Below, piece after piece: positions 1 through 64,000 of a DNA stretch of 64,000 nucleotides. Source of the stretch: an uncultured Prevotellaceae bacterium (GTDB taxonomy: Bacteria > Bacteroidota > Bacteroidia > Bacteroidales > Bacteroidaceae); contig ONFA01000001.1 in NCBI GenBank assembly GCA_900316975.1, positions 62,001 to 126,000 on the forward strand. Reading direction: 5' to 3'. Each line of letters starts with the position of its first letter. Positions within the stretch are counted from its first letter, which is position 1. The notes beneath the pieces were generated by a model. It saw nothing but the letters and a program-made list of their open reading frames with translations. It did not search any database and was not told the origin of the DNA. The position numbers were made by a program, and so were the translations under genes.

Positions 1-1115
1 TGACCTGTCCTGTGGGACTCCACACAGGAGACCCCATGTGGGCTAACTGGAACATGGGTGGAGCATGGCTCTCCACTCACATCTGGGAACATTACACCTT
101 TTCGCTTGACAAGGATTTCCTGCGTGATTACTATCCTGTATTGAAAGGGGCTGCGGAGTTCTGCCTGGGCTGGCTTGTCTCCACAAAAGAAATGGGTGTG
201 GAGGGGACAGATTATCTGATAACAGCACCCTCCACCTCTCCCGAAAATAGTTTCATCACTGATGACGGTTATCACGGACGTACATGTTATGGTGGTGCTG
301 CAGACCTTGCCATGATTCGTGAATGTCTCACTGATGCCAGAAATGCAGCCCTTGTCTTACATGCTGACCCCAGCTTTGTGGCAGAAGCAGACGAGGCGCT
401 TTCACGTTTGCAGCCCTACAAGATTGGAAAGAAGGGCAATCTGCAAGAGTGGTTCTACGATTGGGAAGATGAAGACCCGCATCATCGCCATCAGAGTCAC
501 CTCTTTGGCATCTATCCTGGGCACAACCTCAACGATGGTGTGAACTCAGAGGAAATGCTTCATCGTGCTGCTGCTAAGACCCTCGAACTCAAAGGCGACC
601 AGACCACGGGTTGGAGTACGGGTTGGCGTGTGAACCTCTATGCCCGTCTGCATGATGCCAAGAACGCCTACCACATGTATCGCAAACTGCTTTCCTACGT
701 GAGTCCCGATGGCTATAAAGGGGCGGATGCCCGTCGAGGTGGCGGCACCTATCCCAACCTGCTTGATGCCCACTCCCCCTTCCAAATAGACGGCAACTTT
801 GGTGGTTGTGCCGGGGTGGTGGAGATGTTGATGCAGAGCGACTTTGACCTGGAGTCGGCGATGATAAATCGAAAGATTGGTTTGAGTCCTGTGGTATCCA
901 TAGAGCTTCTGCCAGCTCTTCCCGAAAACTGGAAAGGCGGCTCCCTCTCCGGCATCCGTGCCCGTGGGGGCATCACGGTCGATATGACATGGGCAAACTG
1001 CCGTGTCACCGCTCTCACCCTTACTGCCCAGAAATCCTGCAAGATTTCTCTAACGGTGAATGGAACTGTAAAGACTGTGAAACTGAAAAAGGGGGAGAAC
1101 ACCGTGAAGTTATAA
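1..1115 (+). CDS. GH95 family alpha-L-fucosidase, C-terminal part
   Basis: The frame is already open at base 3, so the gene starts left of the window and about 370 C-terminal residues are seen. GH95 enzymes are inverting (alpha/alpha)6-barrel exo-fucosidases that cut Fuc-alpha-1,2-Gal ends of host or plant glycans. The Asn-X-Asn of WANWNMGGAW, the Glu of TSPENSF and the Asp of FQIDGNFGG match the places of the catalytic residues known in GH95 fucosidase. HHRHQSHLFGIYPG is another family block. Some GH95 members act on galactosides, so the exact sugar is open. It would act in the periplasm or at the surface; its signal peptide lies outside the window. A GH29 fucosidase is encoded at 34006-35802. 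A hairpin follows 36 bases after the stop. Confidence 0.9.
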   Translation, partial: TCPVGLHTGDPMWANWNMGGAWLSTHIWEHYTFSLDKDFLRDYYPVLKGAAEFCLGWLVSTKEMGVEGTDYLITAPSTSPENSFITDDGYHGRTCYGGAADLAMIRECLTDARNAALVLHADPSFVAEADEALSRLQPYKIGKKGNLQEWFYDWEDEDPHHRHQSHLFGIYPGHNLNDGVNSEEMLHRAAAKTLELKGDQTTGWSTGWRVNLYARLHDAKNAYHMYRKLLSYVSPDGYKGADARRGGGTYPNLLDAHSPFQIDGNFGGCAGVVEMLMQSDFDLESAMINRKIGLSPVVSIELLPALPENWKGGSLSGIRARGGITVDMTWANCRVTALTLTAQKSCKISLTVNGTVKTVKLKKGENTVKL

Positions 1116-1151
1116 GCAGACTCCTGCTCCAACGAACAATGAATGGATATA

Positions 1152-1186
1152 AAGAATGCCATCCGGAGACTTGGGATGGCATTCTT
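1152..1186 (+). terminator. hairpin terminator after the GH95 gene
   Basis: AAGAATGCCATCC pairs perfectly with GGATGGCATTCTT (13 bp) across a 9-base loop. Only a weak T run follows. The stem holds GCCATCCGG, the core found in many repeats of this window, so the terminator may be repeat-derived. Confidence 0.6.
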
Positions 1187-1221
1187 GTGTGGTTGTAGAG
1201 CTCAGATGACTCAGGAGTGTC

Positions 1222-1249
1222 GGTTCTCGGGTGTTACGCTCCGAGAACC
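1222..1249 (-). terminator. hairpin across the argD stop codon
   Basis: GGTTCTCGG pairs with CCGAGAACC (9 bp perfect) with the argD stop codon in the loop region. There is no U tract, so it may pause polymerase or protect the 3' end rather than terminate alone. Confidence 0.4.
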
Positions 1250-2379
1250 TTCTTGAACTTTTCAATGAACTGCTTTGCTTCGTCCATTGACAGGCAAAGT
1301 GGGGGCAGCAGACGGATGACGTTGGTGCCTGAACAGCCAGTGAAGCAGTGCTCTTCCTTGATGAGACGTAAGCGTGGGCCTTTATAAGGAATGTCAAGCT
1401 CAATACCAATCATCAAGCCTTCACCGCGCACATCCACTACGTGAGGCAGATTGCCAGCGGCTTGCTCAGCCTCGAGTGTGTTAATGAGATACGTGCCGAC
1501 TTGAGCGGCATTCTCTACGAGGTGTTCTTCTTCCATCACGTCAAGTACAGCAATGGCGCCTGCGCAACCCAAATGATTGCCGCCAAAGGTTGTGCCCAAC
1601 TGACCATACACGGGTGTAAACTTGGGTGAAATAAGTACTCCACCCATTGGAAAACCGTTGCAGATGCCTTTAGCTACTGTGATGAGGTCGGGCTTCACAT
1701 CGAAGTGCTGATGGGCGAAGAACTTGCCGCTTCGGCCATAGCCGCACTGAATTTCATCGCAGATGAGCACGGTGTTGTGCTGGTCGCAGAGGGTGCGCAG
1801 TTCTTGCAGGAACTCCTTGGTCACACAACGGATGCCGCCCACACCCTGGATGCACTCGATGATGACGGCACACACGTCACCCTTCTCCAATTCCTTCTTC
1901 CAAGGTTGGATGTCGTTGATAGGCAGGTAGGTCACATGACCGTTATCATTGATGGGGGCAATAATCTTGGGGTTGTTGGTCACCTCCACGGCCAGCGATG
2001 TGCGGCCATGAAAAGCCTTCTCCATAGACAGCACACGAGTCCTGCCGTTGTAGAAAGAAGCGAGTTTCAGTGCATTCTCGTTGGCTTCAGCACCTGAGTT
2101 GATGAGGAATAGTTGGTAGTCCTCATAGCCCGAAGCCTTGCCCAGACGCTGAGCCAGTTCCTTCTGAAGGGGATTCTGTACTGAGTTGCTGTAGAAGCCC
2201 AACTTGTTCAGTTGTTGGGTCATTGCCTCCACATAGTGAGGATGGCAGTGACCGATGCTGATGACTGCATGACCGCCATAGAGGTCAAGATACTCCTGAC
2301 CGTTCTCGTCCCACACGTGGCAACCTTTGCCGCGTTGGATGGCGATGTCAAAAAGAGGATATACGTCAAATAGTTGCAT
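1234..2379 (-). CDS. argD: N-acetyl/N-succinyl-ornithine aminotransferase ArgD
   Basis: A 381-residue class III PLP aminotransferase, full length for ArgD. It moves an amino group from glutamate to N-acylglutamate semialdehyde in cytoplasmic arginine synthesis. Seen: the N-terminal YLDLYGGHAV block, the glycine-rich NSGAEANENALK phosphate-binding loop, the CDEIQCGYGR region and the Schiff-base lysine in ITVAKGICNG. In Bacteroidetes the acyl group in this pathway is known in some species to be succinyl; the sequence alone does not settle this. It is the last gene of the argR-GNAT-argG-argC-argD run. Its ATG lies 2 bases from the repeat at 2382-2513. Confidence 0.95.
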   Translation of the reverse strand: MQLFDVYPLFDIAIQRGKGCHVWDENGQEYLDLYGGHAVISIGHCHPHYVEAMTQQLNKLGFYSNSVQNPLQKELAQRLGKASGYEDYQLFLINSGAEANENALKLASFYNGRTRVLSMEKAFHGRTSLAVEVTNNPKIIAPINDNGHVTYLPINDIQPWKKELEKGDVCAVIIECIQGVGGIRCVTKEFLQELRTLCDQHNTVLICDEIQCGYGRSGKFFAHQHFDVKPDLITVAKGICNGFPMGGVLISPKFTPVYGQLGTTFGGNHLGCAGAIAVLDVMEEEHLVENAAQVGTYLINTLEAEQAAGNLPHVVDVRGEGLMIGIELDIPYKGPRLRLIKEEHCFTGCSGTNVIRLLPPLCLSMDEAKQFIEKFKKVLGA

Positions 2380-2381
2380 AT

Positions 2382-2513
2382 AGACCCCCTCCCCGCTCCC
2401 CCTGCGAGGGGGAGAGTAGAATGTTTGTGGGGAGGATTCTACTTATCTTATTATTTTATTTTTGTATCTGAGTAACCACTCCCTCCCTCACAGGGAGGGT
2501 GAGGGGAGGGTCT
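2382..2513. repeat. intercistronic palindromic element, AGACCC family (argC/argD gap)
   Basis: This 132-bp element fills the gap between argC and argD. Its ends, AGACCCCCTCCCC and GGGGAGGGTCT, are inverted. Next to each end is a local hairpin (CTCCCCCTGCGAGGGGGAG on the left, CCTCCCTCACAGGGAGG on the right). The centre is AT-rich and includes an AGTAGAAT/ATTCTACT stem. Copies of the same plan stand at 5341-5472, 6100-6251, 46632-46802, 48175-48375 and, more degenerate, 40544-40664. Confidence 0.85.
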
Positions 2514-2516
2514 TCT

Positions 2517-3689
2517 TTAGAATGCGCTGGCCTTCAAGTTCAGTCCTGCTCTTTCGTCAATGCCGAACATGATGTTCATGTTCTGTACGGCCTGTCCGAC
2601 GGCACCCTTCAGCAGGTTGTCAATCATCGAAGTGATGACCACCTTCCGTCCAAATACTTCCACGTGCACCAGTGCCTTGTTCGTGTTCACTACCTGCTTC
2701 AGGTCTAAAGCCTTGTCGCTGTAATGGGTGAAGGCAGCCTTCTCATAGAAGGTCTTGTATAGAGCGACGATGTCAAGACCCTCTCTGTCCTGGCGAACAT
2801 CTCCCTTTTCATGGGGAGAGCCATCCAGATGGTCTCCCTCCCCATTATGGGGGAGGGTTGGGGAGAGGGTCTGCTTCTCCAGCGTCACCACTTCGGTGCA
2901 GAAGATGCCTCGGGCGAAGTCGCCTCGGTAGGGGATGAAATCCACCGTGATGCCCTCAGCCTCAAAGCCTTCATCGAGCGTATCGACCACATGGGGAGCC
3001 GTGGCAGGCTTCAGTTCGTTCAGCGTCTGGCAAATCTCGTGCAAGTGCTGATGGGTGAAAAGTTTATAGACCGAGAGGTTGTTGTTTCTCCACGAGAAAT
3101 GGGTGGTTGCTCCTGGCTTCTGTCCTGCACCCGTCGAACCCGTGATGGCGTTCACGGCAATGTCCTTCGTCAGCAACCCAGCCTGTGCCAGTGGCAGCAG
3201 TCCCAACTGGATGCAAGTGGCGAAACAACCAGGATTGGCCAAGTGCTGGCACTTCGCAATCTCCTCGCGGTGAATCTCAGGCAAGCCATACACATAGTCG
3301 TGGTTGCCCTTGATGCGGAAGTCCTGTGCCAAGTCGATGATTTTCACGTTGGATGGAATCGAGTGCTCCTTCAAGAACGCCTCGCTCTTGCCGTGGCCGA
3401 AGCAGAAGAACACCACATCCACCTGGTCGAAGGGCATCTCTGCCGTGAAGCGTTGCTCGGTTTCCCCGAGCAGCCCCTCATGCACATCGCTGAAGAGATT
3501 CCCTGCATTCGACTCAGAGTTGGCAAACACAATCTCCACTTCTGGATGGTTCAGCAGCAAGCGAATCAACTCACCGCCCGTGTAACCAGCAGCACCTAAT
3601 ATACCTACTTTAAGCCCCCCTCGTGTCCCCCCAAGGGGGGAAGAACCATTCGGGGTGTTGGTCGTTTGTGCATTATGAATGTTTGTCAT
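2517..3689 (-). CDS. argC: N-acetyl-gamma-glutamyl-phosphate reductase ArgC with two repeat-derived insertions
   Basis: NADPH-dependent reduction of N-acylglutamyl phosphate in arginine synthesis. The Rossmann loop GAAGYTGGE sits near residues 32-40 and the catalytic cysteine of NPGCFATC at residue 155. At 390 residues it is longer than usual. The excess is accounted for by residues about 7-26 (PNGSSPLGGTRGG), coded by half a palindromic element at 3612-3670, and residues about 273-305, coded by a full element at 2776-2872. Both lie where loops or ends are expected and keep the frame. The ATG overlaps the stop position of the full-length DUF559 reading frame as ATGA, implying coupled translation. 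Confidence 0.93.
   Translation of the reverse strand: MTNIHNAQTTNTPNGSSPLGGTRGGLKVGILGAAGYTGGELIRLLLNHPEVEIVFANSESNAGNLFSDVHEGLLGETEQRFTAEMPFDQVDVVFFCFGHGKSEAFLKEHSIPSNVKIIDLAQDFRIKGNHDYVYGLPEIHREEIAKCQHLANPGCFATCIQLGLLPLAQAGLLTKDIAVNAITGSTGAGQKPGATTHFSWRNNNLSVYKLFTHQHLHEICQTLNELKPATAPHVVDTLDEGFEAEGITVDFIPYRGDFARGIFCTEVVTLEKQTLSPTLPHNGEGDHLDGSPHEKGDVRQDREGLDIVALYKTFYEKAAFTHYSDKALDLKQVVNTNKALVHVEVFGRKVVITSMIDNLLKGAVGQAVQNMNIMFGIDERAGLNLKASAF
2776..2872. repeat. palindromic element inside argC (AGACCCTCTCTG family)
   Basis: Inverted ends AGACCCTCTC and GAGAGGGTCT enclose CCCATTATGGGGGAGGG-type hairpins and a degenerate core CCATCCAGATGG. It is translated in frame as part of ArgC. Relatives lie at 43740-43863 and 51691-51813. 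Confidence 0.85.
3612..3670. repeat. half element (AAGCCCCC family) coding the ArgC N-terminus
   Basis: AAGCCCCCCTCGTGTCCCC, a CCCCCC/GGGGGG hairpin, core CCATTCGG and the tail GGGTGTTGG. The tail recurs in the half element at 11196-11250, so this truncated form is itself a repeated type. Confidence 0.75.
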
Positions 3690-4093
3690 AAATGTTCTTT
3701 AATTGTTTGTAATACTGATTCGATATTAGCAATCACTTCTTCGTTGGTGAAGCGAATCACATTAAATCCTTGTTCGTTGAGTCATTTTGTACGTACCTCA
3801 TCATTAACTTCTTGTTGTGGAAGCTGATGATACCCTCCATCAATCTCAATGACAAGCCGTGCTGGTAGGCATACAAAATCTGCGATATAATTCCCTATGA
3901 TATGTTGCCTTCGAAAAGGTGCCCCAACACCGCTCCTTTTGAGATAATTCCAAAGTATGGATTCTGCCTCCGTAGGATGTTTCCTGTTGTTACTGGCAAA
4001 CTCTTTCAGCAAATCATAATTAAGGATATCTGCCGTACAATACTCATAGTCCTTTTCCATTTCTTCGGATTCTAATAAGCAAACATCCCGCAT
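3686..4093 (-). pseudogene. DUF559 (Vsr/REase-like fold) protein broken by an in-frame TGA
   Basis: The open part is 103 residues with the DUF559 signature (HPTEAESILWNYL, FRRQHIIGNYIADF, LVIEIDGGYH). It stops at a TGA at 3782-3784, straight after VRTK. The same frame then continues for 32 codons with the expected family ending (LNEQGFNVIRFTNEEV) and reaches a second TGA that overlaps the argC ATG. Family members carry Trp at the break, so one base (TGG to TGA) explains it. Either it is a fresh nonsense mutation or a sequence error. The first ATG lies in the core of the repeat at 4088-4132; a second ATG at 4060 is possible. Why a nuclease-fold gene sits in an arginine operon is unknown. Confidence 0.8.
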
Positions 4094-4132
4094 GGCAGTC
4101 CCTCCCCCTTGGGGGAGGTTGGGAGGGGGCTT
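4088..4132. repeat. core plus half element between argG and the DUF559 gene
   Basis: CCGCATGGC is followed by the CCCCCTTGGGGG hairpin and the GGGAGGGGGCTT end of the AAGCCCCC family. The minus-strand ATG of the DUF559 frame is part of the core. Confidence 0.75.
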
Positions 4133-5338
4133 TTACCTTTCTTCGTTTGGATGTGCCAGATAGTATGCGCGGAGTGGGGTGGAGGTCACCTTGATGAAGC
4201 CCTTAGCATCCTCGGACGACCATGCCTTGGCGGTCTCGCCATATTCGCCGAGTTTGTTTTTCACCAAGTCGTTGGGCGAATCGACACCCACTGTCTGGAA
4301 GCAGAGAGGACGGAGTTCGAGGGTCACCTCACCTGTCACGTTGCGCTGTGAAGAAGTCAGCATCGCCTCGATGTCGGGCATGACTGGCTCCAGATACTGG
4401 CTCTCATGCAGGAACATGCCGTACCAGTTGCTCACTTGGTCTTTCCAATACTGCTGCCACTTCGACAGGGTGTATTTCTCCAAGAAACGGTGAGCACCGA
4501 TGATGAGCATGGGGGCTGCTGCCTCGAAGCCCACACGGCCCTTGATGCCGATGATGGTGTCGCCCACATGACAGTCACGACCGATGGCGTAGGCTGCGCC
4601 AATCTCTTCCACAGCCTGAATAGCAGCGATTTTGTCGTCGTAGCGCTTGCCGTTCACCGAGCAGAGTTCACCCTTCTCAAAGCCCAACTTCAAGAGTTCG
4701 GGACCTTCCTTTGTGGGGTGCTTCAAGTAGGCCGACTCAGGCAGACCCTGCGTGGAGTCAAGAATCTCGCCACCACAAATGGAGGTGCCCCAGATGCCCA
4801 CATTATAAGAATATTTCAGTTTGGCGAAGTCAGCAGCAAAGCCGTTCTTGTTCAGGTAGTCAATCTCCTCCTGACGAGAGAGGTTGCCGTCGCGAGTCAA
4901 TGTGATGATTTCCACACCCGGAGCCATCACGAGGAACGTCATGTCGAAACGAATCTGGTCGTTGCCGGCACCTGTGGAGCCGTGGGCAATAGCGCTGGCA
5001 CCAATCTCTTTGGCATAACGCGCAATAGCCAATGCTTGGAAGATGCGCTCGGACGAGACCGAGATGGGGTAGCAGTTGTTGCGAAGCACATTGCCAAACA
5101 CCATGTACTTGAGCGACTTGGCATAATACTCCTGCGTCACATCGAGTGTCACATACTTCGTTGCACCCAACTTGTAGGCGTTCTCCTCGTTCGTCTTCAA
5201 CTGTTCTGCCGAGAAACCGCCCGTGTTGGCACATGCTGCATGCACTTCATAACCTTTCTCCTTTGCCAGATACATCACCGTGTAACTGGTGTCCAAACCG
5301 CCGCTGAAAGCAACGACCACTTTCTTCTTTTCTGCCAT
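4133..5338 (-). CDS. argG: argininosuccinate synthase
   Basis: 401 residues, normal length. It joins citrulline and aspartate using ATP, the penultimate step of arginine synthesis. The PP-loop FSGGLDTSY lies at residues 10-18, followed by the family blocks AHGSTGAGNDQIRF and SICGGEILD. It is in the middle of the arg operon with repeat elements filling the gaps on both sides; the start ATG is two bases from the element at 5341-5472. No argH is in the window. Confidence 0.96.
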   Translation of the reverse strand: MAEKKKVVVAFSGGLDTSYTVMYLAKEKGYEVHAACANTGGFSAEQLKTNEENAYKLGATKYVTLDVTQEYYAKSLKYMVFGNVLRNNCYPISVSSERIFQALAIARYAKEIGASAIAHGSTGAGNDQIRFDMTFLVMAPGVEIITLTRDGNLSRQEEIDYLNKNGFAADFAKLKYSYNVGIWGTSICGGEILDSTQGLPESAYLKHPTKEGPELLKLGFEKGELCSVNGKRYDDKIAAIQAVEEIGAAYAIGRDCHVGDTIIGIKGRVGFEAAAPMLIIGAHRFLEKYTLSKWQQYWKDQVSNWYGMFLHESQYLEPVMPDIEAMLTSSQRNVTGEVTLELRPLCFQTVGVDSPNDLVKNKLGEYGETAKAWSSEDAKGFIKVTSTPLRAYYLAHPNEER

Positions 5339-5340
5339 AC

Positions 5341-5472
5341 AGACCCCCTCCCCGCTCCCCCTACGAGGGGGAGAGTAGAATGTTTGTGGGGAGGTATTCT
5401 ACTTTATTGTTAATGCTTCTTTTATATTAGGTAATTACTCCCTCCCTTACAGGGAGGGTGAGGGGAGGGTCT
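5341..5472. repeat. intercistronic palindromic element, AGACCC family (GNAT/argG gap)
   Basis: 132 bp, the same length and plan as the copy at 2382-2513. Its right hairpin codes the last residues (TLPSPSL) and the TAA stop of the GNAT gene; its left end lies directly before the argG ATG. Confidence 0.85.
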
Positions 5473-6097
5473 CCCTCTTCACCATCTCCTTCATGATTTC
5501 TTGGAAGATCTCCACAGGTGTAGGCTCTCCATGATGCTGCGCCGGGTCATACAACATGCCCGTGCAGATGCAGAATTTCCTGTTCTTCATCTCCAGAATG
5601 GGATGGTTGATACAGCCACGGCAACCACGCCAGAAAGCATCGTCGTCCGTCAACTGGTTGAAACTCACAGGCACGTAACCCAGTGCCGTGTTCATCTTCA
5701 TCACCGCATCGCCACTCGTCAGCGAGAAAATCTTCGCATGAGGCCAACGCACACGAGCCAGCGTGAACGTGTGGTCCTTGATGCGCTTGGCAATGTTCCT
5801 GCCCTGATAGTCGGGATGCACAATCAGTCCCGACGTGGTCACATACGACTTGTTGCCCCACGTTTCGATGTAACTGAAGCCCACAAATGCATCGCCCAGT
5901 TCCGTCTGCTTGCTGGGGTCGAGAGCCAACACAGCCTTGCCCTCCTTCATCTTCGTCGCCACATACTCATGTGTGCGTTCTGCAATACCCGTGCCACGCT
6001 TCTTTGCCGCCTCGCGGATGGTGTCGAGTATTAAATCCACATATTTCTCGTGAGTGGCATCTGCCACAATCACCTTGATTCCGTCTTCGTATATCAT
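5447..6097 (-). CDS. GNAT N-acyltransferase of the arginine operon
   Basis: 216 residues with a GNAT core: SGLIVHPDYQGRNIAKRI is the acyl-CoA pyrophosphate-binding loop (Q/R-x-x-G-x-G/A type), at about residues 91-108. The C-terminal part has CRGCINHP and FCICTGML, a cysteine cluster that might bind metal. Its fixed place after argR and before argG suggests it makes the first acylated intermediate (N-acetyl- or N-succinylglutamate), since no classical argA or argJ is seen here. That role is inference. The last residues and the stop codon come from the repeat at 5341-5472. Confidence 0.8.
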   Translation of the reverse strand: MIYEDGIKVIVADATHEKYVDLILDTIREAAKKRGTGIAERTHEYVATKMKEGKAVLALDPSKQTELGDAFVGFSYIETWGNKSYVTTSGLIVHPDYQGRNIAKRIKDHTFTLARVRWPHAKIFSLTSGDAVMKMNTALGYVPVSFNQLTDDDAFWRGCRGCINHPILEMKNRKFCICTGMLYDPAQHHGEPTPVEIFQEIMKEMVKRETLPSPSL

Positions 6098-6099
6098 AC

Positions 6100-6251
6100 A
6101 GACCCCCTCCCCGCTCCCCCTGCGAGGGGGAGAGTAGAATGTTTGTGGGGAGGTATTCTACTGCTATATCTATATATATAAAATTCGTGTTAATGCTCTT
6201 TTATTTCAGGTGACTACTCCCTCCCTCACAGGGAGGGTGAGGGGTGGGTCT
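6100..6251. repeat. intercistronic palindromic element, AGACCC family (argR/GNAT gap)
   Basis: 152 bp; the extra length is in the AT-rich middle (a run of TA steps). It codes the last residues and stop of ArgR and ends three bases before the GNAT ATG. Confidence 0.85.
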
Positions 6252-6726
6252 GTCCTGGATATACAGGCACTATTGTTCTCAAATTCGCTTCCAGCGTGTC
6301 CTTGTTAAACCCCTCCTCCAACGCCAGAAAGATGGTGTCGTCGCCAGCGATGGTGCCGATGACTTCGGGGAAATGGGCATTGTCGATGTCGCTCGCCAGT
6401 CCGCTGGCATAGCCTGGCCGGCACTTGATGACTGCCAACTGCCCCGAGAACTTCACCGACATGAAGCCGTTCCTGATGGCCGTGCCCTCCTGCCGATGCT
6501 CCCTCACCCGTCGGTAGTATGGATTCTCGGGCAGCATATAGATGGAGCGTCCCTTAGGCGAAAAGCCCTTCACCACCTTCAGCAACTTCAGGTCGCGCGA
6601 CAGGGTGGCCTGCGTCATGTTCACCCCCTCCTTCGAGAGTGCCTGCGCCAACTCCTCCTGACTGCCAATCTCCTGCGTCTGGATAATCGCCTTGATGATG
6701 TCGAGTCTCGACTGTCTTGCTGTCAT
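6226..6726 (-). CDS. argR: arginine repressor ArgR
   Basis: 166 residues. The N-terminal winged helix-turn-helix (about 1-75; IQTQEIGSQEELAQAL, TQATLSRDLKLL) is followed by the C-terminal oligomerisation and arginine-binding domain with the GTIAGDDTIFLAL block. Known ArgR proteins form hexamers that bind palindromic operators when arginine is present. It is the first gene of the operon and so likely autoregulated; a palindrome at 6908-6929 fits an operator. The final residues HPSPSL and the stop are repeat-coded. Confidence 0.93.
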   Translation of the reverse strand: MTARQSRLDIIKAIIQTQEIGSQEELAQALSKEGVNMTQATLSRDLKLLKVVKGFSPKGRSIYMLPENPYYRRVREHRQEGTAIRNGFMSVKFSGQLAVIKCRPGYASGLASDIDNAHFPEVIGTIAGDDTIFLALEEGFNKDTLEANLRTIVPVYPGQTHPSPSL

Positions 6727-6727
6727 C

Positions 6728-6848
6728 GTGTTATTTACAATTTGACAAATTACAATTTACCATTTATTTTTCGATTTGACCATTTCCGATTCCTTCCTCG
6801 CCGCATGGCAAATGGTACATTGTAAATAGTCAAATGGTAAATGTAATT
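6728..6848. repeat. AT-arm palindromic element with CCGCATGGC core
   Basis: Arms made of ACAATTTGACAAATTAC/ACCATTT and their inverse (AAATGGTACATTGT, AATGTAATTGT) flank CCGCATGGC at 6801-6809. It lies in the argR leader, between promoter and start. Confidence 0.7.
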
Positions 6849-6872
6849 GTATAATTATTCACAAATCGGCTG

Positions 6873-6903
6873 CAAAGTTACCACTTTCTTTGCATATAGC
6901 AAG
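6873..6903 (-). promoter_or_regulatory. argR operon promoter
   Basis: On the minus strand, TAACTTTG (6880-6873) fits the Bacteroidetes -7 box TAnnTTTG. A CTTG at 6903-6900, 19 bases upstream, is a near match to the -33 TTTG. Confidence 0.6.
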
Positions 6904-6907
6904 CACT

Positions 6908-6929
6908 TTATGCAAGATTTTTTGCATAA
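6908..6929. promoter_or_regulatory. candidate ArgR operator
   Basis: TTATGCAA and TTGCATAA form an 8-bp palindrome with a 6-base centre. It is followed at once by a second palindromic run (TGCATAAAATGCATA, 6923-6937) and preceded by TTTGCATATAGCAAG. The tight cluster overlaps and lies upstream of the argR -33 region, as expected for ArgR hexamer sites. No species-specific ARG box is known to me, so this is inference. Confidence 0.5.
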
Positions 6930-7122
6930 AATGCATAAAAACACCTTCCTTTTCCTTCCATTCTCCCTTTTGCCTCTTTGCTTGCCTCTAAAATATCTCT
7001 TCACTGCCATGTTTCGTCTGCTCCATAGCCATCATGACGTCATCAAGGAGTTCTGTGTGCCTATAACTCCAACGTATTATACTTGAATATACTTTTTTAC
7101 TTAGCTTGATTACACTAATCAA

Positions 7123-7158
7123 TTTGGCTTGAATACTCCTTTTTGTATTCAAGCCAAA
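7123..7158. other. perfect 14-bp hairpin in the argR/OMP spacer
   Basis: TTTGGCTTGAATAC pairs with GTATTCAAGCCAAA around an 8-base loop. No T run follows. The 6930-7410 stretch codes for nothing I can support. Confidence 0.6.
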
Positions 7159-7170
7159 GTTGAACGAGTA

Positions 7171-7355
7171 TTCACGCTAAAGTGAGTTGAGTGTTCACGC
7201 TAAAGTGTTCAGTGCTTTACGGCAACGCATCACAGAGATGATTTCATACATGTGTTTGTGATAACGAAAGGCAGGTCTTATAGGTCACTTCACACGTCAA
7301 TCTTCGTCACTTCACACGTCAATCTTCGTCAATAATCACCACTTAAAACGTCAAT
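7171..7355. repeat. short direct repeats in the argR/OMP spacer
   Basis: TTCACGCTAAAGTG occurs at 7171-7184 and 7194-7207. A 22-bp unit (TCACTTCACACGTCAATCTTCG) is in exact tandem at 7285-7306 and 7307-7328, with a degraded third at about 7341-7355. They look like protein-binding iterons upstream of the OMP promoter. Confidence 0.6.
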
Positions 7356-7410
7356 TATTACCAATTTCTATTTAAAGTTATTTTTGTTCATCTACTTGAA
7401 TGATTTATTT

Positions 7411-7441
7411 TTTGTTTTTCGCCTAACTTCCACTAACTTTG
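7411..7441 (+). promoter_or_regulatory. promoter of the 7499 outer-membrane gene
   Basis: TTTG at 7411-7414, 19 bases, TAACTTTG at 7434-7441: an exact match to the Bacteroidetes promoter form. Confidence 0.75.
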
Positions 7442-7498
7442 TACTCCAATTACTCGTGAAAAGATGATTTTCCACCACGATTGGGTGGCGAAAGTATC

Positions 7499-10315
7499 AT
7501 GGACAAGAAAAAGGCAATATGGATTGTTATGCTGCTCTGCATGTCGATTGTGATGCAGGCACAGAATGTGTATGTCCTTGGTGGTGGGCAGCCAGATGGT
7601 CGGCGAACGGTGGGGGAGAAACTTTGGCTGACCATATCCGGTCGCATATACGGTACAGATGAGATGGATCCCAAGCCTTATCCGCTTCCAAGTGCAAACA
7701 TCCAGTTGGTGTGCCTGAACGATACGACGGTGAAGACGGTGGCGGTGGCGGATAAGAACGGGCATTTTCTTCATGGAATGAATGTGCTGAAGAAGCGTGT
7801 GAAGAAGAACGATGTGCCCAGAGTGGCGATGAAGGTGTCGTATGTGGGATATGAAACATACACGCAAGACCTGAAGCTGGCGTATCGCTACTTTGATGAA
7901 AACAATAAGGGTTATGGCGGAAGTTGGACGATAGATCTCGACAGCATCGTGCTGAAAAGCAATCCGATGAGTATGGATGAGGTCGTGATTGTCGGAGAGT
8001 TGAAACGGATGTATGAGAGTGGCGACACAACGGTGTTTAATGTGGATGCTTTTGAGATGCCTCGAGGAACGGTGTTGCTCAACCTGGTGCGCCGTTTGCC
8101 AGGATTGCAGTATGAAGATGGTCAGCTCACATATAGGGACAGTGTGATTCATGAGATCAGGCTGAATGGGGAATCGTTCTTTGCCCACGATATGAAAATC
8201 GCGCTGGATAACATCGAAAATACGGATTTGAAGCAGTTCCGAGTGTACAAGACACAGGCAGACACGTTGAGTACGGACACAACAAAGCATTGGGTAGCAG
8301 ATATGATTACGAAAAATCCGGTGAATAAAGTGGAGTTGACGAAGCCTGAGATAGGAACATCGAACATCAAGAACACGTACCATTTCCAGATGCAAGGTAT
8401 GCAATGGAAGAAGGGCAACAAGGGAGAGTGGAACGCAAACGTTCAATTGGACGACTTGCCCAATGCCAACTCGAAGAAAAACAGCAATAACAGGATTGAT
8501 GGAAGCTACAGAAGAAAGTTTGGCAAAACCAATATACAATATCGCCCCCAGTATTCCTATACTGACCAACGAAGCGACCGGGAATCCTTCAGTTCGACCC
8601 TCATGCCTGAATACGAACAATATTCGACTTCTGCATCTCAGTCAAAGAACTACAACAACAGCACGTACCATAATTTCAGTATCAATACGCCAATAAACTT
8701 AGGCAATTATAGTAGTTTGAACGCGAATGTGAACTATAACTACATTGACTCTCAATCGTATAGCCAATCGAACTCTGCCACTTATAACGGCAATCCGTTC
8801 GTGGGCGAAAACAACGAACTGATGGAAGAGGAACAGCTGGCTGCCATCACACTGAACCGCAGAAGCAGTGAGTCCTCTAACCGTTCGCATCAGCAGTCGC
8901 TCGGTTTGCAGAGCAACTATTACACGTATTTTGATGGAGAGGCAGATGCTCACATAGAAGTTCGTATGAATCTGAACACCAACAACAGGTTTCAATCATC
9001 AACAGAACTGCAACAGACGGATTATCTGCAATATGGCGACAGTGTGTGGCACTATCTGCGAGAAAGCATCGCTCCTAACCATTCGGAACGCATCGACTTG
9101 TCGGCAAGTGGTGGTTTCTCCTTCGGCCCGAAAAAGTTCCGCCAGAACATAACTTTCAGCTATGAATTCTCACACAACAATAGTACATCAGAACGTGTCT
9201 ATTACGACCTGACAAACAACCACCAGCGATTGGATAGCATCAGCACCTACCAACGCACAAAGACGGATGCTCATGGTATAAGCATCGACTATTCTTTTCA
9301 CTTCAATCGCTTGGGCTTCAGTCAAAACGTCAGGTTTGCTCCTACACGTGAAACTTACCACTACGAACGCAAGGACGGAGTGATGGCCGACACCACCCAA
9401 CAGGCACCCACGCTGAATGCCTTTACCAATCTCTCGTATAGATTCTCACAGAATCATTCTTTCAACTTGACCTATCGGTATCGTAATAGTCTGGTTGGAG
9501 GCGCGAACCTGGTAGATCCTACCACAAACAATAATCCGCTCTACATCCGGAGAGCCAACCCGAACCTCAAGAAGCCTGAATACCATGACTTTAACTTGAA
9601 TTCTAGTTTGAATGGCGGATGGTCGTTTAGTGGCGGCTATTCTTTTTCACGTAACAACATCTCATCTCGATCCATCTATAACACAAAGACAGGAGGAACA
9701 ATCTCCACATCAGAGAACATCAACGGAAACTGGAGTGCGAATGGTAATGTCAGCTACCAAACTGACTTCAAGCACGCGAATATGAGTGTAAATACCAACT
9801 ATGATTATAATCATTCAGTAAGCTACATGCAAGCTCTTGGTGCGACAGAAAGTGAAAAGGGCGCTTCGGATGTTCACTCCATTTCCTTATCGCCTCGATT
9901 CGTGCTGTATACCAAACATTTCGACCTGACGCTGAATGGAAGCTACCGCTACCAATGGGGCGAAAGCAACTATATGACTTCTATTGAAAAGAGTCATACA
10001 TATAACCTCAACAACACCTTGAATTATTGGTTGGGAAACAGGCTCACCCTCAAGACCGACCTGAACATCTCTGGACGGGCAGGAAGCAAGATGAGTGATG
10101 CGAACCGTACAGAATTCATCTGGAATATGGGTGTTGAATATAAGGTGCTACGCGACTACAGAGGATTAATGAAACTCACATGGAACGACATTCTGCAGGA
10201 ACGAAGCAATTTCAACGCATACATAACTGGCACAGGACGAAGCGAAAGCCGCAGTTCAGGCCATCCCCACTATGTGCTGCTGACATTCCAGTATAAGTTG
10301 TATAAGATGAAGTAA
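7499..10315 (+). CDS. outer membrane beta-barrel protein, TonB-receptor-like
   Basis: About 938 residues. The ATG at 7499 is chosen because it gives a clean signal peptide (KKKAIWIVMLLCMSIVMQAQ) and lies under the promoter; the frame is open slightly upstream. After a carboxypeptidase-regulatory-like region (about 35-140, with SYVGYETYTQDL) comes a plug-like region containing MDEVVIVGE and RLPGLQYEDG, then a long stretch of amphipathic strands rich in Asn, Ser and Tyr to the end, typical of the outer-membrane barrel family found beside sigma/anti-sigma or stress genes in Bacteroidetes. No SusD partner is next to it. The ligand cannot be read from the sequence. It is the only plus-strand gene between argR and lpxH. 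Confidence 0.8.
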   Translation: MDKKKAIWIVMLLCMSIVMQAQNVYVLGGGQPDGRRTVGEKLWLTISGRIYGTDEMDPKPYPLPSANIQLVCLNDTTVKTVAVADKNGHFLHGMNVLKKRVKKNDVPRVAMKVSYVGYETYTQDLKLAYRYFDENNKGYGGSWTIDLDSIVLKSNPMSMDEVVIVGELKRMYESGDTTVFNVDAFEMPRGTVLLNLVRRLPGLQYEDGQLTYRDSVIHEIRLNGESFFAHDMKIALDNIENTDLKQFRVYKTQADTLSTDTTKHWVADMITKNPVNKVELTKPEIGTSNIKNTYHFQMQGMQWKKGNKGEWNANVQLDDLPNANSKKNSNNRIDGSYRRKFGKTNIQYRPQYSYTDQRSDRESFSSTLMPEYEQYSTSASQSKNYNNSTYHNFSINTPINLGNYSSLNANVNYNYIDSQSYSQSNSATYNGNPFVGENNELMEEEQLAAITLNRRSSESSNRSHQQSLGLQSNYYTYFDGEADAHIEVRMNLNTNNRFQSSTELQQTDYLQYGDSVWHYLRESIAPNHSERIDLSASGGFSFGPKKFRQNITFSYEFSHNNSTSERVYYDLTNNHQRLDSISTYQRTKTDAHGISIDYSFHFNRLGFSQNVRFAPTRETYHYERKDGVMADTTQQAPTLNAFTNLSYRFSQNHSFNLTYRYRNSLVGGANLVDPTTNNNPLYIRRANPNLKKPEYHDFNLNSSLNGGWSFSGGYSFSRNNISSRSIYNTKTGGTISTSENINGNWSANGNVSYQTDFKHANMSVNTNYDYNHSVSYMQALGATESEKGASDVHSISLSPRFVLYTKHFDLTLNGSYRYQWGESNYMTSIEKSHTYNLNNTLNYWLGNRLTLKTDLNISGRAGSKMSDANRTEFIWNMGVEYKVLRDYRGLMKLTWNDILQERSNFNAYITGTGRSESRSSGHPHYVLLTFQYKLYKMK

Positions 10316-10333
10316 AAACCGGCATCTATCCGT

Positions 10334-11191
10334 TTACAGTTCCGTCTCCCCTTCGATAAAGTTGTCCATGAAGAGGTGTTCGCCATCCCATACGGCGTAG
10401 GTGAAAAGGGTGATCCATTCGCCGAGGATGAGGAGGCGGGTCTCGCGGCTGAGCAGGAGGTCGAGTTCGATGTGGCGATGGCCGAAGATGAAGTAGTTGA
10501 CTTCGGGGTGGCTCTTGAGGTAATCTTTGGCAAAGAGGACAAGCCCCTCCTTGTCTTCTCCTTGGTAGGGCTGTTCGCCATTGTTGGGGGCACTTTCATA
10601 GCCTACCAGTTTGGTGTCGTTCATGAAGCCGTCTTTGGTCATCACACGTCCGTCCTCGTCTGGCAGAAGGTTGCCATTCGCACGTTTCATGCGAGAGTGT
10701 TTTGCCCAATTAAGCCCGAAGTTCATGAACCAATGGGGATGAATCCATCGTGCCATCTTCTGCAAGGTCTTGTTGCGGAAGCACCAGAACATGAAGTGCG
10801 TGGATTTGCCCTCCTCGTAGAGACCATCGCCATGAGCGAGATAGAATATCTTTCCTCGTATGTCGAGGGTGCAGGGTTGACGATGAAGAATGACGCCGCA
10901 CTCTTTCTCCAGGTAATCACCCATCCACATGTCATGATTGCCTGTGAAGTAGTGCACCTCCACTCCTAAATCAGTCAGTTCGCTGATTTTGCCAAGAAAG
11001 CGTGTATAGCCCTTAGGCACCACCTCCTGATATTCGAACCAGAAGTCGAACATGTCGCCCAGCATATAGACAGCCTCAGCCTTTTCCTTGATTTTATCAA
11101 GAAAGTTGACGAGACGTCGTTCCTGTGTGCGTCGGTGCTCGATGGCACGGCTGCCCAGATGGGCATCGCTGATAAAGTAGATATTCTTCAT
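10334..11191 (-). CDS. lpxH: UDP-2,3-diacylglucosamine pyrophosphatase, LpxH type
   Basis: 285 residues from the ATG at 11191. It hydrolyses UDP-2,3-diacylglucosamine to lipid X at the inner face of the inner membrane, a lipid A step. The metallophosphoesterase motifs are present in order: FISDAHLG (about 7-14), GDMFDF, GNHD, and FGHRH near the C-terminus. The reading frame extends 73 codons further upstream, but that part translates the two repeats at 11196-11357 and overlaps the SufT-like gene, so it is not taken as coding. The repeat ends four bases before the chosen ATG. Confidence 0.88.
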   Translation of the reverse strand: MKNIYFISDAHLGSRAIEHRRTQERRLVNFLDKIKEKAEAVYMLGDMFDFWFEYQEVVPKGYTRFLGKISELTDLGVEVHYFTGNHDMWMGDYLEKECGVILHRQPCTLDIRGKIFYLAHGDGLYEEGKSTHFMFWCFRNKTLQKMARWIHPHWFMNFGLNWAKHSRMKRANGNLLPDEDGRVMTKDGFMNDTKLVGYESAPNNGEQPYQGEDKEGLVLFAKDYLKSHPEVNYFIFGHRHIELDLLLSRETRLLILGEWITLFTYAVWDGEHLFMDNFIEGETEL

Positions 11192-11195
11192 ATTT

Positions 11196-11250
11196 AGCCC
11201 CCTTCTAACCTCCCCTATAGGGGAGGAACGCCATTCGGGGTGTTGGGCAT
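11196..11250. repeat. half element, AAGCCCCC family, before lpxH
   Basis: AGCCCCCTTCTAACC, a CTCCCC/GGGGAG hairpin, core GCCATTCGG and the tail GGTGTTGG, matching the half element in argC. Confidence 0.75.
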
Positions 11251-11277
11251 TATATTTTGTAATTAGACCTCGAAGCC

Positions 11278-11357
11278 AAGCCCCCTCCGACTCCCCCAAG
11301 GGGGAGGGGTTGCCATCCGGACGGTTCATCCCCCCTTGGGGGGAACGAGGGGGGCTT
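11278..11357. repeat. full element, AAGCCCCC family, between lpxH and the SufT-like gene
   Basis: Inverted ends AAGCCCCCTC and GAGGGGGGCTT, two CCCCC/GGGGG hairpins and core GCCATCCGG at 11312-11320. Its AA supplies two bases of the TAA stop of the SufT-like gene. Confidence 0.85.
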
Positions 11358-11757
11358 ACATGAATCCTAAGTCGAGTTTGGCTTCTTCGCTCATCATGTC
11401 CTTGTTCCATTCGGGTTCAAAGACCACGTTCACGTTCACGGTCTTCACGTCAGGGATGCCTTCAATCTTCTGCTGGATGTCTTCAAGGATGAAGTCTGCA
11501 GCAGGGCAGTTGGGGGCTGTGAAGGTCATGTCGATGTCGATGTCAAAGCCCTCAAGCCCCTTCCCATCCTCCCCCAAGGGGGAGGTGTTGCCATCCGGAC
11601 GGTTTCCCTCCCCCTTGGGGGAGTCGGAGGGGGCTATGTGGGGGGTCACATCTATTTTATATATCATTCCGAGGTCCCACACATTGACGGGAATCTCGGG
11701 GTCGAATACCGTCTTCAGGTATTCGACGGTCTTTTCTTCAACTTCGTATTTGGTCAT
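11356..11757 (-). CDS. DUF59/MIP18-family SufT-like Fe-S assembly protein with repeat insert
   Basis: 133 residues where relatives have about 103. FDPEIPVNVWDLGMIYKI (about 18-35) and TAPNCPAADF with its conserved cysteine are the family marks, and the ending EWNKDMMSEEAKL is typical of Bacteroidales. Such proteins help mature Fe-S clusters in the cytoplasm. The extra residues, about 41-68, are exactly the translation of an 81-bp palindromic element at 11555-11635, 27 codons long, placed between the second and third strands. The stop codon TAA borrows bases from the next repeat. Confidence 0.88.
   Translation of the reverse strand: MTKYEVEEKTVEYLKTVFDPEIPVNVWDLGMIYKIDVTPHIAPSDSPKGEGNRPDGNTSPLGEDGKGLEGFDIDIDMTFTAPNCPAADFILEDIQQKIEGIPDVKTVNVNVVFEPEWNKDMMSEEAKLDLGFM
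11555..11635. repeat. 81-bp palindromic element inside the SufT-like gene
   Basis: AGCCCCTTCCC...GGAGGGGGCT with two CCCCC/GGGGG hairpins and core GCCATCCGG at 11590-11598. The length is a multiple of three and it has no stop in the frame used. Confidence 0.88.
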
Positions 11758-11801
11758 ATCTTTAATCTCTAAACTCTAAACCCTAAACTCTAAACCCTCA
11801 A

Positions 11802-12557
11802 CTATATCTTTCCGTTTTCGGAGAAACTGTAGTATTCTCCTTCCGTAACGATGACGTGGTCTATCATTCGCAGGTTGATGGCCTGAGCAGCCCGATTGAG
11901 GCGTTGGGTCAGTTCCTCATCGTAGCGGCTGGGACGCATATTGCCGCTGGGGTGGTTGTGAACGAGGATGAAACAGGTGGCATCGTGAAGCAGTGCCTCC
12001 TTGAGTAGCATCCTGACATCAACCGTGGTTTCTGCCAATCCACCCGTGCTGAGGTGAGACAGATGGAGGATTCGTGCATTGTTGTTGAGCAGCATCGCCC
12101 AACTTTCCTCATGGTTGAGGTCTTGGATGATGGGCGACATGAACTTGAGCACATCGGCTCCTGTACGCATCTGGGGTATTTGTCGGCTGTCTTCCATCAT
12201 GCGGCGTTTACCTATCTCGGCGGCAGCGATGATGGTGAGTGCTTTGGCTTCGCCAATGCCGTTGTAGCGTAGCAGGTCCTGAAGGGTCATGTGGTTGAGT
12301 CCTCTGAGGGTGTCGCCACAATCGTGGAGCACTTCCTGCATCAGTTCCACCGCCGACTTCTTGGTGGTGCCACCTCCGATGAGGATGGCGAGCAGTTCGG
12401 CATTGGTGAGTGCTTCCGCTCCTTTTGCCATGAGTTTCTCGCGAGGGCGGTCTTCTTCAGCCCAATGCTTGATGGATGTGTAGGAGGTTTCTTCCACCTC
12501 CTCTCTCACCTTCTGTACTGGCTCCTCATTGAATGGCTGAAAATCTTTCCTAATCAT
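11802..12557 (-). CDS. radC: RadC/JAB-domain protein
   Basis: 251 residues. An N-terminal helix-hairpin-helix-like region (KGAEALTNAELLAILIGGG, LLRYNGIGEAKA) precedes a JAB/MPN domain with the zinc motif HNHPSGNMRPSRYDE (H-x-H-x7-S-x2-D). RadC was named for DNA repair but its biochemical role is uncertain. The gene overlaps nothing; the gap to the SufT-like gene holds a short AACTCTAAACCCT-type repeat array (11766-11801). Confidence 0.9.
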   Translation of the reverse strand: MIRKDFQPFNEEPVQKVREEVEETSYTSIKHWAEEDRPREKLMAKGAEALTNAELLAILIGGGTTKKSAVELMQEVLHDCGDTLRGLNHMTLQDLLRYNGIGEAKALTIIAAAEIGKRRMMEDSRQIPQMRTGADVLKFMSPIIQDLNHEESWAMLLNNNARILHLSHLSTGGLAETTVDVRMLLKEALLHDATCFILVHNHPSGNMRPSRYDEELTQRLNRAAQAINLRMIDHVIVTEGEYYSFSENGKI

Positions 12558-12572
12558 GCGGCTTTCTCTCTC

Positions 12573-13733
<1,161 letters not shown>

Positions 13734-13796
13734 GGCAGCCCACGCGCTGCGCGATTTCTCATTTTCCATGTTCGTTAAGCATTTAGTGGGCATGAA

Positions 13797-14525
13797 TCAT
13801 TCAAAATAGAAGGTGAAGACAATCATCTTGCTTTTGGCACTGTTGACTGATTGTGTGAAAATGAGGTCGGCTTCGTCTCTGATGTCGGAACGGTTCTTGT
13901 TGATGACATTGGAAAGTCCGTACATGAACTTCACCTCGGGAATGAACTTGAAGAAGGGAAGGTAGAAGTCACAACCGATGCCCGCTTCCAGATAAAGGTC
14001 GGTCTGTCGGAGCAGGTATTGCTTTTGCTTCTTCACCGTGAGGTCGAGTGCAGGGGTGATACCTGCCATCATGTAGGGACGATAGTTGTTGAAACGTTCT
14101 GCCGCAAACTTTATATCAACAGGTATCGTGACGTAAGTCGATTTGATGGTCTGGAACTGCTTGTCACCATTCTTCTCGTTGCGGAACGTGAGGTTCTTTG
14201 TACCGAAGTGCATGGTGGGGATGATGCGCAGACTGAGATTTTTTGTCAGATAAAACTCACCCAAAATGCCGACTGAAAAGCCTGGCTCGTAGTTAGGTGT
14301 TTCGGCAAACCACAGGTCACCAGCCTCATTGATAAAACCGTTCTGCTCCAGTTCAATGTCCTGCAGGTGCATGCCGGCAAGGAAACCATAGTGGAACAGG
14401 CGCTGATCCACATAGGGACGATTCATCACCTTCCGCTTCTGGGCATATGCCACACCAGAAGGGGAGGGAAGAAGCATCATGAATGCCCACAAACACCCTA
14501 TTATATAACAATGTATTGTTTTCAT
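13797..14525 (-). CDS. porT: PorT-family outer membrane protein
   Basis: 242 residues from the ATG at 14525, which begins a signal peptide (MKTIHCYIIGCLWAFMMLL, then AYAQ). The rest fits an eight-strand-like small barrel (GFLAGMHLQDIEL, FSVGILGEFYLTKNLSLRI, YVTIPVDIKF, RPYMMAGI). PorT is needed for type IX secretion in Porphyromonas. Two proteins later in the window carry C-terminal regions fitting this pathway. The symbol rests on family resemblance; a related PorT-like beta-barrel protein of other function is possible. Confidence 0.75.
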   Translation of the reverse strand: MKTIHCYIIGCLWAFMMLLPSPSGVAYAQKRKVMNRPYVDQRLFHYGFLAGMHLQDIELEQNGFINEAGDLWFAETPNYEPGFSVGILGEFYLTKNLSLRIIPTMHFGTKNLTFRNEKNGDKQFQTIKSTYVTIPVDIKFAAERFNNYRPYMMAGITPALDLTVKKQKQYLLRQTDLYLEAGIGCDFYLPFFKFIPEVKFMYGLSNVINKNRSDIRDEADLIFTQSVNSAKSKMIVFTFYFE

Positions 14526-14629
14526 CAACTTAATAAACGAGAAAAACCTCCATTTATTTTGTGGGAAAAAGAGTAAGTCGTGACTTTCACTCTGTGCAAG
14601 TTGCTTTTGCTCGGAAAAACTCAAATAAA

Positions 14630-14671
14630 TTTGGTTGTTCGCTCACTTTGTCGTAACTTTGTGCAAAGTTA
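14630..14671. promoter_or_regulatory. overlapping divergent promoters for proC and porT
   Basis: Plus strand: TTTG at 14630-14633, 20 bases, TAACTTTG at 14654-14661. Minus strand: TAACTTTG at 14671-14664, with only a weak -33. The two -7 boxes form GTAACTTTGTGCAAAGTTAC, a palindrome imperfect only at the centre. Confidence 0.65.
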
Positions 14672-14701
14672 CATAATTTAATTGAAACGAACACAAGAAA
14701 A

Positions 14702-15487
14702 ATGAAACTTACTGTCATTGGCGCTGGCAATATGGGCGGCGCGCTCATCAAAGGATGGGCAAAAAGTGGAAAGGTTGACAATATCACCGTTGCAGACAAG
14801 AATGAGGCACTTCTTGCCCAGTTCAAGAAGGAATACCCTGCACTTAACGTCACAACCGACAATGTGGAGGCAGTGAAGGATGCCGACATTATAGTGCTCG
14901 TTGTGAAACCTTGGCTCATGAAGATGGTGTTGGCAGAGGTGAAGCATGTGCTTAACCTTGAGAAGCAGATCATCGTGTCTGACGCAGCCAACTTCACCAC
15001 AGGCATGCTGGCTGAGGAGTTGGGTGAGGAAGGTCAGTTCTTCTATGTTATTCCCAACATTGCGGCAGAGTTTGGTGCCAGCATGAGTTTCATTGCCAAG
15101 GCTCCGAGTGTAACTGACGAGAACCTGAAAGCGGTGGAAGACCTTTATACTATCGATGGCGACACGCTTGTGGTGGGCGAGAATCTTGTCGGTCCAGGCA
15201 TGATGATGGCATCGTGCGGTATTGCCTACGTGATGCGCTACATCCGTGCCCAGATGGAAGGCGGTTGTGAGATGGGGTTCTATCCGCAGCAGGCTAAGCA
15301 GATTGCCCTCCAGACCATGCAGGGAGCCGTTTCTTTGCTTAAAGCGACAGGTTGGCATCCCGAAGAGGCCATCGACAAAGTCACCACTCCTGGTGGCGTG
15401 ACCATCAAGGGACTCAACGAACTTGATCATGCAGGTTTCAACTCGGCAGTTATCCGTTCGCTGAAGGCAGGACTTTGTAAGAATTAG
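14702..15487 (+). CDS. proC: pyrroline-5-carboxylate reductase
   Basis: 261 residues. Reduces pyrroline-5-carboxylate to proline with NAD(P)H in the cytoplasm. Rossmann loop VIGAGNMGGALI at 4-15; VVKPW block; C-terminal signature TTPGGVTIKGL (about 228-238). It stands alone under its own promoter, divergent from porT. Confidence 0.94.
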   Translation: MKLTVIGAGNMGGALIKGWAKSGKVDNITVADKNEALLAQFKKEYPALNVTTDNVEAVKDADIIVLVVKPWLMKMVLAEVKHVLNLEKQIIVSDAANFTTGMLAEELGEEGQFFYVIPNIAAEFGASMSFIAKAPSVTDENLKAVEDLYTIDGDTLVVGENLVGPGMMMASCGIAYVMRYIRAQMEGGCEMGFYPQQAKQIALQTMQGAVSLLKATGWHPEEAIDKVTTPGGVTIKGLNELDHAGFNSAVIRSLKAGLCKN

Positions 15488-15489
15488 GA

Positions 15490-15595
15490 ATGAGGAGTGA
15501 GGAATTAGGAATTGGCTATTCAGTTAGGTTCCTCATTAGGGGCAAGCCGCATGGCAATTTCTAATTCCTCATTCCTAATTCCTCATTTCTAAAAA
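15490..15595. repeat. GGAATTAGGAATT-arm element with CCGCATGGC core
   Basis: Arms GAATTAGGAATGAGG.. and CTAATTCCTCATTCC.. are inverted, with CCGCATGGC at 15547-15555. It sits between proC and the tRNA promoter. Confidence 0.75.
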
Positions 15596-15611
15596 CTTTT
15601 CACTTATTTTT

Positions 15612-15642
15612 TTTGCTGAATCAAAAAAAAGTCATAACTTTG
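15612..15642 (+). promoter_or_regulatory. tRNA-Leu promoter
   Basis: TTTG at 15612-15615, 19 bases, TAACTTTG at 15635-15642; the mature tRNA starts 21 bases later. Confidence 0.75.
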
Positions 15643-15662
15643 CACCCGCATTTAGGAAAAAT

Positions 15663-15747
15663 GCCCAGATGGCGGAATTGGTAGACGCGTTGGTCTCAAA
15701 CACCAATGGAGCAATCCGTGCCGGTTCGATCCCGGCTCTGGGTACCA
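15663..15747 (+). tRNA. tRNA-Leu (CAA)
   Basis: An 85-nt class II tRNA. The acceptor stem GCCCAGA/TCTGGGT closes with a G-U pair. The anticodon stem TTGGT/ACCAA holds loop CTCAAAC (anticodon CAA, reads UUG). A variable arm follows, then the T loop GGTTCGATCC, discriminator A and an encoded CCA. Confidence 0.95.
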
Positions 15748-15805
15748 CGAAAGGGCTTCTGTAAAAATGGATTTGCAGAAGTCCTTTTTTGTTCTATACA
15801 AGAAA

Positions 15806-16426
15806 ATGATGAAGACAAAACTGATGCTGGGCTTGATGCTGATGCTGTCCGTGCTTGGTCTGCATGCACAAGAAACCGCCAATTCTCGTCAGGCACGGAA
15901 AATGTTTGACGAAGTGTACGAAAAAGTGTTTGGTGCACATGGTGCAACCCTTCACTACAAGGTGAATATTGCCAACCTCTACAAGACCGAGGGCACCATT
16001 TGGTACAAGGGAAAGAAAAGTAGATACATCTCCAAAAACAGTAAGGCTTGGAACGATGGTGCGACCTCCTATGTGGTGAAGGATGATAAGAAACGGGTGG
16101 AAATCTATAATAGTAATGACCCGAAACAGAGCCGCTATGGCGATGACTTTAAGTTTGAGCCCAACAACTACAACTACCATATCACTTCTGATTCGAAGGG
16201 GTATCTACTTACTCTCCGTGTGAAAAAGGGAATGAAAGGGATGAAGGAGATTCGTGCCTTACTTGACAAGAAAACACGCGATCCCCTCCAACTTCGTATC
16301 AAGGTCGCCTTCATTTGGGCGAATGTAGATGTGTCCCAATTCAAGGCTGGAGGCATCACCGATGACACCTTCACCTTTCCTCGTAATCAATATAAGAATT
16401 ACGAGATGGTGGATAAGAGGAAGTGA
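15806..16426 (+). CDS. LolA-like outer membrane lipoprotein carrier protein
   Basis: 206 residues from the first ATG of the pair at 15806/15809, giving a signal peptide (MKTKLMLGLMLMLSVLGLHAQ). The mature part matches the half-barrel LolA-type fold in pattern (TLHYKVNIANLYKTEGTIWYKG, KSRYISKNSKAW, DPLQLRIKVAFIWANVDV). LolA ferries lipoproteins through the periplasm; Bacteroidetes have several LolA-like paralogs, and this one may have another lipid-linked role. It lies just after the tRNA and could be read through from it. Confidence 0.7.
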   Translation: MMKTKLMLGLMLMLSVLGLHAQETANSRQARKMFDEVYEKVFGAHGATLHYKVNIANLYKTEGTIWYKGKKSRYISKNSKAWNDGATSYVVKDDKKRVEIYNSNDPKQSRYGDDFKFEPNNYNYHITSDSKGYLLTLRVKKGMKGMKEIRALLDKKTRDPLQLRIKVAFIWANVDVSQFKAGGITDDTFTFPRNQYKNYEMVDKRK

Positions 16427-16451
16427 AAAACTGAAAAAGAACTTAGATTTT

Positions 16452-17654
16452 TCACTTAACTACTTTTATTCCCTTATTCACAATCGCGCACACACACGAG
16501 TCGCTCCACACGTTTTCTGCCGTTTCCACCATGTCGATGATGGTGAAGATGGGCAGGATGATGCCCATAATGCTGACGGGAGCACCCACACCAGCCATCA
16601 AGGAGAGGGTGAGAAAGTAGCACCCCATAGGCACTCCTGCATTTCCGATGGCAGAGACAACAGCGATGAGTAGCCAAAGGAGCATTGTCGGAATGTCAAG
16701 TGCCATACCACCGTTCTGCATCACATAGAGTGAGGTGACGAGGATGAAGGCTGCACAACCGTTCATGTTGATGGTGGTGCAGATGGGCAGCACGAACCTT
16801 GCCACTTCTGGTCGCGCCTTCAGCCGTGTTTCAGCCGACTGCATGGTGACAGGTAGGGTGGCAGCGCTACTCTTCGTGAAGAGTGCCATCAATACGGCGG
16901 GTGACATCGCCTTGAAGACCTTCCAAGGATTGAGACCTCTTGCCAACAAGAAAAGGGGGAGTACCACGAAGAATTGAATGAGATTACCGCCCAAGATGAC
17001 TGCCACATACTTGCCCAACGAGCCAACCACTACTCCTGTTGATATTTCTGCTGAAAGTTGTGCCGCAAACGCTACAATGCCCACTGGCAGTGTCCAGATG
17101 AGGGCACGGATGAGGGCATAGAGCACTTCTTGCAGCCCATAGATGCCACGGATCAAGGTTTTTACGTTTTCATTCTTCTTGATGAATGCAAGCACCAAAC
17201 CCACAGCAGCACTGATGAGCAGGATGCTCAGTACATTACCCTTGGCAAATGGTTCCACCACGTTGTTAGGGATGACACTGAGGATATGGTCATAGTAGGT
17301 TACCTCTTCCAAATTCTCAGGGACATCCGCCTGTCCGCTTTGGATAGTCTCCGCAGGTAAGTTTTCGGGACTGATGGCAAGATAGAGCACTAACCCTACT
17401 GCTGCTGCTGCCACCGTGGTGAGAAGCGTGTAAATGAGTGTGTGGAGGAAGATGTGTCCTGTCTCTTTCTGTCCTCCTAATGAGGAGAGCGTGGTGATGA
17501 CAGCCAAAGCGATGGTAGGCACCGCTACAAACTGAAACAGTCGTGTGTAGGCTGTGGCGATGAAGCCCAGCAGCCCGTTCAGCCAACCGATTCCCAGCCA
17601 GCCGAGCACTGCACCCACAATGAGTGCACTTGTCCAAATGATGATATTCTTCAT
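16452..17654 (-). CDS. dicarboxylate/amino acid:cation symporter (SLC1/DAACS family)
   Basis: 400 residues, about eight membrane spans with two re-entrant hairpins typical of the family. The serine-rich hairpin appears as FTKSSAATLPVTMQSAE, and the substrate motif region as PICTTINMNGCAAF, near the NMDGT place of GltPh but with NMNG. It imports glutamate, aspartate or C4-dicarboxylates with Na+ or H+ at the inner membrane; which one is not readable. Convergent with the LolA-like gene across a short GTGAAAAA/TTTTTCAC stem. Confidence 0.9.
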   Translation of the reverse strand: MKNIIIWTSALIVGAVLGWLGIGWLNGLLGFIATAYTRLFQFVAVPTIALAVITTLSSLGGQKETGHIFLHTLIYTLLTTVAAAAVGLVLYLAISPENLPAETIQSGQADVPENLEEVTYYDHILSVIPNNVVEPFAKGNVLSILLISAAVGLVLAFIKKNENVKTLIRGIYGLQEVLYALIRALIWTLPVGIVAFAAQLSAEISTGVVVGSLGKYVAVILGGNLIQFFVVLPLFLLARGLNPWKVFKAMSPAVLMALFTKSSAATLPVTMQSAETRLKARPEVARFVLPICTTINMNGCAAFILVTSLYVMQNGGMALDIPTMLLWLLIAVVSAIGNAGVPMGCYFLTLSLMAGVGAPVSIMGIILPIFTIIDMVETAENVWSDSCVCAIVNKGIKVVK

Positions 17655-17699
17655 TGTTAGTTTTTTAACTTTTAGTTTTTAACCGTTCACGTTTAGTTT

Positions 17700-17930
17700 T
17701 CCACACCACAGATTACACCGATTTCACAGATTTTTTTCAACAACGAATTTTCCGAATGGGACGAATCGTTTTTTATGGGCAAGCCCGACGAATGAGATCC
17801 TTCTGATTTCTCCGAATGTGGAACGCCCGCCATTCGTTTCCCTTCGTCGCCGCTTGCGGCATTGAAAAGAAAAATTCGTAAAATTAGTGAAATTCGTTGT
17901 TAAAATAATCCGCTAATCTGTGGTTTTTAT
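17700..17930. repeat. long inverted-repeat element, CACAGATTAC family
   Basis: Nested arms: CCACAGATTACAC with TAATCTGTGG, and AACAACGAATTT with AAATTCGTTGTT. The centre has GCCATTCG (17829-17836), one mismatch from the shared core. A relative lies at 57593-57792. This stretch before the TonB receptor terminus codes for nothing. Confidence 0.7.
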
Positions 17931-17952
17931 GAATTCCGAAAGTTTTGTCATA

Positions 17953-20094
17953 TTATAATTGCACCGAGAGGTTCACATACACGTTCCGTCCCTTTTGGGG
18001 AATGTCACACCAATCGGAGTAGGTGGTGTAGCGTTTATCTGCTATGTTCTCCACGCCCACACGAAGAGTGAGGGCATACTTATGAATGGATAATGTATAT
18101 TCTCCGCTGATATTGCCGATAACCCATGCAGGAGTGACTGTTTCCCCATATTTTTTCCCGTAGTTCACTTGTTTGCCGTTGCCACGGAGTTCCACCTTAC
18201 CTTGAAGGCGTTTGTAGGCGAAGGTGATGTTGGATGTATAGGCGAAAGGTGAGATGAGAGGCAGCGGGTCACCTTTGTCATCACGTCCGATGGCATAACT
18301 CAGCCGAGTGTTCCAAGCCAGCCAATGGAGCGGTTTCCATTCGGCAGTGAAGGATGTGTTCACGATGGTGGCATGGTCAAGGTTGCCATACACCTTCACT
18401 CCCTCCGCATCTACTGTCATGGGGCTAAGGCGATTCTCAAACTGCCCGATGATGTAATTGCTCAAAAAGAAAGCGTTGGCATCCAATCCAATAGATAGCC
18501 GGTCGTTCAGCATGGAGAACTTGGCGGCTCCGTTCAGTTCAATGGCACTTTCGTTTTTCAACCGTGGGTTGCCGATGTAGTCATACTGGTCAAACGTGTT
18601 GTTCAGATAGTAGCCATACGCCTCTGTCACCGTGGGGGCGCGGCTTCCCCAACCTGCTCCCACGTTGAGTTGAGAGTGGAGAGCAGAGAGTTGATAATTC
18701 AGCGCCACGCGTCCCGTCACCTGCCGATAACTCCGCCTCATGCCAGGGAAGAACACCTCCAGCGCACGATAACCCTCCTCATTGTTCAGCCGTTGCGTCT
18801 GCCAAGCCAGTTTCGCCGACACCTTCAGCGACTGTCCCTCCGTGAGCCTCACGCAGTCGGAGAGAGCCAGCCCCGTGTTCAACGTGCCCACATCAGGCCA
18901 TGTCACCATATACATCGGAGCCGCCCCACCCGGATACATCGTCATGTCGGCAAACAGGCGGTTGTAGTAGAGGTCGTAGTTCGCCTGCACGTCGTGCCGA
19001 CCGTCCGAGGCAGAGAGGAGGCTGTACAGACCGCTCGTCCAACTCCTGCCCGGCATGTCCATGTGAATCTCCACATCGGGACGCTTCGTGTCGTCCATCA
19101 CGTGGGTGATGTGGTTGTAGTACACCTTCGTCTCCCACGAGTTGAGAAAGCCCCCCAACCATTGATGCTTATAGGCCAACGACGTGATGAATGCCTCAGC
19201 CTTTGCTACGTCCATGTTCAGGGCAGGATAGCCCACGTTGGTGGCGCGGTCGAAGATGAAGGTGCCCTCCAAGATGTCAAGCCCCCCTCTTATCCCCCCA
19301 AGGGGGGAAGAACCAACCGAATGGGACTCCTCCCCCTTGGGGGAGGTTGGGAGGGATGGGGAGGTAAAAGACTCCTCCCCCTTGGGGGAGGTCGGGAGGG
19401 GGCTTAACCTCACCCCAGCATTGGCAAAGACATTCACCTTCCGAAACTGCGAGAATTCCACTTTTCTGCCGCCGCCCTCCCTGTAGTTGTCGGCATGGCG
19501 ATAAAACGCACCCCCGTTGGTGTAGAAGCGTTGCGTGGAAAACGACGCATCAGCCCCATACACCTGCAAGTGTCCGTTCGTCTCGTAGCCAGAGGAAAGC
19601 CCCCCTCTTATCCCCCCAAGGGGGGAAGAACCAACCGAATGGGACTCCTCCCCCTTGGGGGAGGTCGGGAGGGGGCTGAACCCCGCCTTCCTCAGTTTCA
19701 GGTCGAGACTCCCCCCGATGTTGCCCGTCGATTGCGGGTTGCCGTTCAGACCCGAATTGAGCAAGATGCTCTGCAGGTTGCTGCTCTCCACATACGAAGT
19801 CACAGGATCCATCTTGTCGGTGCAGGCATAGAAAATCTTCATGCCGTCGATAGTGGTCGTCACACGCTCCGTCTGCATGTTGTTCACCACAGGCTCCCAC
19901 GCGTACGAGCCGCGTCGCACCAGATTCACGTGCGACAGTTCCGCCAGATGCTCGTCGATGCTTGCCACCTGTCCCTTCGCCGACCGTTTCCTGCCCTCTC
20001 CTGCTGCCGCCACCACAACCACCTCGTCAATGGTGTGCGGCGAGGTGGCGATGGTGTCTGTTGCGAGTAATATTGTTAATGCCAATGCTATCAT
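17953..20094 (-). CDS. TonB-dependent receptor with three repeat-coded insertions
   Basis: 713 residues. After a signal-like start come a TonB-box-like TIDEVVVVAAAG, a plug (RRGSYAWEPVVNN, SVNL-type repeats, GNIGGSLDLKLRKAG) and a barrel ending on NVYVNLSVQL with the terminal hydrophobic residue usual for outer-membrane insertion. Residues about 139-166 and 231-272 are translations of palindromic elements (SPLPTSPKGEESHSVGSSPL), and about 464-475 of a GTTGAGA-type arm (LSALHSQLN). The first two fall at likely loops between barrel strands. The YtkA/FixH-like lipoprotein at 20278-21225 lies directly upstream, and the second receptor at 24647 pairs with a CxxC metal protein; a metal complex as ligand is a guess. 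Confidence 0.85.
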   Translation of the reverse strand: MIALALTILLATDTIATSPHTIDEVVVVAAAGEGRKRSAKGQVASIDEHLAELSHVNLVRRGSYAWEPVVNNMQTERVTTTIDGMKIFYACTDKMDPVTSYVESSNLQSILLNSGLNGNPQSTGNIGGSLDLKLRKAGFSPLPTSPKGEESHSVGSSPLGGIRGGLSSGYETNGHLQVYGADASFSTQRFYTNGGAFYRHADNYREGGGRKVEFSQFRKVNVFANAGVRLSPLPTSPKGEESFTSPSLPTSPKGEESHSVGSSPLGGIRGGLDILEGTFIFDRATNVGYPALNMDVAKAEAFITSLAYKHQWLGGFLNSWETKVYYNHITHVMDDTKRPDVEIHMDMPGRSWTSGLYSLLSASDGRHDVQANYDLYYNRLFADMTMYPGGAAPMYMVTWPDVGTLNTGLALSDCVRLTEGQSLKVSAKLAWQTQRLNNEEGYRALEVFFPGMRRSYRQVTGRVALNYQLSALHSQLNVGAGWGSRAPTVTEAYGYYLNNTFDQYDYIGNPRLKNESAIELNGAAKFSMLNDRLSIGLDANAFFLSNYIIGQFENRLSPMTVDAEGVKVYGNLDHATIVNTSFTAEWKPLHWLAWNTRLSYAIGRDDKGDPLPLISPFAYTSNITFAYKRLQGKVELRGNGKQVNYGKKYGETVTPAWVIGNISGEYTLSIHKYALTLRVGVENIADKRYTTYSDWCDIPQKGRNVYVNLSVQL
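19279..19404. repeat. expanded palindromic element in the TonB receptor gene
   Basis: AAGCCCCCCTCTTATCC to GGAGGGGGCT with core CCGAATGG at 19317-19324. The right half is duplicated in tandem (two CTCCTCCCCCTTGGGGGAGG units), giving 126 bp, 42 codons. Confidence 0.85.
19597..19677. repeat. 81-bp palindromic element in the TonB receptor gene
   Basis: Near-identical to the unexpanded form of the 19279 copy, with core CCGAATGG at 19635-19642. Length is a multiple of three. The close match of the two copies suggests recent spread or conversion. Confidence 0.88.
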
Positions 20095-20111
20095 GATGAA
20101 GTTTTTTGGGT

Positions 20112-20240
20112 TAAAAGTTTGACAATTAACAATTAATAATTAACAATGAACAATTGGCTGGCGCGATGTTGGCCGTCGAAAAACAAGCAGCAAGGCTTAA
20201 TTGTTCATTATTAATTGTTAATTGTTAATTATTAATTCTC
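20112..20240. repeat. ACAATTAAC-arm inverted element
   Basis: Arms ACAATTAACAATTAATAATT and their inverse flank AACAAGCAGCAAGGCTT, a degraded form of the AAGCCGCATGGCTT centre at 39310-39322. It lies upstream of the TonB receptor start. Confidence 0.65.
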
Positions 20241-20277
20241 ACTTTTCGCTTCAAGTAGATTCCTCATTCCTGATTCC

Positions 20278-21225
20278 TCACAGGGTCACATCCCAGAAGA
20301 GCGAACTCAGCCCGTCCTTCAAATCGTCACCTCCTGCCACGATGTTACCTTTGGTGTCTTTCACCGTCAGGTGGATGCGCCACAAGCCTGTCATGGTCAG
20401 GTTGATGCTGCCCTGATAGCTGCCGTCCTTTTGCTTGGTGAGTGGAGAGTTGTCGGGCGAGGTGTGGTTTCCCATATCAGGCATGCGAGGGTCAATCTCG
20501 ATGGTGAAAGTCTCCGTTGCCAAACCGTAGGGCGTGGTGGCTGGATTGTTCTTCTTGGAGATGTAGGCTTGGATGGTGTTGTTGCCTGTCTTCCAATCGG
20601 TTGGGTTGACCAGCGAGAGGTAGTAGGTGTCATCACCCACCTTGAACGACTTGAGCCATTCCTGCCCATCGGGGAGAGCATCCACGTTGATGGCTTTGTT
20701 TGCCACACTGCCTTTGCTGCCCAGCACCTCAATGTCGTAGGAGAACTGCCATGAACCAGCATCGCTTGTGTTCATCAGCAGCGAAACCCATCCGCGCTTC
20801 ACAGCGGGTCGAGTCGTGTCGAACACCTCGAAGTTGCCACCCACAGGGGTGCTGTGCCACATGTCCATCTTCACCATGTGCATGAGGGGTGTGATGCTGG
20901 TGATGTCGAAGAACTTCACGTAGTTGCCCGTCTTCTTCTTGGTCACCACGAAGTAGAGGTCGTTGTACCCCTTGTGCAGGGTGCCCGTCTTTGAATAAGC
21001 CCACACTTCATACTTGTCATCCACCGTGGTGGAGAGTTCGGGGATGATTTTGACCGTCTGGATGAACTTGTACACCTGCAGCGCCTCCTCAGCCGAGCAG
21101 CAATCCACATCCTGCGAAAGGTCAATACCGTCAATCACAATTCCCGTCTCGTCATCGTTGCTGTTGCACGATGTGAGTCCCAGCGATGCTACCGCTAAAA
21201 ACAACATTAATACCTTTGTCTTCAT
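20278..21225 (-). CDS. lipoprotein with YtkA/FixH-like C-terminal domain
   Basis: 315 residues. Lipoprotein signal MKTKVLMLFLAVASLGLTSC, with Cys at 20 as lipid site, followed by an acidic linker (NSNDDETG). The body has no motif I can name; the C-terminal part (FTIEIDPRMPDMGNHTS, then SINLTMTGLWRIHLTV) resembles the YtkA/FixH beta-sandwich, whose Met/His-rich strand is often linked to copper handling. VDCCSAEEA near residue 41 adds a vicinal cysteine pair. It precedes a TonB receptor on the same strand and has one of three near-identical upstream promoter modules. A periplasmic or outer-membrane metal-related role is inference. Confidence 0.7.
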   Translation of the reverse strand: MKTKVLMLFLAVASLGLTSCNSNDDETGIVIDGIDLSQDVDCCSAEEALQVYKFIQTVKIIPELSTTVDDKYEVWAYSKTGTLHKGYNDLYFVVTKKKTGNYVKFFDITSITPLMHMVKMDMWHSTPVGGNFEVFDTTRPAVKRGWVSLLMNTSDAGSWQFSYDIEVLGSKGSVANKAINVDALPDGQEWLKSFKVGDDTYYLSLVNPTDWKTGNNTIQAYISKKNNPATTPYGLATETFTIEIDPRMPDMGNHTSPDNSPLTKQKDGSYQGSINLTMTGLWRIHLTVKDTKGNIVAGGDDLKDGLSSLFWDVTL

Positions 21226-21272
21226 ACTCTTTAATTTGTTTAGAAGTTTTTTGTTAGTTCTTATTTTTGGTG

Positions 21273-21352
21273 CAAAGGTACGGACATTTCCCCATGCCCC
21301 AAATACCCCTCATGCGCTATAAGCATACCACGAACGGGGTAGAATCGGGTGG
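21273..21352 (-). promoter_or_regulatory. promoter module, copy A
   Basis: Minus strand: TTTG at 21303-21300, 19 bases, TACCTTTG at 21280-21273. It aligns without gaps over about 80 bp with copies at 29508 and 33857. Confidence 0.75.
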
Positions 21353-21381
21353 GGCAACGCCGCTCCCCCTTGTTGGGCACT

Positions 21382-21476
21382 TCCACAGCCTCAAAATCGA
21401 CCTCGTCGATGTCGGCAAGTCGACCTCGACGACATCGGTTAACCGACGTCGACGAGGTCGATTTTGAGGTTGTGGA
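21382..21476. other. nested GC-rich palindrome
   Basis: A 34-bp arm (21382-21415) and its inverse (21443-21476) differ at two positions. Inside, the region centred on GGTTAACC (21437-21444) forms a second palindrome built of GTCGAC/CGACCTCGACG units, so alternative foldings compete. No T run follows on either strand. It lies between the cysteine desulfidase stop and the lipoprotein promoter. Confidence 0.75.
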
Positions 21477-21550
21477 GGCATCGGGAAGGAGACTGTTTCA
21501 CTCCCTCATTCATCACACACCCATCTTCGGCTTCACACTGGTAGGTTTGG

Positions 21551-22837
21551 TCATTTGAGGCGCTTTGTTTTCTCCCTCATGATGTCCACGATTACACCCT
21601 CTGTCTTCACCATGCCGGGAGAGGCTATCAGCCCCATGTTTCGCATGGTGTCTTCGGGCATATGGCCATTGATGCCGTGCTCATGACCGATGGCGATGCC
21701 TTCTTGAGCAAAAGCCACGGAACGATAGGCTGCATCCACAGCCACAATGCCCTTCATCGTGCACCCGTGATTGCCTCCGTCGCAAATCATGCCTGTGATG
21801 CTCGATGCCATATTCTGAATGGTCAAGGTGAGTGTCTTGTGTGTGCCTCCTCTCAGAAAAGCCAATCCGCATGCCATGCCTGTGCCAGCAGCGATGGCAC
21901 ATCCGCAGAAAGCGGAGAGTTTTCCCGAGTACTCCTTAATGTACATGCAAACCAGATAACTTAGGGCTGTGGCGCGGAGCAACTGCTCCTCCGTGTAACC
22001 GTTCACTTGTTGTGCGGCATAGAGGGGAAGGGTGGCGATGATGCCATGTGCTCCACTTCCTGTGATGCTCATGGCTGGGCGCGAAAGTCCCAATACGCGT
22101 GCCTCGATGGCGGCATTGCAGAGTAGGGAAGCCGACGCCTGCTCATCATCCGAAATAACTCTTTCCCCGTTCTTTTTATATAAATAATGTGCAAACGTTG
22201 TTCTTCGGTTTTGGAGTGCTTGTTCGAAAAGGGCAAGGTTGAGGTCGTAAGCCTGACGGATGAACAGGAGTTCTTCGCTGGGAACACTCTGTGCGTAATG
22301 GAGCATTTGACGGAGGGTGAATCGGTGGATGAAGGGTGTCTGCCTTTCCTCATCTTTGGTGTCAGCATCGTCTCTCTCGAAGATGGTTTGGCCATCTTTC
22401 GTGATTCTTGTGACGTGGGTGTGTGCATCGCGGATGGTCACGTTGACCGCTCCCTCATTCGTCGTTATCTCTGCAAAGATGTAGATGCGGCTGCTGATTT
22501 CACCCAATTCCACCTTCACCAATCCCGCATTCACCAGCGCGTGAGCCTCTTGGTTATGGTGTGGTTTCACGCCTTCCAGACACTCCAGCCCTTTGCTTGC
22601 ATCGGCTGCCACATAGCCGAGGGCGGCGGCATGTTCATTTCCCACCTCATGGCTGTTGGGGATGCCGCAGGTGAAAGCGTTCTTGTACATGCCACTATTC
22701 AGCACCATGCGAATGCCCTTCAATGCTCCTGTTATGTGTCCCTTCGCTGTGGCAACTGCAAAAGCAATGGCTCCTGGCTCCGTGACTCCGAGGGCGGGGC
22801 GCATGTCGTCATGGATCAGTTGGGTAAGTCTTTTCAT
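21551..22837 (-). CDS. L-cysteine desulfidase-like protein (CyuA/UPF0597 family)
   Basis: 428 residues from the ATG at 22837 (MKRLTQLIHDDMRPALGVTEPGAIAFAVA), the usual family start. These enzymes break L-cysteine to pyruvate, ammonia and sulfide using a [4Fe-4S] cluster bound by conserved cysteines. Cysteines are seen in FCGCAIAAGTGMACG and in GMICDGGNHGCTMKG. The ATG overlaps the TGA of the NhaC-family gene (ATGA), so the two are translated as a pair. The old name serine dehydratase alpha-like also occurs for this family, so the substrate is not proven. Confidence 0.85.
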   Translation of the reverse strand: MKRLTQLIHDDMRPALGVTEPGAIAFAVATAKGHITGALKGIRMVLNSGMYKNAFTCGIPNSHEVGNEHAAALGYVAADASKGLECLEGVKPHHNQEAHALVNAGLVKVELGEISSRIYIFAEITTNEGAVNVTIRDAHTHVTRITKDGQTIFERDDADTKDEERQTPFIHRFTLRQMLHYAQSVPSEELLFIRQAYDLNLALFEQALQNRRTTFAHYLYKKNGERVISDDEQASASLLCNAAIEARVLGLSRPAMSITGSGAHGIIATLPLYAAQQVNGYTEEQLLRATALSYLVCMYIKEYSGKLSAFCGCAIAAGTGMACGLAFLRGGTHKTLTLTIQNMASSITGMICDGGNHGCTMKGIVAVDAAYRSVAFAQEGIAIGHEHGINGHMPEDTMRNMGLIASPGMVKTEGVIVDIMREKTKRLK

Positions 22838-24192
22838 TTCTGTTTGTGGTTGATGAAACAAGTGATAAGGCTGCATACAAGCAATGCCCAAGGATAAAAA
22901 GCGGTGAAGAACACGTCGGTGGCTTGCATTGTGATGTGTACCCCCGATGCTTCAATGCCCTTCAGCAACAGCAGTACACACCCACCGTAGGGCAGGACGA
23001 ATGGAAATGTGCAGATGACCGTGGCAAGCAGCGTTGTGCGGCGATAGGGATGCAGTTCGTGTTGCTTGCCGATGCTGTTGACAAACGGTGCGACACAGAT
23101 GTTGGCAATTGTGTTTACTGCTGCCATCAGAATGCCTGCCACCGACACCAGTGAAAAGATGGTGAGTTCAGCACTTCTTGGTGAACGGATGACGTGGTTG
23201 TTCAAACTGTTGATGATGCCATCCATCCCTCCACTGCGTATGATAAGCCCCGAAAGCGACACCACCACCATCAGGAGAATGCAGATGTTTGCCATGCCTC
23301 CGATGCCCTCTACGATGGCACCCTCCACCTTCCCGCCGGTCATGTTGATAAGGCTGCTCAGCGTGAAGAGGTCAAATGCCAACCCGATACCCACTGCTAT
23401 AGCCAATCCTAAAGCAAGTGAAACGAAAATGTTGACCTTTCGGAAGGATAGCAGAATGACCACCAGGGTGGGAATGAGTAAAGCCAAACTTTGTGGATGC
23501 GTAGAGGAACTATTGGACAAACCTTGTGATGGGGTAGTATCATTCCCGTTTGCCATGCCGTACGCAATCAATGCCACAGCCAGAGCTGTCAGCACCAAGG
23601 GCAGGCGCTTCTTGACTGTTCCCCCGATGTCAGCGCTTCCTTTCCCGTCAGTATATTCCTGTGTGGTGGCTGCAATCACTGCCGTGTCCGACACGGGCGC
23701 GATGCTGTCTCCCAATGCGGCTCCCGACAGGATGGCTCCCCCCAGCAAGGCAGGGTCTGCTCCCAAGGCGATGCCGGCAGGAAAGAGCGTCAGGCTCATG
23801 GCACTGATGGTGCCAAATCCAGAACCAGTAGAGATGGCGAACAAGCCTGAGAAGAGAAACACGACCAAGGTGAACCATGTGGCATTGATGTCGAACTGAT
23901 GTGCAGCCCACACCAATCCATCCACAATATGCCCTTCTTTCAGAATGCTGCCATACACCCCCACGATGAGCCACAGCAGGGTGGCGGTCATGGCGGTCTT
24001 GCTGCCCATGAACTCAAAGACGGTTTCCCAATAGGTGCCCTTTTCTTTCGTGAGAAAAGTCCCCACCAATATGGCTGAAATGCCCACACCCACCAAGAGA
24101 TTGATGTCAATTGCTCCCCCAAAAGAGAGCCCGATGGCCGTTCCTACAAAAAGGGTGAACGGCACGAATGAAACAGCTGCTTTCCAATCCAT
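22834..24192 (-). CDS. NhaC-family transporter coupled to the cysteine desulfidase
   Basis: 452 residues from the ATG at 24192 (a TTG lies just before it). About eleven membrane spans; family blocks LSGAALGDSIAPVSDTAVIAA and a C-terminal NTIANICVAPFVNSIG. NhaC proteins are annotated as Na+/H+ antiporters, but members beside amino-acid enzymes often carry amino acids. With a cysteine desulfidase translated from the overlapping codon, import of cysteine (or a precursor) driven by sodium is a reasonable guess, not shown. Confidence 0.85.
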   Translation of the reverse strand: MDWKAAVSFVPFTLFVGTAIGLSFGGAIDINLLVGVGISAILVGTFLTKEKGTYWETVFEFMGSKTAMTATLLWLIVGVYGSILKEGHIVDGLVWAAHQFDINATWFTLVVFLFSGLFAISTGSGFGTISAMSLTLFPAGIALGADPALLGGAILSGAALGDSIAPVSDTAVIAATTQEYTDGKGSADIGGTVKKRLPLVLTALAVALIAYGMANGNDTTPSQGLSNSSSTHPQSLALLIPTLVVILLSFRKVNIFVSLALGLAIAVGIGLAFDLFTLSSLINMTGGKVEGAIVEGIGGMANICILLMVVVSLSGLIIRSGGMDGIINSLNNHVIRSPRSAELTIFSLVSVAGILMAAVNTIANICVAPFVNSIGKQHELHPYRRTTLLATVICTFPFVLPYGGCVLLLLKGIEASGVHITMQATDVFFTAFYPWALLVCSLITCFINHKQK

Positions 24193-24227
24193 CAAGTTTA
24201 AGCTTTTGCCCTTTCTTAAATCAGGTG

Positions 24228-24258
24228 CAAAGGTACGGTCTTTTCAGCAGCTGTAAAA
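24228..24258 (-). promoter_or_regulatory. promoter of the NhaC-cysteine desulfidase pair
   Basis: TACCTTTG at 24235-24228 on the minus strand, followed by GCACC as in the other promoters here; the -33 is a weak TTTT. Confidence 0.55.
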
Positions 24259-24294
24259 TACCCTTTTCATGGTAGAGGGCTGTCGCTCTCCTTC

Positions 24295-24600
24295 TCAGTT
24301 CTTTTTGGGCTTCTCCCCCTCTTTCAGCTTCCGAGCCTCATAGCCTGCTTTAGAGAAAGCTTTCAACAGTTGGTTGACGGTGACTTTGTCGGCATCATAC
24401 TCGATGGTGACGGTTTGCTGTTCGATGTTGGTCACGATTTTCTTCACGCCCTTTTCAAAACGCAGGTTGCCCTTGATTTTCTTCTCGCAATTTTCGCAAT
24501 GCATCTGTGGGGTGGTGGTGAAGACTGCCTTCTGGATGTCTTTGGCAAGGCATACGGTGGAAACAGCCAATGCAATGAGGAATGCTTTTGTACGTGTCAT
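24295..24600 (-). CDS. periplasmic heavy-metal-associated (HMA) domain protein
   Basis: 101 residues: signal peptide (MTRTKAFLIALAVSTVCLA), then one ferredoxin-like HMA fold with the metal site MHCENCEKKI (CxxC at about 34-37) and the end KAFSKAGYEARKL. It binds a soft metal such as Cu(I), Hg or Zn. It lies 46 bases after the TonB receptor stop, likely in one transcript with it. Confidence 0.88.
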   Translation of the reverse strand: MTRTKAFLIALAVSTVCLAKDIQKAVFTTTPQMHCENCEKKIKGNLRFEKGVKKIVTNIEQQTVTIEYDADKVTVNQLLKAFSKAGYEARKLKEGEKPKKN

Positions 24601-24646
24601 AGTCTTTGTTTTTTATGTGTTGTTAATGAATATGTGTCTTGTGTGA

Positions 24647-26620
24647 TTACAGACGGTTGATATTCCAGCGGATGCCGATATATCCCATGGCGCCATGTAC
24701 GGGGGCCCACACCAATGTGGGGTCGAAAGTGCTGCTCCAAGGTGTTTCAGCATCTATGATGGTCTGACGCTGACGGAAGCCTGTCAGGTTCTCGCCTCCG
24801 ATGTAGATGGAGAAATGTCGGAACCAACGGGTGACCTGCGCATTCAACTGCTGGTAGGCGTGGAAAGACGTGTGGCTGTCGGTTGTCAGCCTGCCGTCAT
24901 CCATGGTCTCGAAATGGTGGGGCATTCTCCCGCCTCCGTTCAATTGCAGGGTTACATCAAACTGCCACAGTTCCAAAGGAGTCTTGTAGCTCAGTGTGAC
25001 AAGCCCCTTATACCGACTGGTCAACGGTTTCTGCATCAGCCGTCCGTCATAGGTGGTCTTCACGTCGTTCAGACGATAGGCAGCCATGAGTTCCAGTCCC
25101 TCCATGAGGGGGTAGGAGGCATCCAGCTGAAACGTGTTGGAATAGGAACGCCCTTGCAGGTTGGTGATACGAAGCAAAGTGGGGTCGCTGTCATAGTCGA
25201 TGATGGCTTGTTGGTGAAAATGGGTGTGGTAGTATTCAGCATTGAGTTTCAAGGTCTTGCCCCATAGAGGAATGTAGAAGGCGGAACTGATGCCGTAGTT
25301 CCATGCCTGTTCCTGCTGCAAATCGTCAATGAGGAGGGTGCGTCCGCTGGCGAGGAGGTAGGTGTTTTCTGCCAAAGCATGTACTGTACGGTAGCCTTTG
25401 CCGGCAGACAGACGAAGTGTGAGGAAGTCAGCAGGAGTGTACTTGAGATGAAATCGTGGGGTGACGAATGTGCCATGCCTGTTGCTGTGGTCGGTGCGGA
25501 GACCTGCCATGGCGACGAGTTTGTTGTGAAAGTTGAAAGTGTACTGGGCGTAGATGCCAGGGGTGCTTTCTTGGTCGTCTTTGGTCAGGTAGTCGTAATT
25601 GAAGGAAAAACCAGCAGAGAGATTGTGCTCTTCGGTAAAGTTGGTCTCGAACATCAGTTGTGCGTATGCCGTCTTTTCGTCCACTTGATAGGTCTTGTTG
25701 CCATAGTGTGCATCAACCTTGTGCAGCGAGGCATTGCCCATCAGAGCGATGTTGGTGCCATGTTCTGCATTGAGAATGAAGGCATGCTTCATGTAGCCCT
25801 CATATCGGTCGGTTTCCACACCAATGGTGTAGCGGTGGTGGTTGCTGGGAGCGGTGTGGTGGGTCTGTCCTCCATCCCGTTTCTCCTTCAGCAAAGAAAG
25901 TCCTCCATGAAAGAGATACCGTTCTCCCTTCCATTTCCAGCGGTTTTGCAGGTTCCATTGCCGTACGTTCGGCTGGTCAAGAAAACTGTCATCGTTCTCG
26001 TCGTGGTGTCCCCAATCGTCTTGGTAGTGCAGTAGCAGTTCTGTGCTCAGATGACTGTCCAAATGGACGTTCCCCTCCGCATTTGCCTCAAAACGGCTCA
26101 AGGTATTGCCATATAGGTTGACGCTCATACCCTGCTCCGCATCAGGTTTCAGATACTCTACGTCTATCTGTCCTGTAATGCTCTCATGACCGTTCTTGAC
26201 AGATGATGCACCTTTGGAAACCTGAATGCTGTTCATCCATGTCCCAGGCACATAGTCGAGCGCATAAGGGGATGCTGCCCCCCGAAAGTTGGGCAGGTTC
26301 TCTGTGAGCATCTGCACATAAGTGCCGCTCAATCCTAATAGTTTGATTTGCTTGGCTCCAGTCGTGGCATCCGAATAATTCACATCGACCGATGGATTGG
26401 TGGTGAAACTCTCGCCCAAATTGCAGCATGCAGCCTTGAAGAGTTCTGTCTGCCCGATTTTTATGCCATTTTCAGCACCGCTCATGCGCAAGGTGCCACC
26501 TTGACGAGCTGTCACGGTCACATCATCCAGACTCTGCGACTGCAACGTGTCTATTTGCGCCGAGACGAGTAGTCCCTGCATCCAGATGGCTCCAGCCAGA
26601 AGATGTCTTGTGTTCATCAT
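24647..26620 (-). CDS. TonB-dependent receptor paired with an HMA protein
   Basis: 657 residues. Signal peptide, TonB box-like LDDVTVTARQGG (about 30-42), plug with FKAACCNLGESFTTNPSVDV (a vicinal Cys pair), KQIKLLGLSGTYVQML and GHESITGQIDVEYLKP, then a barrel with many His residues (GHHDENDD, GGQTHHTAPSNHH). The His/Cys content and the next gene, a CxxC metal protein, suggest uptake of a metal or metal complex, possibly copper; this is inference. The promoter box TACCTTTG is at 26645-26638. Confidence 0.87.
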   Translation of the reverse strand: MMNTRHLLAGAIWMQGLLVSAQIDTLQSQSLDDVTVTARQGGTLRMSGAENGIKIGQTELFKAACCNLGESFTTNPSVDVNYSDATTGAKQIKLLGLSGTYVQMLTENLPNFRGAASPYALDYVPGTWMNSIQVSKGASSVKNGHESITGQIDVEYLKPDAEQGMSVNLYGNTLSRFEANAEGNVHLDSHLSTELLLHYQDDWGHHDENDDSFLDQPNVRQWNLQNRWKWKGERYLFHGGLSLLKEKRDGGQTHHTAPSNHHRYTIGVETDRYEGYMKHAFILNAEHGTNIALMGNASLHKVDAHYGNKTYQVDEKTAYAQLMFETNFTEEHNLSAGFSFNYDYLTKDDQESTPGIYAQYTFNFHNKLVAMAGLRTDHSNRHGTFVTPRFHLKYTPADFLTLRLSAGKGYRTVHALAENTYLLASGRTLLIDDLQQEQAWNYGISSAFYIPLWGKTLKLNAEYYHTHFHQQAIIDYDSDPTLLRITNLQGRSYSNTFQLDASYPLMEGLELMAAYRLNDVKTTYDGRLMQKPLTSRYKGLVTLSYKTPLELWQFDVTLQLNGGGRMPHHFETMDDGRLTTDSHTSFHAYQQLNAQVTRWFRHFSIYIGGENLTGFRQRQTIIDAETPWSSTFDPTLVWAPVHGAMGYIGIRWNINRL

Positions 26621-26637
26621 TGTCGTGTTTTATGGTA

Positions 26638-26645
26638 CAAAGGTA
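26638..26645 (-). promoter_or_regulatory. -7 box of the TonB receptor/HMA transcript
   Basis: TACCTTTG on the minus strand, 18 bases before the ATG; no good TTTG is seen at -33. Confidence 0.5.
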
Positions 26646-26708
26646 CGACTTTTCTTGTAACAGTTGAGGTAAATGTCTGTTAAAGAATGCTATTTGTGCT
26701 TTGAAAAC

Positions 26709-26745
26709 AAAAAAACAGGGGCGCTTCGTCACGAAGAACCCCTGC
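26709..26745 (-). terminator. rho-independent terminator of the SusCD transcript
   Basis: On the minus strand CAGGGG..CCCCTG closes over a TTCGT/ACGAA inner stem and is followed by seven T. It lies about 150 bases after the FISUMP lipoprotein stop. Confidence 0.8.
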
Positions 26746-26893
26746 TCAAATTGATGAATCTAATATCGTTCGTTATTTTTTAATTATGTCATTAGAAGAT
26801 TCATTAATCTATTCTAACTAATTCATTTGACTTATTCACCTATTTCTTTCCTGAGAAAGTGAGGATGAGTTTCTTTGTCATTAGAAATAAGAA

Positions 26894-27610
26894 TTATTCC
26901 CAAACAGGACGTATTGTGCGTCCCCATTGCCTGTCATTTAAACTCCACTGTGGGGCAAAACCGCTTCCAATGGATACATATTCTATGTCATCGTAAGTGG
27001 TCCAGCCAAATAGAGTTGAAGAGAGGAGGATGATTTTTGTGCCAACACTATAGGTCTCTGTACCGTTTTGATAGCCAGCGGCAGGGATGAAAATGCTATT
27101 TCCGTTTGGTCCCACTATTTCGTGTCCGTTCACACCGTTCACCTTCTTCCATGTCCATGTGGTTTTCTCAATCAGTTCTATGATCTCATTTTGTGTGGGA
27201 GTGCGCCACTTGCCGCCCCAGTTCACACGTGCAGCATCGTCGGAGAGTTCAAGAGTGCGGAGGCCGTTGCCGACAGAACTGTCTATCGAAGACAATTGAT
27301 ATTTTGTCAGAGCATCGGCTTGTCCCCATTTATATGTTGCCCATGTATAGTTTGCCTTTGGCTCTGTCTCGCCGAAGACGAAGTACTTGCCGAAGTCTTC
27401 TTCTGAAGATGCTCCTAAGTTCTGGTTGGCCCATTTGACTGATAAACCGAGATCGACAATATCGCCTACGGTTCCGCCTATAGCAACTGCTTTGCCAGCA
27501 TTTGTGTTTACATCTTCCTGTTTGGAATCGTCGTCATCTTTGCTGCAAGAGATGGATGCCACACTAAGAATTGCTGCTGTGGCGAGGATAAAGATTTTGT
27601 TGTGTGTCAT
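26894..27610 (-). CDS. FISUMP-domain lipoprotein
   Basis: 238 residues. Lipoprotein signal with ISCSKDDDDS (Cys lipid site, acidic surface-export-like stretch). The body VDLGLSVKWANQNLGAS, YFVFGETEPKANYTWATYKW, GGKWRTPTQNEIIEL and a terminal WGRTIRPVW is the FISUMP/DUF1566-like module common in Prevotella. Its function is unknown; as the last gene after SusD it may be an accessory surface ligand-binding lipoprotein. Confidence 0.8.
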   Translation of the reverse strand: MTHNKIFILATAAILSVASISCSKDDDDSKQEDVNTNAGKAVAIGGTVGDIVDLGLSVKWANQNLGASSEEDFGKYFVFGETEPKANYTWATYKWGQADALTKYQLSSIDSSVGNGLRTLELSDDAARVNWGGKWRTPTQNEIIELIEKTTWTWKKVNGVNGHEIVGPNGNSIFIPAAGYQNGTETYSVGTKIILLSSTLFGWTTYDDIEYVSIGSGFAPQWSLNDRQWGRTIRPVWE

Positions 27611-27714
27611 GTTTTATTTTGTTTTTGTGTTTGGAATACATGAGGGGCTGGTGTACATTGTTGTATGCCAGCCCCTTGTTGATGAATACTCTTTAGTATG
27701 GCTAAGATTCAGAC

Positions 27715-29364
27715 TTAGTATCCGGGATTCTGGCTGATGCCGAGGTCTTCACCCTTCAGACCCGTTGGAATGGGCTGGCGGTAGTGCTTGCCGCGCACAT
27801 TATTGTACTTAGCCACGAGGTGGTTGTGAATCTTCGTGAAGTAAGCCTCCTGATCAGCCGTGTAGGTCTTGCCAGTGCTGGTCTTCCAGTCGTTGGGGAA
27901 GTGCTTGTAGGTGGACACTTTCTTCACTGACGAGATGAGGTCTTTCCAGCGGTATGAGTTCAGCACGGAGAATTGCTCATAGGTGAATTCATAGTCCCAT
28001 TCACGCTTGATTTGGTCGAAGGTCGGTGCGCTGACCGTAGCGATGCCTGCACGGGTGCGGAGTTGGTTGAAAGGCTCAGCAGCCTCGCTGTTTTTGCCCA
28101 GTTGCACAAGGGCTTCAGCCTTGATGAGAAGCACTTCTGCGTAGCGGATTTCGATGCGGTCAACCGAATTTTGTGTGATTTCGAGGTTTTCAGCATTTTC
28201 GTAACTCTGATCTACGCCCTTGCCGTTGATAGGAGTGTAAATGGGTGAGTAGTAGTGGTGGGTCTTGCCTGTTTCCGGGTTCTTAATCTCCACGAAGTAA
28301 GTTTCTGCCAGACGCTTGTCGTTGGGCTGTTCGGCCTTCCAATCATCGTAAAGGTCATCGTCCGAAACCTCGGTGTGGTTTTGGCTGTAGCCCTCACCAT
28401 TCTCACCGTTCTGGAAGGGGAATGTCCATGAGCAGTGTGTCTGGTGGTTGCCCTGAGCGTCATTCTTGTCACCATCGTGGGCAATGGTGAAGAGGTGCTC
28501 GTTGGTCTTACGCTTGTTGCTCTCATACTCACGTCCCCACAACTTGTTATATTCGGGGTCGAGGGCGAGTTTTTTGCTGTTGATGACCTTGTCGGCATAC
28601 TCCACGGCCTTCTGAAGTTTGGCATCGTCCTTGCTGAAAGCAGGGTCTGTCTGGGTGTTGGCGATGGCAGCCACCTCAGCCTGAGAGAGTGGCTTGTCAC
28701 CCCACACGAGGTAGGTACGTGCCAACAGTCCCTGTGCTGCCTGTTTGGAAGGAATGCGTGGGTCACCATCGTAGTCCTTCAAAAGTGATTCTGCAGCCGT
28801 GAAGTCGCTGACAATCTGTTCAAAAACTTTGTCAATGCTCTGACGTTCGGTGGTGCTGCCGCCTTCTTCTGTATAGACAGGCACTTCGCCCCAGAGTTGC
28901 ACAAGTTTCAGATATGCCAAACCACGAAGGAACTTTGCCTTGCCCACTGCGGCATTGTAGCCCGCCTGACTCACTTTGCCCGCCTTGAGCGAGTTACTGA
29001 TGGTGGTGATGGCTTCGTTTGCCTGTGTGATGCCGAGGAACAAGTGGTTGAAAATCTTCACCTGATACCATGTGGTAGGTTCTTGCTCGAAGCGGCTGTT
29101 CACCGGTCCTGCTTCATTTTCCTCACCCTCGAAGGAGGTGAGTTTGTTGCTGTTCAACTCGATGATGAACGAGAATGAAGAACTGAGTGGCTGCCAATGG
29201 CTGTACACACCATTCACCAATGAGAGGGCACTGGCATCGTCTGCCACTACATTTTCGTCAGTCACCTGATTACTGCTGCTGTTGTCGTCATCAGATGAGC
29301 ACGAAGAAAAGCCTGCTAAGAGGCTCGTTGCTGCCAAAGCAGCGAGGAAGATGTTCTTTTTCAT
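27715..29364 (-). CDS. SusD/RagB-family outer membrane lipoprotein
   Basis: 549 residues from the ATG at 29364 (the open frame upstream crosses the promoter and is dropped). Lipoprotein signal MKKNIFLAALAATSLLAGF ending SSCSSDDDN. TPR-type helices and SusD blocks: AKFLRGLAYLKLVQLWGEVP, VDRIEIRYAEVLLIKAEALV, PFNQLRTRAGI, YEFTYEQFSVLNSYRWKDL. It forms the lid of the SusC barrel at the cell surface. A full promoter module lies right before it, so it can be expressed apart from susC, which is unusual. Ligand unknown. Confidence 0.93.
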   Translation of the reverse strand: MKKNIFLAALAATSLLAGFSSCSSDDDNSSSNQVTDENVVADDASALSLVNGVYSHWQPLSSSFSFIIELNSNKLTSFEGEENEAGPVNSRFEQEPTTWYQVKIFNHLFLGITQANEAITTISNSLKAGKVSQAGYNAAVGKAKFLRGLAYLKLVQLWGEVPVYTEEGGSTTERQSIDKVFEQIVSDFTAAESLLKDYDGDPRIPSKQAAQGLLARTYLVWGDKPLSQAEVAAIANTQTDPAFSKDDAKLQKAVEYADKVINSKKLALDPEYNKLWGREYESNKRKTNEHLFTIAHDGDKNDAQGNHQTHCSWTFPFQNGENGEGYSQNHTEVSDDDLYDDWKAEQPNDKRLAETYFVEIKNPETGKTHHYYSPIYTPINGKGVDQSYENAENLEITQNSVDRIEIRYAEVLLIKAEALVQLGKNSEAAEPFNQLRTRAGIATVSAPTFDQIKREWDYEFTYEQFSVLNSYRWKDLISSVKKVSTYKHFPNDWKTSTGKTYTADQEAYFTKIHNHLVAKYNNVRGKHYRQPIPTGLKGEDLGISQNPGY

Positions 29365-29507
29365 GTTTGTGATCTCCTTTCTTTTTTTTACCTTAATATA
29401 ATTATTATGTTTGTAGTTATTTCTAAATGACTTCGTCTTGTTCCTCCTTACAAGGCATCGTTCAAATAAGATTGACAATGCTCTTGCTTCGTTCGTCATT
29501 TCTGGTG

Positions 29508-29590
29508 CAAAGGTACGGACATTTCACTATGCCCGAAATACCTTTCATGCGCTATTATAGTACCATAAAGAGGGTAGAGGTGATAGTTTG
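29508..29590 (-). promoter_or_regulatory. promoter module, copy B, before susD
   Basis: TACCTTTG at 29515-29508 with TTTC 19 bases upstream and the same 80-bp surroundings as copies A and C. Confidence 0.7.
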
Positions 29591-29760
29591 AAATGAAAAA
29601 TCTAAACTATAAGTTACTTTTGCTAATGACACACTATCCGAATGGCAGGTAACTTAAATTTTTCACTTTTGGCTTCGCCGAAGATGCTCACGTTCGGCAT
29701 AGTTCAAACCAGTTTGACCTTTGCACTCACTCAATCGCATCTTTCACTTTTTACTTTTCA
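29591..29760. repeat. AT-arm element with CCGAATGGC core between susC and susD
   Basis: TGAAAAATCTAAACTATAAG and GGTAACTTAAATTTTTCAC are rough inverses around CCGAATGGC (29638-29646); a second TTTTTCACTTTT-like arm ends the stretch. Confidence 0.55.
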
Positions 29761-29764
29761 CTCT

Positions 29765-32700
29765 TCACAATGAAATGTTCACGCCAAACGTGAATGTCCT
29801 TGCTGATGGGTAGGCTCCACTGTCTGTGCCACCGCTGACTTCGGGGTCATAGCCCTTGTAGGGGGTGAGGGTGAAGAGGTTGGTGGCAGTGGCATAGATG
29901 CGGAGGGAGAGAGGAAATGACTTGGGCAGTCGGGGACGATAGCCGATGGTCAGATTCCTGAGTTTCAAGTAGGAGGCACTCTGCACATAGCGGCTGTCGA
30001 TGTAGGAGAAGGGTCGTGAGGTGGAGGCGAGGGGAAGGGTGTTGCCGCCTCGCTCTGCTGTCCATGCATCCTTCACAGTGGAGAGCACGTTGTAGGAGTC
30101 ACCTGTCTGCTCCAACCGCCTGCCCAGAGCATTGTAGAGTTTGCCACCATGACTGCCAGCAAAGGTGACGGAGAAATCCCACTCGCGCACTTGCAGTTGG
30201 GAGGAGAAACCGTAGGTGAGGTCGGGCTGTATGGAGCCGAGAATCACACGGTCGTTACCGTCAATCTTCCCGTCGTTGTTGGCATCGGCAAACTTGGCAT
30301 CACCGGCTTTTGGGGTGAGTCCGTTCACTGTCGGCAGTTGGCTCACATCCTCCCCATTTTGTACGATACCCACGAACTGCAAACCGTAGAAGGAACCGAG
30401 TGCTTCACCTTTGCGGAGAATCTGTTGGTTGTCTGCCCCTTGGATGACGTTGTTGGTCTTGCCCATGTTGGTGATTTCGTTCTTGTTGTGGGCGAGGTTG
30501 GCAGAGGCTGTCCATTGCAGGTGACGACGTTTGAGCAGGGTGCCGTTCACAGCCAGTTCGATACCTTTGTTTTCTACATTACCCACATTCTGAAGTTGGC
30601 TGGTCACACCATTGGCAAAGCCCATCGGTACATCGAGCAGGAGATCCGAGGTCTTCTTGTAATAGAGATCGAGCACCACATTGAATCGTCCGCCCCAAAG
30701 TCCGAGGTCTGCACCGAGGTTGTAGGATGCGGTGGTTTCCCACTTCAGGTTGTCGTTGGCGGTATTTGCTTTGGCATAGGAGGATGAACCGCCATAGGAA
30801 CCTGTATTGTAGGAGGTGGAGAAGGCATAGTCGGGTATTTCCTGATTGCCTACGAGTCCTCCTGTGAGGCGAAGTTTCAAATAGTCGATGTGCCGTGCAT
30901 GGGCGAGGAAGTTTTCTTTGTCTGCATTCCATGAGAGTCCGAGTGACGGGAAGTAGCCCCAGCGGTGATTCTTGGAGAATCGGCTGGAGCGGTCGGCACG
31001 GAAGGTGGCGGTGGCGTTGTAGCGGTCGAGCAGTGTGTAGTTGACTCGGGCGATGAGGCTGTTGAGGGTGCTTTCGCTGATGCCTGTCTGTGGGGTGTAG
31101 ATGTTGGCTCCGTCGCCGAGGTTGTACTGTTTCAGGGTCTCGTTGGTGAAGTGGTTGGTGCGGATGGCACTGTGGGTCGAGGTGCTCGTCTGCTTGGTGT
31201 AGCCTGCCAAGGCGTCAATCTGATGGATGCCGAGTTCTTTGTTGTATGATGCTGTGTATTCCTGTTGCCATACGTCTGTCTGCCTGTTTCCCGTTCCACC
31301 GATGCCTTGGGTGGCCAAGCCCAACGAGGTGTAGGCTCCCGAGAAGTAGTTCTGGGTGAGTTTCTCGCTGCTCAGTCCCACGGTGGCTTTCAGGGTGAAG
31401 TCGCCCAGTTTGTAACTTGCCCACACGTTGCTGAGCAGGTAGTTGTTCACGTTCTCAGCCACACTCTCTTTCAGGTCATAGACGGGATTTGCCGCATGGT
31501 CGCCAATGGCGAAGTAGGCGTACTCGTATGGATTGGTGAAGTTGTAGGAGCCATCGGCGTTATGGACGCTGATGACGGGCGGCATGAGCAGTGCATAGAC
31601 GAAACTGTTGGTGATGCCGGCAGAGTAGGGCGATGAGTTGAACACCTTTTCCTCGGTGGTGGTCAAACCCTGCTGCTTGCTGCGTCCGTAGGTGGCATTG
31701 ATGCCGAACTTCAGATTCTTCTGCAATTCCCACTCCGCATTGGTGTGGAAGTTGTAGCGTTGGAACCCCGAATTGAGCACGATGCCGTCTTGGTCGGTGT
31801 AGTTGGCGGAGAAGGCGTAGCGGCTCTTGTCGGTGCTGCCATTGATGGAGAGTTCGTGTGCCTGCTGCACGGCTGTCCTGAGCACGGCATCCTGCCAGTC
31901 TGTTCCTTTGCCGAGTGCCTTGATTTGTTCGTCGGTATAGCCTCCCTTGTTGCTGAAATAGGTCTTCTGAAACTGTGCCCATTCGGAGGCGTTGAGCAGG
32001 TCGAGGTGCTTGCTCACACTGCTCAGCCCGAGGCTGTAGCCATAGGAGATGTGGGCTTTCTTCTCACCAAGTTTCCCTTTCTTGGTGGTGATGAGGATGA
32101 CTCCGTTGGCTCCACGCGAACCGTAGATGGCGGTGGCACTCACGTCCTTCAGCACCTCGATGCTCTCGATGTCGTTGGGGTTGATGGTGGCAAGCGGGTT
32201 GAGGCTGCTCTCGATGGCTCCCAAACCTGTTCCGTTGGAAGATGCATCTTTGTAATAGATGAAACCATCCACAACATATAGGGGTTCGTTGCTGGCATTG
32301 ACCGAGTTGCCGCCACGGATGCGGATGCTGCTCTCCGCTCCAGGCTGTCCGCTGGCTGCGGTCACGTTCAGTCCTGCCACCTGTCCGCTCAAGGCTCCGT
32401 CGAGGGTGCTGGCTGTGCTGTTCTCAAACACGTCTGCCTTGACTGTCACGACCGAACCTGTCAACTGCGTGCGGCTCTGGGTGCCATAACCCACCACGAC
32501 CACGTCATTGAGGTAACTGCGCTTCTCAGCGAGTTTCACGTTGATGTCTTCTTCATCGTCATATACGGTGACGGTTTGTGGACGGTAACCTGTGAAACTG
32601 ATGTTCAACTTGACAGGTAGCGACTTCACATCCAGAGCGAAGTGTCCGTCAATATCAGTGGTCACACCCTTGCCGTCACCATATTTCACGGTGGCTCCGA

Positions 32701-32815
32701 TGATACTTTCTCCTGTTGCGGCATCCGTAATGGTGCCCTGCACTGTTTGCGCCCATGTCGCAAAAGTGGAAGCGACGGTCAGTGCCGCCGCTAAAAACAA
32801 TCTTTCCTTAATCAT
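29765..32815 (-). CDS. SusC/RagA-family TonB-linked outer membrane transporter
   Basis: 1016 residues. Signal peptide, carboxypeptidase-regulatory-like domain at about 24-95 (GTITDAATGESIIGATVKYG), the SusC/RagA signatures DVVVVGYGTQSR and NPNDIESIEVLKDVSATAIYGSRGANGVI in the plug, then a 22-strand-type barrel ending FTFGVNISL. With SusD it makes a TonB-driven importer. The upstream gene is a PstS-like binding protein, so phosphate or a phosphorylated nutrient is a possible cargo; that is inference, and glycans or peptides are not excluded. Confidence 0.95.
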   Translation of the reverse strand: MIKERLFLAAALTVASTFATWAQTVQGTITDAATGESIIGATVKYGDGKGVTTDIDGHFALDVKSLPVKLNISFTGYRPQTVTVYDDEEDINVKLAEKRSYLNDVVVVGYGTQSRTQLTGSVVTVKADVFENSTASTLDGALSGQVAGLNVTAASGQPGAESSIRIRGGNSVNASNEPLYVVDGFIYYKDASSNGTGLGAIESSLNPLATINPNDIESIEVLKDVSATAIYGSRGANGVILITTKKGKLGEKKAHISYGYSLGLSSVSKHLDLLNASEWAQFQKTYFSNKGGYTDEQIKALGKGTDWQDAVLRTAVQQAHELSINGSTDKSRYAFSANYTDQDGIVLNSGFQRYNFHTNAEWELQKNLKFGINATYGRSKQQGLTTTEEKVFNSSPYSAGITNSFVYALLMPPVISVHNADGSYNFTNPYEYAYFAIGDHAANPVYDLKESVAENVNNYLLSNVWASYKLGDFTLKATVGLSSEKLTQNYFSGAYTSLGLATQGIGGTGNRQTDVWQQEYTASYNKELGIHQIDALAGYTKQTSTSTHSAIRTNHFTNETLKQYNLGDGANIYTPQTGISESTLNSLIARVNYTLLDRYNATATFRADRSSRFSKNHRWGYFPSLGLSWNADKENFLAHARHIDYLKLRLTGGLVGNQEIPDYAFSTSYNTGSYGGSSSYAKANTANDNLKWETTASYNLGADLGLWGGRFNVVLDLYYKKTSDLLLDVPMGFANGVTSQLQNVGNVENKGIELAVNGTLLKRRHLQWTASANLAHNKNEITNMGKTNNVIQGADNQQILRKGEALGSFYGLQFVGIVQNGEDVSQLPTVNGLTPKAGDAKFADANNDGKIDGNDRVILGSIQPDLTYGFSSQLQVREWDFSVTFAGSHGGKLYNALGRRLEQTGDSYNVLSTVKDAWTAERGGNTLPLASTSRPFSYIDSRYVQSASYLKLRNLTIGYRPRLPKSFPLSLRIYATATNLFTLTPYKGYDPEVSGGTDSGAYPSARTFTFGVNISL

Positions 32816-32823
32816 GCTGTATG

Positions 32824-32850
32824 AAGTTTTTTGTGCCAGCCAAGCGCTGG
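32824..32850 (-). promoter_or_regulatory. leader hairpin with AAAAAACTT before susC
   Basis: In gene direction CCAGCGCTTGGCTGG is followed by AAAAAACTT and, eight bases later, the ATG. The same order stands before cysK (38325-38350) and thiS (39357-39382). Confidence 0.6.
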
Positions 32851-32900
32851 TCGTTTTTTATTCTCAATGGTCAACGATCATCTTTTCATTGTCTCCTTCT

Positions 32901-33806
32901 TTAATTATTTTGTGCCAAGAGTCTCAACTGGCTCTCCACCTCTTTATTGGTCAGATGAAGGAAACCTGCAGCGTGGTTGTACTGTTGCCCGTCGCGGATA
33001 ATCCACTGGAGGAACTGGTCGATGTCGGTGTCGAAACTGTTATAGGTGAAACCAATGTTTTCTACTGGGATGAGGTCGATGTCTTCATTCTCGATTAGTT
33101 CAAGTGCCTCGTCAAGATTGCCAGAACGGAGTGCTTCACGTTGGCTTGCCTTCACATCAAGGGGCAGGAGGGCAAGGTCACTGCGCAGAGTGCGTGAAGA
33201 GAGGTCGTAGAGGTTGCTCAGTGCATTGAACGTGACCGAAGCCTTGTCTTCGCTGATGGCAGAGAGTAGGTAGAGATCGTCACCTGCAATGCGGTTGCCA
33301 CGCAAGTCATCAATGGTGCGTCCGAAGTGAGAGGCGAAGATGCCGGACAGAGATGTCTTACTGCTGCCAGAATATACCGTCAACTTGTCTTTCAGTTTGT
33401 TGTGCTTTCCCTCCACTTCTTCTTCGTACTCTTCATCAAGGTCTTCCGCTGTGAAAAAGAGGCTCTTGATGTCCTTGCTCTTCCACACCTTCTTCTGGAT
33501 GTCGCCTAAGAGAGGATTATCTGTGGAGGTGACAGGAAGTAGAGCATAACGACCCACATAGGTGACATTCACCCCCTCCTGATGACTGCTCACCAGCGTC
33601 AGGTCAGCGTCAGCGTTCTTGCCACTCACCAGGGCGATCTGCACGTCGGGGTTCACCGCCTTGTACCCCTCAATCCATTTCTCCACCAAGGCTTTGCTTG
33701 CCTTGTTCACTTTCACGGTGATCACACCGTCGTTCTGCGCTGTTGCTGCATTTGCCGTCAATGTCACGGCCACTGCTATTGCTGTAAAAAATGCTTTCAT
33801 CTTCAT
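32901..33806 (-). CDS. PstS-like periplasmic substrate-binding protein
   Basis: 301 residues. Signal peptide (MKMKAFFTAIAVAVTLTANA), then a type II periplasmic-binding fold: VNPDVQIALVSGKNADADLTLVSS, VGRYALLPVTSTDNPLL, TVYSGSSKTSLSGIFASHFG and a C-terminal YNSFDTDIDQFLQWI. The GSSKTSLS loop is where PstS proteins hold phosphate. No ABC permease is near; instead it precedes susC, so it may receive cargo from the SusCD pore in the periplasm. It has promoter copy C. Confidence 0.75.
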   Translation of the reverse strand: MKMKAFFTAIAVAVTLTANAATAQNDGVITVKVNKASKALVEKWIEGYKAVNPDVQIALVSGKNADADLTLVSSHQEGVNVTYVGRYALLPVTSTDNPLLGDIQKKVWKSKDIKSLFFTAEDLDEEYEEEVEGKHNKLKDKLTVYSGSSKTSLSGIFASHFGRTIDDLRGNRIAGDDLYLLSAISEDKASVTFNALSNLYDLSSRTLRSDLALLPLDVKASQREALRSGNLDEALELIENEDIDLIPVENIGFTYNSFDTDIDQFLQWIIRDGQQYNHAAGFLHLTNKEVESQLRLLAQNN

Positions 33807-33856
33807 GCTTTTATATTTAATATGTGTAACTTTCGAGTTGATTTCTAAATCTGGTG

Positions 33857-33936
33857 CAAAGGTACGGACATTTCACCGTGCCCGAAATCACTTTGATGGG
33901 GGATATTGCTACCATACTTGTGGTATATACATGAGA
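33857..33936 (-). promoter_or_regulatory. promoter module, copy C, before the PstS-like gene
   Basis: TACCTTTG at 33864-33857, TTTC 19 bases upstream; about 80 bp alignable to copies A and B including a distal TACCA. Confidence 0.7.
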
Positions 33937-33975
33937 AAAAGAGAAGGCTGCAATGTTTGCAACCTTCTCTTTTTC
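33935..33975 (-). terminator. terminator of the GH29 gene
   Basis: AAAAAGAGAAGG and CCTTCTCTTTTT form a long stem with A and T runs on both sides, so it can work on either strand. It lies about 30 bases after the fucosidase stop. Confidence 0.8.
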
Positions 33976-34005
33976 TTTGACTTGAACCCTAATATTAATT
34001 CTCAA

Positions 34006-35802
34006 CTATTTCACCACTTCCACATCACTATATGCCATTCGTTTCCCCTGTGCAAGTCGAACCCCCTCCACACGTATGACCTTCGCACGAGTGGGCTTGC
34101 ATCGCACCGTCTGCCAGATGGGGTTGTTGACGATGTTGGAGAACTCACCTTCTCCCAAAGTCTCCCAATGGTTCCAGTCGGTAGTGGCTGCGATGCGGTA
34201 ATGCGTGATGATGCCATCGCGCGAATCTTGTGGGGGAAGGTAACGGAAAGCAGTGACGGTTGTCTCCTGGTCGAGGTTGACAAACATCATGTTGTCTGTG
34301 GCAAAGAAGATGTAATAGTCCGATGCATGTTTCTCGCCAGCGTTCGGAGTGTCTTGACTGATGTCGGGAGCCAGATATAAACCGAGTTTCTGGATGACTG
34401 GTTCAGCCTTGCAGTCGGTGATGGTGAAACGCAGTTGAGTGGCCTTGACGGTGGGAAAGCAGATGATGCGACGGTGCCCGATGGTGGTGAGGCCGTCATG
34501 CCCCTCCACCAGTTCGTCTTTCAATGGTATCCATTGACCATCGACAAAGGCTTCAAGGGTGAATTTCTTCACACGCTGACCCAGGGAGATGTCTTCTTCG
34601 GCAAGGAAACGGTTGACAGTGGTTGGCTTTTTGAACGTGAGAGTGAACGACCTGTTGACGAGGTTTGGATGTTTCACTTCCTTGACGATGTTCTTTTGGA
34701 ACACCTCATCTATCATCTTCTTGAAGGCGATGCCTCGCAAACTGTCAGTGGGATGGATACGTCCGTTAGGGGCAATGGGGAAGTTGAGCAGCAGCGTGGA
34801 ATTGCGCCCAACAGATTTATAATATGTGTCCATTAACTTTGATAGGCTCTTCACGTTCTCGTTCTCCGTCTCGTGGTAGAACCATCCGGGGCGTATGCTG
34901 GTGTTTGTTTCTGCAGCTACCCATGAGTCACCGTTTTCCAATCCGAAGCGTAACATGTTACCGGACACATCCCCTTCCTTGTTCAGGAGGCTCCAGTTGG
35001 TTTCACCTACACTACCTGCCTCGTTGCCCACCCAGCGCAGGTCGCCACGGTCTCCACCATCATTCCATATCACGCACTTAGGTTGCAGTTCCCGAATCAT
35101 ACGGAAGGTCTCGCCCCATTCGTAGTAAGTCTTGGCATCGATGCGGCGTGTTTCATTTGCTCCACCATACCAGCCATCGCCACCATTAGCTCCATCGAAC
35201 CATACCTCGAAGATGTCGCCGTATTGAGTCAACAATTCACGCAACTGATTGCGAAAATAAGTGATGTATTCAGGTTTCCCATAATCTGGATGGTTTCTGT
35301 CCCACGGAGAAAGATAGACAGCGAATTTCAAACCCTCCTTGCGACAAGCATCAGCCAGCTCACGCACCACATCGCCTTTGCCATCCTTCCAGGGCGAGTT
35401 CTTTACCGAGTATTCCGTATAGGCAGAAGGCCACATGCAAAATCCGCAGTGATGCTTGGCAGTGAAGATGATACCCTTCATGCCTGCCTGTTTGCACACA
35501 CGTGCCCACTGCTGGCAATCCAAACTGGAAGGATTGAACAATTTCGGGTCTTCATTTCCGAAACCCCATTCTTGGTCTGTGTAAGTGTTCAGCGAGTAAT
35601 GGATGAACGCATACATCTCCATCTCTTGCCACCGCAGCTGGTTTTCAGTGGGCACTGGTCCACAGGGCTCCACTTGCGCTTTCAGCATGATGGAGACCAA
35701 CGTGACCAGCATGAATAAACCAGAACGCTTTGTTTGTGCCCATGTTGATAAGGTGGTACATGCTACTAATGGGGGAATCAAGATTGTTTTTAGTTTTCTC
35801 AT
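34006..35802 (-). CDS. GH29 alpha-L-fucosidase with C-terminal F5/8 type C-like domain
   Basis: 598 residues from the ATG at 35802; earlier in-frame ATGs lie upstream of the -7 box at 35829-35822. GH29 enzymes are retaining exo-fucosidases; WFDGANGG (about 192-199) holds the family nucleophile Asp. KHHCGFCMWPSAYTEYSV is another family block. The last 130 residues (DQETTVTAFRYLPPQ, WNHWETLGEGEFSNI, RVEGVRLAQGKRMAYSDVEV) fit a galactose-binding-like F5/8 C domain. Two hydrophobic export-type segments occur in a row (TILIPPLVACTTLSTWAQ and GLFMLVTLVSIMLKAQ), which is odd. Periplasmic or surface action expected. Confidence 0.92.
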   Translation of the reverse strand: MRKLKTILIPPLVACTTLSTWAQTKRSGLFMLVTLVSIMLKAQVEPCGPVPTENQLRWQEMEMYAFIHYSLNTYTDQEWGFGNEDPKLFNPSSLDCQQWARVCKQAGMKGIIFTAKHHCGFCMWPSAYTEYSVKNSPWKDGKGDVVRELADACRKEGLKFAVYLSPWDRNHPDYGKPEYITYFRNQLRELLTQYGDIFEVWFDGANGGDGWYGGANETRRIDAKTYYEWGETFRMIRELQPKCVIWNDGGDRGDLRWVGNEAGSVGETNWSLLNKEGDVSGNMLRFGLENGDSWVAAETNTSIRPGWFYHETENENVKSLSKLMDTYYKSVGRNSTLLLNFPIAPNGRIHPTDSLRGIAFKKMIDEVFQKNIVKEVKHPNLVNRSFTLTFKKPTTVNRFLAEEDISLGQRVKKFTLEAFVDGQWIPLKDELVEGHDGLTTIGHRRIICFPTVKATQLRFTITDCKAEPVIQKLGLYLAPDISQDTPNAGEKHASDYYIFFATDNMMFVNLDQETTVTAFRYLPPQDSRDGIITHYRIAATTDWNHWETLGEGEFSNIVNNPIWQTVRCKPTRAKVIRVEGVRLAQGKRMAYSDVEVVK

Positions 35803-35821
35803 GTTTTGGTATTTTTGTTTG

Positions 35822-35829
35822 CAAAGGTA
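35822..35829 (-). promoter_or_regulatory. -7 box of the GH29 gene
   Basis: TACCTTTG on the minus strand followed by GCAAAC; start of transcription would be about 13 bases before the ATG at 35802. No clear -33. Confidence 0.55.
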
Positions 35830-35910
35830 CGAAACTATGAGTTTGTGATGTGTCATAATATTATCCAAGAATAGGACAATCTTGTGACAGATGTGCTAAA
35901 ATACCTACTC

Positions 35911-36135
35911 AACTTTCGGAAGTGACGAAGTAATCGAAGTTAAAGGAGTTAATGACGATACCCAGTCAATGAAAATTAGGAATTAGGAATTGCCATGCGG
36001 GATATGACAGTTAATTGCCAACTGTCAACTAAGCAAACGTCGATCACTTCGAGCGTAGCGCTCACTTCGGTAACTTCATTAACTTCAAAAAAATATAACT
36101 TGCGAAACTTAAAACACCTATTTTAAGTTTCGGAA
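35911..36135. repeat. composite inverted element, AAGTTTCGG family, containing a second element
   Basis: Outer arms CTTTCGGAAGTGACGAAG, GAAGTTAAAGGAGTTAATG and their inverses (TCATTAACTTC, GCGAAACTTA) enclose a GAATTAGGAATT/core unit (GCCATGCGG at 35992-36000) and TGCCAACTGTCAACT. Related to the element at 59210-59390. No gene is seen between 35830 and 36274. Confidence 0.65.
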
Positions 36136-36251
36136 GTGAAAGAGGATGTTTGCCTGATTGAGAATATAAACTATAAAATGTTTTATCAGCAGAATATTCA
36201 TCTATGGGTGTTTGGTGTTTTAGATAAATTTACCAAACAAGGTCTTTTTTC

Positions 36252-36282
36252 TTGGTAAAAATGCTAAGTCGCCATACCTTTG
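36252..36282 (+). promoter_or_regulatory. promoter before the response regulator
   Basis: TTG at 36252-36254, 20 bases, TACCTTTG at 36275-36282, with GCACTC following. Confidence 0.7.
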
Positions 36283-36312
36283 CACTCGGAATACAAAACA
36301 GGACAAAGGACA

Positions 36313-36975
36313 ATGGACAAAAAACACATCATCATTGCTGACAATCAAGACATCACACGGTTGGGGTTGAAAACCCTGGTGCGTGTAGCGTTGAAAGACG
36401 TGGAGGGACTGGAGGTGAAGGAACTGGGGCACAGGGCGGAACTGATTGCCGAACTGAAGGAAAACCCCGATTCGGTGGTCATTATCGACTACACACTTTT
36501 CGATCTCGGCAGTCCCGATGAGTTGCTCAATCTAAGTGAACGGTTTCCCTTTGTGTTGTGGGTGCTCTTCTCTGCTGATTTAACCGAGCAACTGATGCGT
36601 CGACTCAGTGTAGAACTCCAATTTAGCATGATTCTGAAGGACGATTCAGCGCAGGAAATCATTACAGCGCTGAAGTGTGCTGTTACGGGAGTCCGTTTCC
36701 TCTGTCATCAAGTGACCAATTTGTTGCTTACCCCCTCACCCCAACAGTCGGCATTGGAGCGTGACCAACTGACTGCCACCGAGAAGGAGGTGTTGAGGCT
36801 CATTGCCTTGGGTAAATCGGTGAAGGAGATTGCAGCCGAACGCAATTCGAGCATCCATACTATCACGACCCACAAGAAGAACATCTTCCGCAAAATCAAC
36901 GTGAACACCATCTATGAAGCTACGAAGTACGCTCTGAGGGCTGGACTGGTGGAGATGGTGGAGTACTATATATAA
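36313..36975 (+). CDS. NarL/LuxR-type response regulator
   Basis: 220 residues from the ATG at 36313. Receiver domain (about 1-120): IIIADNQDITRLGLK at the acidic pocket, VVIIDYTLFD with the phospho-acceptor Asp, SMILKDDSAQEI with the conserved Lys. LuxR-type helix-turn-helix at about 155-215: LTATEKEVLRLIALGKSVKEI, TTHKKNIFRKI. No sensor kinase is adjacent, so its input is unknown. It directly precedes the sulfur operon on the same strand and may control it. Confidence 0.87.
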   Translation: MDKKHIIIADNQDITRLGLKTLVRVALKDVEGLEVKELGHRAELIAELKENPDSVVIIDYTLFDLGSPDELLNLSERFPFVLWVLFSADLTEQLMRRLSVELQFSMILKDDSAQEIITALKCAVTGVRFLCHQVTNLLLTPSPQQSALERDQLTATEKEVLRLIALGKSVKEIAAERNSSIHTITTHKKNIFRKINVNTIYEATKYALRAGLVEMVEYYI

Positions 36976-37016
36976 CCAGCCCACGCGCTGGGCGCAAGCC
37001 CAAGCGCTTGGCGACT
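36976..37016. repeat. CCCACGCGCTGGGCG palindromic leader repeat
   Basis: AGCCCACGCGCTGGGC followed by GCAAGCCCAAGCGCTTGGC, two small palindromes between the regulator and the MetY-like gene; kin to the leader hairpins at 13735, 32836, 38323 and 39355. Confidence 0.6.
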
Positions 37017-37052
37017 CTAAGCCCTCAACTCTCAACTCTAAACCCATAAAGA

Positions 37053-38228
37053 ATGATGAAAAAATCGACGATAGCGATTCAAACAAGATACCCTCTCCCT
37101 GATGCCTATGGGGCAGTGGGAATGCCGGTGTATCATACGGCAGCCTATGAGTTTGCCACCGCCAAGGAGATGGCTGATGCCTTTTGCGGTCGTTCGGCGG
37201 CACCCAGTTATTCGAGGGTGACAAACCCTACCGTAACCCATTTTGAGGATCGTGTAAAAGCACTGACTGGTGCAGCCAACGTATTTGCCTTCTGCTCGGG
37301 CATGGCTGCTATCACCAACGCATTGCTGGCAGTGGTGGAACACGGACAGAACATCGTCACCTCACGCCATTTGTTCGGCAACACGGTGGGACTTATCAAC
37401 CGCACGTTAGCACGACTTGGGGTGGAAGGACGTTTTATAGATTTACTTGATCTTGATGCTGTTCGCCAGGCTGTGGATGCACACACGGCTTGCATCTTCC
37501 TTGAGATCATCACCAATCCCCAGATGGAAGTGGCTGATCTCGGTGCTTTGGCCGAGATAGCCCATCAGCGTGGCATCCCCCTCATTGCCGACACGACCAT
37601 CATCCCTTTCACTCAATTTAGTGCCAAGGATTTGGGTGTCGATATAGAGGTGGTGAGCAGTACAAAATACATCTCTGGTGGTGCCACTTCATTGGGAGGA
37701 TTGCTGATAGAATATGGTGCCTTTCCTCAGGTGGCACAACGTATCCGTGCAGAACTGCTCTACAACCTTGGCAGCTACATGGCTCCCCATGCTGCCTACA
37801 TGCAGACATTGGGTTTGGAAACCCTTGATGCCCGCTATCGGGTACAGGCACAGAACGCGTTGGATTTGGCGCAGCGACTGGTTGATGTGCCGCAGATTGT
37901 GCAGACCAATTATGTGGGGCTGGAGACGAATCCTTTCTACACCTTGGCACAGAAGCAGTTTGGTCCTACGGCTGGGGCTATGCTCACCATCGACCTGAGC
38001 GACAAGCAGGCTTGCTTCCACTTCATCGACCACTTGCGGCTGGTGCGGCGTGTGACGAATCTGTTTGACAACAAGACTCTGGCCATCCATCCCTACAGCA
38101 CGATCTTCGGCCCCTTCAGCCGCAGTCAGAAACTGGCGATGGATGTGCGCGACACGACCATCCGGCTCTCGGTGGGACTGGAGGATGTGGACGACATCTA
38201 TGAGGATATTGTGCAGGCTCTACCATAA
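37053..38228 (+). CDS. Cys/Met-metabolism PLP enzyme, O-acetylhomoserine sulfhydrylase (MetY)-like
   Basis: 391 residues. PLP fold type I of the cystathionine gamma-synthase/MetY/methionine gamma-lyase family: YSRVTNPTV, FCSGMAAITNAL, ADTTIIPF, the PLP lysine in SSTKYISGGATS and LSVGLEDVDDI at the end. It may add sulfur to O-acetylhomoserine to make homocysteine, or degrade sulfur amino acids. Its place before cysK and a protein thiocarboxylate system favours synthesis; in Wolinella such a MetY takes sulfur from a ThiS-like carrier. The exact reaction is not set by the sequence. Confidence 0.85.
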   Translation: MMKKSTIAIQTRYPLPDAYGAVGMPVYHTAAYEFATAKEMADAFCGRSAAPSYSRVTNPTVTHFEDRVKALTGAANVFAFCSGMAAITNALLAVVEHGQNIVTSRHLFGNTVGLINRTLARLGVEGRFIDLLDLDAVRQAVDAHTACIFLEIITNPQMEVADLGALAEIAHQRGIPLIADTTIIPFTQFSAKDLGVDIEVVSSTKYISGGATSLGGLLIEYGAFPQVAQRIRAELLYNLGSYMAPHAAYMQTLGLETLDARYRVQAQNALDLAQRLVDVPQIVQTNYVGLETNPFYTLAQKQFGPTAGAMLTIDLSDKQACFHFIDHLRLVRRVTNLFDNKTLAIHPYSTIFGPFSRSQKLAMDVRDTTIRLSVGLEDVDDIYEDIVQALP

Positions 38229-38322
38229 AAGTGGTAGCAGAATGCCACAGAGAGGGGATTGTGCGGCAGATGGAAAACAACGAACTTTGCATCGGAAAAT
38301 AGGTGTTGATAATTGTAAAATC

Positions 38323-38350
38323 GCCCAGCGCATGGGCTGGCAAAAAACTT
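38323..38350 (+). promoter_or_regulatory. leader hairpin with AAAAAACTT before cysK
   Basis: GCCCAGCGCATGGGC palindrome, TGGC, then AAAAAACTT, nine bases before the ATG. Practically the same string precedes the sulfur-carrier gene. Confidence 0.65.
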
Positions 38351-38359
38351 TATGTAACT

Positions 38360-39295
38360 ATGGCAAAGAAAATCGCAAGCAGTCTGGTGGAACTGATTGG
38401 AAAGACACCGCTGCTGGAACTATCGAAGACCGAGAAGAACGAACGCCTCAGGGCACGGGTGTTGGCTAAGTTGGAATACCTGAACCCCGGACGCAGCGTG
38501 AAAGACCGTGTGGGCTTGGCACTCATTGAGAAGGCTGAACGTGAGGGTGTACTTACCCGCAACACGGTCATCATCGAACCCACCAGTGGTAACACAGGTG
38601 TGGGATTGGCAATGGTGGCTGCACAGCGTGGCTACAAACTCATTCTCACCATGCCAGACAGTATGAGCGTTGAACGTCGGGCACTTTTGCGGAGCCTCGG
38701 TGCCAAATTGGTGCTTACTCCAGCCTACGAGGGCATGCCTGGAGCCATCCGCAAAGCACAGGAACTGGCTGCCGAAACAAATGCTTTCATCCCTCAGCAG
38801 TTTGACAATGATGCCAATCCGCAGATTCACCGCACCACAACAGCCCAAGAAGTTTTGGCTGACACAGACGGAGAGGTGGATATCTTTGTGGCGGGTGTAG
38901 GCACAGGTGGAACCATCACAGGCGTGGGTGAGGTGTTGAAAAGTCGCAATCCTAAAGTGAAAGTGGTGGCTGTGGAGCCACAGGACTCTCCTGTGTTGTC
39001 TGGTGGTAAGCCTGGTCCGCACAAGTTGCAGGGTATTGGGGCTGGATTTGCTCCCAAGGTGCTGAACACGGGGGTGTATGATGAAATCTTCCGTGTGAAG
39101 AACGAGGATGCCTTTGCCACCAGTCGTCAGTTGGCGAAAACGGAAGGACTGCTGGTGGGCATATCAAGTGGCGCAGCGGCTTATGCAGCCCTCCAGATAG
39201 CCAAACGCCCGGAGAATGCAGGTAAGACCATCGTGGTGCTGTTGCCTGACACGGGAGAACGATACCTGAGCACGGCACTTTTCTCGGATAATTGA
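38360..39295 (+). CDS. cysK: cysteine synthase (O-acetylserine sulfhydrylase)
   Basis: 311 residues from ATG 38360 ([21 protein letters not shown]). PLP fold type II; lysine in GRSVKDRVG (about 46-54), [10 protein letters not shown] loop, [10 protein letters not shown] phosphate loop, [12 protein letters not shown]. It replaces the acetate of O-acetylserine with sulfide, or with a carrier-bound thiocarboxylate in CysM/CysO-type systems. The following genes encode just such a carrier set. Start chosen because the 19 upstream codons cover the leader hairpin. Confidence 0.93.
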
Positions 39296-39355
39296 TGATT
39301 GGAAAAACAAGCCGCATGGCTTCATTGTTAATTATTCAATGTTCATTAAAAATCG
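39296..39355. repeat. core unit with AATTGTTAATTATT arm
   Basis: AAGCCGCATGGCTT (core CCGCATGGC at 39312-39320) followed by CATTGTTAATTATTC; only one arm is clear. Between cysK and the carrier gene. Confidence 0.55.
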
Positions 39356-39356
39356 C

Positions 39357-39382
39357 CCAGCGCATGGGCTGGCAAAAAACTT
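39357..39382 (+). promoter_or_regulatory. leader hairpin with AAAAAACTT before the sulfur-carrier gene
   Basis: CCAGCGCATGGGCTGG, then AAAAAACTT, seven bases before the ATG at 39390. Confidence 0.6.
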
Positions 39383-39389
39383 CATAATT

Positions 39390-39611
39390 ATGGCAAAGAT
39401 TTATGTAAATGGAGATGAACAGGAGGTTCAACTCCCTGCTACTGTGGCAGATTTAATTCAACAGAACAATGTGGCACAACCCGACATGGTGAGTGTGCAA
39501 GTGAACGAAGAATTCGTGGACAGGGAAGAGTTCGCCACCCTCCAACTCAATGAGGGTGACGAGGTGGATTTCCTGTACTTTATGGGAGGAGGCGGAGGAT
39601 TTACCATCTGA
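39390..39611 (+). CDS. ThiS/CysO-like sulfur carrier protein with a tail after Gly-Gly
   Basis: 73 residues, ubiquitin-like fold expected: AKIYVNGDEQEVQLPATVADLI, VSVQVNEEFVDREEF, LNEGDEVDFLYFMGG. In active carriers the chain ends in Gly-Gly, which is adenylated and turned into a thiocarboxylate. Here the glycine run (GGGGG) is followed by Phe-Thr-Ile, so it must be trimmed or is inactive. A JAMM protease gene in the same operon is the obvious trimmer, as for HcyS/HcyD in Wolinella. The neighbour 128 bases on is the activating enzyme. Confidence 0.88.
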   Translation: MAKIYVNGDEQEVQLPATVADLIQQNNVAQPDMVSVQVNEEFVDREEFATLQLNEGDEVDFLYFMGGGGGFTI

Positions 39612-39738
39612 CTAATTACAATGTACAATTTAGACTGACGCAATGTGCGCAAGCCGCATGGCAAATTGTACATTGTACATGGTAAATTGTAAACTCAATT
39701 AATTGTAAATAGTAAATTGTCAAATTGTAAATAAAATT
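39612..39738. repeat. ACAATGTACAATTTA-arm element with core (copy 1 in the sulfur operon)
   Basis: Arms ACAATGTACAATTTAG and AAATTGTACATTGTAC flank CTGACGCAATGTGCGCAAG and CCGCATGGC (39654-39662). Copies 2 and 3 lie at 41853-41996 and 43440-43533. Confidence 0.8.
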
Positions 39739-40545
39739 ATGTTTGATTTTACAGAAGAAGAACTGAACCGCTATTCGCGCCATATCCTCTTGCAGGACGT
39801 GGGCGTGGAAGGACAGGAAAAGATACGCGAAGGACGTGTGCTCATCGTGGGTGCAGGCGGACTGGGTGCCCCTGTGGCAATGTATTTGGCAGCGGCTGGT
39901 GTGGGCACCATCGGCATTGTGGATGGCGATGTGGTGGATTTGAGCAACTTGCAACGACAGATCATTCACACCACGCCCGATGTGGATAAGTGGAAGGTGG
40001 AGTCGGCCAAGGAGACCATCAATGCCATCAATCCACACGTGAAAGTGGAAACCCACCGTGAGTTCTTGATGGCAGACAATGCCCTCGACCTGGTGAAGGA
40101 GTATGACTTTGTGGTGGATGGCACAGACAACTTCCCCGTCAAGTTTCTCATCAACGATGCCTGTGTGATGGCTGGCAAACCGTTCAGCCACGGTGGCATC
40201 CTGCGCTTTGAGGGACAGACATTCACGCATGTGCCAGGCTCGGCTTGCTACCGCTGTATGTTCAAGAGTCCTCCACCACCAGGTGCAGTGCCTACGTGCA
40301 GTCAGGCAGGGGTGTTGGGTGCCATTGCCGGTATGCTGGGTACGATTCAGGCGGCTGAAACACTGAAGTATCTGACGGGCGTGGGTGAACTGCTGACTAA
40401 CAAACTGCTCACCTTCAACGCCAAGACGATGGACTTCCGGAAGATAAGCGTGAAGAAGACCGACAAGTGCCCCATCTGTGGCACGAACCCTACGGTGACG
40501 AAACTGATTGATTACGAACAGGCTGCTTGCGACCTGCATAAATAG
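39739..40545 (+). CDS. ThiF/MoeB-family sulfur carrier activating enzyme (E1-like)
   Basis: 268 residues. ATP loop VGAGGLGAPVAMYLAAAGVG (about 38-57), DGDVVDLSNLQRQI, the conserved Asp in DGTDNFPVK, and two zinc pairs, CYRC at about 171-174 and CPIC at about 247-250. GAVPTCSQAGVLG holds the cysteine found in MoeB/ThiF crossover loops. It adenylates the C-terminus of the ThiS-like protein. No rhodanese domain is fused, so sulfur must come from another donor, for which the desulfurase, TusA and DsrE-like proteins in this operon are candidates. The TAG stop takes its AG from the repeat that starts there. Confidence 0.92.
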   Translation: MFDFTEEELNRYSRHILLQDVGVEGQEKIREGRVLIVGAGGLGAPVAMYLAAAGVGTIGIVDGDVVDLSNLQRQIIHTTPDVDKWKVESAKETINAINPHVKVETHREFLMADNALDLVKEYDFVVDGTDNFPVKFLINDACVMAGKPFSHGGILRFEGQTFTHVPGSACYRCMFKSPPPPGAVPTCSQAGVLGAIAGMLGTIQAAETLKYLTGVGELLTNKLLTFNAKTMDFRKISVKKTDKCPICGTNPTVTKLIDYEQAACDLHK

Positions 40546-40664
40546 ACTTTCTCCCTGTGAGGGGGGTGGTTTCTAAAACAGATATAATAAAGATAGTGTA
40601 TGGAACAAAATGGTACGACAGGCATCCCGCTCCCTCCCTCGCAGGGAGGGCAGGGGGAGGGTCT
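40544..40664. repeat. AGACCC-type element spanning the thiF stop and the DsrE-like start
   Basis: Left end TAGACTTTCTCCCTGTGAGG, AT-rich middle, right end CTCCCTCCCTCGCAGGGAGG then GGGGGAGGGTCT. It contributes to the thiF stop codon and holds the start codon and first 21 codons of the next gene. Confidence 0.75.
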
Positions 40665-41136
40665 TCAGAAGAAACTCTCATTGATAGCCTTTTCGGGCGA
40701 CTTCGACAAACTCACGGCTGTGTTCACGCTTGCTACTGGAGCAGCGGCTGTAGGCTATGAGGTGAACATCTTTTTCACCTTCTGGGGCTTAGATGCCATC
40801 AAGCAGAAGCGTGGCAGAAGTTTCATCGGGGGCAACTGGCTCACCAAAATCTTCGGCTTCATGATGGGCGGTCTGAGCGTGGCACCCAACAGCAAGTTCA
40901 ACTTCTTGGGTATCGGCCCTCAGATTTTCCGGCACTTGATGCGGAAGAACAACGTGGCCACCCTCGAAGAACTGGTGGATGCCGCCAATGCGCTTGGCGT
41001 GAACCTCTATGCTTGTGAGATGGCGATGCACGTGCTTGGACTGGAGAAGAAGGACTTCATCCACGAAGTGAAGGACGTGCTCGGCGTAGCCACCTTCCTG
41101 CAAATCAGCGAAGGAGGAAGAACCCTATTTATATAA
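40600..41136 (+). CDS. DsrE/DsrF-like sulfur-relay protein with repeat-donated N-terminus
   Basis: 178 residues. From about residue 23 it fits the DsrE2-type family: SLIAFSGDFDKLTAVFTLATGAAAVG, EVNIFFTFWGL, GIGPQIFRHLM, and YACEMAMHVLGL with a conserved cysteine, the site that carries persulfide in related proteins. Residues 1-21 (MEQNGTTGIPLPPSQGGQGE) are coded by a palindromic element, and no other in-frame ATG/GTG/TTG lies before the fold. So the repeat seems to have supplied the start. Likely relays sulfur between the desulfurase, TusA and the carrier system. Confidence 0.85.
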   Translation: MEQNGTTGIPLPPSQGGQGEGLQKKLSLIAFSGDFDKLTAVFTLATGAAAVGYEVNIFFTFWGLDAIKQKRGRSFIGGNWLTKIFGFMMGGLSVAPNSKFNFLGIGPQIFRHLMRKNNVATLEELVDAANALGVNLYACEMAMHVLGLEKKDFIHEVKDVLGVATFLQISEGGRTLFI

Positions 41137-41231
41137 ATGAATAGAAAAACCAGGAAGTCATAGAATTTATAGAATGGCTAGAAAGACTAGAGATTCTAGA
41201 AATTCTAGATAATTACCAAAAACAAAAAACA

Positions 41232-41456
41232 ATGGCAACACACACACTTGACATCACCAAAGAGCATTGTCCCATGACTTTCGTGAAGACAAAGCTCAAA
41301 CTGGCGCAGATTGCGGCTGGTGACACACTTGAGGTTCTCTTGACCGAAGGTGAACCTTTAGAGAATGTGCCTCGTTCGGCAACAGAACAGGGCTATAACG
41401 TCCTTTCGGTGGAACACGTGGAGGGTAATGTACACAAAGTAACGATACAAAAATGA
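41232..41456 (+). CDS. TusA/SirA-family sulfurtransferase
   Basis: 74 residues. The CPM(T)FVKTK motif at about residues 13-20 holds the single active cysteine (CPxxxxK type). TusA proteins accept persulfide from cysteine desulfurases and hand it on, often to DsrE proteins, which lies just upstream. The stop TGA overlaps the ATG of the JAMM gene (ATGA). Confidence 0.9.
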   Translation: MATHTLDITKEHCPMTFVKTKLKLAQIAAGDTLEVLLTEGEPLENVPRSATEQGYNVLSVEHVEGNVHKVTIQK

Positions 41457-41851
41457 GCGTAACCATCACAGAAACGGCCTATCAGTCCATCTTGGCACAG
41501 GCACGGAAGGATGCACCTGTGGAGTCGTGTGGCTACTTGTTGGGTCCCGACAAAGAAACCGCCACGGAGAACTTCCCGATGACGAACATTGATCACTCGG
41601 AGGAACACTTCAGTTTCGACCCCAAGGAGCAGTTTGCCGCCGTGAAGTATGCCCGCAAAAACGGTCTCCACATCGTCGGCAACTGGCATAGCCATCCTGC
41701 CTCACCCTCGCGTCCGTCGGAGGAGGACAAGCGACTGGCTTACGACCCCAACATCCTCTACTTCATTCTCTCGTTGGCAGCAGAAGAGCCAGTGCTCAAT
41801 GCTTTCCGCATTGTAGATGGTGAAGTGAAGGAAAAGTATCTACTTAGATAA
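41453..41851 (+). CDS. JAMM/Mov34 (M67) metalloprotease, Mec+/HcyD type
   Basis: 132 residues. Zinc motif HSHPASPSRPSEED (H-x-H-x7-S-x2-D) at about 81-94 with an upstream Glu (VESCGYLLG, about 23). Bacterial stand-alone JAMM proteins beside ThiS-like carriers either free cysteine from the carrier (Mec+ in Mycobacterium) or clip extra residues after Gly-Gly (HcyD). Since the carrier here ends GG-FTI, the second role, or both, fits. Translated in overlap with TusA. Confidence 0.9.
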   Translation: MSVTITETAYQSILAQARKDAPVESCGYLLGPDKETATENFPMTNIDHSEEHFSFDPKEQFAAVKYARKNGLHIVGNWHSHPASPSRPSEEDKRLAYDPNILYFILSLAAEEPVLNAFRIVDGEVKEKYLLR

Positions 41852-41852
41852 T

Positions 41853-41996
41853 GGTATGTACCATTTGACCATTTACAATGTACCAATTAGGCTGACGTAA
41901 TGTGTGCAAGCCACATGGCAAATTGTACATTGTAAATTGTCAAATTGTAAATAAAATGGATTGTAAATTGTAAATCACCAAATCGTAATTTTAATT
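41853..41996. repeat. ACAATGTACAATTTA-arm element with core (copy 2)
   Basis: As at 39612, with a degraded core CCACATGGC (41911-41919) and an extra AATTGTAAAT repeat before the encapsulin start. Confidence 0.75.
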
Positions 41997-43436
41997 ATGG
42001 CAGACAACAACATTCAGCGCAGCATTACGACTGCAACGGCTCGCAAACTGGCGAACACGACCAAAACGCCCCCTCAGATGGGCAGTATCACACCGAGACT
42101 TCTCCTCAAACTCCTTCCTTGGACTCAGGTGGAGAGCGGCACCTATCGTGTCAACCGTACCAAGGTGGAACTGAAGAAAGCAGAACGCATCGAGATTCAG
42201 TACTTGGGCGGAGTGCCCAGTTTTACAGCCAAGAACCTCCGTGCCATTCCACTCTTCCAGAATATCGATCAGGAGATTGTGACACGGCTGGCAAGGAATT
42301 TTGTGCCAGTGGAAGTGGCACGTGGCAAGAATCTTGTGAAGCAAGGGAAAGACAAACAGCGTTTCTTCATTGTAGCAGGTGGACAGGCTGAGGTCATCAG
42401 CACTGGCACGCATGGGGAGGAACTGCGTATCGCTCTGTTGGGAGCAGGCGAATACTTTGGTGAGGCAGACTTGCTCAGTGCCGCCGACTCTACGGTGAGC
42501 GTACGTTCGGTGACTGACTCTGTATTCCTCGTACTCGACACCCCTGTGCTGGAGTCTCTCATCGAGGAGATTCCCGACTTCCGTGCACAGTTCAACAATG
42601 CTGTGGATAAGCAACTGCGCCTTAAAGCCACGGTGAACGAGCATGGCGAGAAACACATCGACCTTGTGAGTGGCCATGAGGAAGACAACGTCATCCCCGA
42701 AACCTACATCGACTACGAGGAGAATCCTACTGAATACTCGCTCAACACCTTGCAGACCGTGGTGAGAGTTCACACCCGTGTGAGCGACCTCTACAATGCA
42801 CCCTACAACCAACTCGAACAGCAGTTGCGTCTCAGCATCGAGAGCATCAAGGAGCGCCAGGAGTGGGAACTCATCAACAACAAGAAGTTCGGCCTGCTGG
42901 CTCAGGCTGCTCCTGGCTACAAGGTGAGTGCGCGCTATGGAGCACCGACACCCGACGATTTGGACGAATTGCTTTCTCTCGTATGGAAAGAACCAGCCTT
43001 CTTCATTGCCAACCCACGTGCCATTGCTGCCTTCGAACGTGAATGCACATGGCGTGGTGTGCCTCCAGTGGCGATTGACCTCTTCGGCACGAAGGTCATC
43101 ACTTGGCGGGGTGTGCCCATCATCCCATCAGACAAGGTGGAGGTGAAGGGGCAGTATCTGACCAACCGTGGCGTAGGCACCACCGACATCATCTTGGTGC
43201 GTGTGGGTGAGAAAGAGCAAGGTGTAGTCGGTCTGCATCAGGCTGGCATCCCCGGTGAGATTGCTCCAAGCCTTTCTGCACGTCTGATGGGGCTTGATCA
43301 GTATGGTGTGGCAAGTTACTTGCTCACAAAATACTTCAGCCTTGCCTCACTCACCGACGATGCCATTGCTGTCCTCGAGAACGTGGAGGTGGGTTACTAC
43401 CATGATTACCAGCACAGAAACAAAATTGAGAAATGA
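41997..43436 (+). CDS. Family 2 encapsulin shell protein with cyclic-nucleotide-binding-like domain
   Basis: 479 residues. The N-terminal arm ATARKLANTTKTPPQMGSITP and LLKLLPWTQVESGTYRVNR (about 13-54) is the Family 2 (SrpI-type) signature; HK97-like A/P/E regions follow after about 220 (NTLQTVVRVHTRVSDLYN, ERQEWELINNKKFGLL, FFIANPRAIAAFERECTW, VGTTDIILVRVGEKEQGVVG). A CAP-ED-like domain, about 79-200, is inserted (LRAIPLFQNID, GEYFGEADLL), as in the 2B subfamily. The cassette reads GEADLLSAADSTVSV without the arginine that normally binds cyclic phosphate. Shells of this type enclose cysteine desulfurase; such a gene follows 97 bases on. Confidence 0.93.
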   Translation: MADNNIQRSITTATARKLANTTKTPPQMGSITPRLLLKLLPWTQVESGTYRVNRTKVELKKAERIEIQYLGGVPSFTAKNLRAIPLFQNIDQEIVTRLARNFVPVEVARGKNLVKQGKDKQRFFIVAGGQAEVISTGTHGEELRIALLGAGEYFGEADLLSAADSTVSVRSVTDSVFLVLDTPVLESLIEEIPDFRAQFNNAVDKQLRLKATVNEHGEKHIDLVSGHEEDNVIPETYIDYEENPTEYSLNTLQTVVRVHTRVSDLYNAPYNQLEQQLRLSIESIKERQEWELINNKKFGLLAQAAPGYKVSARYGAPTPDDLDELLSLVWKEPAFFIANPRAIAAFERECTWRGVPPVAIDLFGTKVITWRGVPIIPSDKVEVKGQYLTNRGVGTTDIILVRVGEKEQGVVGLHQAGIPGEIAPSLSARLMGLDQYGVASYLLTKYFSLASLTDDAIAVLENVEVGYYHDYQHRNKIEK

Positions 43437-43439
43437 AGG

Positions 43440-43533
43440 CATGTACCATGTACCATTTACAATGTACAATTTAGGCTGACGCGATGTGCGCAAGCCGCAT
43501 GGTAAATTGTACATTGTACATGGTAAATTGTAA
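43440..43533. repeat. ACAATGTACAATTTA-arm element with core (copy 3)
   Basis: Clear form: arms ACCATTTACAATGTACAATT and its inverse flank GGCTGACGCGATGTGCGC and CCGCATGGT (43495-43503). It fills the whole encapsulin/desulfurase gap. Confidence 0.85.
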
Positions 43534-45150
43534 ATGAAAAAGATGTACTTGAACGAATTAGATAATTTCCACTTTGACCTTCCGAGTCGGGGAACAGCCC
43601 CACAGGTGGCTGTCCCTGCAGGAGGGTGGGGTGACGTGCCGCTGGTGGGCAGTGTGGAGGATGCTCCTCAGATAGGAAGCCTTTCTCCTGCCGTCACGGA
43701 ACTGTTCAAAGGGGTCATTGCCAAATACTTTGCGGAGGAAGACCCTCTCTGTCCTATCGGACATCTCCCCCATAATGGGGAGAACCATCCGGAGAGTTCC
43801 CTGACGACCAACAATCCAGAGGCTCTCCCTCCCCATTACGGGGGAGGGTTGGGGAGAGGGTCTGCCAATGGCTTTGGCATCGGCATTCCCGAAACAGAGA
43901 TTGTGAAGAATCTTCAGTATGAGGAGGCGGACACGCTCAATCAGGACGAGATTCGCAAGCAGTTCCCCATTCTCCATCAAAAGGTGAATGGTCACGACCT
44001 TGTGTGGTTCGACAACGGAGCCACCACCCAGAAACCTCTGCGGGTGATTGATGGTCTGAGCCACTTCTACAAGACCGACTACTCGAACATCCATCGTGGT
44101 GCACACACCTTGGCGGCTCGCTCGACCGACCAATATGAGGCGGCTCGTGAAAAGGTGGCACGGTTCATCAATGCCCCGTCGAAGGAAAACATTCTTTTCG
44201 TGCGTGGCACCACCGAAGGCATCAACCTTGTGGCGCAGACGTTCGGCAAGAAGTTTCTGGAAGAGGGCGACAACGTCATCGTCTCCACTCTCGACCACCA
44301 TGCCAATATTGTGCCGTGGCAGCAAATGTGCAAAGAGCAGAAGGCAGAACTGCGCGCCATCCCTATTGACAAGAATGGTGATCTCATCCTCAGCGAACTG
44401 GAGCGACTCATCACCCCACGGACAAAGTTCGTGAGTGTGGGGCATGTGAATAATACCTTTGGCACCATCAACGATGTGGAGAGCATCATCCGCACGGCCC
44501 ACCGCTACAATGTGCCCGTGCTCATCGATGGTGCACAGAGCATTGCGCACACCAAGGTGGATGTGCAGCGGCTCGACTGCGACTTCTTTGTCTTCTCCGG
44601 ACATAAGATATATGGTCCTTCGGGCATAGGCGCCGTTTATGGCAAAAAGGAATGGTTGGAACAATTACCCCCTTGGCAAGGAGGTGGCAATATGATTAAG
44701 GATGTGACCATCGAGCATACCGAGTTCAATGTGCCGCCAGCCCGTTTTGAGGCTGGCACGCCCAACATTGCCGATGCCATCGGCTTGGGCTACGCGCTCG
44801 ACTTCGTTCAGAGTGTAGGCATTCGTAACATCGAACGTCACGAACACGAACTGACCGAGTATGCTCGTCAACAAATCAGTCGCATCCCTGGCATCACTAT
44901 TATGGGTAATCCTAAAAAACGAGTGAGTGTCATCTCGCTCGACATTCCAGGCATCCCTGCCCCACAGGTGGGTCAGATGCTTGACAAAGAGGGGATTGCA
45001 GTGCGCGCTGGTCACCATTGTGCTCAGCCAGCCCTCCGAGCCCTCGGCTATGAAATGTCTGTGCGTCCAACCTTTGCGGTTTACAACACGAAAGAAGAGA
45101 TTGACCGTCTGGTCATCGCTCTCCAGAAAATCGTGTCAAATGGTGCATAG
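43534..45150 (+). CDS. SufS-like cysteine desulfurase, encapsulin cargo, with repeat insert
   Basis: 538 residues where plain SufS has about 405. The catalytic part begins near 140: VWFDNGATTQKPLRVI, NIHRGAHTLAARSTDQYE, SGHKIYGPSG with the PLP lysine and RAGHHCAQPALRALG with the persulfide cysteine. The N-terminal 135 residues are low in order (Pro/Gly-rich FDLPSRGTAPQVAVPAGG), like the targeting domains of Family 2 encapsulin cargo. Within it residues 69-110 are the translation of a palindromic element. It turns cysteine into alanine and enzyme persulfide. Last gene of the operon, followed by a terminator. Confidence 0.92.
   Translation: MKKMYLNELDNFHFDLPSRGTAPQVAVPAGGWGDVPLVGSVEDAPQIGSLSPAVTELFKGVIAKYFAEEDPLCPIGHLPHNGENHPESSLTTNNPEALPPHYGGGLGRGSANGFGIGIPETEIVKNLQYEEADTLNQDEIRKQFPILHQKVNGHDLVWFDNGATTQKPLRVIDGLSHFYKTDYSNIHRGAHTLAARSTDQYEAAREKVARFINAPSKENILFVRGTTEGINLVAQTFGKKFLEEGDNVIVSTLDHHANIVPWQQMCKEQKAELRAIPIDKNGDLILSELERLITPRTKFVSVGHVNNTFGTINDVESIIRTAHRYNVPVLIDGAQSIAHTKVDVQRLDCDFFVFSGHKIYGPSGIGAVYGKKEWLEQLPPWQGGGNMIKDVTIEHTEFNVPPARFEAGTPNIADAIGLGYALDFVQSVGIRNIERHEHELTEYARQQISRIPGITIMGNPKKRVSVISLDIPGIPAPQVGQMLDKEGIAVRAGHHCAQPALRALGYEMSVRPTFAVYNTKEEIDRLVIALQKIVSNGA
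43740..43863. repeat. palindromic element in the desulfurase targeting region
   Basis: AGACCCTCTCTGTCC to GGGGAGAGGGTCT, hairpins CCCCATAATGGGG and CCCCATTACGGGGG, core CCATCCGG at 43785-43792. In frame and stop-free over 42 codons. Confidence 0.88.
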
Positions 45151-45170
45151 CATGATGAAGTTTTTTGTCC

Positions 45171-45210
45171 GCCCCATGACTGTCTGTGAAGATAGCATGG
45201 GGCTTTTTTT
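45171..45210 (+). terminator. terminator of the sulfur operon
   Basis: GCCCCATG pairs with CATGGGGC, followed by seven T; 20 bases after the desulfurase stop. Confidence 0.85.
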
Positions 45211-45213
45211 GTC

Positions 45214-45759
45214 TCAATTCATTTTCTGAATGAGTTGCATCCCTCTTCGGATGGCTTCTTCATTCATGGGGATGAGTTTGTGGTGGCGTTCGGGCAGCGC
45301 TTTGTGGAGACCCTTCACCACGTCTTCCACGGTGGCGATGGGGCGTACCTTCAAGAAACCGCCGAGAACCAGCATATTGAACACCTTCGAGTTACCCGTG
45401 CGGGCAGCCTCTTCCATGGCATCGATACGATAGACGTTGATGTCATCGCGCTTAGGTGGCTGAATGATAGAATGTCCATCGTAGATGATAGTGCCACCGG
45501 GCTTCACTTGTGGCTCAAACTTCTCCAGCGAAGGTTGATTGAGCACGATGGCTGTATCGTAGGCACTGACGATTGGGGAGCTGACCACTTCGTCACTTAC
45601 GATGACAGTTACGTTGGCAGTACCACCGCGCTGTTCTGGACCGTATGCCGGCATCCAACTCACTTCTTTGCCTTCCATGATGCCAGCGTAGGCAAGAATC
45701 TTGCCCATCGAGAGGACGCCCTGTCCTCCAAAACCTGATATGATGATTTCTTCAGTCAT
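45214..45759 (-). CDS. 2-oxoacid:ferredoxin oxidoreductase, gamma subunit
   Basis: 181 residues from ATG 45759. SGFGGQGVLSMGKILAYA and GPEQRGGTANVTVIVS are the gamma-subunit marks. With the three upstream genes it forms the soluble enzyme that oxidises a 2-oxoacid with CoA and reduces ferredoxin, or the reverse. Annotations call this Bacteroidales set Vor (2-ketoisovalerate) or Kor (2-oxoglutarate); the substrate cannot be told here. Last gene of the run. Confidence 0.9.
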   Translation of the reverse strand: MTEEIIISGFGGQGVLSMGKILAYAGIMEGKEVSWMPAYGPEQRGGTANVTVIVSDEVVSSPIVSAYDTAIVLNQPSLEKFEPQVKPGGTIIYDGHSIIQPPKRDDINVYRIDAMEEAARTGNSKVFNMLVLGGFLKVRPIATVEDVVKGLHKALPERHHKLIPMNEEAIRRGMQLIQKMN

Positions 45760-45771
45760 AGTTGTAAACAA

Positions 45772-45860
45772 TTAGGAATGAGGAATTAGGAATGAGGAAT
45801 TGAATGTGAGACAATCCGAATGGCAAGTTTCCATTCCTAATTCCTCATTTCTAATTCCTA
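45772..45860. repeat. GAATTAGGAATGAGG-arm element with CCGAATGGC core
   Basis: Inverted arms of GGAATTAGGAATGAGG type flank CCGAATGGC (45816-45824), filling the gap between gamma and beta subunit genes. Confidence 0.8.
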
Positions 45861-45861
45861 A

Positions 45862-46629
45862 TTATTCTATCGTATTCTTCAAGTCTCCCAACGGATAATA
45901 GGGGAACATGTTATCCACCATCCACTGGTTGGCCTGTTCGGGAGTCATCTTCCAGCCAGAGGCACAGGTGGAGACAATTTCGACGAGGGAGGTGCCTCGC
46001 TTGTTCATCGAGTTCTCGAATGCCTGACGGATGGCCTTCTTCGCCTTACGGATGTTCGCCACCGTGTTGACTGCCTGACGGGTCACGTAGCAGGTGCCTT
46101 CGAGGTTCACAGCCAAGTCGGTGATGTGGAGTGGGTATCCGTGCAGGTCAGCCTGACGGCCGTAGGGGCAGGTGGCAGTCTTCATGCCCATCAGGGTGGT
46201 AGGTGCCATCTGGCCGCCTGTCATACCGTAGATGGCGTTGTTGATGAAAATCATGGCAATGTTTTCACCACGGTTCAAGGCATGGATAGTTTCACCCGTA
46301 CCGATACAAGCCATGTCGCCGTCGCCTTGGTAGGTGAAGACGAGTTTGTTGGGCCAGAGTCGCTTGACGGCTGATGCACAGGCAGGAGCACGTCCGTGAC
46401 TGGCTTCAATCCAATCGACATCCACATAGCGGTAGGCAAATACGGCACAGCCTACCGGACAGATGGCAATGGTGTCTTCCTCCATGCCCATCTCCTCGAT
46501 GATTTCAGCCACCAGTTTATGAACTACACCATGGCTGCAACCAGGGCAGTAGTGCATCGGCGTTTCGTTCATCAACGTCGGTTTGCCGTAGATTCTATTT
46601 TCGGGTATAATAAGTTCTTCGCGTGTCAT
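45862..46629 (-). CDS. 2-oxoacid:ferredoxin oxidoreductase, beta (TPP) subunit
   Basis: 255 residues. MHYCPGCSHGVVHKL near residue 25, GDGDMACIGTGETIHALNRG (thiamine diphosphate GDG motif) and NNAIYGMTGGQMAPTT define the TPP-binding subunit. It holds the cofactor that attacks the 2-oxoacid. Its ATG stands two bases after the GGGTCT end of the repeat at 46632. Confidence 0.93.
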   Translation of the reverse strand: MTREELIIPENRIYGKPTLMNETPMHYCPGCSHGVVHKLVAEIIEEMGMEEDTIAICPVGCAVFAYRYVDVDWIEASHGRAPACASAVKRLWPNKLVFTYQGDGDMACIGTGETIHALNRGENIAMIFINNAIYGMTGGQMAPTTLMGMKTATCPYGRQADLHGYPLHITDLAVNLEGTCYVTRQAVNTVANIRKAKKAIRQAFENSMNKRGTSLVEIVSTCASGWKMTPEQANQWMVDNMFPYYPLGDLKNTIE

Positions 46630-46631
46630 AA

Positions 46632-46802
46632 AGACCCCCCTCCCCGCTCCCCCAGTGAGGGGGAGAGTAGAATGTTAGTGGGGAGGATTCTACTTCTTAT
46701 TAATACTTTATCTTTTTTATCTTTACTATTCTCTTTCTCTTCTTTCCCTCTCTCCTCTTGGTAACTACTCCCTCCCTCACAGGGAGGGTGAGGGGAGGGT
46801 CT
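46632..46802. repeat. intercistronic palindromic element, AGACCC family (alpha/beta gap)
   Basis: 171 bp with a T/C-rich middle (TCTTTTTTATCTTT). The GGAGGGGGG-like purine run ends eight bases from the beta-subunit ATG; the other end is within a few bases of the alpha-subunit stop. Confidence 0.85.
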
Positions 46803-46805
46803 GTC

Positions 46806-47942
46806 TCACTTCATCCAATAGCCCTTCGGCCAATTATTACTCATTTTTTCGCGTGCCATGCGCTTGAAGTCCTCCACAATTTCCATCGGCGAGGACACCA
46901 TGCCGCCGGAGCGTCCAGAGTGGAACACGGTGGCTTGACCTTCGGTGGCAAGACGCACATCGTTAATCATCTGACCCTCACACTGTTCCACGCAGAGAAT
47001 GCTCTTGATGCGCTCGGAGAGTTGGCTGATGATTTTGTTGGGGAAAGGCCACAGGGTCTTGGGACGCAGCATGCCAATCTTCACACCTGCCTCGCGGAGC
47101 AAGTCGATGGCTTTCATGCTGATACGTGATGAGATTCCGTAAGCCACAATCAGGTATTCCGTGTCATCATCCACCTTGTACAGTTCATAATCCACCTCTT
47201 CAGCCTCCACTTGACGGTACTTGGCAGCCATCTTCTGGTTGCGCTCCTCCATCATGGCAGGGTCAAACTCCAAGGTGGACATGAAGTTATACTTTCTGTT
47301 CTTCAGTCCGATGCCGTTAGTCGCCCAAGGACACTGCTTCGCAATCTCCTCGTCGGTGCGGCGGGGACGATAGGGTGGAAGTTCCACCTTTTCCATCATC
47401 TGACCCAGCACACCGTCTGACAGCACGATGACAGGCATGCGCCACTTGAACGTCAGTTCGGCAGCCTTGCCCATGCAGTCGCACATCTCCTGCACACTGT
47501 TGGGCGCCAGCACGATGGTGTTGTAGTCACCGTTACCGCCGCCATACACCGCCTGGTAGTAGTCAGCCTGACCTGGTTGAATGGTGCCCAGACCAGGACC
47601 TCCACGACCCACGCTGACAATCACACCAGGCAGTTCGTTACCTGCCATGTAACTCAGTCCCTCCTGCATCAGCGCAATACCTGGTGACGAACTGGATGTG
47701 AACACCAATTTGCCCGTACAGCCTGCACCATACAGCATATTGATAGATGCCAACTCGCTCTCCGCCTGAAGCACCACCATGCCGGTCGTCTCCCAAGGCT
47801 TGTCAGCAGCGAGTGTCTCCAGCACTTCACTCTGGGGGGTGATAGGATAGCCAAAGAAACCGTCGTAGCCGTAGCGGATAGCGGCTTTGGCAATCACCTC
47901 ATTGCCTTTCAGCAATACAATGTCTTTGCTTGTGTTGTCCAT
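46806..47942 (-). CDS. 2-oxoacid:ferredoxin oxidoreductase, alpha subunit (VorB/KorA type)
   Basis: 378 residues from ATG 47942, two bases after the ferredoxin gene. DGFFGYPITPQSEVLE (about 26-41), GKLVFTSSSSPGIALMQEG and the C-terminal LRPKTLWPFPNKII and CVEQCEGQMINDVR blocks are typical. It forms the pyrimidine side of the TPP site and the CoA region with the beta subunit. Confidence 0.93.
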   Translation of the reverse strand: MDNTSKDIVLLKGNEVIAKAAIRYGYDGFFGYPITPQSEVLETLAADKPWETTGMVVLQAESELASINMLYGAGCTGKLVFTSSSSPGIALMQEGLSYMAGNELPGVIVSVGRGGPGLGTIQPGQADYYQAVYGGGNGDYNTIVLAPNSVQEMCDCMGKAAELTFKWRMPVIVLSDGVLGQMMEKVELPPYRPRRTDEEIAKQCPWATNGIGLKNRKYNFMSTLEFDPAMMEERNQKMAAKYRQVEAEEVDYELYKVDDDTEYLIVAYGISSRISMKAIDLLREAGVKIGMLRPKTLWPFPNKIISQLSERIKSILCVEQCEGQMINDVRLATEGQATVFHSGRSGGMVSSPMEIVEDFKRMAREKMSNNWPKGYWMK

Positions 47943-47944
47943 CT

Positions 47945-48172
47945 TTACTCCTCCTTTTTTCTGTAAACCGTGATGCACCCGTCAGGGCATACAATGGCAC
48001 AACTAGTGCAACCGTTGCATTGCTCCCAGTTCGTCTGCTCAGCATAATTGTAGCCCTTATGGTTGACGGTGCTGCTCAGTGTGACAAGATGTAATGGACA
48101 TGCTATCGTGCAGAGGTTACATCCTTTGCAACGTTCAATATCCACAACGATAGCGCCTCTCATTTTTGCCAT
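47945..48172 (-). CDS. 2 x [4Fe-4S] ferredoxin subunit of the oxidoreductase
   Basis: 75 residues with two CxxCxxCxxxCP clusters, CKGCNLCTIACP at about 15-26 and CNGCTSCAIVCP at about 52-63. It passes electrons from the TPP/FeS core to ferredoxin. Its ATG lies two bases from the repeat at 48175. Confidence 0.94.
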   Translation of the reverse strand: MAKMRGAIVVDIERCKGCNLCTIACPLHLVTLSSTVNHKGYNYAEQTNWEQCNGCTSCAIVCPDGCITVYRKKEE

Positions 48173-48174
48173 AT

Positions 48175-48375
48175 AGACCCCCTCCCCGCTCCCCCGGCGC
48201 GGGGGAGAGTAGAATGTTAGTGGGGAGGATTCTACTTCTTATTAATATTTATCTTTTTTACCTTTACTCTTTTTTGTCCTCTTATCCCTTTCCCTATTTC
48301 CTTTCCCTCCTCTTCTTCCCCTCTTTCCTCTTGGTAACCACTCCCTCCCTCACAGGGAGGGTGAGGGGAGGGTCT
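48175..48375. repeat. intercistronic palindromic element, AGACCC family (ferredoxin/TPR gap)
   Basis: 201 bp, the longest copy, with a GCCGGGGG-type left hairpin and a long pyrimidine-rich middle. Its AG makes the TAG stop of the TPR-like gene. Confidence 0.85.
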
Positions 48376-48553
48376 ATGGATTATACTGATCCTTATTGTA
48401 GAACTCCACGACACTCATTGTCATCTTCCTCAACTCCACAGCCTCCGAACTCGGGTTCAGTTTGATGGCCTCACCATACGAATCCAGACACACCTTCCAG
48501 TCCATCCTGGCGTATGCCTCCTTCCCCCTCGCTATCCATTCTTGTTCAGTCAT
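48374..48553 (-). CDS. small TPR-like protein upstream of the oxidoreductase genes
   Basis: 59 residues starting MTEQEWIARGKEAYARMDWK, then CLDSYGEAIKLNPSSEA, VELRKMTMSVVEFYNKDQY. W...A...A..D...A...Y..AI..NP fits a single tetratricopeptide-like pair of helices. Similar short proteins are, to my recollection, found at this spot in other Bacteroidales. Possibly an assembly or partner protein of the enzyme. The stop TAG overlaps the repeat end. Confidence 0.75.
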   Translation of the reverse strand: MTEQEWIARGKEAYARMDWKVCLDSYGEAIKLNPSSEAVELRKMTMSVVEFYNKDQYNP

Positions 48554-48555
48554 CT

Positions 48556-48688
48556 TGTAAAGTTTAGAGTTTAGTGTTTAGAGTTTAGAGAGGCTGACGC
48601 GGTCTTTCAACCTTGACCTTTACCTTGACTTTAACCTTAGCCTCTTCTCTTTGCCAGTGTGCCTTGCGGTTTTGCCGCATGGGTCTCC
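48556..48688. repeat. GTTTAGAGTTTAG array with remnant core
   Basis: GTTTAGAGTTTAGTGTTTAG, then AGGCTGACGCGG (the same inner sequence as the elements in the sulfur operon), an ACCTTGACCTTTACCTTGAC run and GCCGCATGGG. Confidence 0.55.
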
Positions 48689-48689
48689 C

Positions 48690-50366
48690 TCATCCCTCTG
48701 TCTTCTTCGCATCCTTCTCCCTAATTTCCACTCTTCTAATCTTGCCCGAATGAGTTTTCGGCAGTTCATCCACAAACTCCACCACACGAGGGTACTTATA
48801 AGGGGCAGTAGTCCTCTTCACATGGTCTTGCAACTCCTTCACCAAGTCCTCATTTGCCTTATCTTTCCATTCCTTGCCCAGCACAATCGTTGCCTTCACC
48901 ACCATGCCGCGAATATCATCTGGCACACCCGTGATGGCGCATTCGACCACAGCAGGGTGGGTCATCAGCGCACTCTCCACCTCGAACGGCCCAATCCTGT
49001 AGCCCGATGATTTGATCACATCATCTGCACGACCTACAAACCAGTAGTAACCATCCTCATCCTTATACGCCAAGTCGCCTGTGAAGTAGAATCCGTCGTG
49101 CCATCCCTTCTTCGTCTCCCCGTCATTATGATAGTATTCGCAACACAGACCGATAGGCTTTTTCGGACTCGTGCGGATGGCAATCTGTCCCTCTTCGCCC
49201 ACCTTGGCTTCCTTCCCTTCGGAAGTCAGCAGATGGATATCATATTGAGGCATCGGTTTACCCATCGACCCAGGTTTCGTCTTCATCCACGGGGTGGTGG
49301 CAATCAGACAAGTCGTCTCGCTCTGTCCGAAACCCTCCTTGATTTCCAGTCCTGTAATCTCTTTGAACTTATCAAACACCGCCGAGTTTAGCGCCTCGCC
49401 AGCCGTCGTCACATGCTCCAGCGAACTGAGGTCGAAACGGCTCAAGTCCTCGCGAATCATGAAGCGGTAAATCGTCGGAGGAGCACAGAAACTGGTGATG
49501 CGGTACTGTCCCACCTTCTCCAGAATATCGGCAGCGTGGAACTTCTCGTGGTCATACACAAACAATGTAGCCCCGGCAATCCACTGCCCATACATCTTAC
49601 CCCATGTAGCCTTTGCCCAACCCGTGTCAGCCACCGTCAGGTGCAAACTGCCCATGTGCAGGTTGTGCCAGAACGCCCCCGTGCCGATATGTCCCAATGG
49701 ATAAGTGTGGTCATGAATCGCCATCTTGGGCTGTCCGTTCGTGCCTGAAGTGAAGTACATGAGCAGGAAATCCGAAGATTTCGTCACACGCTCGCCCTTG
49801 TATTCCTGCGCCACCTTCACACCAGCCTTGAAGTCATCCCATCCTTCGGGCACCACAGGACCGATGCTGATGCGGTGCTTCAGTGCGGGAAACTCGGCAT
49901 GCGCCTCGTTCACGTGGCGCAAGATCTCCTCGTCGCCAGTGGCAATCAACGCTTTCACACCTGCGGCCTTCACGCGATACACAATGTCCTTCTTCGTCAG
50001 CAAAAACGATGCCGGAATCGCCACCGCACCAATCTTATGCAGTGCCAACATCGTGAACCAAAACTGGTAACGGCGTTTCATAATCAGCATCACAAAGTCA
50101 CCCTTCCCGATGCCCAATGAAAGCAGGTAACTTGCCACCTTGTTCGATTCGCGGCGGATGTCAGCAAAAGTGAATCGGCGTTCAATCCCCTTGTCGTTGC
50201 ACCATAGCAGCGCCAAGCGGTCGGGCGTCTCCTCTGCCCACACGTCCATCACGTCGTAGGCAAAATTGAAGTTTTCGGGAATCACAAATTCAAAGTTCTT
50301 CTCGAAATCTTCTTGAGAATTGAAGGTTGACTTTTTCAGGAACCTGTCAAGCATTGTGTTGGTCAT
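48690..50366 (-). CDS. AMP-binding acyl-CoA synthetase
   Basis: 558 residues from ATG 50366 (MTNTMLDRFLKK). ANL superfamily motifs: YFTSGTNGQPKMA (P-loop, about 201-213), GFGQSETT, FTGDLAYKDEDGY, GRADDVIKSSGYRIGP, and the C-terminal catalytic lysine in THSGKIRR. It activates a carboxylic acid to acyl-AMP and then acyl-CoA. Beside a CoA-dependent 2-oxoacid oxidoreductase, a branched-chain or aryl acid substrate is plausible. Confidence 0.92.
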   Translation of the reverse strand: MTNTMLDRFLKKSTFNSQEDFEKNFEFVIPENFNFAYDVMDVWAEETPDRLALLWCNDKGIERRFTFADIRRESNKVASYLLSLGIGKGDFVMLIMKRRYQFWFTMLALHKIGAVAIPASFLLTKKDIVYRVKAAGVKALIATGDEEILRHVNEAHAEFPALKHRISIGPVVPEGWDDFKAGVKVAQEYKGERVTKSSDFLLMYFTSGTNGQPKMAIHDHTYPLGHIGTGAFWHNLHMGSLHLTVADTGWAKATWGKMYGQWIAGATLFVYDHEKFHAADILEKVGQYRITSFCAPPTIYRFMIREDLSRFDLSSLEHVTTAGEALNSAVFDKFKEITGLEIKEGFGQSETTCLIATTPWMKTKPGSMGKPMPQYDIHLLTSEGKEAKVGEEGQIAIRTSPKKPIGLCCEYYHNDGETKKGWHDGFYFTGDLAYKDEDGYYWFVGRADDVIKSSGYRIGPFEVESALMTHPAVVECAITGVPDDIRGMVVKATIVLGKEWKDKANEDLVKELQDHVKRTTAPYKYPRVVEFVDELPKTHSGKIRRVEIREKDAKKTEG

Positions 50367-50433
50367 ATCTCTTTCTTTCTCTTTACTCCATGAAAAATGC
50401 ACACTCCACACAGGAGGTGCTGCTTTTCGAGTT

Positions 50434-50465
50434 CAAAATTACAGACAAATTGCGGTTTGAACAAA
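50434..50465 (-). promoter_or_regulatory. promoter of the acyl-CoA synthetase gene
   Basis: Minus strand TTTG at 50465-50462, 20 bases, TAATTTTG at 50441-50434. Confidence 0.6.
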
Positions 50466-50488
50466 TAAAAAACACATAAAAATGAGCA

Positions 50489-50519
50489 TTTTACACACAC
50501 TTTGACTTTGTGTGTAAAA
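50489..50519. promoter_or_regulatory. palindrome, candidate operator upstream of the acyl-CoA synthetase
   Basis: TTTTACACACA and TGTGTGTAAAA (11 bp perfect, 9-base centre), 25-55 bases upstream of the -33 box. Confidence 0.5.
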
Positions 50520-50684
50520 ATCACTCAAAAAAAATGCACACCCCTAAAAAAGATGTGCAAAAGTTGTGCTTTTTAGTGTTTAGAGTTTAGGGCTTAGGAT
50601 TTAGTGCGTGCCGTGGGCGCTATCTCGGAAGGGACTCCGAACTTGTTCGCCTGAACACCTATAAGGATCAATAATGAGTGAAGA

Positions 50685-50751
50685 AATACGGAGTAAATTT
50701 AGACCAGTAAATTAAAACTTGTCATTTACTCAAATAAATTTACTCCGTATT
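50685..50751. other. 17-bp perfect inverted repeat upstream of the K+ channel gene
   Basis: AATACGGAGTAAATTTA and TAAATTTACTCCGTATT with a 33-base loop, followed by a near-copy TTTACTCCGCATTTA. The 50520-50850 stretch has no gene. Confidence 0.65.
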
Positions 50752-50850
50752 TACTCCGCATTTACCTTCCAAGACTGTGCGAAGCACACAAAAAACTCCC
50801 TTCCTCCCAAAAAACTCCTAATTCCTAATTCCTAACTCCTAACTTTTCAC

Positions 50851-50858
50851 TATCTTTG
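50851..50858 (+). promoter_or_regulatory. -7 box right before the K+ channel start
   Basis: TATCTTTG ends four bases before the ATG, so the transcript would have almost no leader. Confidence 0.55.
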
Positions 50859-50862
50859 CCCC

Positions 50863-51690
50863 ATGAAAAGATTTTTTGCACTTCTCAAAGACAAACCGCG
50901 CCTCTACAACATCGTCTTCAACTCCGACACCAGAGCCGGTAAAATATTCGACATCGCCGTTATGGTGGCTATTGTGCTGAGCCTCCTTGTGGCATTCATC
51001 GAGACCAAGCCAGCCGTTATGGGGCGTTTCAAAGACGTGCTCACCATCCTCGAGTATGTCCTCACCTTCTTCTTCACCATCGAGTACATCCTCCGCCTCT
51101 ACTGCTCGCCACGCCCCAGAGACTATGCCTTCAGTTTCTTTGGCATCATCGACCTTGTGGCGACCCTCCCGCTCTATCTCTCCTTCATCCCCTGTCTTGC
51201 CTCCGCGCGCTACTTCTTCATCCTGCGTGTGTTCCGGCTCATCCGCATCTTCCGCGTGCTCAAACTCTTCTCCTTCATCAACGAAGGCTACCTCCTCCTT
51301 CAGAGCATCCGTCTGAGTCTCCGCAAGATACTCGTCTATTTCCTCTTTGTCCTCATCCTCGTCACCATCCTCGGCACCCTTATGTTCATCGTCGAAGGAG
51401 GACAGCCCGGCACACAGTTCACCGACATCATGACCAGCATCTACTGGGCAATCGTTACCCTCACCACCGTCGGCTATGGCGACATCACCCCCGTCACCAC
51501 CATCGGTCGCATCCTTTCTGGGCTCATCATGATCCTCGGCTACACCATCATCGCCGTCCCCACCGGCATCGTATCCGCCACCATGATTGACGAGACCAAG
51601 CGCAAGGGCAAAAACGGTCGCTGCCCCCGCTGCAACGAAAAAACCGACCTCAAAGCCAACTACTGCAAACACTGTGGCGAAAGATTATAA
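50863..51690 (+). CDS. voltage-gated-type potassium channel with C-terminal zinc ribbon
   Basis: 275 residues. Six membrane spans with S4-like RVFRLIRIFRVLKLF (Arg every third residue, about 120-134), pore loop and filter TTVGYGDI (about 200-207), then a cytoplasmic zinc ribbon CPRC...CKHCGE (about 252-273). Inner-membrane K+ channel related to Kv/KvAP. The zinc ribbon is an unusual but recurrent tail in bacterial members. The repeat at 51691 begins immediately after its stop. Confidence 0.92.
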   Translation: MKRFFALLKDKPRLYNIVFNSDTRAGKIFDIAVMVAIVLSLLVAFIETKPAVMGRFKDVLTILEYVLTFFFTIEYILRLYCSPRPRDYAFSFFGIIDLVATLPLYLSFIPCLASARYFFILRVFRLIRIFRVLKLFSFINEGYLLLQSIRLSLRKILVYFLFVLILVTILGTLMFIVEGGQPGTQFTDIMTSIYWAIVTLTTVGYGDITPVTTIGRILSGLIMILGYTIIAVPTGIVSATMIDETKRKGKNGRCPRCNEKTDLKANYCKHCGERL

Positions 51691-51813
51691 AGACCCTCTC
51701 TGTCCTGCGGACATCTCCCCCATAATGGGGAGAGCCATCCGGCTTGTCCGCCCATTGAAAACATCCAGTACGATCTCCCTCCCCATTATGGGGGAGGGCA
51801 GGGGAGAGGGTCT
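51691..51813. repeat. palindromic element supplying the start of the PPTase gene
   Basis: AGACCCTCTCTGTCC to GGGGAGAGGGTCT, hairpins CCCCATAATGGGG and CCCCATTATGGGGG, core GCCATCCGG at 51734-51742. Both candidate ATGs of the next gene lie in its hairpins. Confidence 0.85.
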
Positions 51814-52459
51814 TCTCATTTTAGACAATCTTGATGCCATCACTTCGGAAGAGTTGGAAGCAGCCCTCGCCTCCCTTCCTTCGTGGCGACGCGAAAAAGC
51901 CCTCCGTTTCAAGCATCGCCAGGGACGCCTCGAATGCGCCTTCTCCTACCTCCTCCTCTGCCAAGCCCTCCGCGAAGTCTATGGCATCACCGAACAACCC
52001 TCCTTCTCCCTCGGCGCCCACGGCAAACCCGAACTCTCGTTCGCGCAAAGCGGTTTCCCCGCTTTGTCTCCTTCCTCTCCTCCCTCTTCCCCCCTTGGAG
52101 GGATAAGAGGGGGGCTTCATTTCAACCTCTCCCACTGTCGTTCCGCCCTTGCCTGTGTCCTTTCCTCCCGTCCCGTTGGCATCGACGTCGAGTGCATCGG
52201 CCGTTACAACGAGTCCCTCGCCCGCCATGTCCTCTCCCCCGAGGAATTCGCCCTCGTCTCCTCCGCTCCTGACCCCCAAATCCCCTTCACCCGCCTCTGG
52301 ACACAGAAAGAAGCCATCGTCAAACTCACAGGTCGCGGCATCGACGACGACCTCCCCAATCTCCTCTTTAAATATAATAATGTGTCGCTTCACACCGAAG
52401 AGCACATCGACAAAGGCTACATCCTCACCGTCGCCACCCTCCCTCCCTCCTCCCTTTAG
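51725..52459 (+). CDS. 4'-phosphopantetheinyl transferase (Sfp type)
   Basis: About 244 residues if started at ATG 51725; ATG 51788 is also possible. Both starts are inside the repeat, so about the first 30 residues (or 8) are repeat-coded and the ancestral start is gone. The fold is clear: VGIDVECIGRY (Mg-binding Asp/Glu), WTQKEAIVKLTGRG (WxxKEA) and an N-terminal half with WRREKALRFKH. It moves phosphopantetheine from CoA to carrier proteins of fatty acid or natural product synthesis. A further half element (52082-52118) codes PSSPLGGIRGGL in the middle. Confidence 0.85.
   Translation: MGRAIRLVRPLKTSSTISLPIMGEGRGEGLLILDNLDAITSEELEAALASLPSWRREKALRFKHRQGRLECAFSYLLLCQALREVYGITEQPSFSLGAHGKPELSFAQSGFPALSPSSPPSSPLGGIRGGLHFNLSHCRSALACVLSSRPVGIDVECIGRYNESLARHVLSPEEFALVSSAPDPQIPFTRLWTQKEAIVKLTGRGIDDDLPNLLFKYNNVSLHTEEHIDKGYILTVATLPPSSL
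52044..52118. repeat. half element plus GCAAAGCGGTTTCC hairpin in the PPTase gene
   Basis: GCGCAAAGCGG..CCGCTTT recurs at 52471-52494 just after the gene; the CCCCCCTTGGAGGG / GGGGGGCTT part belongs to the AAGCCCCC family. Confidence 0.65.
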
Positions 52460-52640
52460 CCCTCCTCCCTTGCGCAAAGCGGTTTCCCCGCTTTCCCTCC
52501 CTCCTCCCTCCCTTCGTGCACGAAATAACACGCGCTGTAAGGACGAAATATTTCACGCTGGGTGCGTGAAATGTCACGCGCACCGTGCCGACGAAGTGTC
52601 CTCCCCTTTCTTTATCCTTCCTCCCTCTTCCTTTATTCCT
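52460..52640. repeat. palindromic stretch after the PPTase gene
   Basis: AAAGCGG/CCGCTTT hairpin, then CACGAAAT, CACGCGC, ATTTCACG, GCGTGAAAT and CACGCGC in inverted order (52515-52585). A pyrimidine-rich flank surrounds it. No gene seen. Confidence 0.5.
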
Positions 52641-52992
52641 TCCTCCCTCTAAAAACTTATTTTTTTTACCCGATTTTGTTTTCAAAACGCCCTAAAATTG
52701 TTAAAAATGAAGAAAAAGTATCAAAATCTAAAAAAAAAGTTACATGATTGTAATGTTATGAAATATTAAAAGCGTAACTTTACCGCCGAAATGGCACGTG
52801 GTTTGTTCTGTGCTCCTGAAAGGATGCCAGCCAACATGGGAAAAGGAAACCGTAGCCATCCAACCAATCAAATTTACTAATCTTACAAATATACATTATT
52901 AATATATATAACAGCCGAAACAAAGAAATCAATATAACGTTTTTATAAACATTTTTTAATCAACTTTTTTATTAACTTAAATTAATTCGCTT
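52641..52992 (+). other. AT-rich upstream region and long leader of the surface protein gene
   Basis: A possible -7 box is TAACTTTA at about 52775-52782, giving a leader of roughly 200 nt. It is low in G/C near the start and has no strong hairpin that I can see. Confidence 0.4.
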
Positions 52993-55900
52993 ATGGAAAA
53001 GATTACAAAATCTTTATTGGCGCTTATGCTCATGTTAGTGGGCTTAGTGTCTGCAAAAGCTGGTGATGCTCCTGTGCCTCCAAAGGCTCCAGATGCACCA
53101 GCAGCACCAAAAGCATCTGCTCTCGTTACCGATGGTAGTGTTCAGCAGTATTTGTACAATGTTGGAGCTAAGGGCTTCTTCATTGGTGCCAATGATTGGG
53201 GCACTCGTGCCTCTATCTCTACTGAAAAAGGTTATTGGGTAAAGATGACCGCCAATGGTGAGACTTTCACCTTGACTAATGAGGCCAAGGGTGGAAACGC
53301 TGCGGACTGTCAAGGTGTTGACCAGATTTGGGTTGACGGTGCAGGTCGTGCAGGTGATGGAAAATGGACTGTTACTATTGCAGAGGACAACTCTTTCAAG
53401 TTGGGTAACACCAATGTGGCAGGTTTCCTGTCTGTTCTTCCATCCAAGAATGATACAAAGCTTTACATGTCAGAAGCAGACGAAGCTCAGAATGTGTGGA
53501 TTGCAGTTTCTGAAGCTGACTACGCTGCTTATCAAGAGGCAATTCCTGCATATCAGGAGGCTGTAAAGAAGTATAATGAGGATTATGCACAGTATCAGAA
53601 GGACTATGCAGCATGGCTTAAGGAGAATTACAAGGCTGGTGAAGACATCTCAGCTTTGGCTCCTGCAGATTGGGCTGGTCAAGGCGGCACCTATGGTGGC
53701 CTTGCTAATCCTGCTAAGGAAAAGTATGTTGATGGTGCTAATGCTCCACTCAAGGCTGGTGAAGTGATGACTCAGACTATTGATGGCTTGAAGAATGGTA
53801 AGTATATCGTTAAGCTTGAGGCTGCTGGTTCATACACTTCTGGTCGTGGTTTCGAGTGTCCTACCGGCGACGGACTTGCTGTTGCATTTGCAAATAATAA
53901 AGAAGAAAACCTTCCTATCGTTGATAGAGGATGGGTTGCCGAAGGCGAGCAAAATTTCTACGCATTAGAAGCTGAGGTGACTGATGGTACTTTGAAGTAT
54001 GGTGTCAAGAACCTTGCTGATGCTGGTAACTGGTACGTTGTTCGTTTGGCTGGTCTCGCAATGGTTCCTGAAAAGGAAACTTGGTTCACTGAGAACCTCT
54101 TCTGCTATAAGGATAAAACAATCAATATGGTAGATAGAGATACAGAGGTTAATTGGACTGCTGATCCAAAGGATGTGTCTAACGGCTGTATCAAGATTGT
54201 AGCTGGCATAAAGGCTGGTGCAGAAACTCAAGATGATCACAATACTCAGTTCTGGATTAGAGGTGCTGAAGCTGTTGATGCTAATGATTTGTCTAAGGGC
54301 GCATTCGCAAAGGGCACTGGATTCAAGGTTACTTTCAAAGTGAAGGCTGACGGTGAATATGAAGTATTGCCTGGTTATTATCGTTCTAAGGAAGGTAGCA
54401 CAACCGCTAAGAATGATAAGAATGCATGGAACCATATTTCCTATTTCGCTGAAAACCTGAAGGTTACAACGGAATGGCAAACAGTTTCTTATGTTTGCAT
54501 GTCACCAGATGATTTGTTTACTTCTTTCGGTCTCAACTTGGCAGATAAGACAAACAAGACAGTTAGAACATTCTACTTCGACGACGTAAAGATCGAAGGT
54601 AGAGGTGGTTCTGAGTGGTATGTAAACTACGGTGACATCCACGCTAAGGACTTCAAGAAGGATAATCCAGAAGATCCAGATCCTGTTTATGCTGATTCTG
54701 ACAATCCTTACCCATTGGCACGTTTCGTTGCTGATGACGGTGTCGGCTATGTTGAGGTTGTTACCAACGCAAAGAGAAATAACCCATGGGATAGCCAGAT
54801 TTGGATTGGCATTCCTTCAGAGTATGTTGGCAAGATCACTAAGATGACCATGCAGGTTTGGGCTGACGAGGCTGTGACCTGTTCTGAAAGCTACCACGCT
54901 ACTGCTACTGGTAAGGGCTGGGGCGCAAGCGCTAAAATTAATGAAGGTAAAGGTCTTGTGACTGAAGCTGACAAGTGGATTGACATCACTCGCATCCTGA
55001 ACACTAAGGACGTTAAGTGCAACGGTGTTTACAAGAATATGCAGGTTGATTACTATTGCCTTGATCTCTCCAACGATGCACAGAACGAAGGTGATGGCGT
55101 TATCTACAGATTCAGAAACTTGAAATTCGAACCATCTGCTGAAGACTGGTACACCAGCAATGTGTTTACAGTTGATGGAGAAGAGGCTCCTTACATCTAT
55201 GGTACAGGTGAAGAAGGTGGTTATGTAGAGGTAGCTGGTGGCAAGAAGCTCACCTTCGGTATTCCAGAAGCGCTCCAGGGCGGTGATGTGAAGATATCTA
55301 TGAAGGTTAAGGCTGCAGCAGACGATGCTACTACTGATATTACCTACACTACTGCATGGGCTGATGCTTCAATCATCGTTGAGGCAGCTGGCGCTACATA
55401 TGATCTGACTCTGCCAGCAGCAGGCACATTCGACTTCGACGAGATTGCATTCGAGAAGTACTATAAGCCAATTGACTATGGTAAGCTCGTTGAGATTCCT
55501 GTTGAGGGTACACTCGTTAAGGAAAGAGACTTCACTACAGCTACTTCTTGGACTCACAATCCAAGCTGGGCAAGCAATAAGGAAGGTTATACCGATAAGC
55601 TTATTGTAGGCGAAGGTCTTGAAATCGTGAATAACGCGGATCAGGGCATGTGGGAATCACAGTTCTTTATCATCGAAGACGTTCCACTCCAGGCAGATAA
55701 GGATTATGCTGTTCGCTATACTTTGAAGTATGACGGTGAAGGTGGTGACATGCAGATCAACCTGCAGGCTGGTGACTGGTCAACTAACAACCAGGCTGTT
55801 TATCCACTTGCTGCTGGTCCTATCTACACTCAGATGGTACACACAGCTTTGGGTTGGACAAAGGATGTTAATGCAAACGTATTCTTCCAAAGCGGTGCTA

Positions 55901-57351
55901 TCAAGGGCCGTATGATTGTTGAGAAGGTTGAGGTATTCGACATTACACCTGATTATGCAGGAATGGCTTGGAGCGACAACATTCTTAAGAATGGTGACCT
56001 CAAGAGTGACGACATGAGTGAGTTCTTTGTGAAGAACAACGATGTCGAGGATCCTGAGACTCTCACTGCAGAGAAGACTGCAATCGGCGAAGGTGCATAC
56101 GAAATCGACATTGAGACAGCTGCACGTCCAGCTGGTGAAAAAGAAGGTGAAGTTGGTGGCAATGACTATGATGCTCAGTTCTACATCCGTCTGCCATACG
56201 TTCTGCCTAAGGGTTCTTTCTTCAATCTTGAGTTTGATATCTATGCTGAGGCATCGAACACAATTGCAATCCAGGCTAACGTAGAACCTGGTCAGTACAA
56301 GGGCAACTTGGCTTCAGTGAAGACTGACGCATCTGGTGAAGGTGTCGTTCACTTCCAGAAGTACCTGAGAGCTCCAGAGGATATGCGCACAATCGCATTC
56401 AACCTCGCTGTTGCTAACGCTACTTCTTATGGCTTCTCTAACATGAAGGTTCAGATTGTTAACGACGACAAGGCTGCTATTGACGAAGCTACTGCTACTG
56501 CTGACGCTGCTACTCTGTGGGCTGAGACTCTCGCACTCAACGAGGCTTGCTACGCAGGTCGTACCACTGAGACTGAAGGCAAGAACTACACAGAGGAAAG
56601 CGTGAAGGCTCTCGAAGACGCTATCGCTGCAGGTAAGGCTGAACTGAAGAAAGACGCAGCCGAGGTTACTGCTGAGTCTCTCACTGCTGCCGCTAAGGCT
56701 ATCGAGGACGCTATCGCAGGTCTCGAAGAGGCAAAGCCAGAACTTGCTTATACAGACCTGACCAAGGAAATGTTCTTCGTGTGGTCTGCCTGGACAGATG
56801 CTGATGCTACAGCTCAGGCTGGTTGTGCTTACGAGGTTGGTACATCTACTGACATGCCTTATGGTGACGGTAGTGTGATTAACTATGCAGATCTTTCAGA
56901 GTATGCAACTCTTGAAGTTACTACAACTGAAGGTACTCCTCGCTTCCTCTTCAACCGTGATGTGAATGACGGACAGTGGAATGAGAATGAGGCTGACTCT
57001 CACTTGATTGATAATACTAAGGGTGGCTGGTCTGCAAAGTACTTCACTTCTAAGGATAATGGTGATGGTTCTACCACTTACATTGTTGACATCGCTGCTC
57101 TCGTGGCTGATAAGGGTTATGCTCACCTCCACTCAATCAAGGGTGCTAACTGGGCTAAGACTACAGTTACAGATATGAAGCTCGGTTATGTAGGTGAGAA
57201 GCCTGCTCTCCCAACTATCGTTGATCCTGTTGCCATCAACGGCATTGCAGAAGGTGCTTCTGTTAAGGACGGCAAGTACTTCGTGAACGGCCAGATCGTT
57301 ATCGTGAAGGGCGGCAAGAAGTTTAACGCTGCAGGTGTTGAGATCAAGTAA
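52993..57351 (+). CDS. large secreted surface protein with carbohydrate-binding-like repeats and FIVAR-type helices
   Basis: 1452 residues. Signal peptide (MEKITKSLLALMLMLVGLVS), a Pro/Ala linker (GDAPVPPKAPDAPAAPKA), an N-terminal domain to about 170, a Tyr/Gln/Ala helical stretch near 175-215 (YQEAIPAYQEAVKKYNEDYA) likely coiled coil, several beta-sandwich modules with DDVKIEG/FRNLKFE-type ends, helical FIVAR-like repeats near 1170-1250 (YTEESVKALEDAIAAGKAEL) and a short C-terminal module (GIAEGASVKDGKYFVNGQIVIVKGGKKF) like Prevotella type IX sorting ends. Codons are unlike the neighbours (GCT, GTT, GGT, AAG in most places), as in very highly expressed genes. No enzyme motif seen; glycan binding or adhesion is inference. 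Confidence 0.75.
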   Translation: MEKITKSLLALMLMLVGLVSAKAGDAPVPPKAPDAPAAPKASALVTDGSVQQYLYNVGAKGFFIGANDWGTRASISTEKGYWVKMTANGETFTLTNEAKGGNAADCQGVDQIWVDGAGRAGDGKWTVTIAEDNSFKLGNTNVAGFLSVLPSKNDTKLYMSEADEAQNVWIAVSEADYAAYQEAIPAYQEAVKKYNEDYAQYQKDYAAWLKENYKAGEDISALAPADWAGQGGTYGGLANPAKEKYVDGANAPLKAGEVMTQTIDGLKNGKYIVKLEAAGSYTSGRGFECPTGDGLAVAFANNKEENLPIVDRGWVAEGEQNFYALEAEVTDGTLKYGVKNLADAGNWYVVRLAGLAMVPEKETWFTENLFCYKDKTINMVDRDTEVNWTADPKDVSNGCIKIVAGIKAGAETQDDHNTQFWIRGAEAVDANDLSKGAFAKGTGFKVTFKVKADGEYEVLPGYYRSKEGSTTAKNDKNAWNHISYFAENLKVTTEWQTVSYVCMSPDDLFTSFGLNLADKTNKTVRTFYFDDVKIEGRGGSEWYVNYGDIHAKDFKKDNPEDPDPVYADSDNPYPLARFVADDGVGYVEVVTNAKRNNPWDSQIWIGIPSEYVGKITKMTMQVWADEAVTCSESYHATATGKGWGASAKINEGKGLVTEADKWIDITRILNTKDVKCNGVYKNMQVDYYCLDLSNDAQNEGDGVIYRFRNLKFEPSAEDWYTSNVFTVDGEEAPYIYGTGEEGGYVEVAGGKKLTFGIPEALQGGDVKISMKVKAAADDATTDITYTTAWADASIIVEAAGATYDLTLPAAGTFDFDEIAFEKYYKPIDYGKLVEIPVEGTLVKERDFTTATSWTHNPSWASNKEGYTDKLIVGEGLEIVNNADQGMWESQFFIIEDVPLQADKDYAVRYTLKYDGEGGDMQINLQAGDWSTNNQAVYPLAAGPIYTQMVHTALGWTKDVNANVFFQSGAIKGRMIVEKVEVFDITPDYAGMAWSDNILKNGDLKSDDMSEFFVKNNDVEDPETLTAEKTAIGEGAYEIDIETAARPAGEKEGEVGGNDYDAQFYIRLPYVLPKGSFFNLEFDIYAEASNTIAIQANVEPGQYKGNLASVKTDASGEGVVHFQKYLRAPEDMRTIAFNLAVANATSYGFSNMKVQIVNDDKAAIDEATATADAATLWAETLALNEACYAGRTTETEGKNYTEESVKALEDAIAAGKAELKKDAAEVTAESLTAAAKAIEDAIAGLEEAKPELAYTDLTKEMFFVWSAWTDADATAQAGCAYEVGTSTDMPYGDGSVINYADLSEYATLEVTTTEGTPRFLFNRDVNDGQWNENEADSHLIDNTKGGWSAKYFTSKDNGDGSTTYIVDIAALVADKGYAHLHSIKGANWAKTTVTDMKLGYVGEKPALPTIVDPVAINGIAEGASVKDGKYFVNGQIVIVKGGKKFNAAGVEIK

Positions 57352-57376
57352 TTGACTCATCAAACACTCTATATGA

Positions 57377-57412
57377 AAAGGGGGCGGAACCGCACGGTTC
57401 CACCCCCTTTTT
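57377..57412 (+). terminator. strong rho-independent terminator of the surface protein gene
   Basis: GGGGGCGGAACCG pairs with CGGTTCCACCCCC (one mismatch) over a two-base loop, with T5 after it and A4 before it. Confidence 0.9.
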
Positions 57413-57592
57413 GGGGTGGCATGGAGCGATTGCCACAAAATTCATGGTCATTCGTGGACATTACATGGACATTCGTGTTAAATGTAACGTGAGTTCGATA
57501 TAAGTATTACGTCTTTGGCGGCTTTAGAAAAACAAGAAAAAACAAAAGAAAATAAGAAACTCAACTTCGGGAATGTTTTTTCGCCCCGCAGA

Positions 57593-57792
57593 TTACACAG
57601 ATGTTCTGTCTTGTCATGCGTTTTTCTTACACATCTTTCTATCTAATTGCACGGATTATTGTCGTCGCAAGCGACGATGACTGATGAGCAAAACATCCCG
57701 CATGGCAGGAGCCATCGAGGCTCCAGCAATCTGTGCAATCCGAAAAAATCTGTCTGAGAAAAAAATTTGTGTCCATCTGTGTAATCTGTGGG
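57593..57792. repeat. 200-bp inverted element, CAGATTACACAGATG family, with core
   Basis: Outer arms CCCCGCAGATTACACAGATG and CATCTGTGTAATCTGTGGGC, inner arms ATTGCACGGATT and AATCTGTGCAATCCG, core CCGCATGGC at 57698-57706. Same plan as 17700-17930. Confidence 0.8.
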
Positions 57793-57839
57793 CAAAAAAA
57801 CGCATCCGAAACGTCAATTCTTTATTTTTTTTGTTTTTC

Positions 57840-58030
57840 TAAAGCCCGCGTCATCGCGAAGCGCTTGCACAGCAAGAACCGGTAAAAGGACTTCCGAACC
57901 GTGAGTGCTCTTATACCCGAACTGACGTGGATTAAAGAAATCCGCCCAATCCGTTCCATCGTTCCGCAGGAACTTGTGATAAAAACATATCCCTTCGGGA
58001 TGATTGAACGGATTGAGCGAATTTTTGTTC
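57840..58030. repeat. inverted element, ATCCGTTCCATCG family, left of the DUF3791 module
   Basis: AATCCGCCCAATCCGTTCC and its inverse GGATGATTGAACGGATTG flank CGTTCCGCAGGAACTTGTG and CCCTTCGGG. The minus-strand reading frame across it (57814-58032) is a by-product of the repeat. Confidence 0.75.
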
Positions 58031-58092
58031 ACTTTAGTTCAGCGAAGTTAATCTTGAGTCAAATGAATCTTTATAGATAATTGTAGAAAAAC

Positions 58093-58123
58093 TTGGATGA
58101 TTCAAGAATAAACGGTAAATTTG
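58093..58123 (+). promoter_or_regulatory. promoter of the DUF3791-DUF3990-DUF3791 operon
   Basis: TTG at 58093-58095, 20 bases, TAAATTTG at 58116-58123. Confidence 0.65.
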
Positions 58124-58147
58124 CACTCAAACTAAAAGACAATCTTG

Positions 58148-58402
58148 ATGGAAAAACAAAGCAAGGCAAGGGACAAACGAGAAAGTAGGATGATTTTTGC
58201 TTCTTCTTGTATAGAGGCTTCGGCACGAAAGAGAAACATCTCCACAACAGAGATGTATCAGAGAATGAAGCGTGTCGGACTAATTGATGGCTTTATACTG
58301 AAATGCTATGAAGGACTGCACACCCAGAGCCGGCAGCATGTCACAGAGGATGTGCTTGGTGCCCTTGACGTATGGGAAGAAAAGAAAAGGGGACAGTTAT
58401 GA
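58148..58402 (+). CDS. DUF3791-type protein, first copy
   Basis: 84 residues from ATG 58148. The helical region MIFASSCIEASARKRNISTTEMYQRM followed by GLIDGFILKCYEGLHTQS matches the DUF3791 pattern (small all-alpha proteins encoded next to DUF3990). Its stop overlaps the next ATG (ATGA), typical of toxin-antitoxin pairs. An antitoxin role is a guess from the context. Confidence 0.7.
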   Translation: MEKQSKARDKRESRMIFASSCIEASARKRNISTTEMYQRMKRVGLIDGFILKCYEGLHTQSRQHVTEDVLGALDVWEEKKRGQL

Positions 58403-58890
58403 GAAAAGTATATCATGGGGCAGTGCAGGAGATTGTTAGCCCATTGGTGCATGTAGGGCGTGATCATCTTGACTTTGGTAAGGGCTTCTATGTGACAGAC
58501 ATTAGGAGTCAGGCCAAGACTTGGGCTGAACTTAAAAGTAGATACATGATGGATGCTATAGGCCGTATCAATGAATATGTTTTTGACTTCGAGCATGCCA
58601 TCGACGAATTTCGATATAAGAAGTTTGAAAAGTATGACGCTGAATGGCTTCATTTCATTGTGGACTGTCGTGATGGAAAGAAAGTGTGGAAAGGCTATGA
58701 CATCATTGAAGTTGGCGTGGCAAACGACAGGGTCATTGACACGGTGGAAGCTTTTAAGGCTGGGCAGATCAGTGAAGAGAATGCTTTGCGGGAACTGGCT
58801 AAACACCAACCGAACAATCAAATCTGTATCCTCAAACAGGAAGTGGTTGAAAAATATCTTCGATTCCAGAAATCAGTAACAGTCAAATAG
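58399..58890 (+). CDS. DUF3990-type, ADP-ribosyltransferase-like protein
   Basis: 163 residues from ATG 58399. MRKVYHGAVQEIVSP at the start and LDFGKGFYVTDIRSQAKTWA at about 24-43 fit an ART-type H-Y pair (His of YHG, Tyr of GFY), and NQICILKQEVVEKYL near the end the third position (E/Q). VNTV-like middle part has AEWLHFIVDCRD and YDIIEVGVANDRV. If the fold is right it would move ADP-ribose from NAD+ to an unknown target and could be toxic. Placed between two DUF3791-like genes. Confidence 0.72.
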   Translation: MRKVYHGAVQEIVSPLVHVGRDHLDFGKGFYVTDIRSQAKTWAELKSRYMMDAIGRINEYVFDFEHAIDEFRYKKFEKYDAEWLHFIVDCRDGKKVWKGYDIIEVGVANDRVIDTVEAFKAGQISEENALRELAKHQPNNQICILKQEVVEKYLRFQKSVTVK

Positions 58891-58893
58891 CCT

Positions 58894-59100
58894 ATGTTAA
58901 GTGATTTGTTGATGTGGAACAAAATTGGACGTATTGTGACTTTGCTTTCCGAACGTCTTGACATCTCACCTGAAAGAGCGCTGGATATATTCTATACTTC
59001 CAAGACGAATGAGCGGCTTCATGATCCTTCTACTTTATTATACACCTTTGGTGATTTGTACATAGTAGATGATGTCATCCGCGAGATTCAAGGTGCCTAA
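58894..59100 (+). CDS. DUF3791-type protein, second copy
   Basis: 68 residues. MLSDLLMWNKIGRIVTLLSERLDISPERALDIFYTSKT, then LLYTFGDLYIVDDVIREI: a compact alpha-helical protein of the same type as the first copy but little alike in detail. Starts three bases after the DUF3990 stop. Confidence 0.7.
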   Translation: MLSDLLMWNKIGRIVTLLSERLDISPERALDIFYTSKTNERLHDPSTLLYTFGDLYIVDDVIREIQGA

Positions 59101-59111
59101 ACCTATGAATT

Positions 59112-59618
59112 TTATCAAGACAGATTCTGGTCAAGGAAGCCCAAAGGGGGCTGAAAGAAATCCGCTCAATCCGTTCCATCGTTCCGTGGGAACTTGTGAT
59201 ACAAAACACTCAAGTTTCGCAAGTTGCTCAACTTCTTTGGAGTTAAAGGAGTTATAAGGAGTTATCGCTCCGCTCAGGAGTTAAAAGCCGATACTCTGAC
59301 ACCAGCATCACATTTGGCTTTAACTCCTTTAACACCTCTAACTCCTTTAACTCCAAAGAAATATAACATCCGAAACTTAAATAAAAAACATACCCCTTCG
59401 GGATGATGGAACGGATTGAGCGGATTAAATCTTTTTAATCTTCTCAATCTTCCAATCGACCGCTTGCGGTCTAGTTTTATATATAACTAATCCGCGTTGC
59501 GGATGATTTGAAGATTAGGAGGATTTTTAGGATTTGACTCCGTCGAAGGTGCTCGCGAAGCGACTCCTTATACCGAACTGACGTTAATCAAGACAGATTC
59601 ATGGTCAAGGAAGCCCCC
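59112..59618. repeat. 30-bp direct repeats around a composite element
   Basis: ATCAAGACAGATTC(A)TGGTCAAGGAAGCCC occurs at about 59112-59142 and 59588-59618, same direction, one base indel apart. Between them lie the elements at 59152-59425 and a GATTAAATC/CTTGCGG-rich stretch. No gene between 59101 and 59634. Confidence 0.75.
59152..59425. repeat. ATCCGTTCCATCG-family element interrupted by a second inverted element
   Basis: Outer arms AATCCGCTCAATCCGTTCC and GGAACGGATTGAGCGGATT match the intact copy at 57942-58022. Where that copy reads GTGATAAAAACAT this one is split by about 180 bp whose own arms are AAGTTTCG, TTCTTTGGAGTTAAAGGAG and inverses. Confidence 0.8.
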
Positions 59619-59634
59619 TTCCTCAACCTCACTC

Positions 59635-61302
59635 CTACGACAATCCTTCTATTTGTCCGTCAACAATCTTGATGCGTTCTGCTTGCGGTGATTTCGCCAG
59701 TCCAGGCATACGCATGATGTCACCTGCAATGGCGACTATCATCTCGGAACCTGCATTGATGACGAAGTCACGAATCTTGATGTTGAACCCTGTGGGACTG
59801 CCATACAGTTTCTTGTCGGCTGAGAAGGAGAATTGGGTCTTGGCGATACAAACAGGGTAGTGCTCAAGTCCTAACTTCTGGATGCGCAGTAACGATGCCT
59901 CTGCAGTCTTGCCGTAAGAAACGCTGGCGGCTCCGTAAATCTTGCGGCATACTTTCTCCACCTTCGTCTTGATGGAGTCGTTGTCTGCATACGTATAGGT
60001 GAGCGGATGGGAGGGATGCTTTTCGATGGTGTCCACCACTAACTGTGCCAATGCTTTCGCTCCTTCGCCTCCTTCAAGGAAGGCGTTGTTGATGGCGAAT
60101 CCCACCCCGTTGCTTTGGCAATGGCGATGCACGAGTTCTATTTCCTCTTCGGTGTCAGTGTCGAAGCGGTTGAAAGCAACCACCACGTTTTGTCCGAAGC
60201 CTTGCAGGTTGCGGATGTGGCGGTCAAGGTTTTCGAATCCTTTGGTGAGTCCCTCCATGTTCGGCTCCTTGAGATGCTCGACAGGCACTCCGCCATGCAT
60301 CTTGAGCCCTTGGGTGGTGGCGACGATGACGGTGAGTTTAGGATGGAGTCCGCTCTTGCGGCATTTGATGTCGAGGAACTTCTCTGCTCCGAGGTCAGCA
60401 CCGAAACCTGCTTCTGTCACCACATAGTCGGCGAAGGTCATTGCCATGCGTGTGGCAATGACTGTGTTGCAACCGTGGGCAATGTTGGCGAAGGGACCTC
60501 CATGCACAAAGGCTGGAGTCTGTTCGGTGGTCTGTACGAGGTTGGGTTTGATGGCATCCATCAGTAAGACGGTGATGGCATCACCCACTCCCATGTCGCT
60601 GACACGGAAGGGGGTGTCGTCCATTTTGATGCCGAGGATGATATTATCGATGCGGCGTCGCAGGTCGTCGAGGTCGTTGGCAAGACAGAGGATTGCCATG
60701 ATTTCGGAGGCAGGGGTGATGTCGAAACCCGTTTCGGCAGGGATGCCGTCAACCTTGGCGCCAAGTCCTGTCACAATGGTGCGTAGGTTTCGATCGTTTA
60801 CGTCGAGCACTCGTCGCCATAGCACTTCCTTGAGGGCAAAACCATCGTCGCGGTGTTGGTAGATGTAGTTGTCGAGCAGGGCGGCAATCATGTTGTTGGC
60901 AGTGGTGACAGCATGGAAATCACCGGTGAAGTGGAGGTTGATCTTCTCCATAGGCAGCACTTGTGCGTAGCCTCCTCCTGCTGCTCCACCCTTCACTCCA
61001 AAGCATGGCCCCAATGAAGGTTCGCGCAGGGCGCATACGGCTTTCTTCCCTAATTTGTTGAGTCCAAGGGAAAGTCCGATGCTGACAGTGGTCTTGCCAA
61101 TGCCTGCCTTGGTAGGGGTGATGGCGGTGACAAGGATGAGGTTGCTCTTTGCCACTTTCTGCTCGTCGATGAGGTGATTAGGCACTTTTGCAATGTACTT
61201 GCCGTAGCGTTCAAGTTCGTCCACGGGTATCTGGATGTACTTGGCGATGTCCTCGATAGGGCTTAGTTTGCATTCACGTGCGATTTCAATGTCTGATTTC
61301 AT
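59635..61302 (-). CDS. fhs: formate--tetrahydrofolate ligase
   Basis: 555 residues, normal length. ATP-dependent joining of formate to tetrahydrofolate in the cytoplasm, one-carbon metabolism. P-loop [15 protein letters not shown] (about 61-75), [37 protein letters not shown] and [14 protein letters not shown] are family blocks. Monocistronic here; an AGAGTTTAGAGTTGAGG array lies before its start. Confidence 0.96.
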
Positions 61303-61395
61303 GTGAGTTGAGAGTTTAGAGTTTAGAGTTGAGGGTTTAGGGTTGAGGGTTTAGAGTTGAGAGTTTAGAGTTGAGGGTTTAGGGTTTAGGGTTGA
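61303..61395. repeat. GTTTAGAGTTGAGG minisatellite
   Basis: About a dozen degenerate 7-bp units (GAGTTTA, GAGTTGA, GGGTTTA, GGGTTGA), the same arm type as in the glycosyltransferase insert but without a core. Confidence 0.8.
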
Positions 61396-61403
61396 GTGAC
61401 TAT

Positions 61404-64000
61404 TTATTTTATCAGTTTGATGGTGGCTCTCTTGCCTGTTTTGCTTTGGATGCGAAGCAGGTAGATGCCTTGCGGAAGTGATGTCTTGGCAAAGGTGGCA
61501 GACACGTTGCCCATCGGACATGTGAATGTCTCAACACTGGCTCCATCGGTGTTGACCACTTTCACAGTGACAGTTTCAGCCGCAGCAATGGCACTGATTC
61601 CTGTCTGGTATTCTTGGTATTTCGCTGCATCGCACCGCACATAGAGGATGCCCTCGTTGATGCGGCTGGTGTCCCAATAGTTATAGATGGGCAGTTCGGG
61701 CAAGTTGTAGTTGAGTTCACCTGCCATGCTGACCTTCTGCACGTCAGTCCATACATAGAAGGAGTCTGCCACTGCCTCGTCGGTGGTGAGATTCTTCATG
61801 TTGTTGTTGCTGATGACAGCGCTGATGGTAGTGCCTGCTGCCAACTTGAGGGTACCGATATTCTTGAGGTAGGAGTTGCTGATGGAATAGTCGGTGGCAC
61901 CTCTGCGGATGCCTATGATGATTTTGGCATTTTTGTTTACTGTGACATTCTTTCCTCCGAAGTTGATGTTGCCCGATGTGGCAGTTGCTGATTCGCCTGG
62001 TTGAAGGGTTCCGTTGATGGTGATGCTGCTGTTTGTCAGGGCGACTTTTGTATCACTTACACCTGTCAGCGAAGCGCTGTTGGCCACGGTCAGTGCACCT
62101 GTGCCGAGTGATCCTCCTGCTTCCAGACGGATGCCACCTGCAGAGATGTTGATGGCTCCTGTACTGGTCCATGCACCTGTGACGGTCATCTCGCCAGTGC
62201 CAACCTTGGTGAAGTTGTCGTTGCTGGTGACGATGCCTTCAAACTTGAAGTCCTTGTCGTTGCCCACTTGCCATGTGTTGGTTTGGGCTGTGACACCATT
62301 GCGGAAAGAACAGAAACCTCCGAGGCTTCCCTTGCCTGTCAGTTTGCCAATGCGGAAGGTCTTGCCAGAGTTCTGCACATAGACATCCTCTGGAATGTTG
62401 AAGGTACAGTGTTCGGAACCATTGTTGGTGTCGAGCGTGAAACGACCGTCGGCTGCAATGGTGGCATGTGGAACGATGGTGCCCTTGAAGGCTGTGAGGT
62501 TGAGTTGGAGAGGGGTGCGGGTGGCTACCCATCCTGATCCTTGTTCTCCTGCACAGTATATGTCAAGAGAACCTTCTCCTGTCACCTTGTTGGTGTAGGT
62601 GGCACGATTGGCGGTGTTCCATGTGCCAGTCTTGCCTTTCGGAATGTTCAATTCGTTGTTGGTCCCAACTTCGTCGATGAGGGTGCCGCCTTGGAACTCA
62701 ACTACTTTGGCTGCATTGCCTGAGAAGTTGTCAATGGCTCCTGCCACGATGATGGCTCTGCCGAGACTTTCACCGCTTGCATAGGTCTTTAACCACCCAC
62801 TTCCCTTTTTGGTCAGAAGGGTTCCTGAGAATGCTTTGTTCTGGATAAAGTCTTTGTTGGCATTGGCGCTGATGACGCCTCCTTGCTCGCCTACGAACTT
62901 GATAGGGGAGCCATTCGTGACGGTGGCTGCGGTCTGAAGTACTGCTCCGTTTTCCATGGTGAACTTGTCGGCTGAAGTGGTGACACTGCCAAGGTTGCCT
63001 GTTGTCTTATTCTCGTTGGCAAGGGAGGACACTACGACCGTGCCGCCTTTCAAAGCATTGCCACCTGTATAGGAGTTCTCGGTGGAGAAGGTCAGTGTGC
63101 CTTTCCCTTCCTTTATTAGAGCGCCTGAGGTGATAGCGCCATTACCTGAGAACGTGTAGTCCTTGGAAGCATTCACTTTGATGGCTCCAGGGGCGAGACT
63201 CTCGGTGATGGCGATATGGGTCAGGGTGGCGTTGTCGGTGAAGTTCACTACATCGCCTTTTACAAAGATATCGGCAGTTTTTTCTGCATCGTCTGCAAGG
63301 TGGAAGTTTTCAGTCTTGCCAAAATCCCATGTGGCAGATTGCGCACCTGTCCATACGATTTCGCTGGCATCTCGCACAGCGCTGATGGTCAATACGAGTT
63401 GGTTCTGATTCTTGATGGAGAGTGTGGCACGGCGGTCGGTGACACCTTCAATCAAAATATCATTGAGTGAACCTTCTACATCGTCGATGTTGCCGATAAT
63501 GTAATCGCCTGGTTCGAGGATGTTGGCTCCCTCTTTGCAATGCTCCACAACCTCGATGACGGGCTGCAAGTAGGCTGGACCGTAATCCATCCAGACGTTG
63601 TCGGTGAGTTTGGTTTCGATGGTGAGTTGATGGGCGTTTATTTGGTCTGCTTTCAGTCCGTCGGCATAGAGGTCAAGCACGAGGCGGGAACCGAAGCCCA
63701 ATGTATAGGCTGTGGTGGTGATGCTGCCCATCGAGTTCTCGCCTCCAGGGCGGATGATGGATGCGTAGTCTGCCTTGATGCCACCCAAGAATTTTCCTCC
63801 GTTTGAGTTCAGTTCAGCAAAGCGGTTGAGCCAAAGGAAAGAGTGCTCGAAGGTGCCATCGAAGTTGAGTGTTCCAGCCCAAATGTCGGTACTGCCCGTG
63901 TGTTTCATTGTCACATTGGGGAGGTTGAGAATGCCATTGCCTTGTTTCACGAGACGTGTGGCACCAGCCAGTGCACCACCTGCAACATTGCAGGTATAAT
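61404..64000 (-). CDS. type IX-secreted protein with autotransporter-type beta repeats, N-terminal part missing
   Basis: The C-terminal 865 residues or so; the frame is open at the right edge (YTCNVAGGALAGATRLVKQG reads into it). Many passenger-type repeats (GALIKEGKGTLTFSTENSYTGG, KVGTGEMTVTGAWTSTG, NITINGTLQPGES) predict a beta-solenoid. The last 70 residues (VTVKVVNTDGASVETF, LPQGIYLLRIQSKTGKRATI) are a type A sorting domain for type IX secretion and surface attachment. Gly/Thr/Asn-rich throughout. Adhesin or glycan-active role not determinable. Confidence 0.88.
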   Translation of the reverse strand, partial: YTCNVAGGALAGATRLVKQGNGILNLPNVTMKHTGSTDIWAGTLNFDGTFEHSFLWLNRFAELNSNGGKFLGGIKADYASIIRPGGENSMGSITTTAYTLGFGSRLVLDLYADGLKADQINAHQLTIETKLTDNVWMDYGPAYLQPVIEVVEHCKEGANILEPGDYIIGNIDDVEGSLNDILIEGVTDRRATLSIKNQNQLVLTISAVRDASEIVWTGAQSATWDFGKTENFHLADDAEKTADIFVKGDVVNFTDNATLTHIAITESLAPGAIKVNASKDYTFSGNGAITSGALIKEGKGTLTFSTENSYTGGNALKGGTVVVSSLANENKTTGNLGSVTTSADKFTMENGAVLQTAATVTNGSPIKFVGEQGGVISANANKDFIQNKAFSGTLLTKKGSGWLKTYASGESLGRAIIVAGAIDNFSGNAAKVVEFQGGTLIDEVGTNNELNIPKGKTGTWNTANRATYTNKVTGEGSLDIYCAGEQGSGWVATRTPLQLNLTAFKGTIVPHATIAADGRFTLDTNNGSEHCTFNIPEDVYVQNSGKTFRIGKLTGKGSLGGFCSFRNGVTAQTNTWQVGNDKDFKFEGIVTSNDNFTKVGTGEMTVTGAWTSTGAINISAGGIRLEAGGSLGTGALTVANSASLTGVSDTKVALTNSSITINGTLQPGESATATSGNINFGGKNVTVNKNAKIIIGIRRGATDYSISNSYLKNIGTLKLAAGTTISAVISNNNMKNLTTDEAVADSFYVWTDVQKVSMAGELNYNLPELPIYNYWDTSRINEGILYVRCDAAKYQEYQTGISAIAAAETVTVKVVNTDGASVETFTCPMGNVSATFAKTSLPQGIYLLRIQSKTGKRATIKLIK

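Follow-up and report, generated by a model that had tools for sequence, protein, structure and literature searches.

Why do several genes along one stretch of an uncultured Prevotellaceae genome carry nearly the same promoter, and could a single factor read them all? The first-pass annotation of the window (the whole 64,000-nt stretch analyzed here) had described a module of about 80 bp, designated A, B, and C in its three copies, before three transport genes, suggesting either that one factor co-regulates them or that a promoter was duplicated. The ungapped alignment behind this description is real. In the 63 nt that precede TACCTTTGC, A and B share 50 identities, B and C share 45, and A and C share 41, compared with a mean of 19.6 (sd 6.3) over all promoter pairs in the window and 31 for the top unrelated pair. 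The likeness begins at a distal TACC and ends after TTTGCACCA, a span of ~72 bp that reaches well past the basal -33/-7 boxes, as had been proposed. In all three modules TACCTTTGC is the -7 box, with TTTG (A) or TTTC (B and C, again as first read) 19 nt upstream, which fits the Bacteroidetes housekeeping promoter, defined here as a -7 TAnnTTTG and a -33 TTTG ~19 nt apart. Three exact copies of a 22-mer, GGTGCAAAGGTACGGACATTTC, are present in the window (starting at 21269, 29504, and 33853, each in a minus-strand promoter), and there are none elsewhere in the 3.08-Mb genome.

Within the modules lies a palindrome, TACC-N8-GGTA, found five times in the window (at 21326, 24259, 29561, 33910, and 38221) compared with 0.20 expected from shuffles. 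In A, B, and C, its end is 45 nt from the -7 box. A second, weaker palindrome is located 22 bp downstream of the distal one and directly abuts the -33 TTTG/TTTC; it reads TAGC-N8-GGTA in A and B and is more degenerate in C. The shared distal element of the first-pass annotation thus holds as a TACC present in all three copies, although the TACCA given there is read from the other strand. Likewise, the three copies stand, but there are two more, and the genes behind them are not solely for transport: Module D has the proximal site alone, 23 nt from its -7 box, and module E repeats the layout of A–C on the plus strand, upstream of cysK-thiS. Genome-wide, modules were sought by pattern searches. 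The elements are as follows.

21272 to 21341, minus strand: module A, promoter of the YtkA-like lipoprotein operon
21326 to 21341, minus strand: distal operator of module A, TACCCCGTTCGTGGTA
21304 to 21319, minus strand: proximal, half-conserved operator of module A, TAGCGCATGAGGGGTA
21300 to 21303 and 21272 to 21280, minus strand: -33 TTTG and -7 box TACCTTTGC of module A
24227 to 24274, minus strand: module D, with a lone operator in the proximal position (24259 to 24274, TACCATGAAAAGGGTA) and -7 box TACCTTTGC at 24227 to 24235
29507 to 29576, minus strand: module B, promoter between susC and susD, with its distal operator at 29561 to 29576
29539 to 29554, minus strand: proximal operator of module B, TAGCGCATGAAAGGTA, with -33 TTTC and the -7 box at 29507 to 29515
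33856 to 33925, minus strand: module C, promoter of the PstS-like gene and susC, with its distal operator at 33910 to 33925, TACCACAAGTATGGTA
33888 to 33903, minus strand: degenerate proximal operator of module C, with -33 TTTC and the -7 box at 33856 to 33864
38221 to 38290, plus strand: module E, promoter of cysK-thiS, with its distal operator at 38221 to 38236, TACCATAAAAGTGGTA
38243 to 38258, plus strand: proximal operator of module E, TGCCACAGAGAGGGGA, with the -7 box GAACTTTGC at 38282 to 38290

We also noted a long inverted repeat (CTCAAAATCGACCTCGTCGA and onward, with its complement) upstream of module A, at 21385–21480.

The genes behind the modules, and those that accompany them, are listed by position.

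16452 to 17654, minus strand: SDF-family (PF00375) sodium/proton symporter for amino or dicarboxylic acids
17953 to 20094, minus strand: TonB-dependent receptor-like protein of 713 aa, which follows the YtkA gene in relatives too
20278 to 21225, minus strand: YtkA-domain lipoprotein (PF13115), which appears to head an operon that continues with the TonB receptor and the SDF symporter
21551 to 22891, minus strand: SDH_alpha/cysteine-desulfidase-like enzyme, behind module D
22834 to 24195, minus strand: NhaC-type antiporter, behind module D (the pair spans 21551 to 24195)
27715 to 29364, minus strand: SusD-family lipoprotein, behind module B
29765 to 32815, minus strand: SusC/RagA-family TonB-linked receptor
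32901 to 33806, minus strand: periplasmic binding-protein-like (PstS-like) protein, a weak profile match to phosphate-binding proteins (E 1e-5)
36313 to 36975, plus strand: NarL/FixJ-type response regulator with a receiver fold and a GerE helix-turn-helix, the proposed operator binder
37053 to 38228, plus strand: Cys/Met-metabolism PLP enzyme (PF01053), adjoining the regulator gene in most loci of the genus
38360 to 39295, plus strand: cysK, above the NCBIfam TIGR01139 cut-off
39390 to 39611, plus strand: thiS, behind module E together with cysK (38360 to 39611)

We assign this set a likely sulfur role on account of CysK, ThiS, and the Cys/Met PLP enzyme encoded at 37.1 kb. TcyP belongs to the SDF symporter superfamily; cystine as the substrate of the symporter is our guess. 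The susD start was placed at 29364 by its lipoprotein signal, giving a leader of ~135 nt. An AlphaFold model of the PstS-like protein was discarded as evidence of identity (mean pLDDT of 45).

Other genes are interspersed with this set or lie close to it. An alpha-L-fucosidase gene (34006–35868) separates the PstS-like gene from the regulator gene here and in a few relatives; in most relatives this insert is missing, and the two genes are divergent neighbors with the operator of module C between them. The interval between modules D and B (24295–26620) encodes a small HMA heavy-metal protein and a 657-aa TonB receptor, both missing from this island position in some relatives. Near the sulfur regulon (41997–45150), an SrpI-like encapsulin shell of family 2A, which includes a cNMP-binding domain, is encoded ahead of a cysteine-desulfurase-type aminotransferase of class V.

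The modules are conserved among relatives. Across the 45 genomes of the genus set, the combined operator and promoter pattern had ~130 matches compared with ~10 for a reversed control, mostly at 44–46 or 23 nt. The proximal site, which was not used in selecting the modules, is itself conserved (TACC-C-CA..AA.GGGA, with several columns at 1.5–2 bits). With the palindrome standing before the same genes and in the same register in about 30 related genomes, the earlier suggestion of co-regulation by one factor is well supported. Two outcomes would speak against it, namely, modules at unrelated genes and a similarity confined to the basal boxes, and neither was found. A module at 44–46 nt was present in 30 out of 32 genomes with the regulator gene and in none of the 13 without it (Fisher 1.4e-9, kinship ignored). 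Genomes without the regulator are also missing this cysK and susD, so the co-occurrence within the genus partly reflects gain and loss of the whole island.

The protein encoded at 36313–36975 is our candidate for the factor. Its C terminus is a LuxR/GerE helix-turn-helix (PF00196, E 5e-16), and its full-length profile and fold matches are VraR/LiaR, RcsB, and NarL. The structural model has the beta-alpha order of a receiver domain; the Pfam receiver model has no match to the sequence. The phospho-acceptor D59, together with S87 and K109, is invariant in 39 homologs. An acidic pair at the end of strand 1 is usual in the NarL/FixJ family, though not universal; here the usual pair is absent, D10 being invariant and the second position usually N (an ADNQ motif). 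Given its fold, helix-turn-helix, and phospho-acceptor, we read the protein as an atypical NarL/FixJ-type member. Only four GerE proteins above cut-off are encoded in the genome, one of them inside this island, in which we saw no histidine kinase.

Homologs of the regulator (about 41%–59% identical) occur across Bacteroidales, for example in Bacteroides, Parabacteroides, and Dysgonomonas, and we examined 93 loci from outside the genus that carry one. An operator with a promoter precedes 21 out of 26 cysK genes at these loci compared with 25 out of 1006 other ORFs (P = 1.3e-26), and at 16 of the cysK genes the operator is exactly 23 nt above the -7 box. Many of the 25 other ORFs are metY (at exactly 45 nt, mostly in Bacteroides-type loci) or the regulator gene itself, whose own promoter carries the operator in several other families. 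MetY and CysK are encoded beside the regulator most often (25 loci each), followed by a protein named from its sequence as an MnmA-like tRNA thiolase (14 loci). These results from other families owe nothing to the window's own island and support the factor, as well as its sulfur role, more strongly than any other evidence, and the palindromes before cysK, metY, and the regulator gene extend the case for co-regulation beyond the genus. Many non-genus loci, mostly Prevotella-like, have a regulator homolog with neither a nearby cysK nor an operator; these Prevotella-type homologs may be paralogs.

Taken together, these data make it quite likely that the modules carry tandem operators at which a NarL-type activator would control a sulfur/cysteine regulon in response to sulfur limitation. 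Could another factor, of the CymR/Rrf2, CsoR/CstR, BlaI, or LysR/CysB type, bind the operators instead, with the regulator a mere neighbor? CymR is the cysteine regulator of Firmicutes, and TACC...GGTA palindromes are typical of CsoR-type operators too. But among the 45 genus genomes no Rrf2-family protein scored above cut-off and no CsoR-family protein was found (0/45), whereas control genomes were positive for both, ruling out CymR/Rrf2 and CsoR as the factor. The presence of the regulator also tracks that of the modules, and its own promoter is among the operator's targets in other families, leaving a different binder unlikely.

Less probable still is that one promoter was recently copied, or spread by gene conversion, with no shared factor behind the likeness. 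Duplication does appear to have played a part at susD. The susD module of the window matches the ytkA promoter of genome G006 at 67 out of 72 positions and the ytkA module of G038 at 65 out of 72. The susD gene itself shares 98% DNA identity with its counterpart in G007, where the module matches at just 54 out of 72. From this mismatch between gene and module, a ytkA-type module was probably moved in front of susD. Promoter duplication, the second suggestion of the first-pass annotation, is therefore borne out for that copy but not as the sole cause. The nearest neighbor of a module belongs to the same gene in 57 out of 65 cases, and this clustering by gene and not by genome indicates that the modules are old. 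Moreover, what modules of different genes share is mainly the two palindromes and the boxes, set at fixed spacing, and other families have the operator by itself, without the remaining module, upstream of cysK and metY. These observations refute pure duplication as the only cause.

A further conserved TACC-N8-GGTA occurs on contig 62 of the same genome (L116:3625–3697), between metY and a second cysK; it sits in a terminator-like hairpin found also in regulator-less genomes, and we dropped it as a sixth member of the regulon. That site is what might recommend reading all of the palindromes as RNA hairpins (terminators of upstream genes) and not as DNA operators, a reading we consider very improbable, as modules A–E have no G+C-rich arms with a T-run and keep a fixed distance to the -7 box, in register across genes whose upstream neighbors differ.

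Returning to a NarL-type activator, we compared its putative operators with those of Escherichia coli NarL. NarL dimers recognize 16-bp 7-2-7 palindromes built on TACYYMT (PMC7419079, PMC4886647). The operators of modules A–E and their relatives have the same length and the same 7-2-7 geometry on TACY; the TACC core matches, but the inner bases are mixed (TACCAYA, TACCCYN; A/C-A/C/T-A), and the agreement is not exact. A single NarL site just upstream of the -35 element suffices at yeaR-yoaG, ogt depends on two, one abutting -35 (centered at -44.5) and another upstream, and activation by NarL is also possible from -67.5 (PMC7419079). Likewise, in our modules a site abuts the upstream promoter element or stands in tandem with a second one further upstream. 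If transcription starts a few bases after TTTGC, the site centers would fall near -44 and -66, close to those NarL positions, and these estimates suggest an activator layout. The sites are 22 bp apart here compared with 33 bp at ogt (by the ogt site centers). Further differences from yeaR-yoaG and ogt are the Bacteroidales -33/-7 promoter, the sulfur rather than nitrate genes, and the lack of a linked sensor kinase.

In the mechanism we propose, each full module would be an activator-dependent Bacteroidales -33/-7 promoter with tandem 16-bp TACC-N8-GGTA operators placed 22 bp, or two helical turns, apart, the proximal one abutting the -33 box. Dimers of the NarL-type regulator of the island (36313–36975) would bind these operators and bring in RNA polymerase, in the manner of NarL at yeaR-yoaG (one site) and ogt (two sites); we infer activation rather than repression, and sulfur limitation as the signal. 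The predicted targets (cysK-thiS, the NhaC antiporter with the desulfidase, the ytkA-TonB-SDF operon, the PstS-like gene with susC, and susD) would together form a regulon for sulfur and cysteine acquisition. In CymR (Rrf2) and CysB (LysR) regulons, too, one factor controls genes of cysteine synthesis and of sulfur uptake. Unlike those systems, the candidate here is a receiver–helix-turn-helix response regulator, in a genus where Rrf2 is absent.

A sister class of operator, TACCTA-N4-TAGGTA(TTG), was seen 22–24 nt from TAnnTTTG in other Bacteroidales genomes (L256, L278, L280, and L313–L326), where it precedes feoAB-like genes (several genomes), genes for hemerythrin-like proteins, and a hemerythrin-LuxR fusion. 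It probably serves CdhR-type iron regulators as their operator. CdhR, like its hemerythrin partner, is a DNA-binding regulator of Porphyromonas, Bacteroides, and Prevotella (PMC10434189). The sister operator occupies the same position as ours; CdhR-type proteins, in contrast, have links to iron and heme and either carry a hemerythrin or adjoin one, whereas the regulator described here has a receiver domain and sulfur targets.

We found no published account of a cysteine/LuxR regulon of Bacteroidales in the open-access literature searched. Most of the known regulators of sulfur amino acids come from Proteobacteria and Firmicutes, and the same literature yielded none for Bacteroidales. For the order as a whole, we lean, with more reserve than for the modules themselves, toward an undescribed and partly autoregulated NarL-type regulator, without a linked kinase, that governs cysK and metY, thiolation genes, and sulfur uptake across the outer membrane. 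Its ancestral targets would be cysK and metY, and the regulon of the rumen lineage would have grown as promoter modules moved onto new transport genes. Bacteroidales are a dominant order of gut and rumen, and the analysis names a candidate sulfur amino-acid regulator for them, with its site given to the base pair. Predicted targets lie in cultured Bacteroides, Parabacteroides, and Dysgonomonas, where they can be tested directly. On this reading, SusCD, PstS-like, YtkA, and TonB genes, which by sequence alone would be filed under sugar, phosphate, or copper, gain a likely role in sulfur metabolism or uptake, and the probable transfer at susD exhibits the reuse of a promoter module on a new gene.
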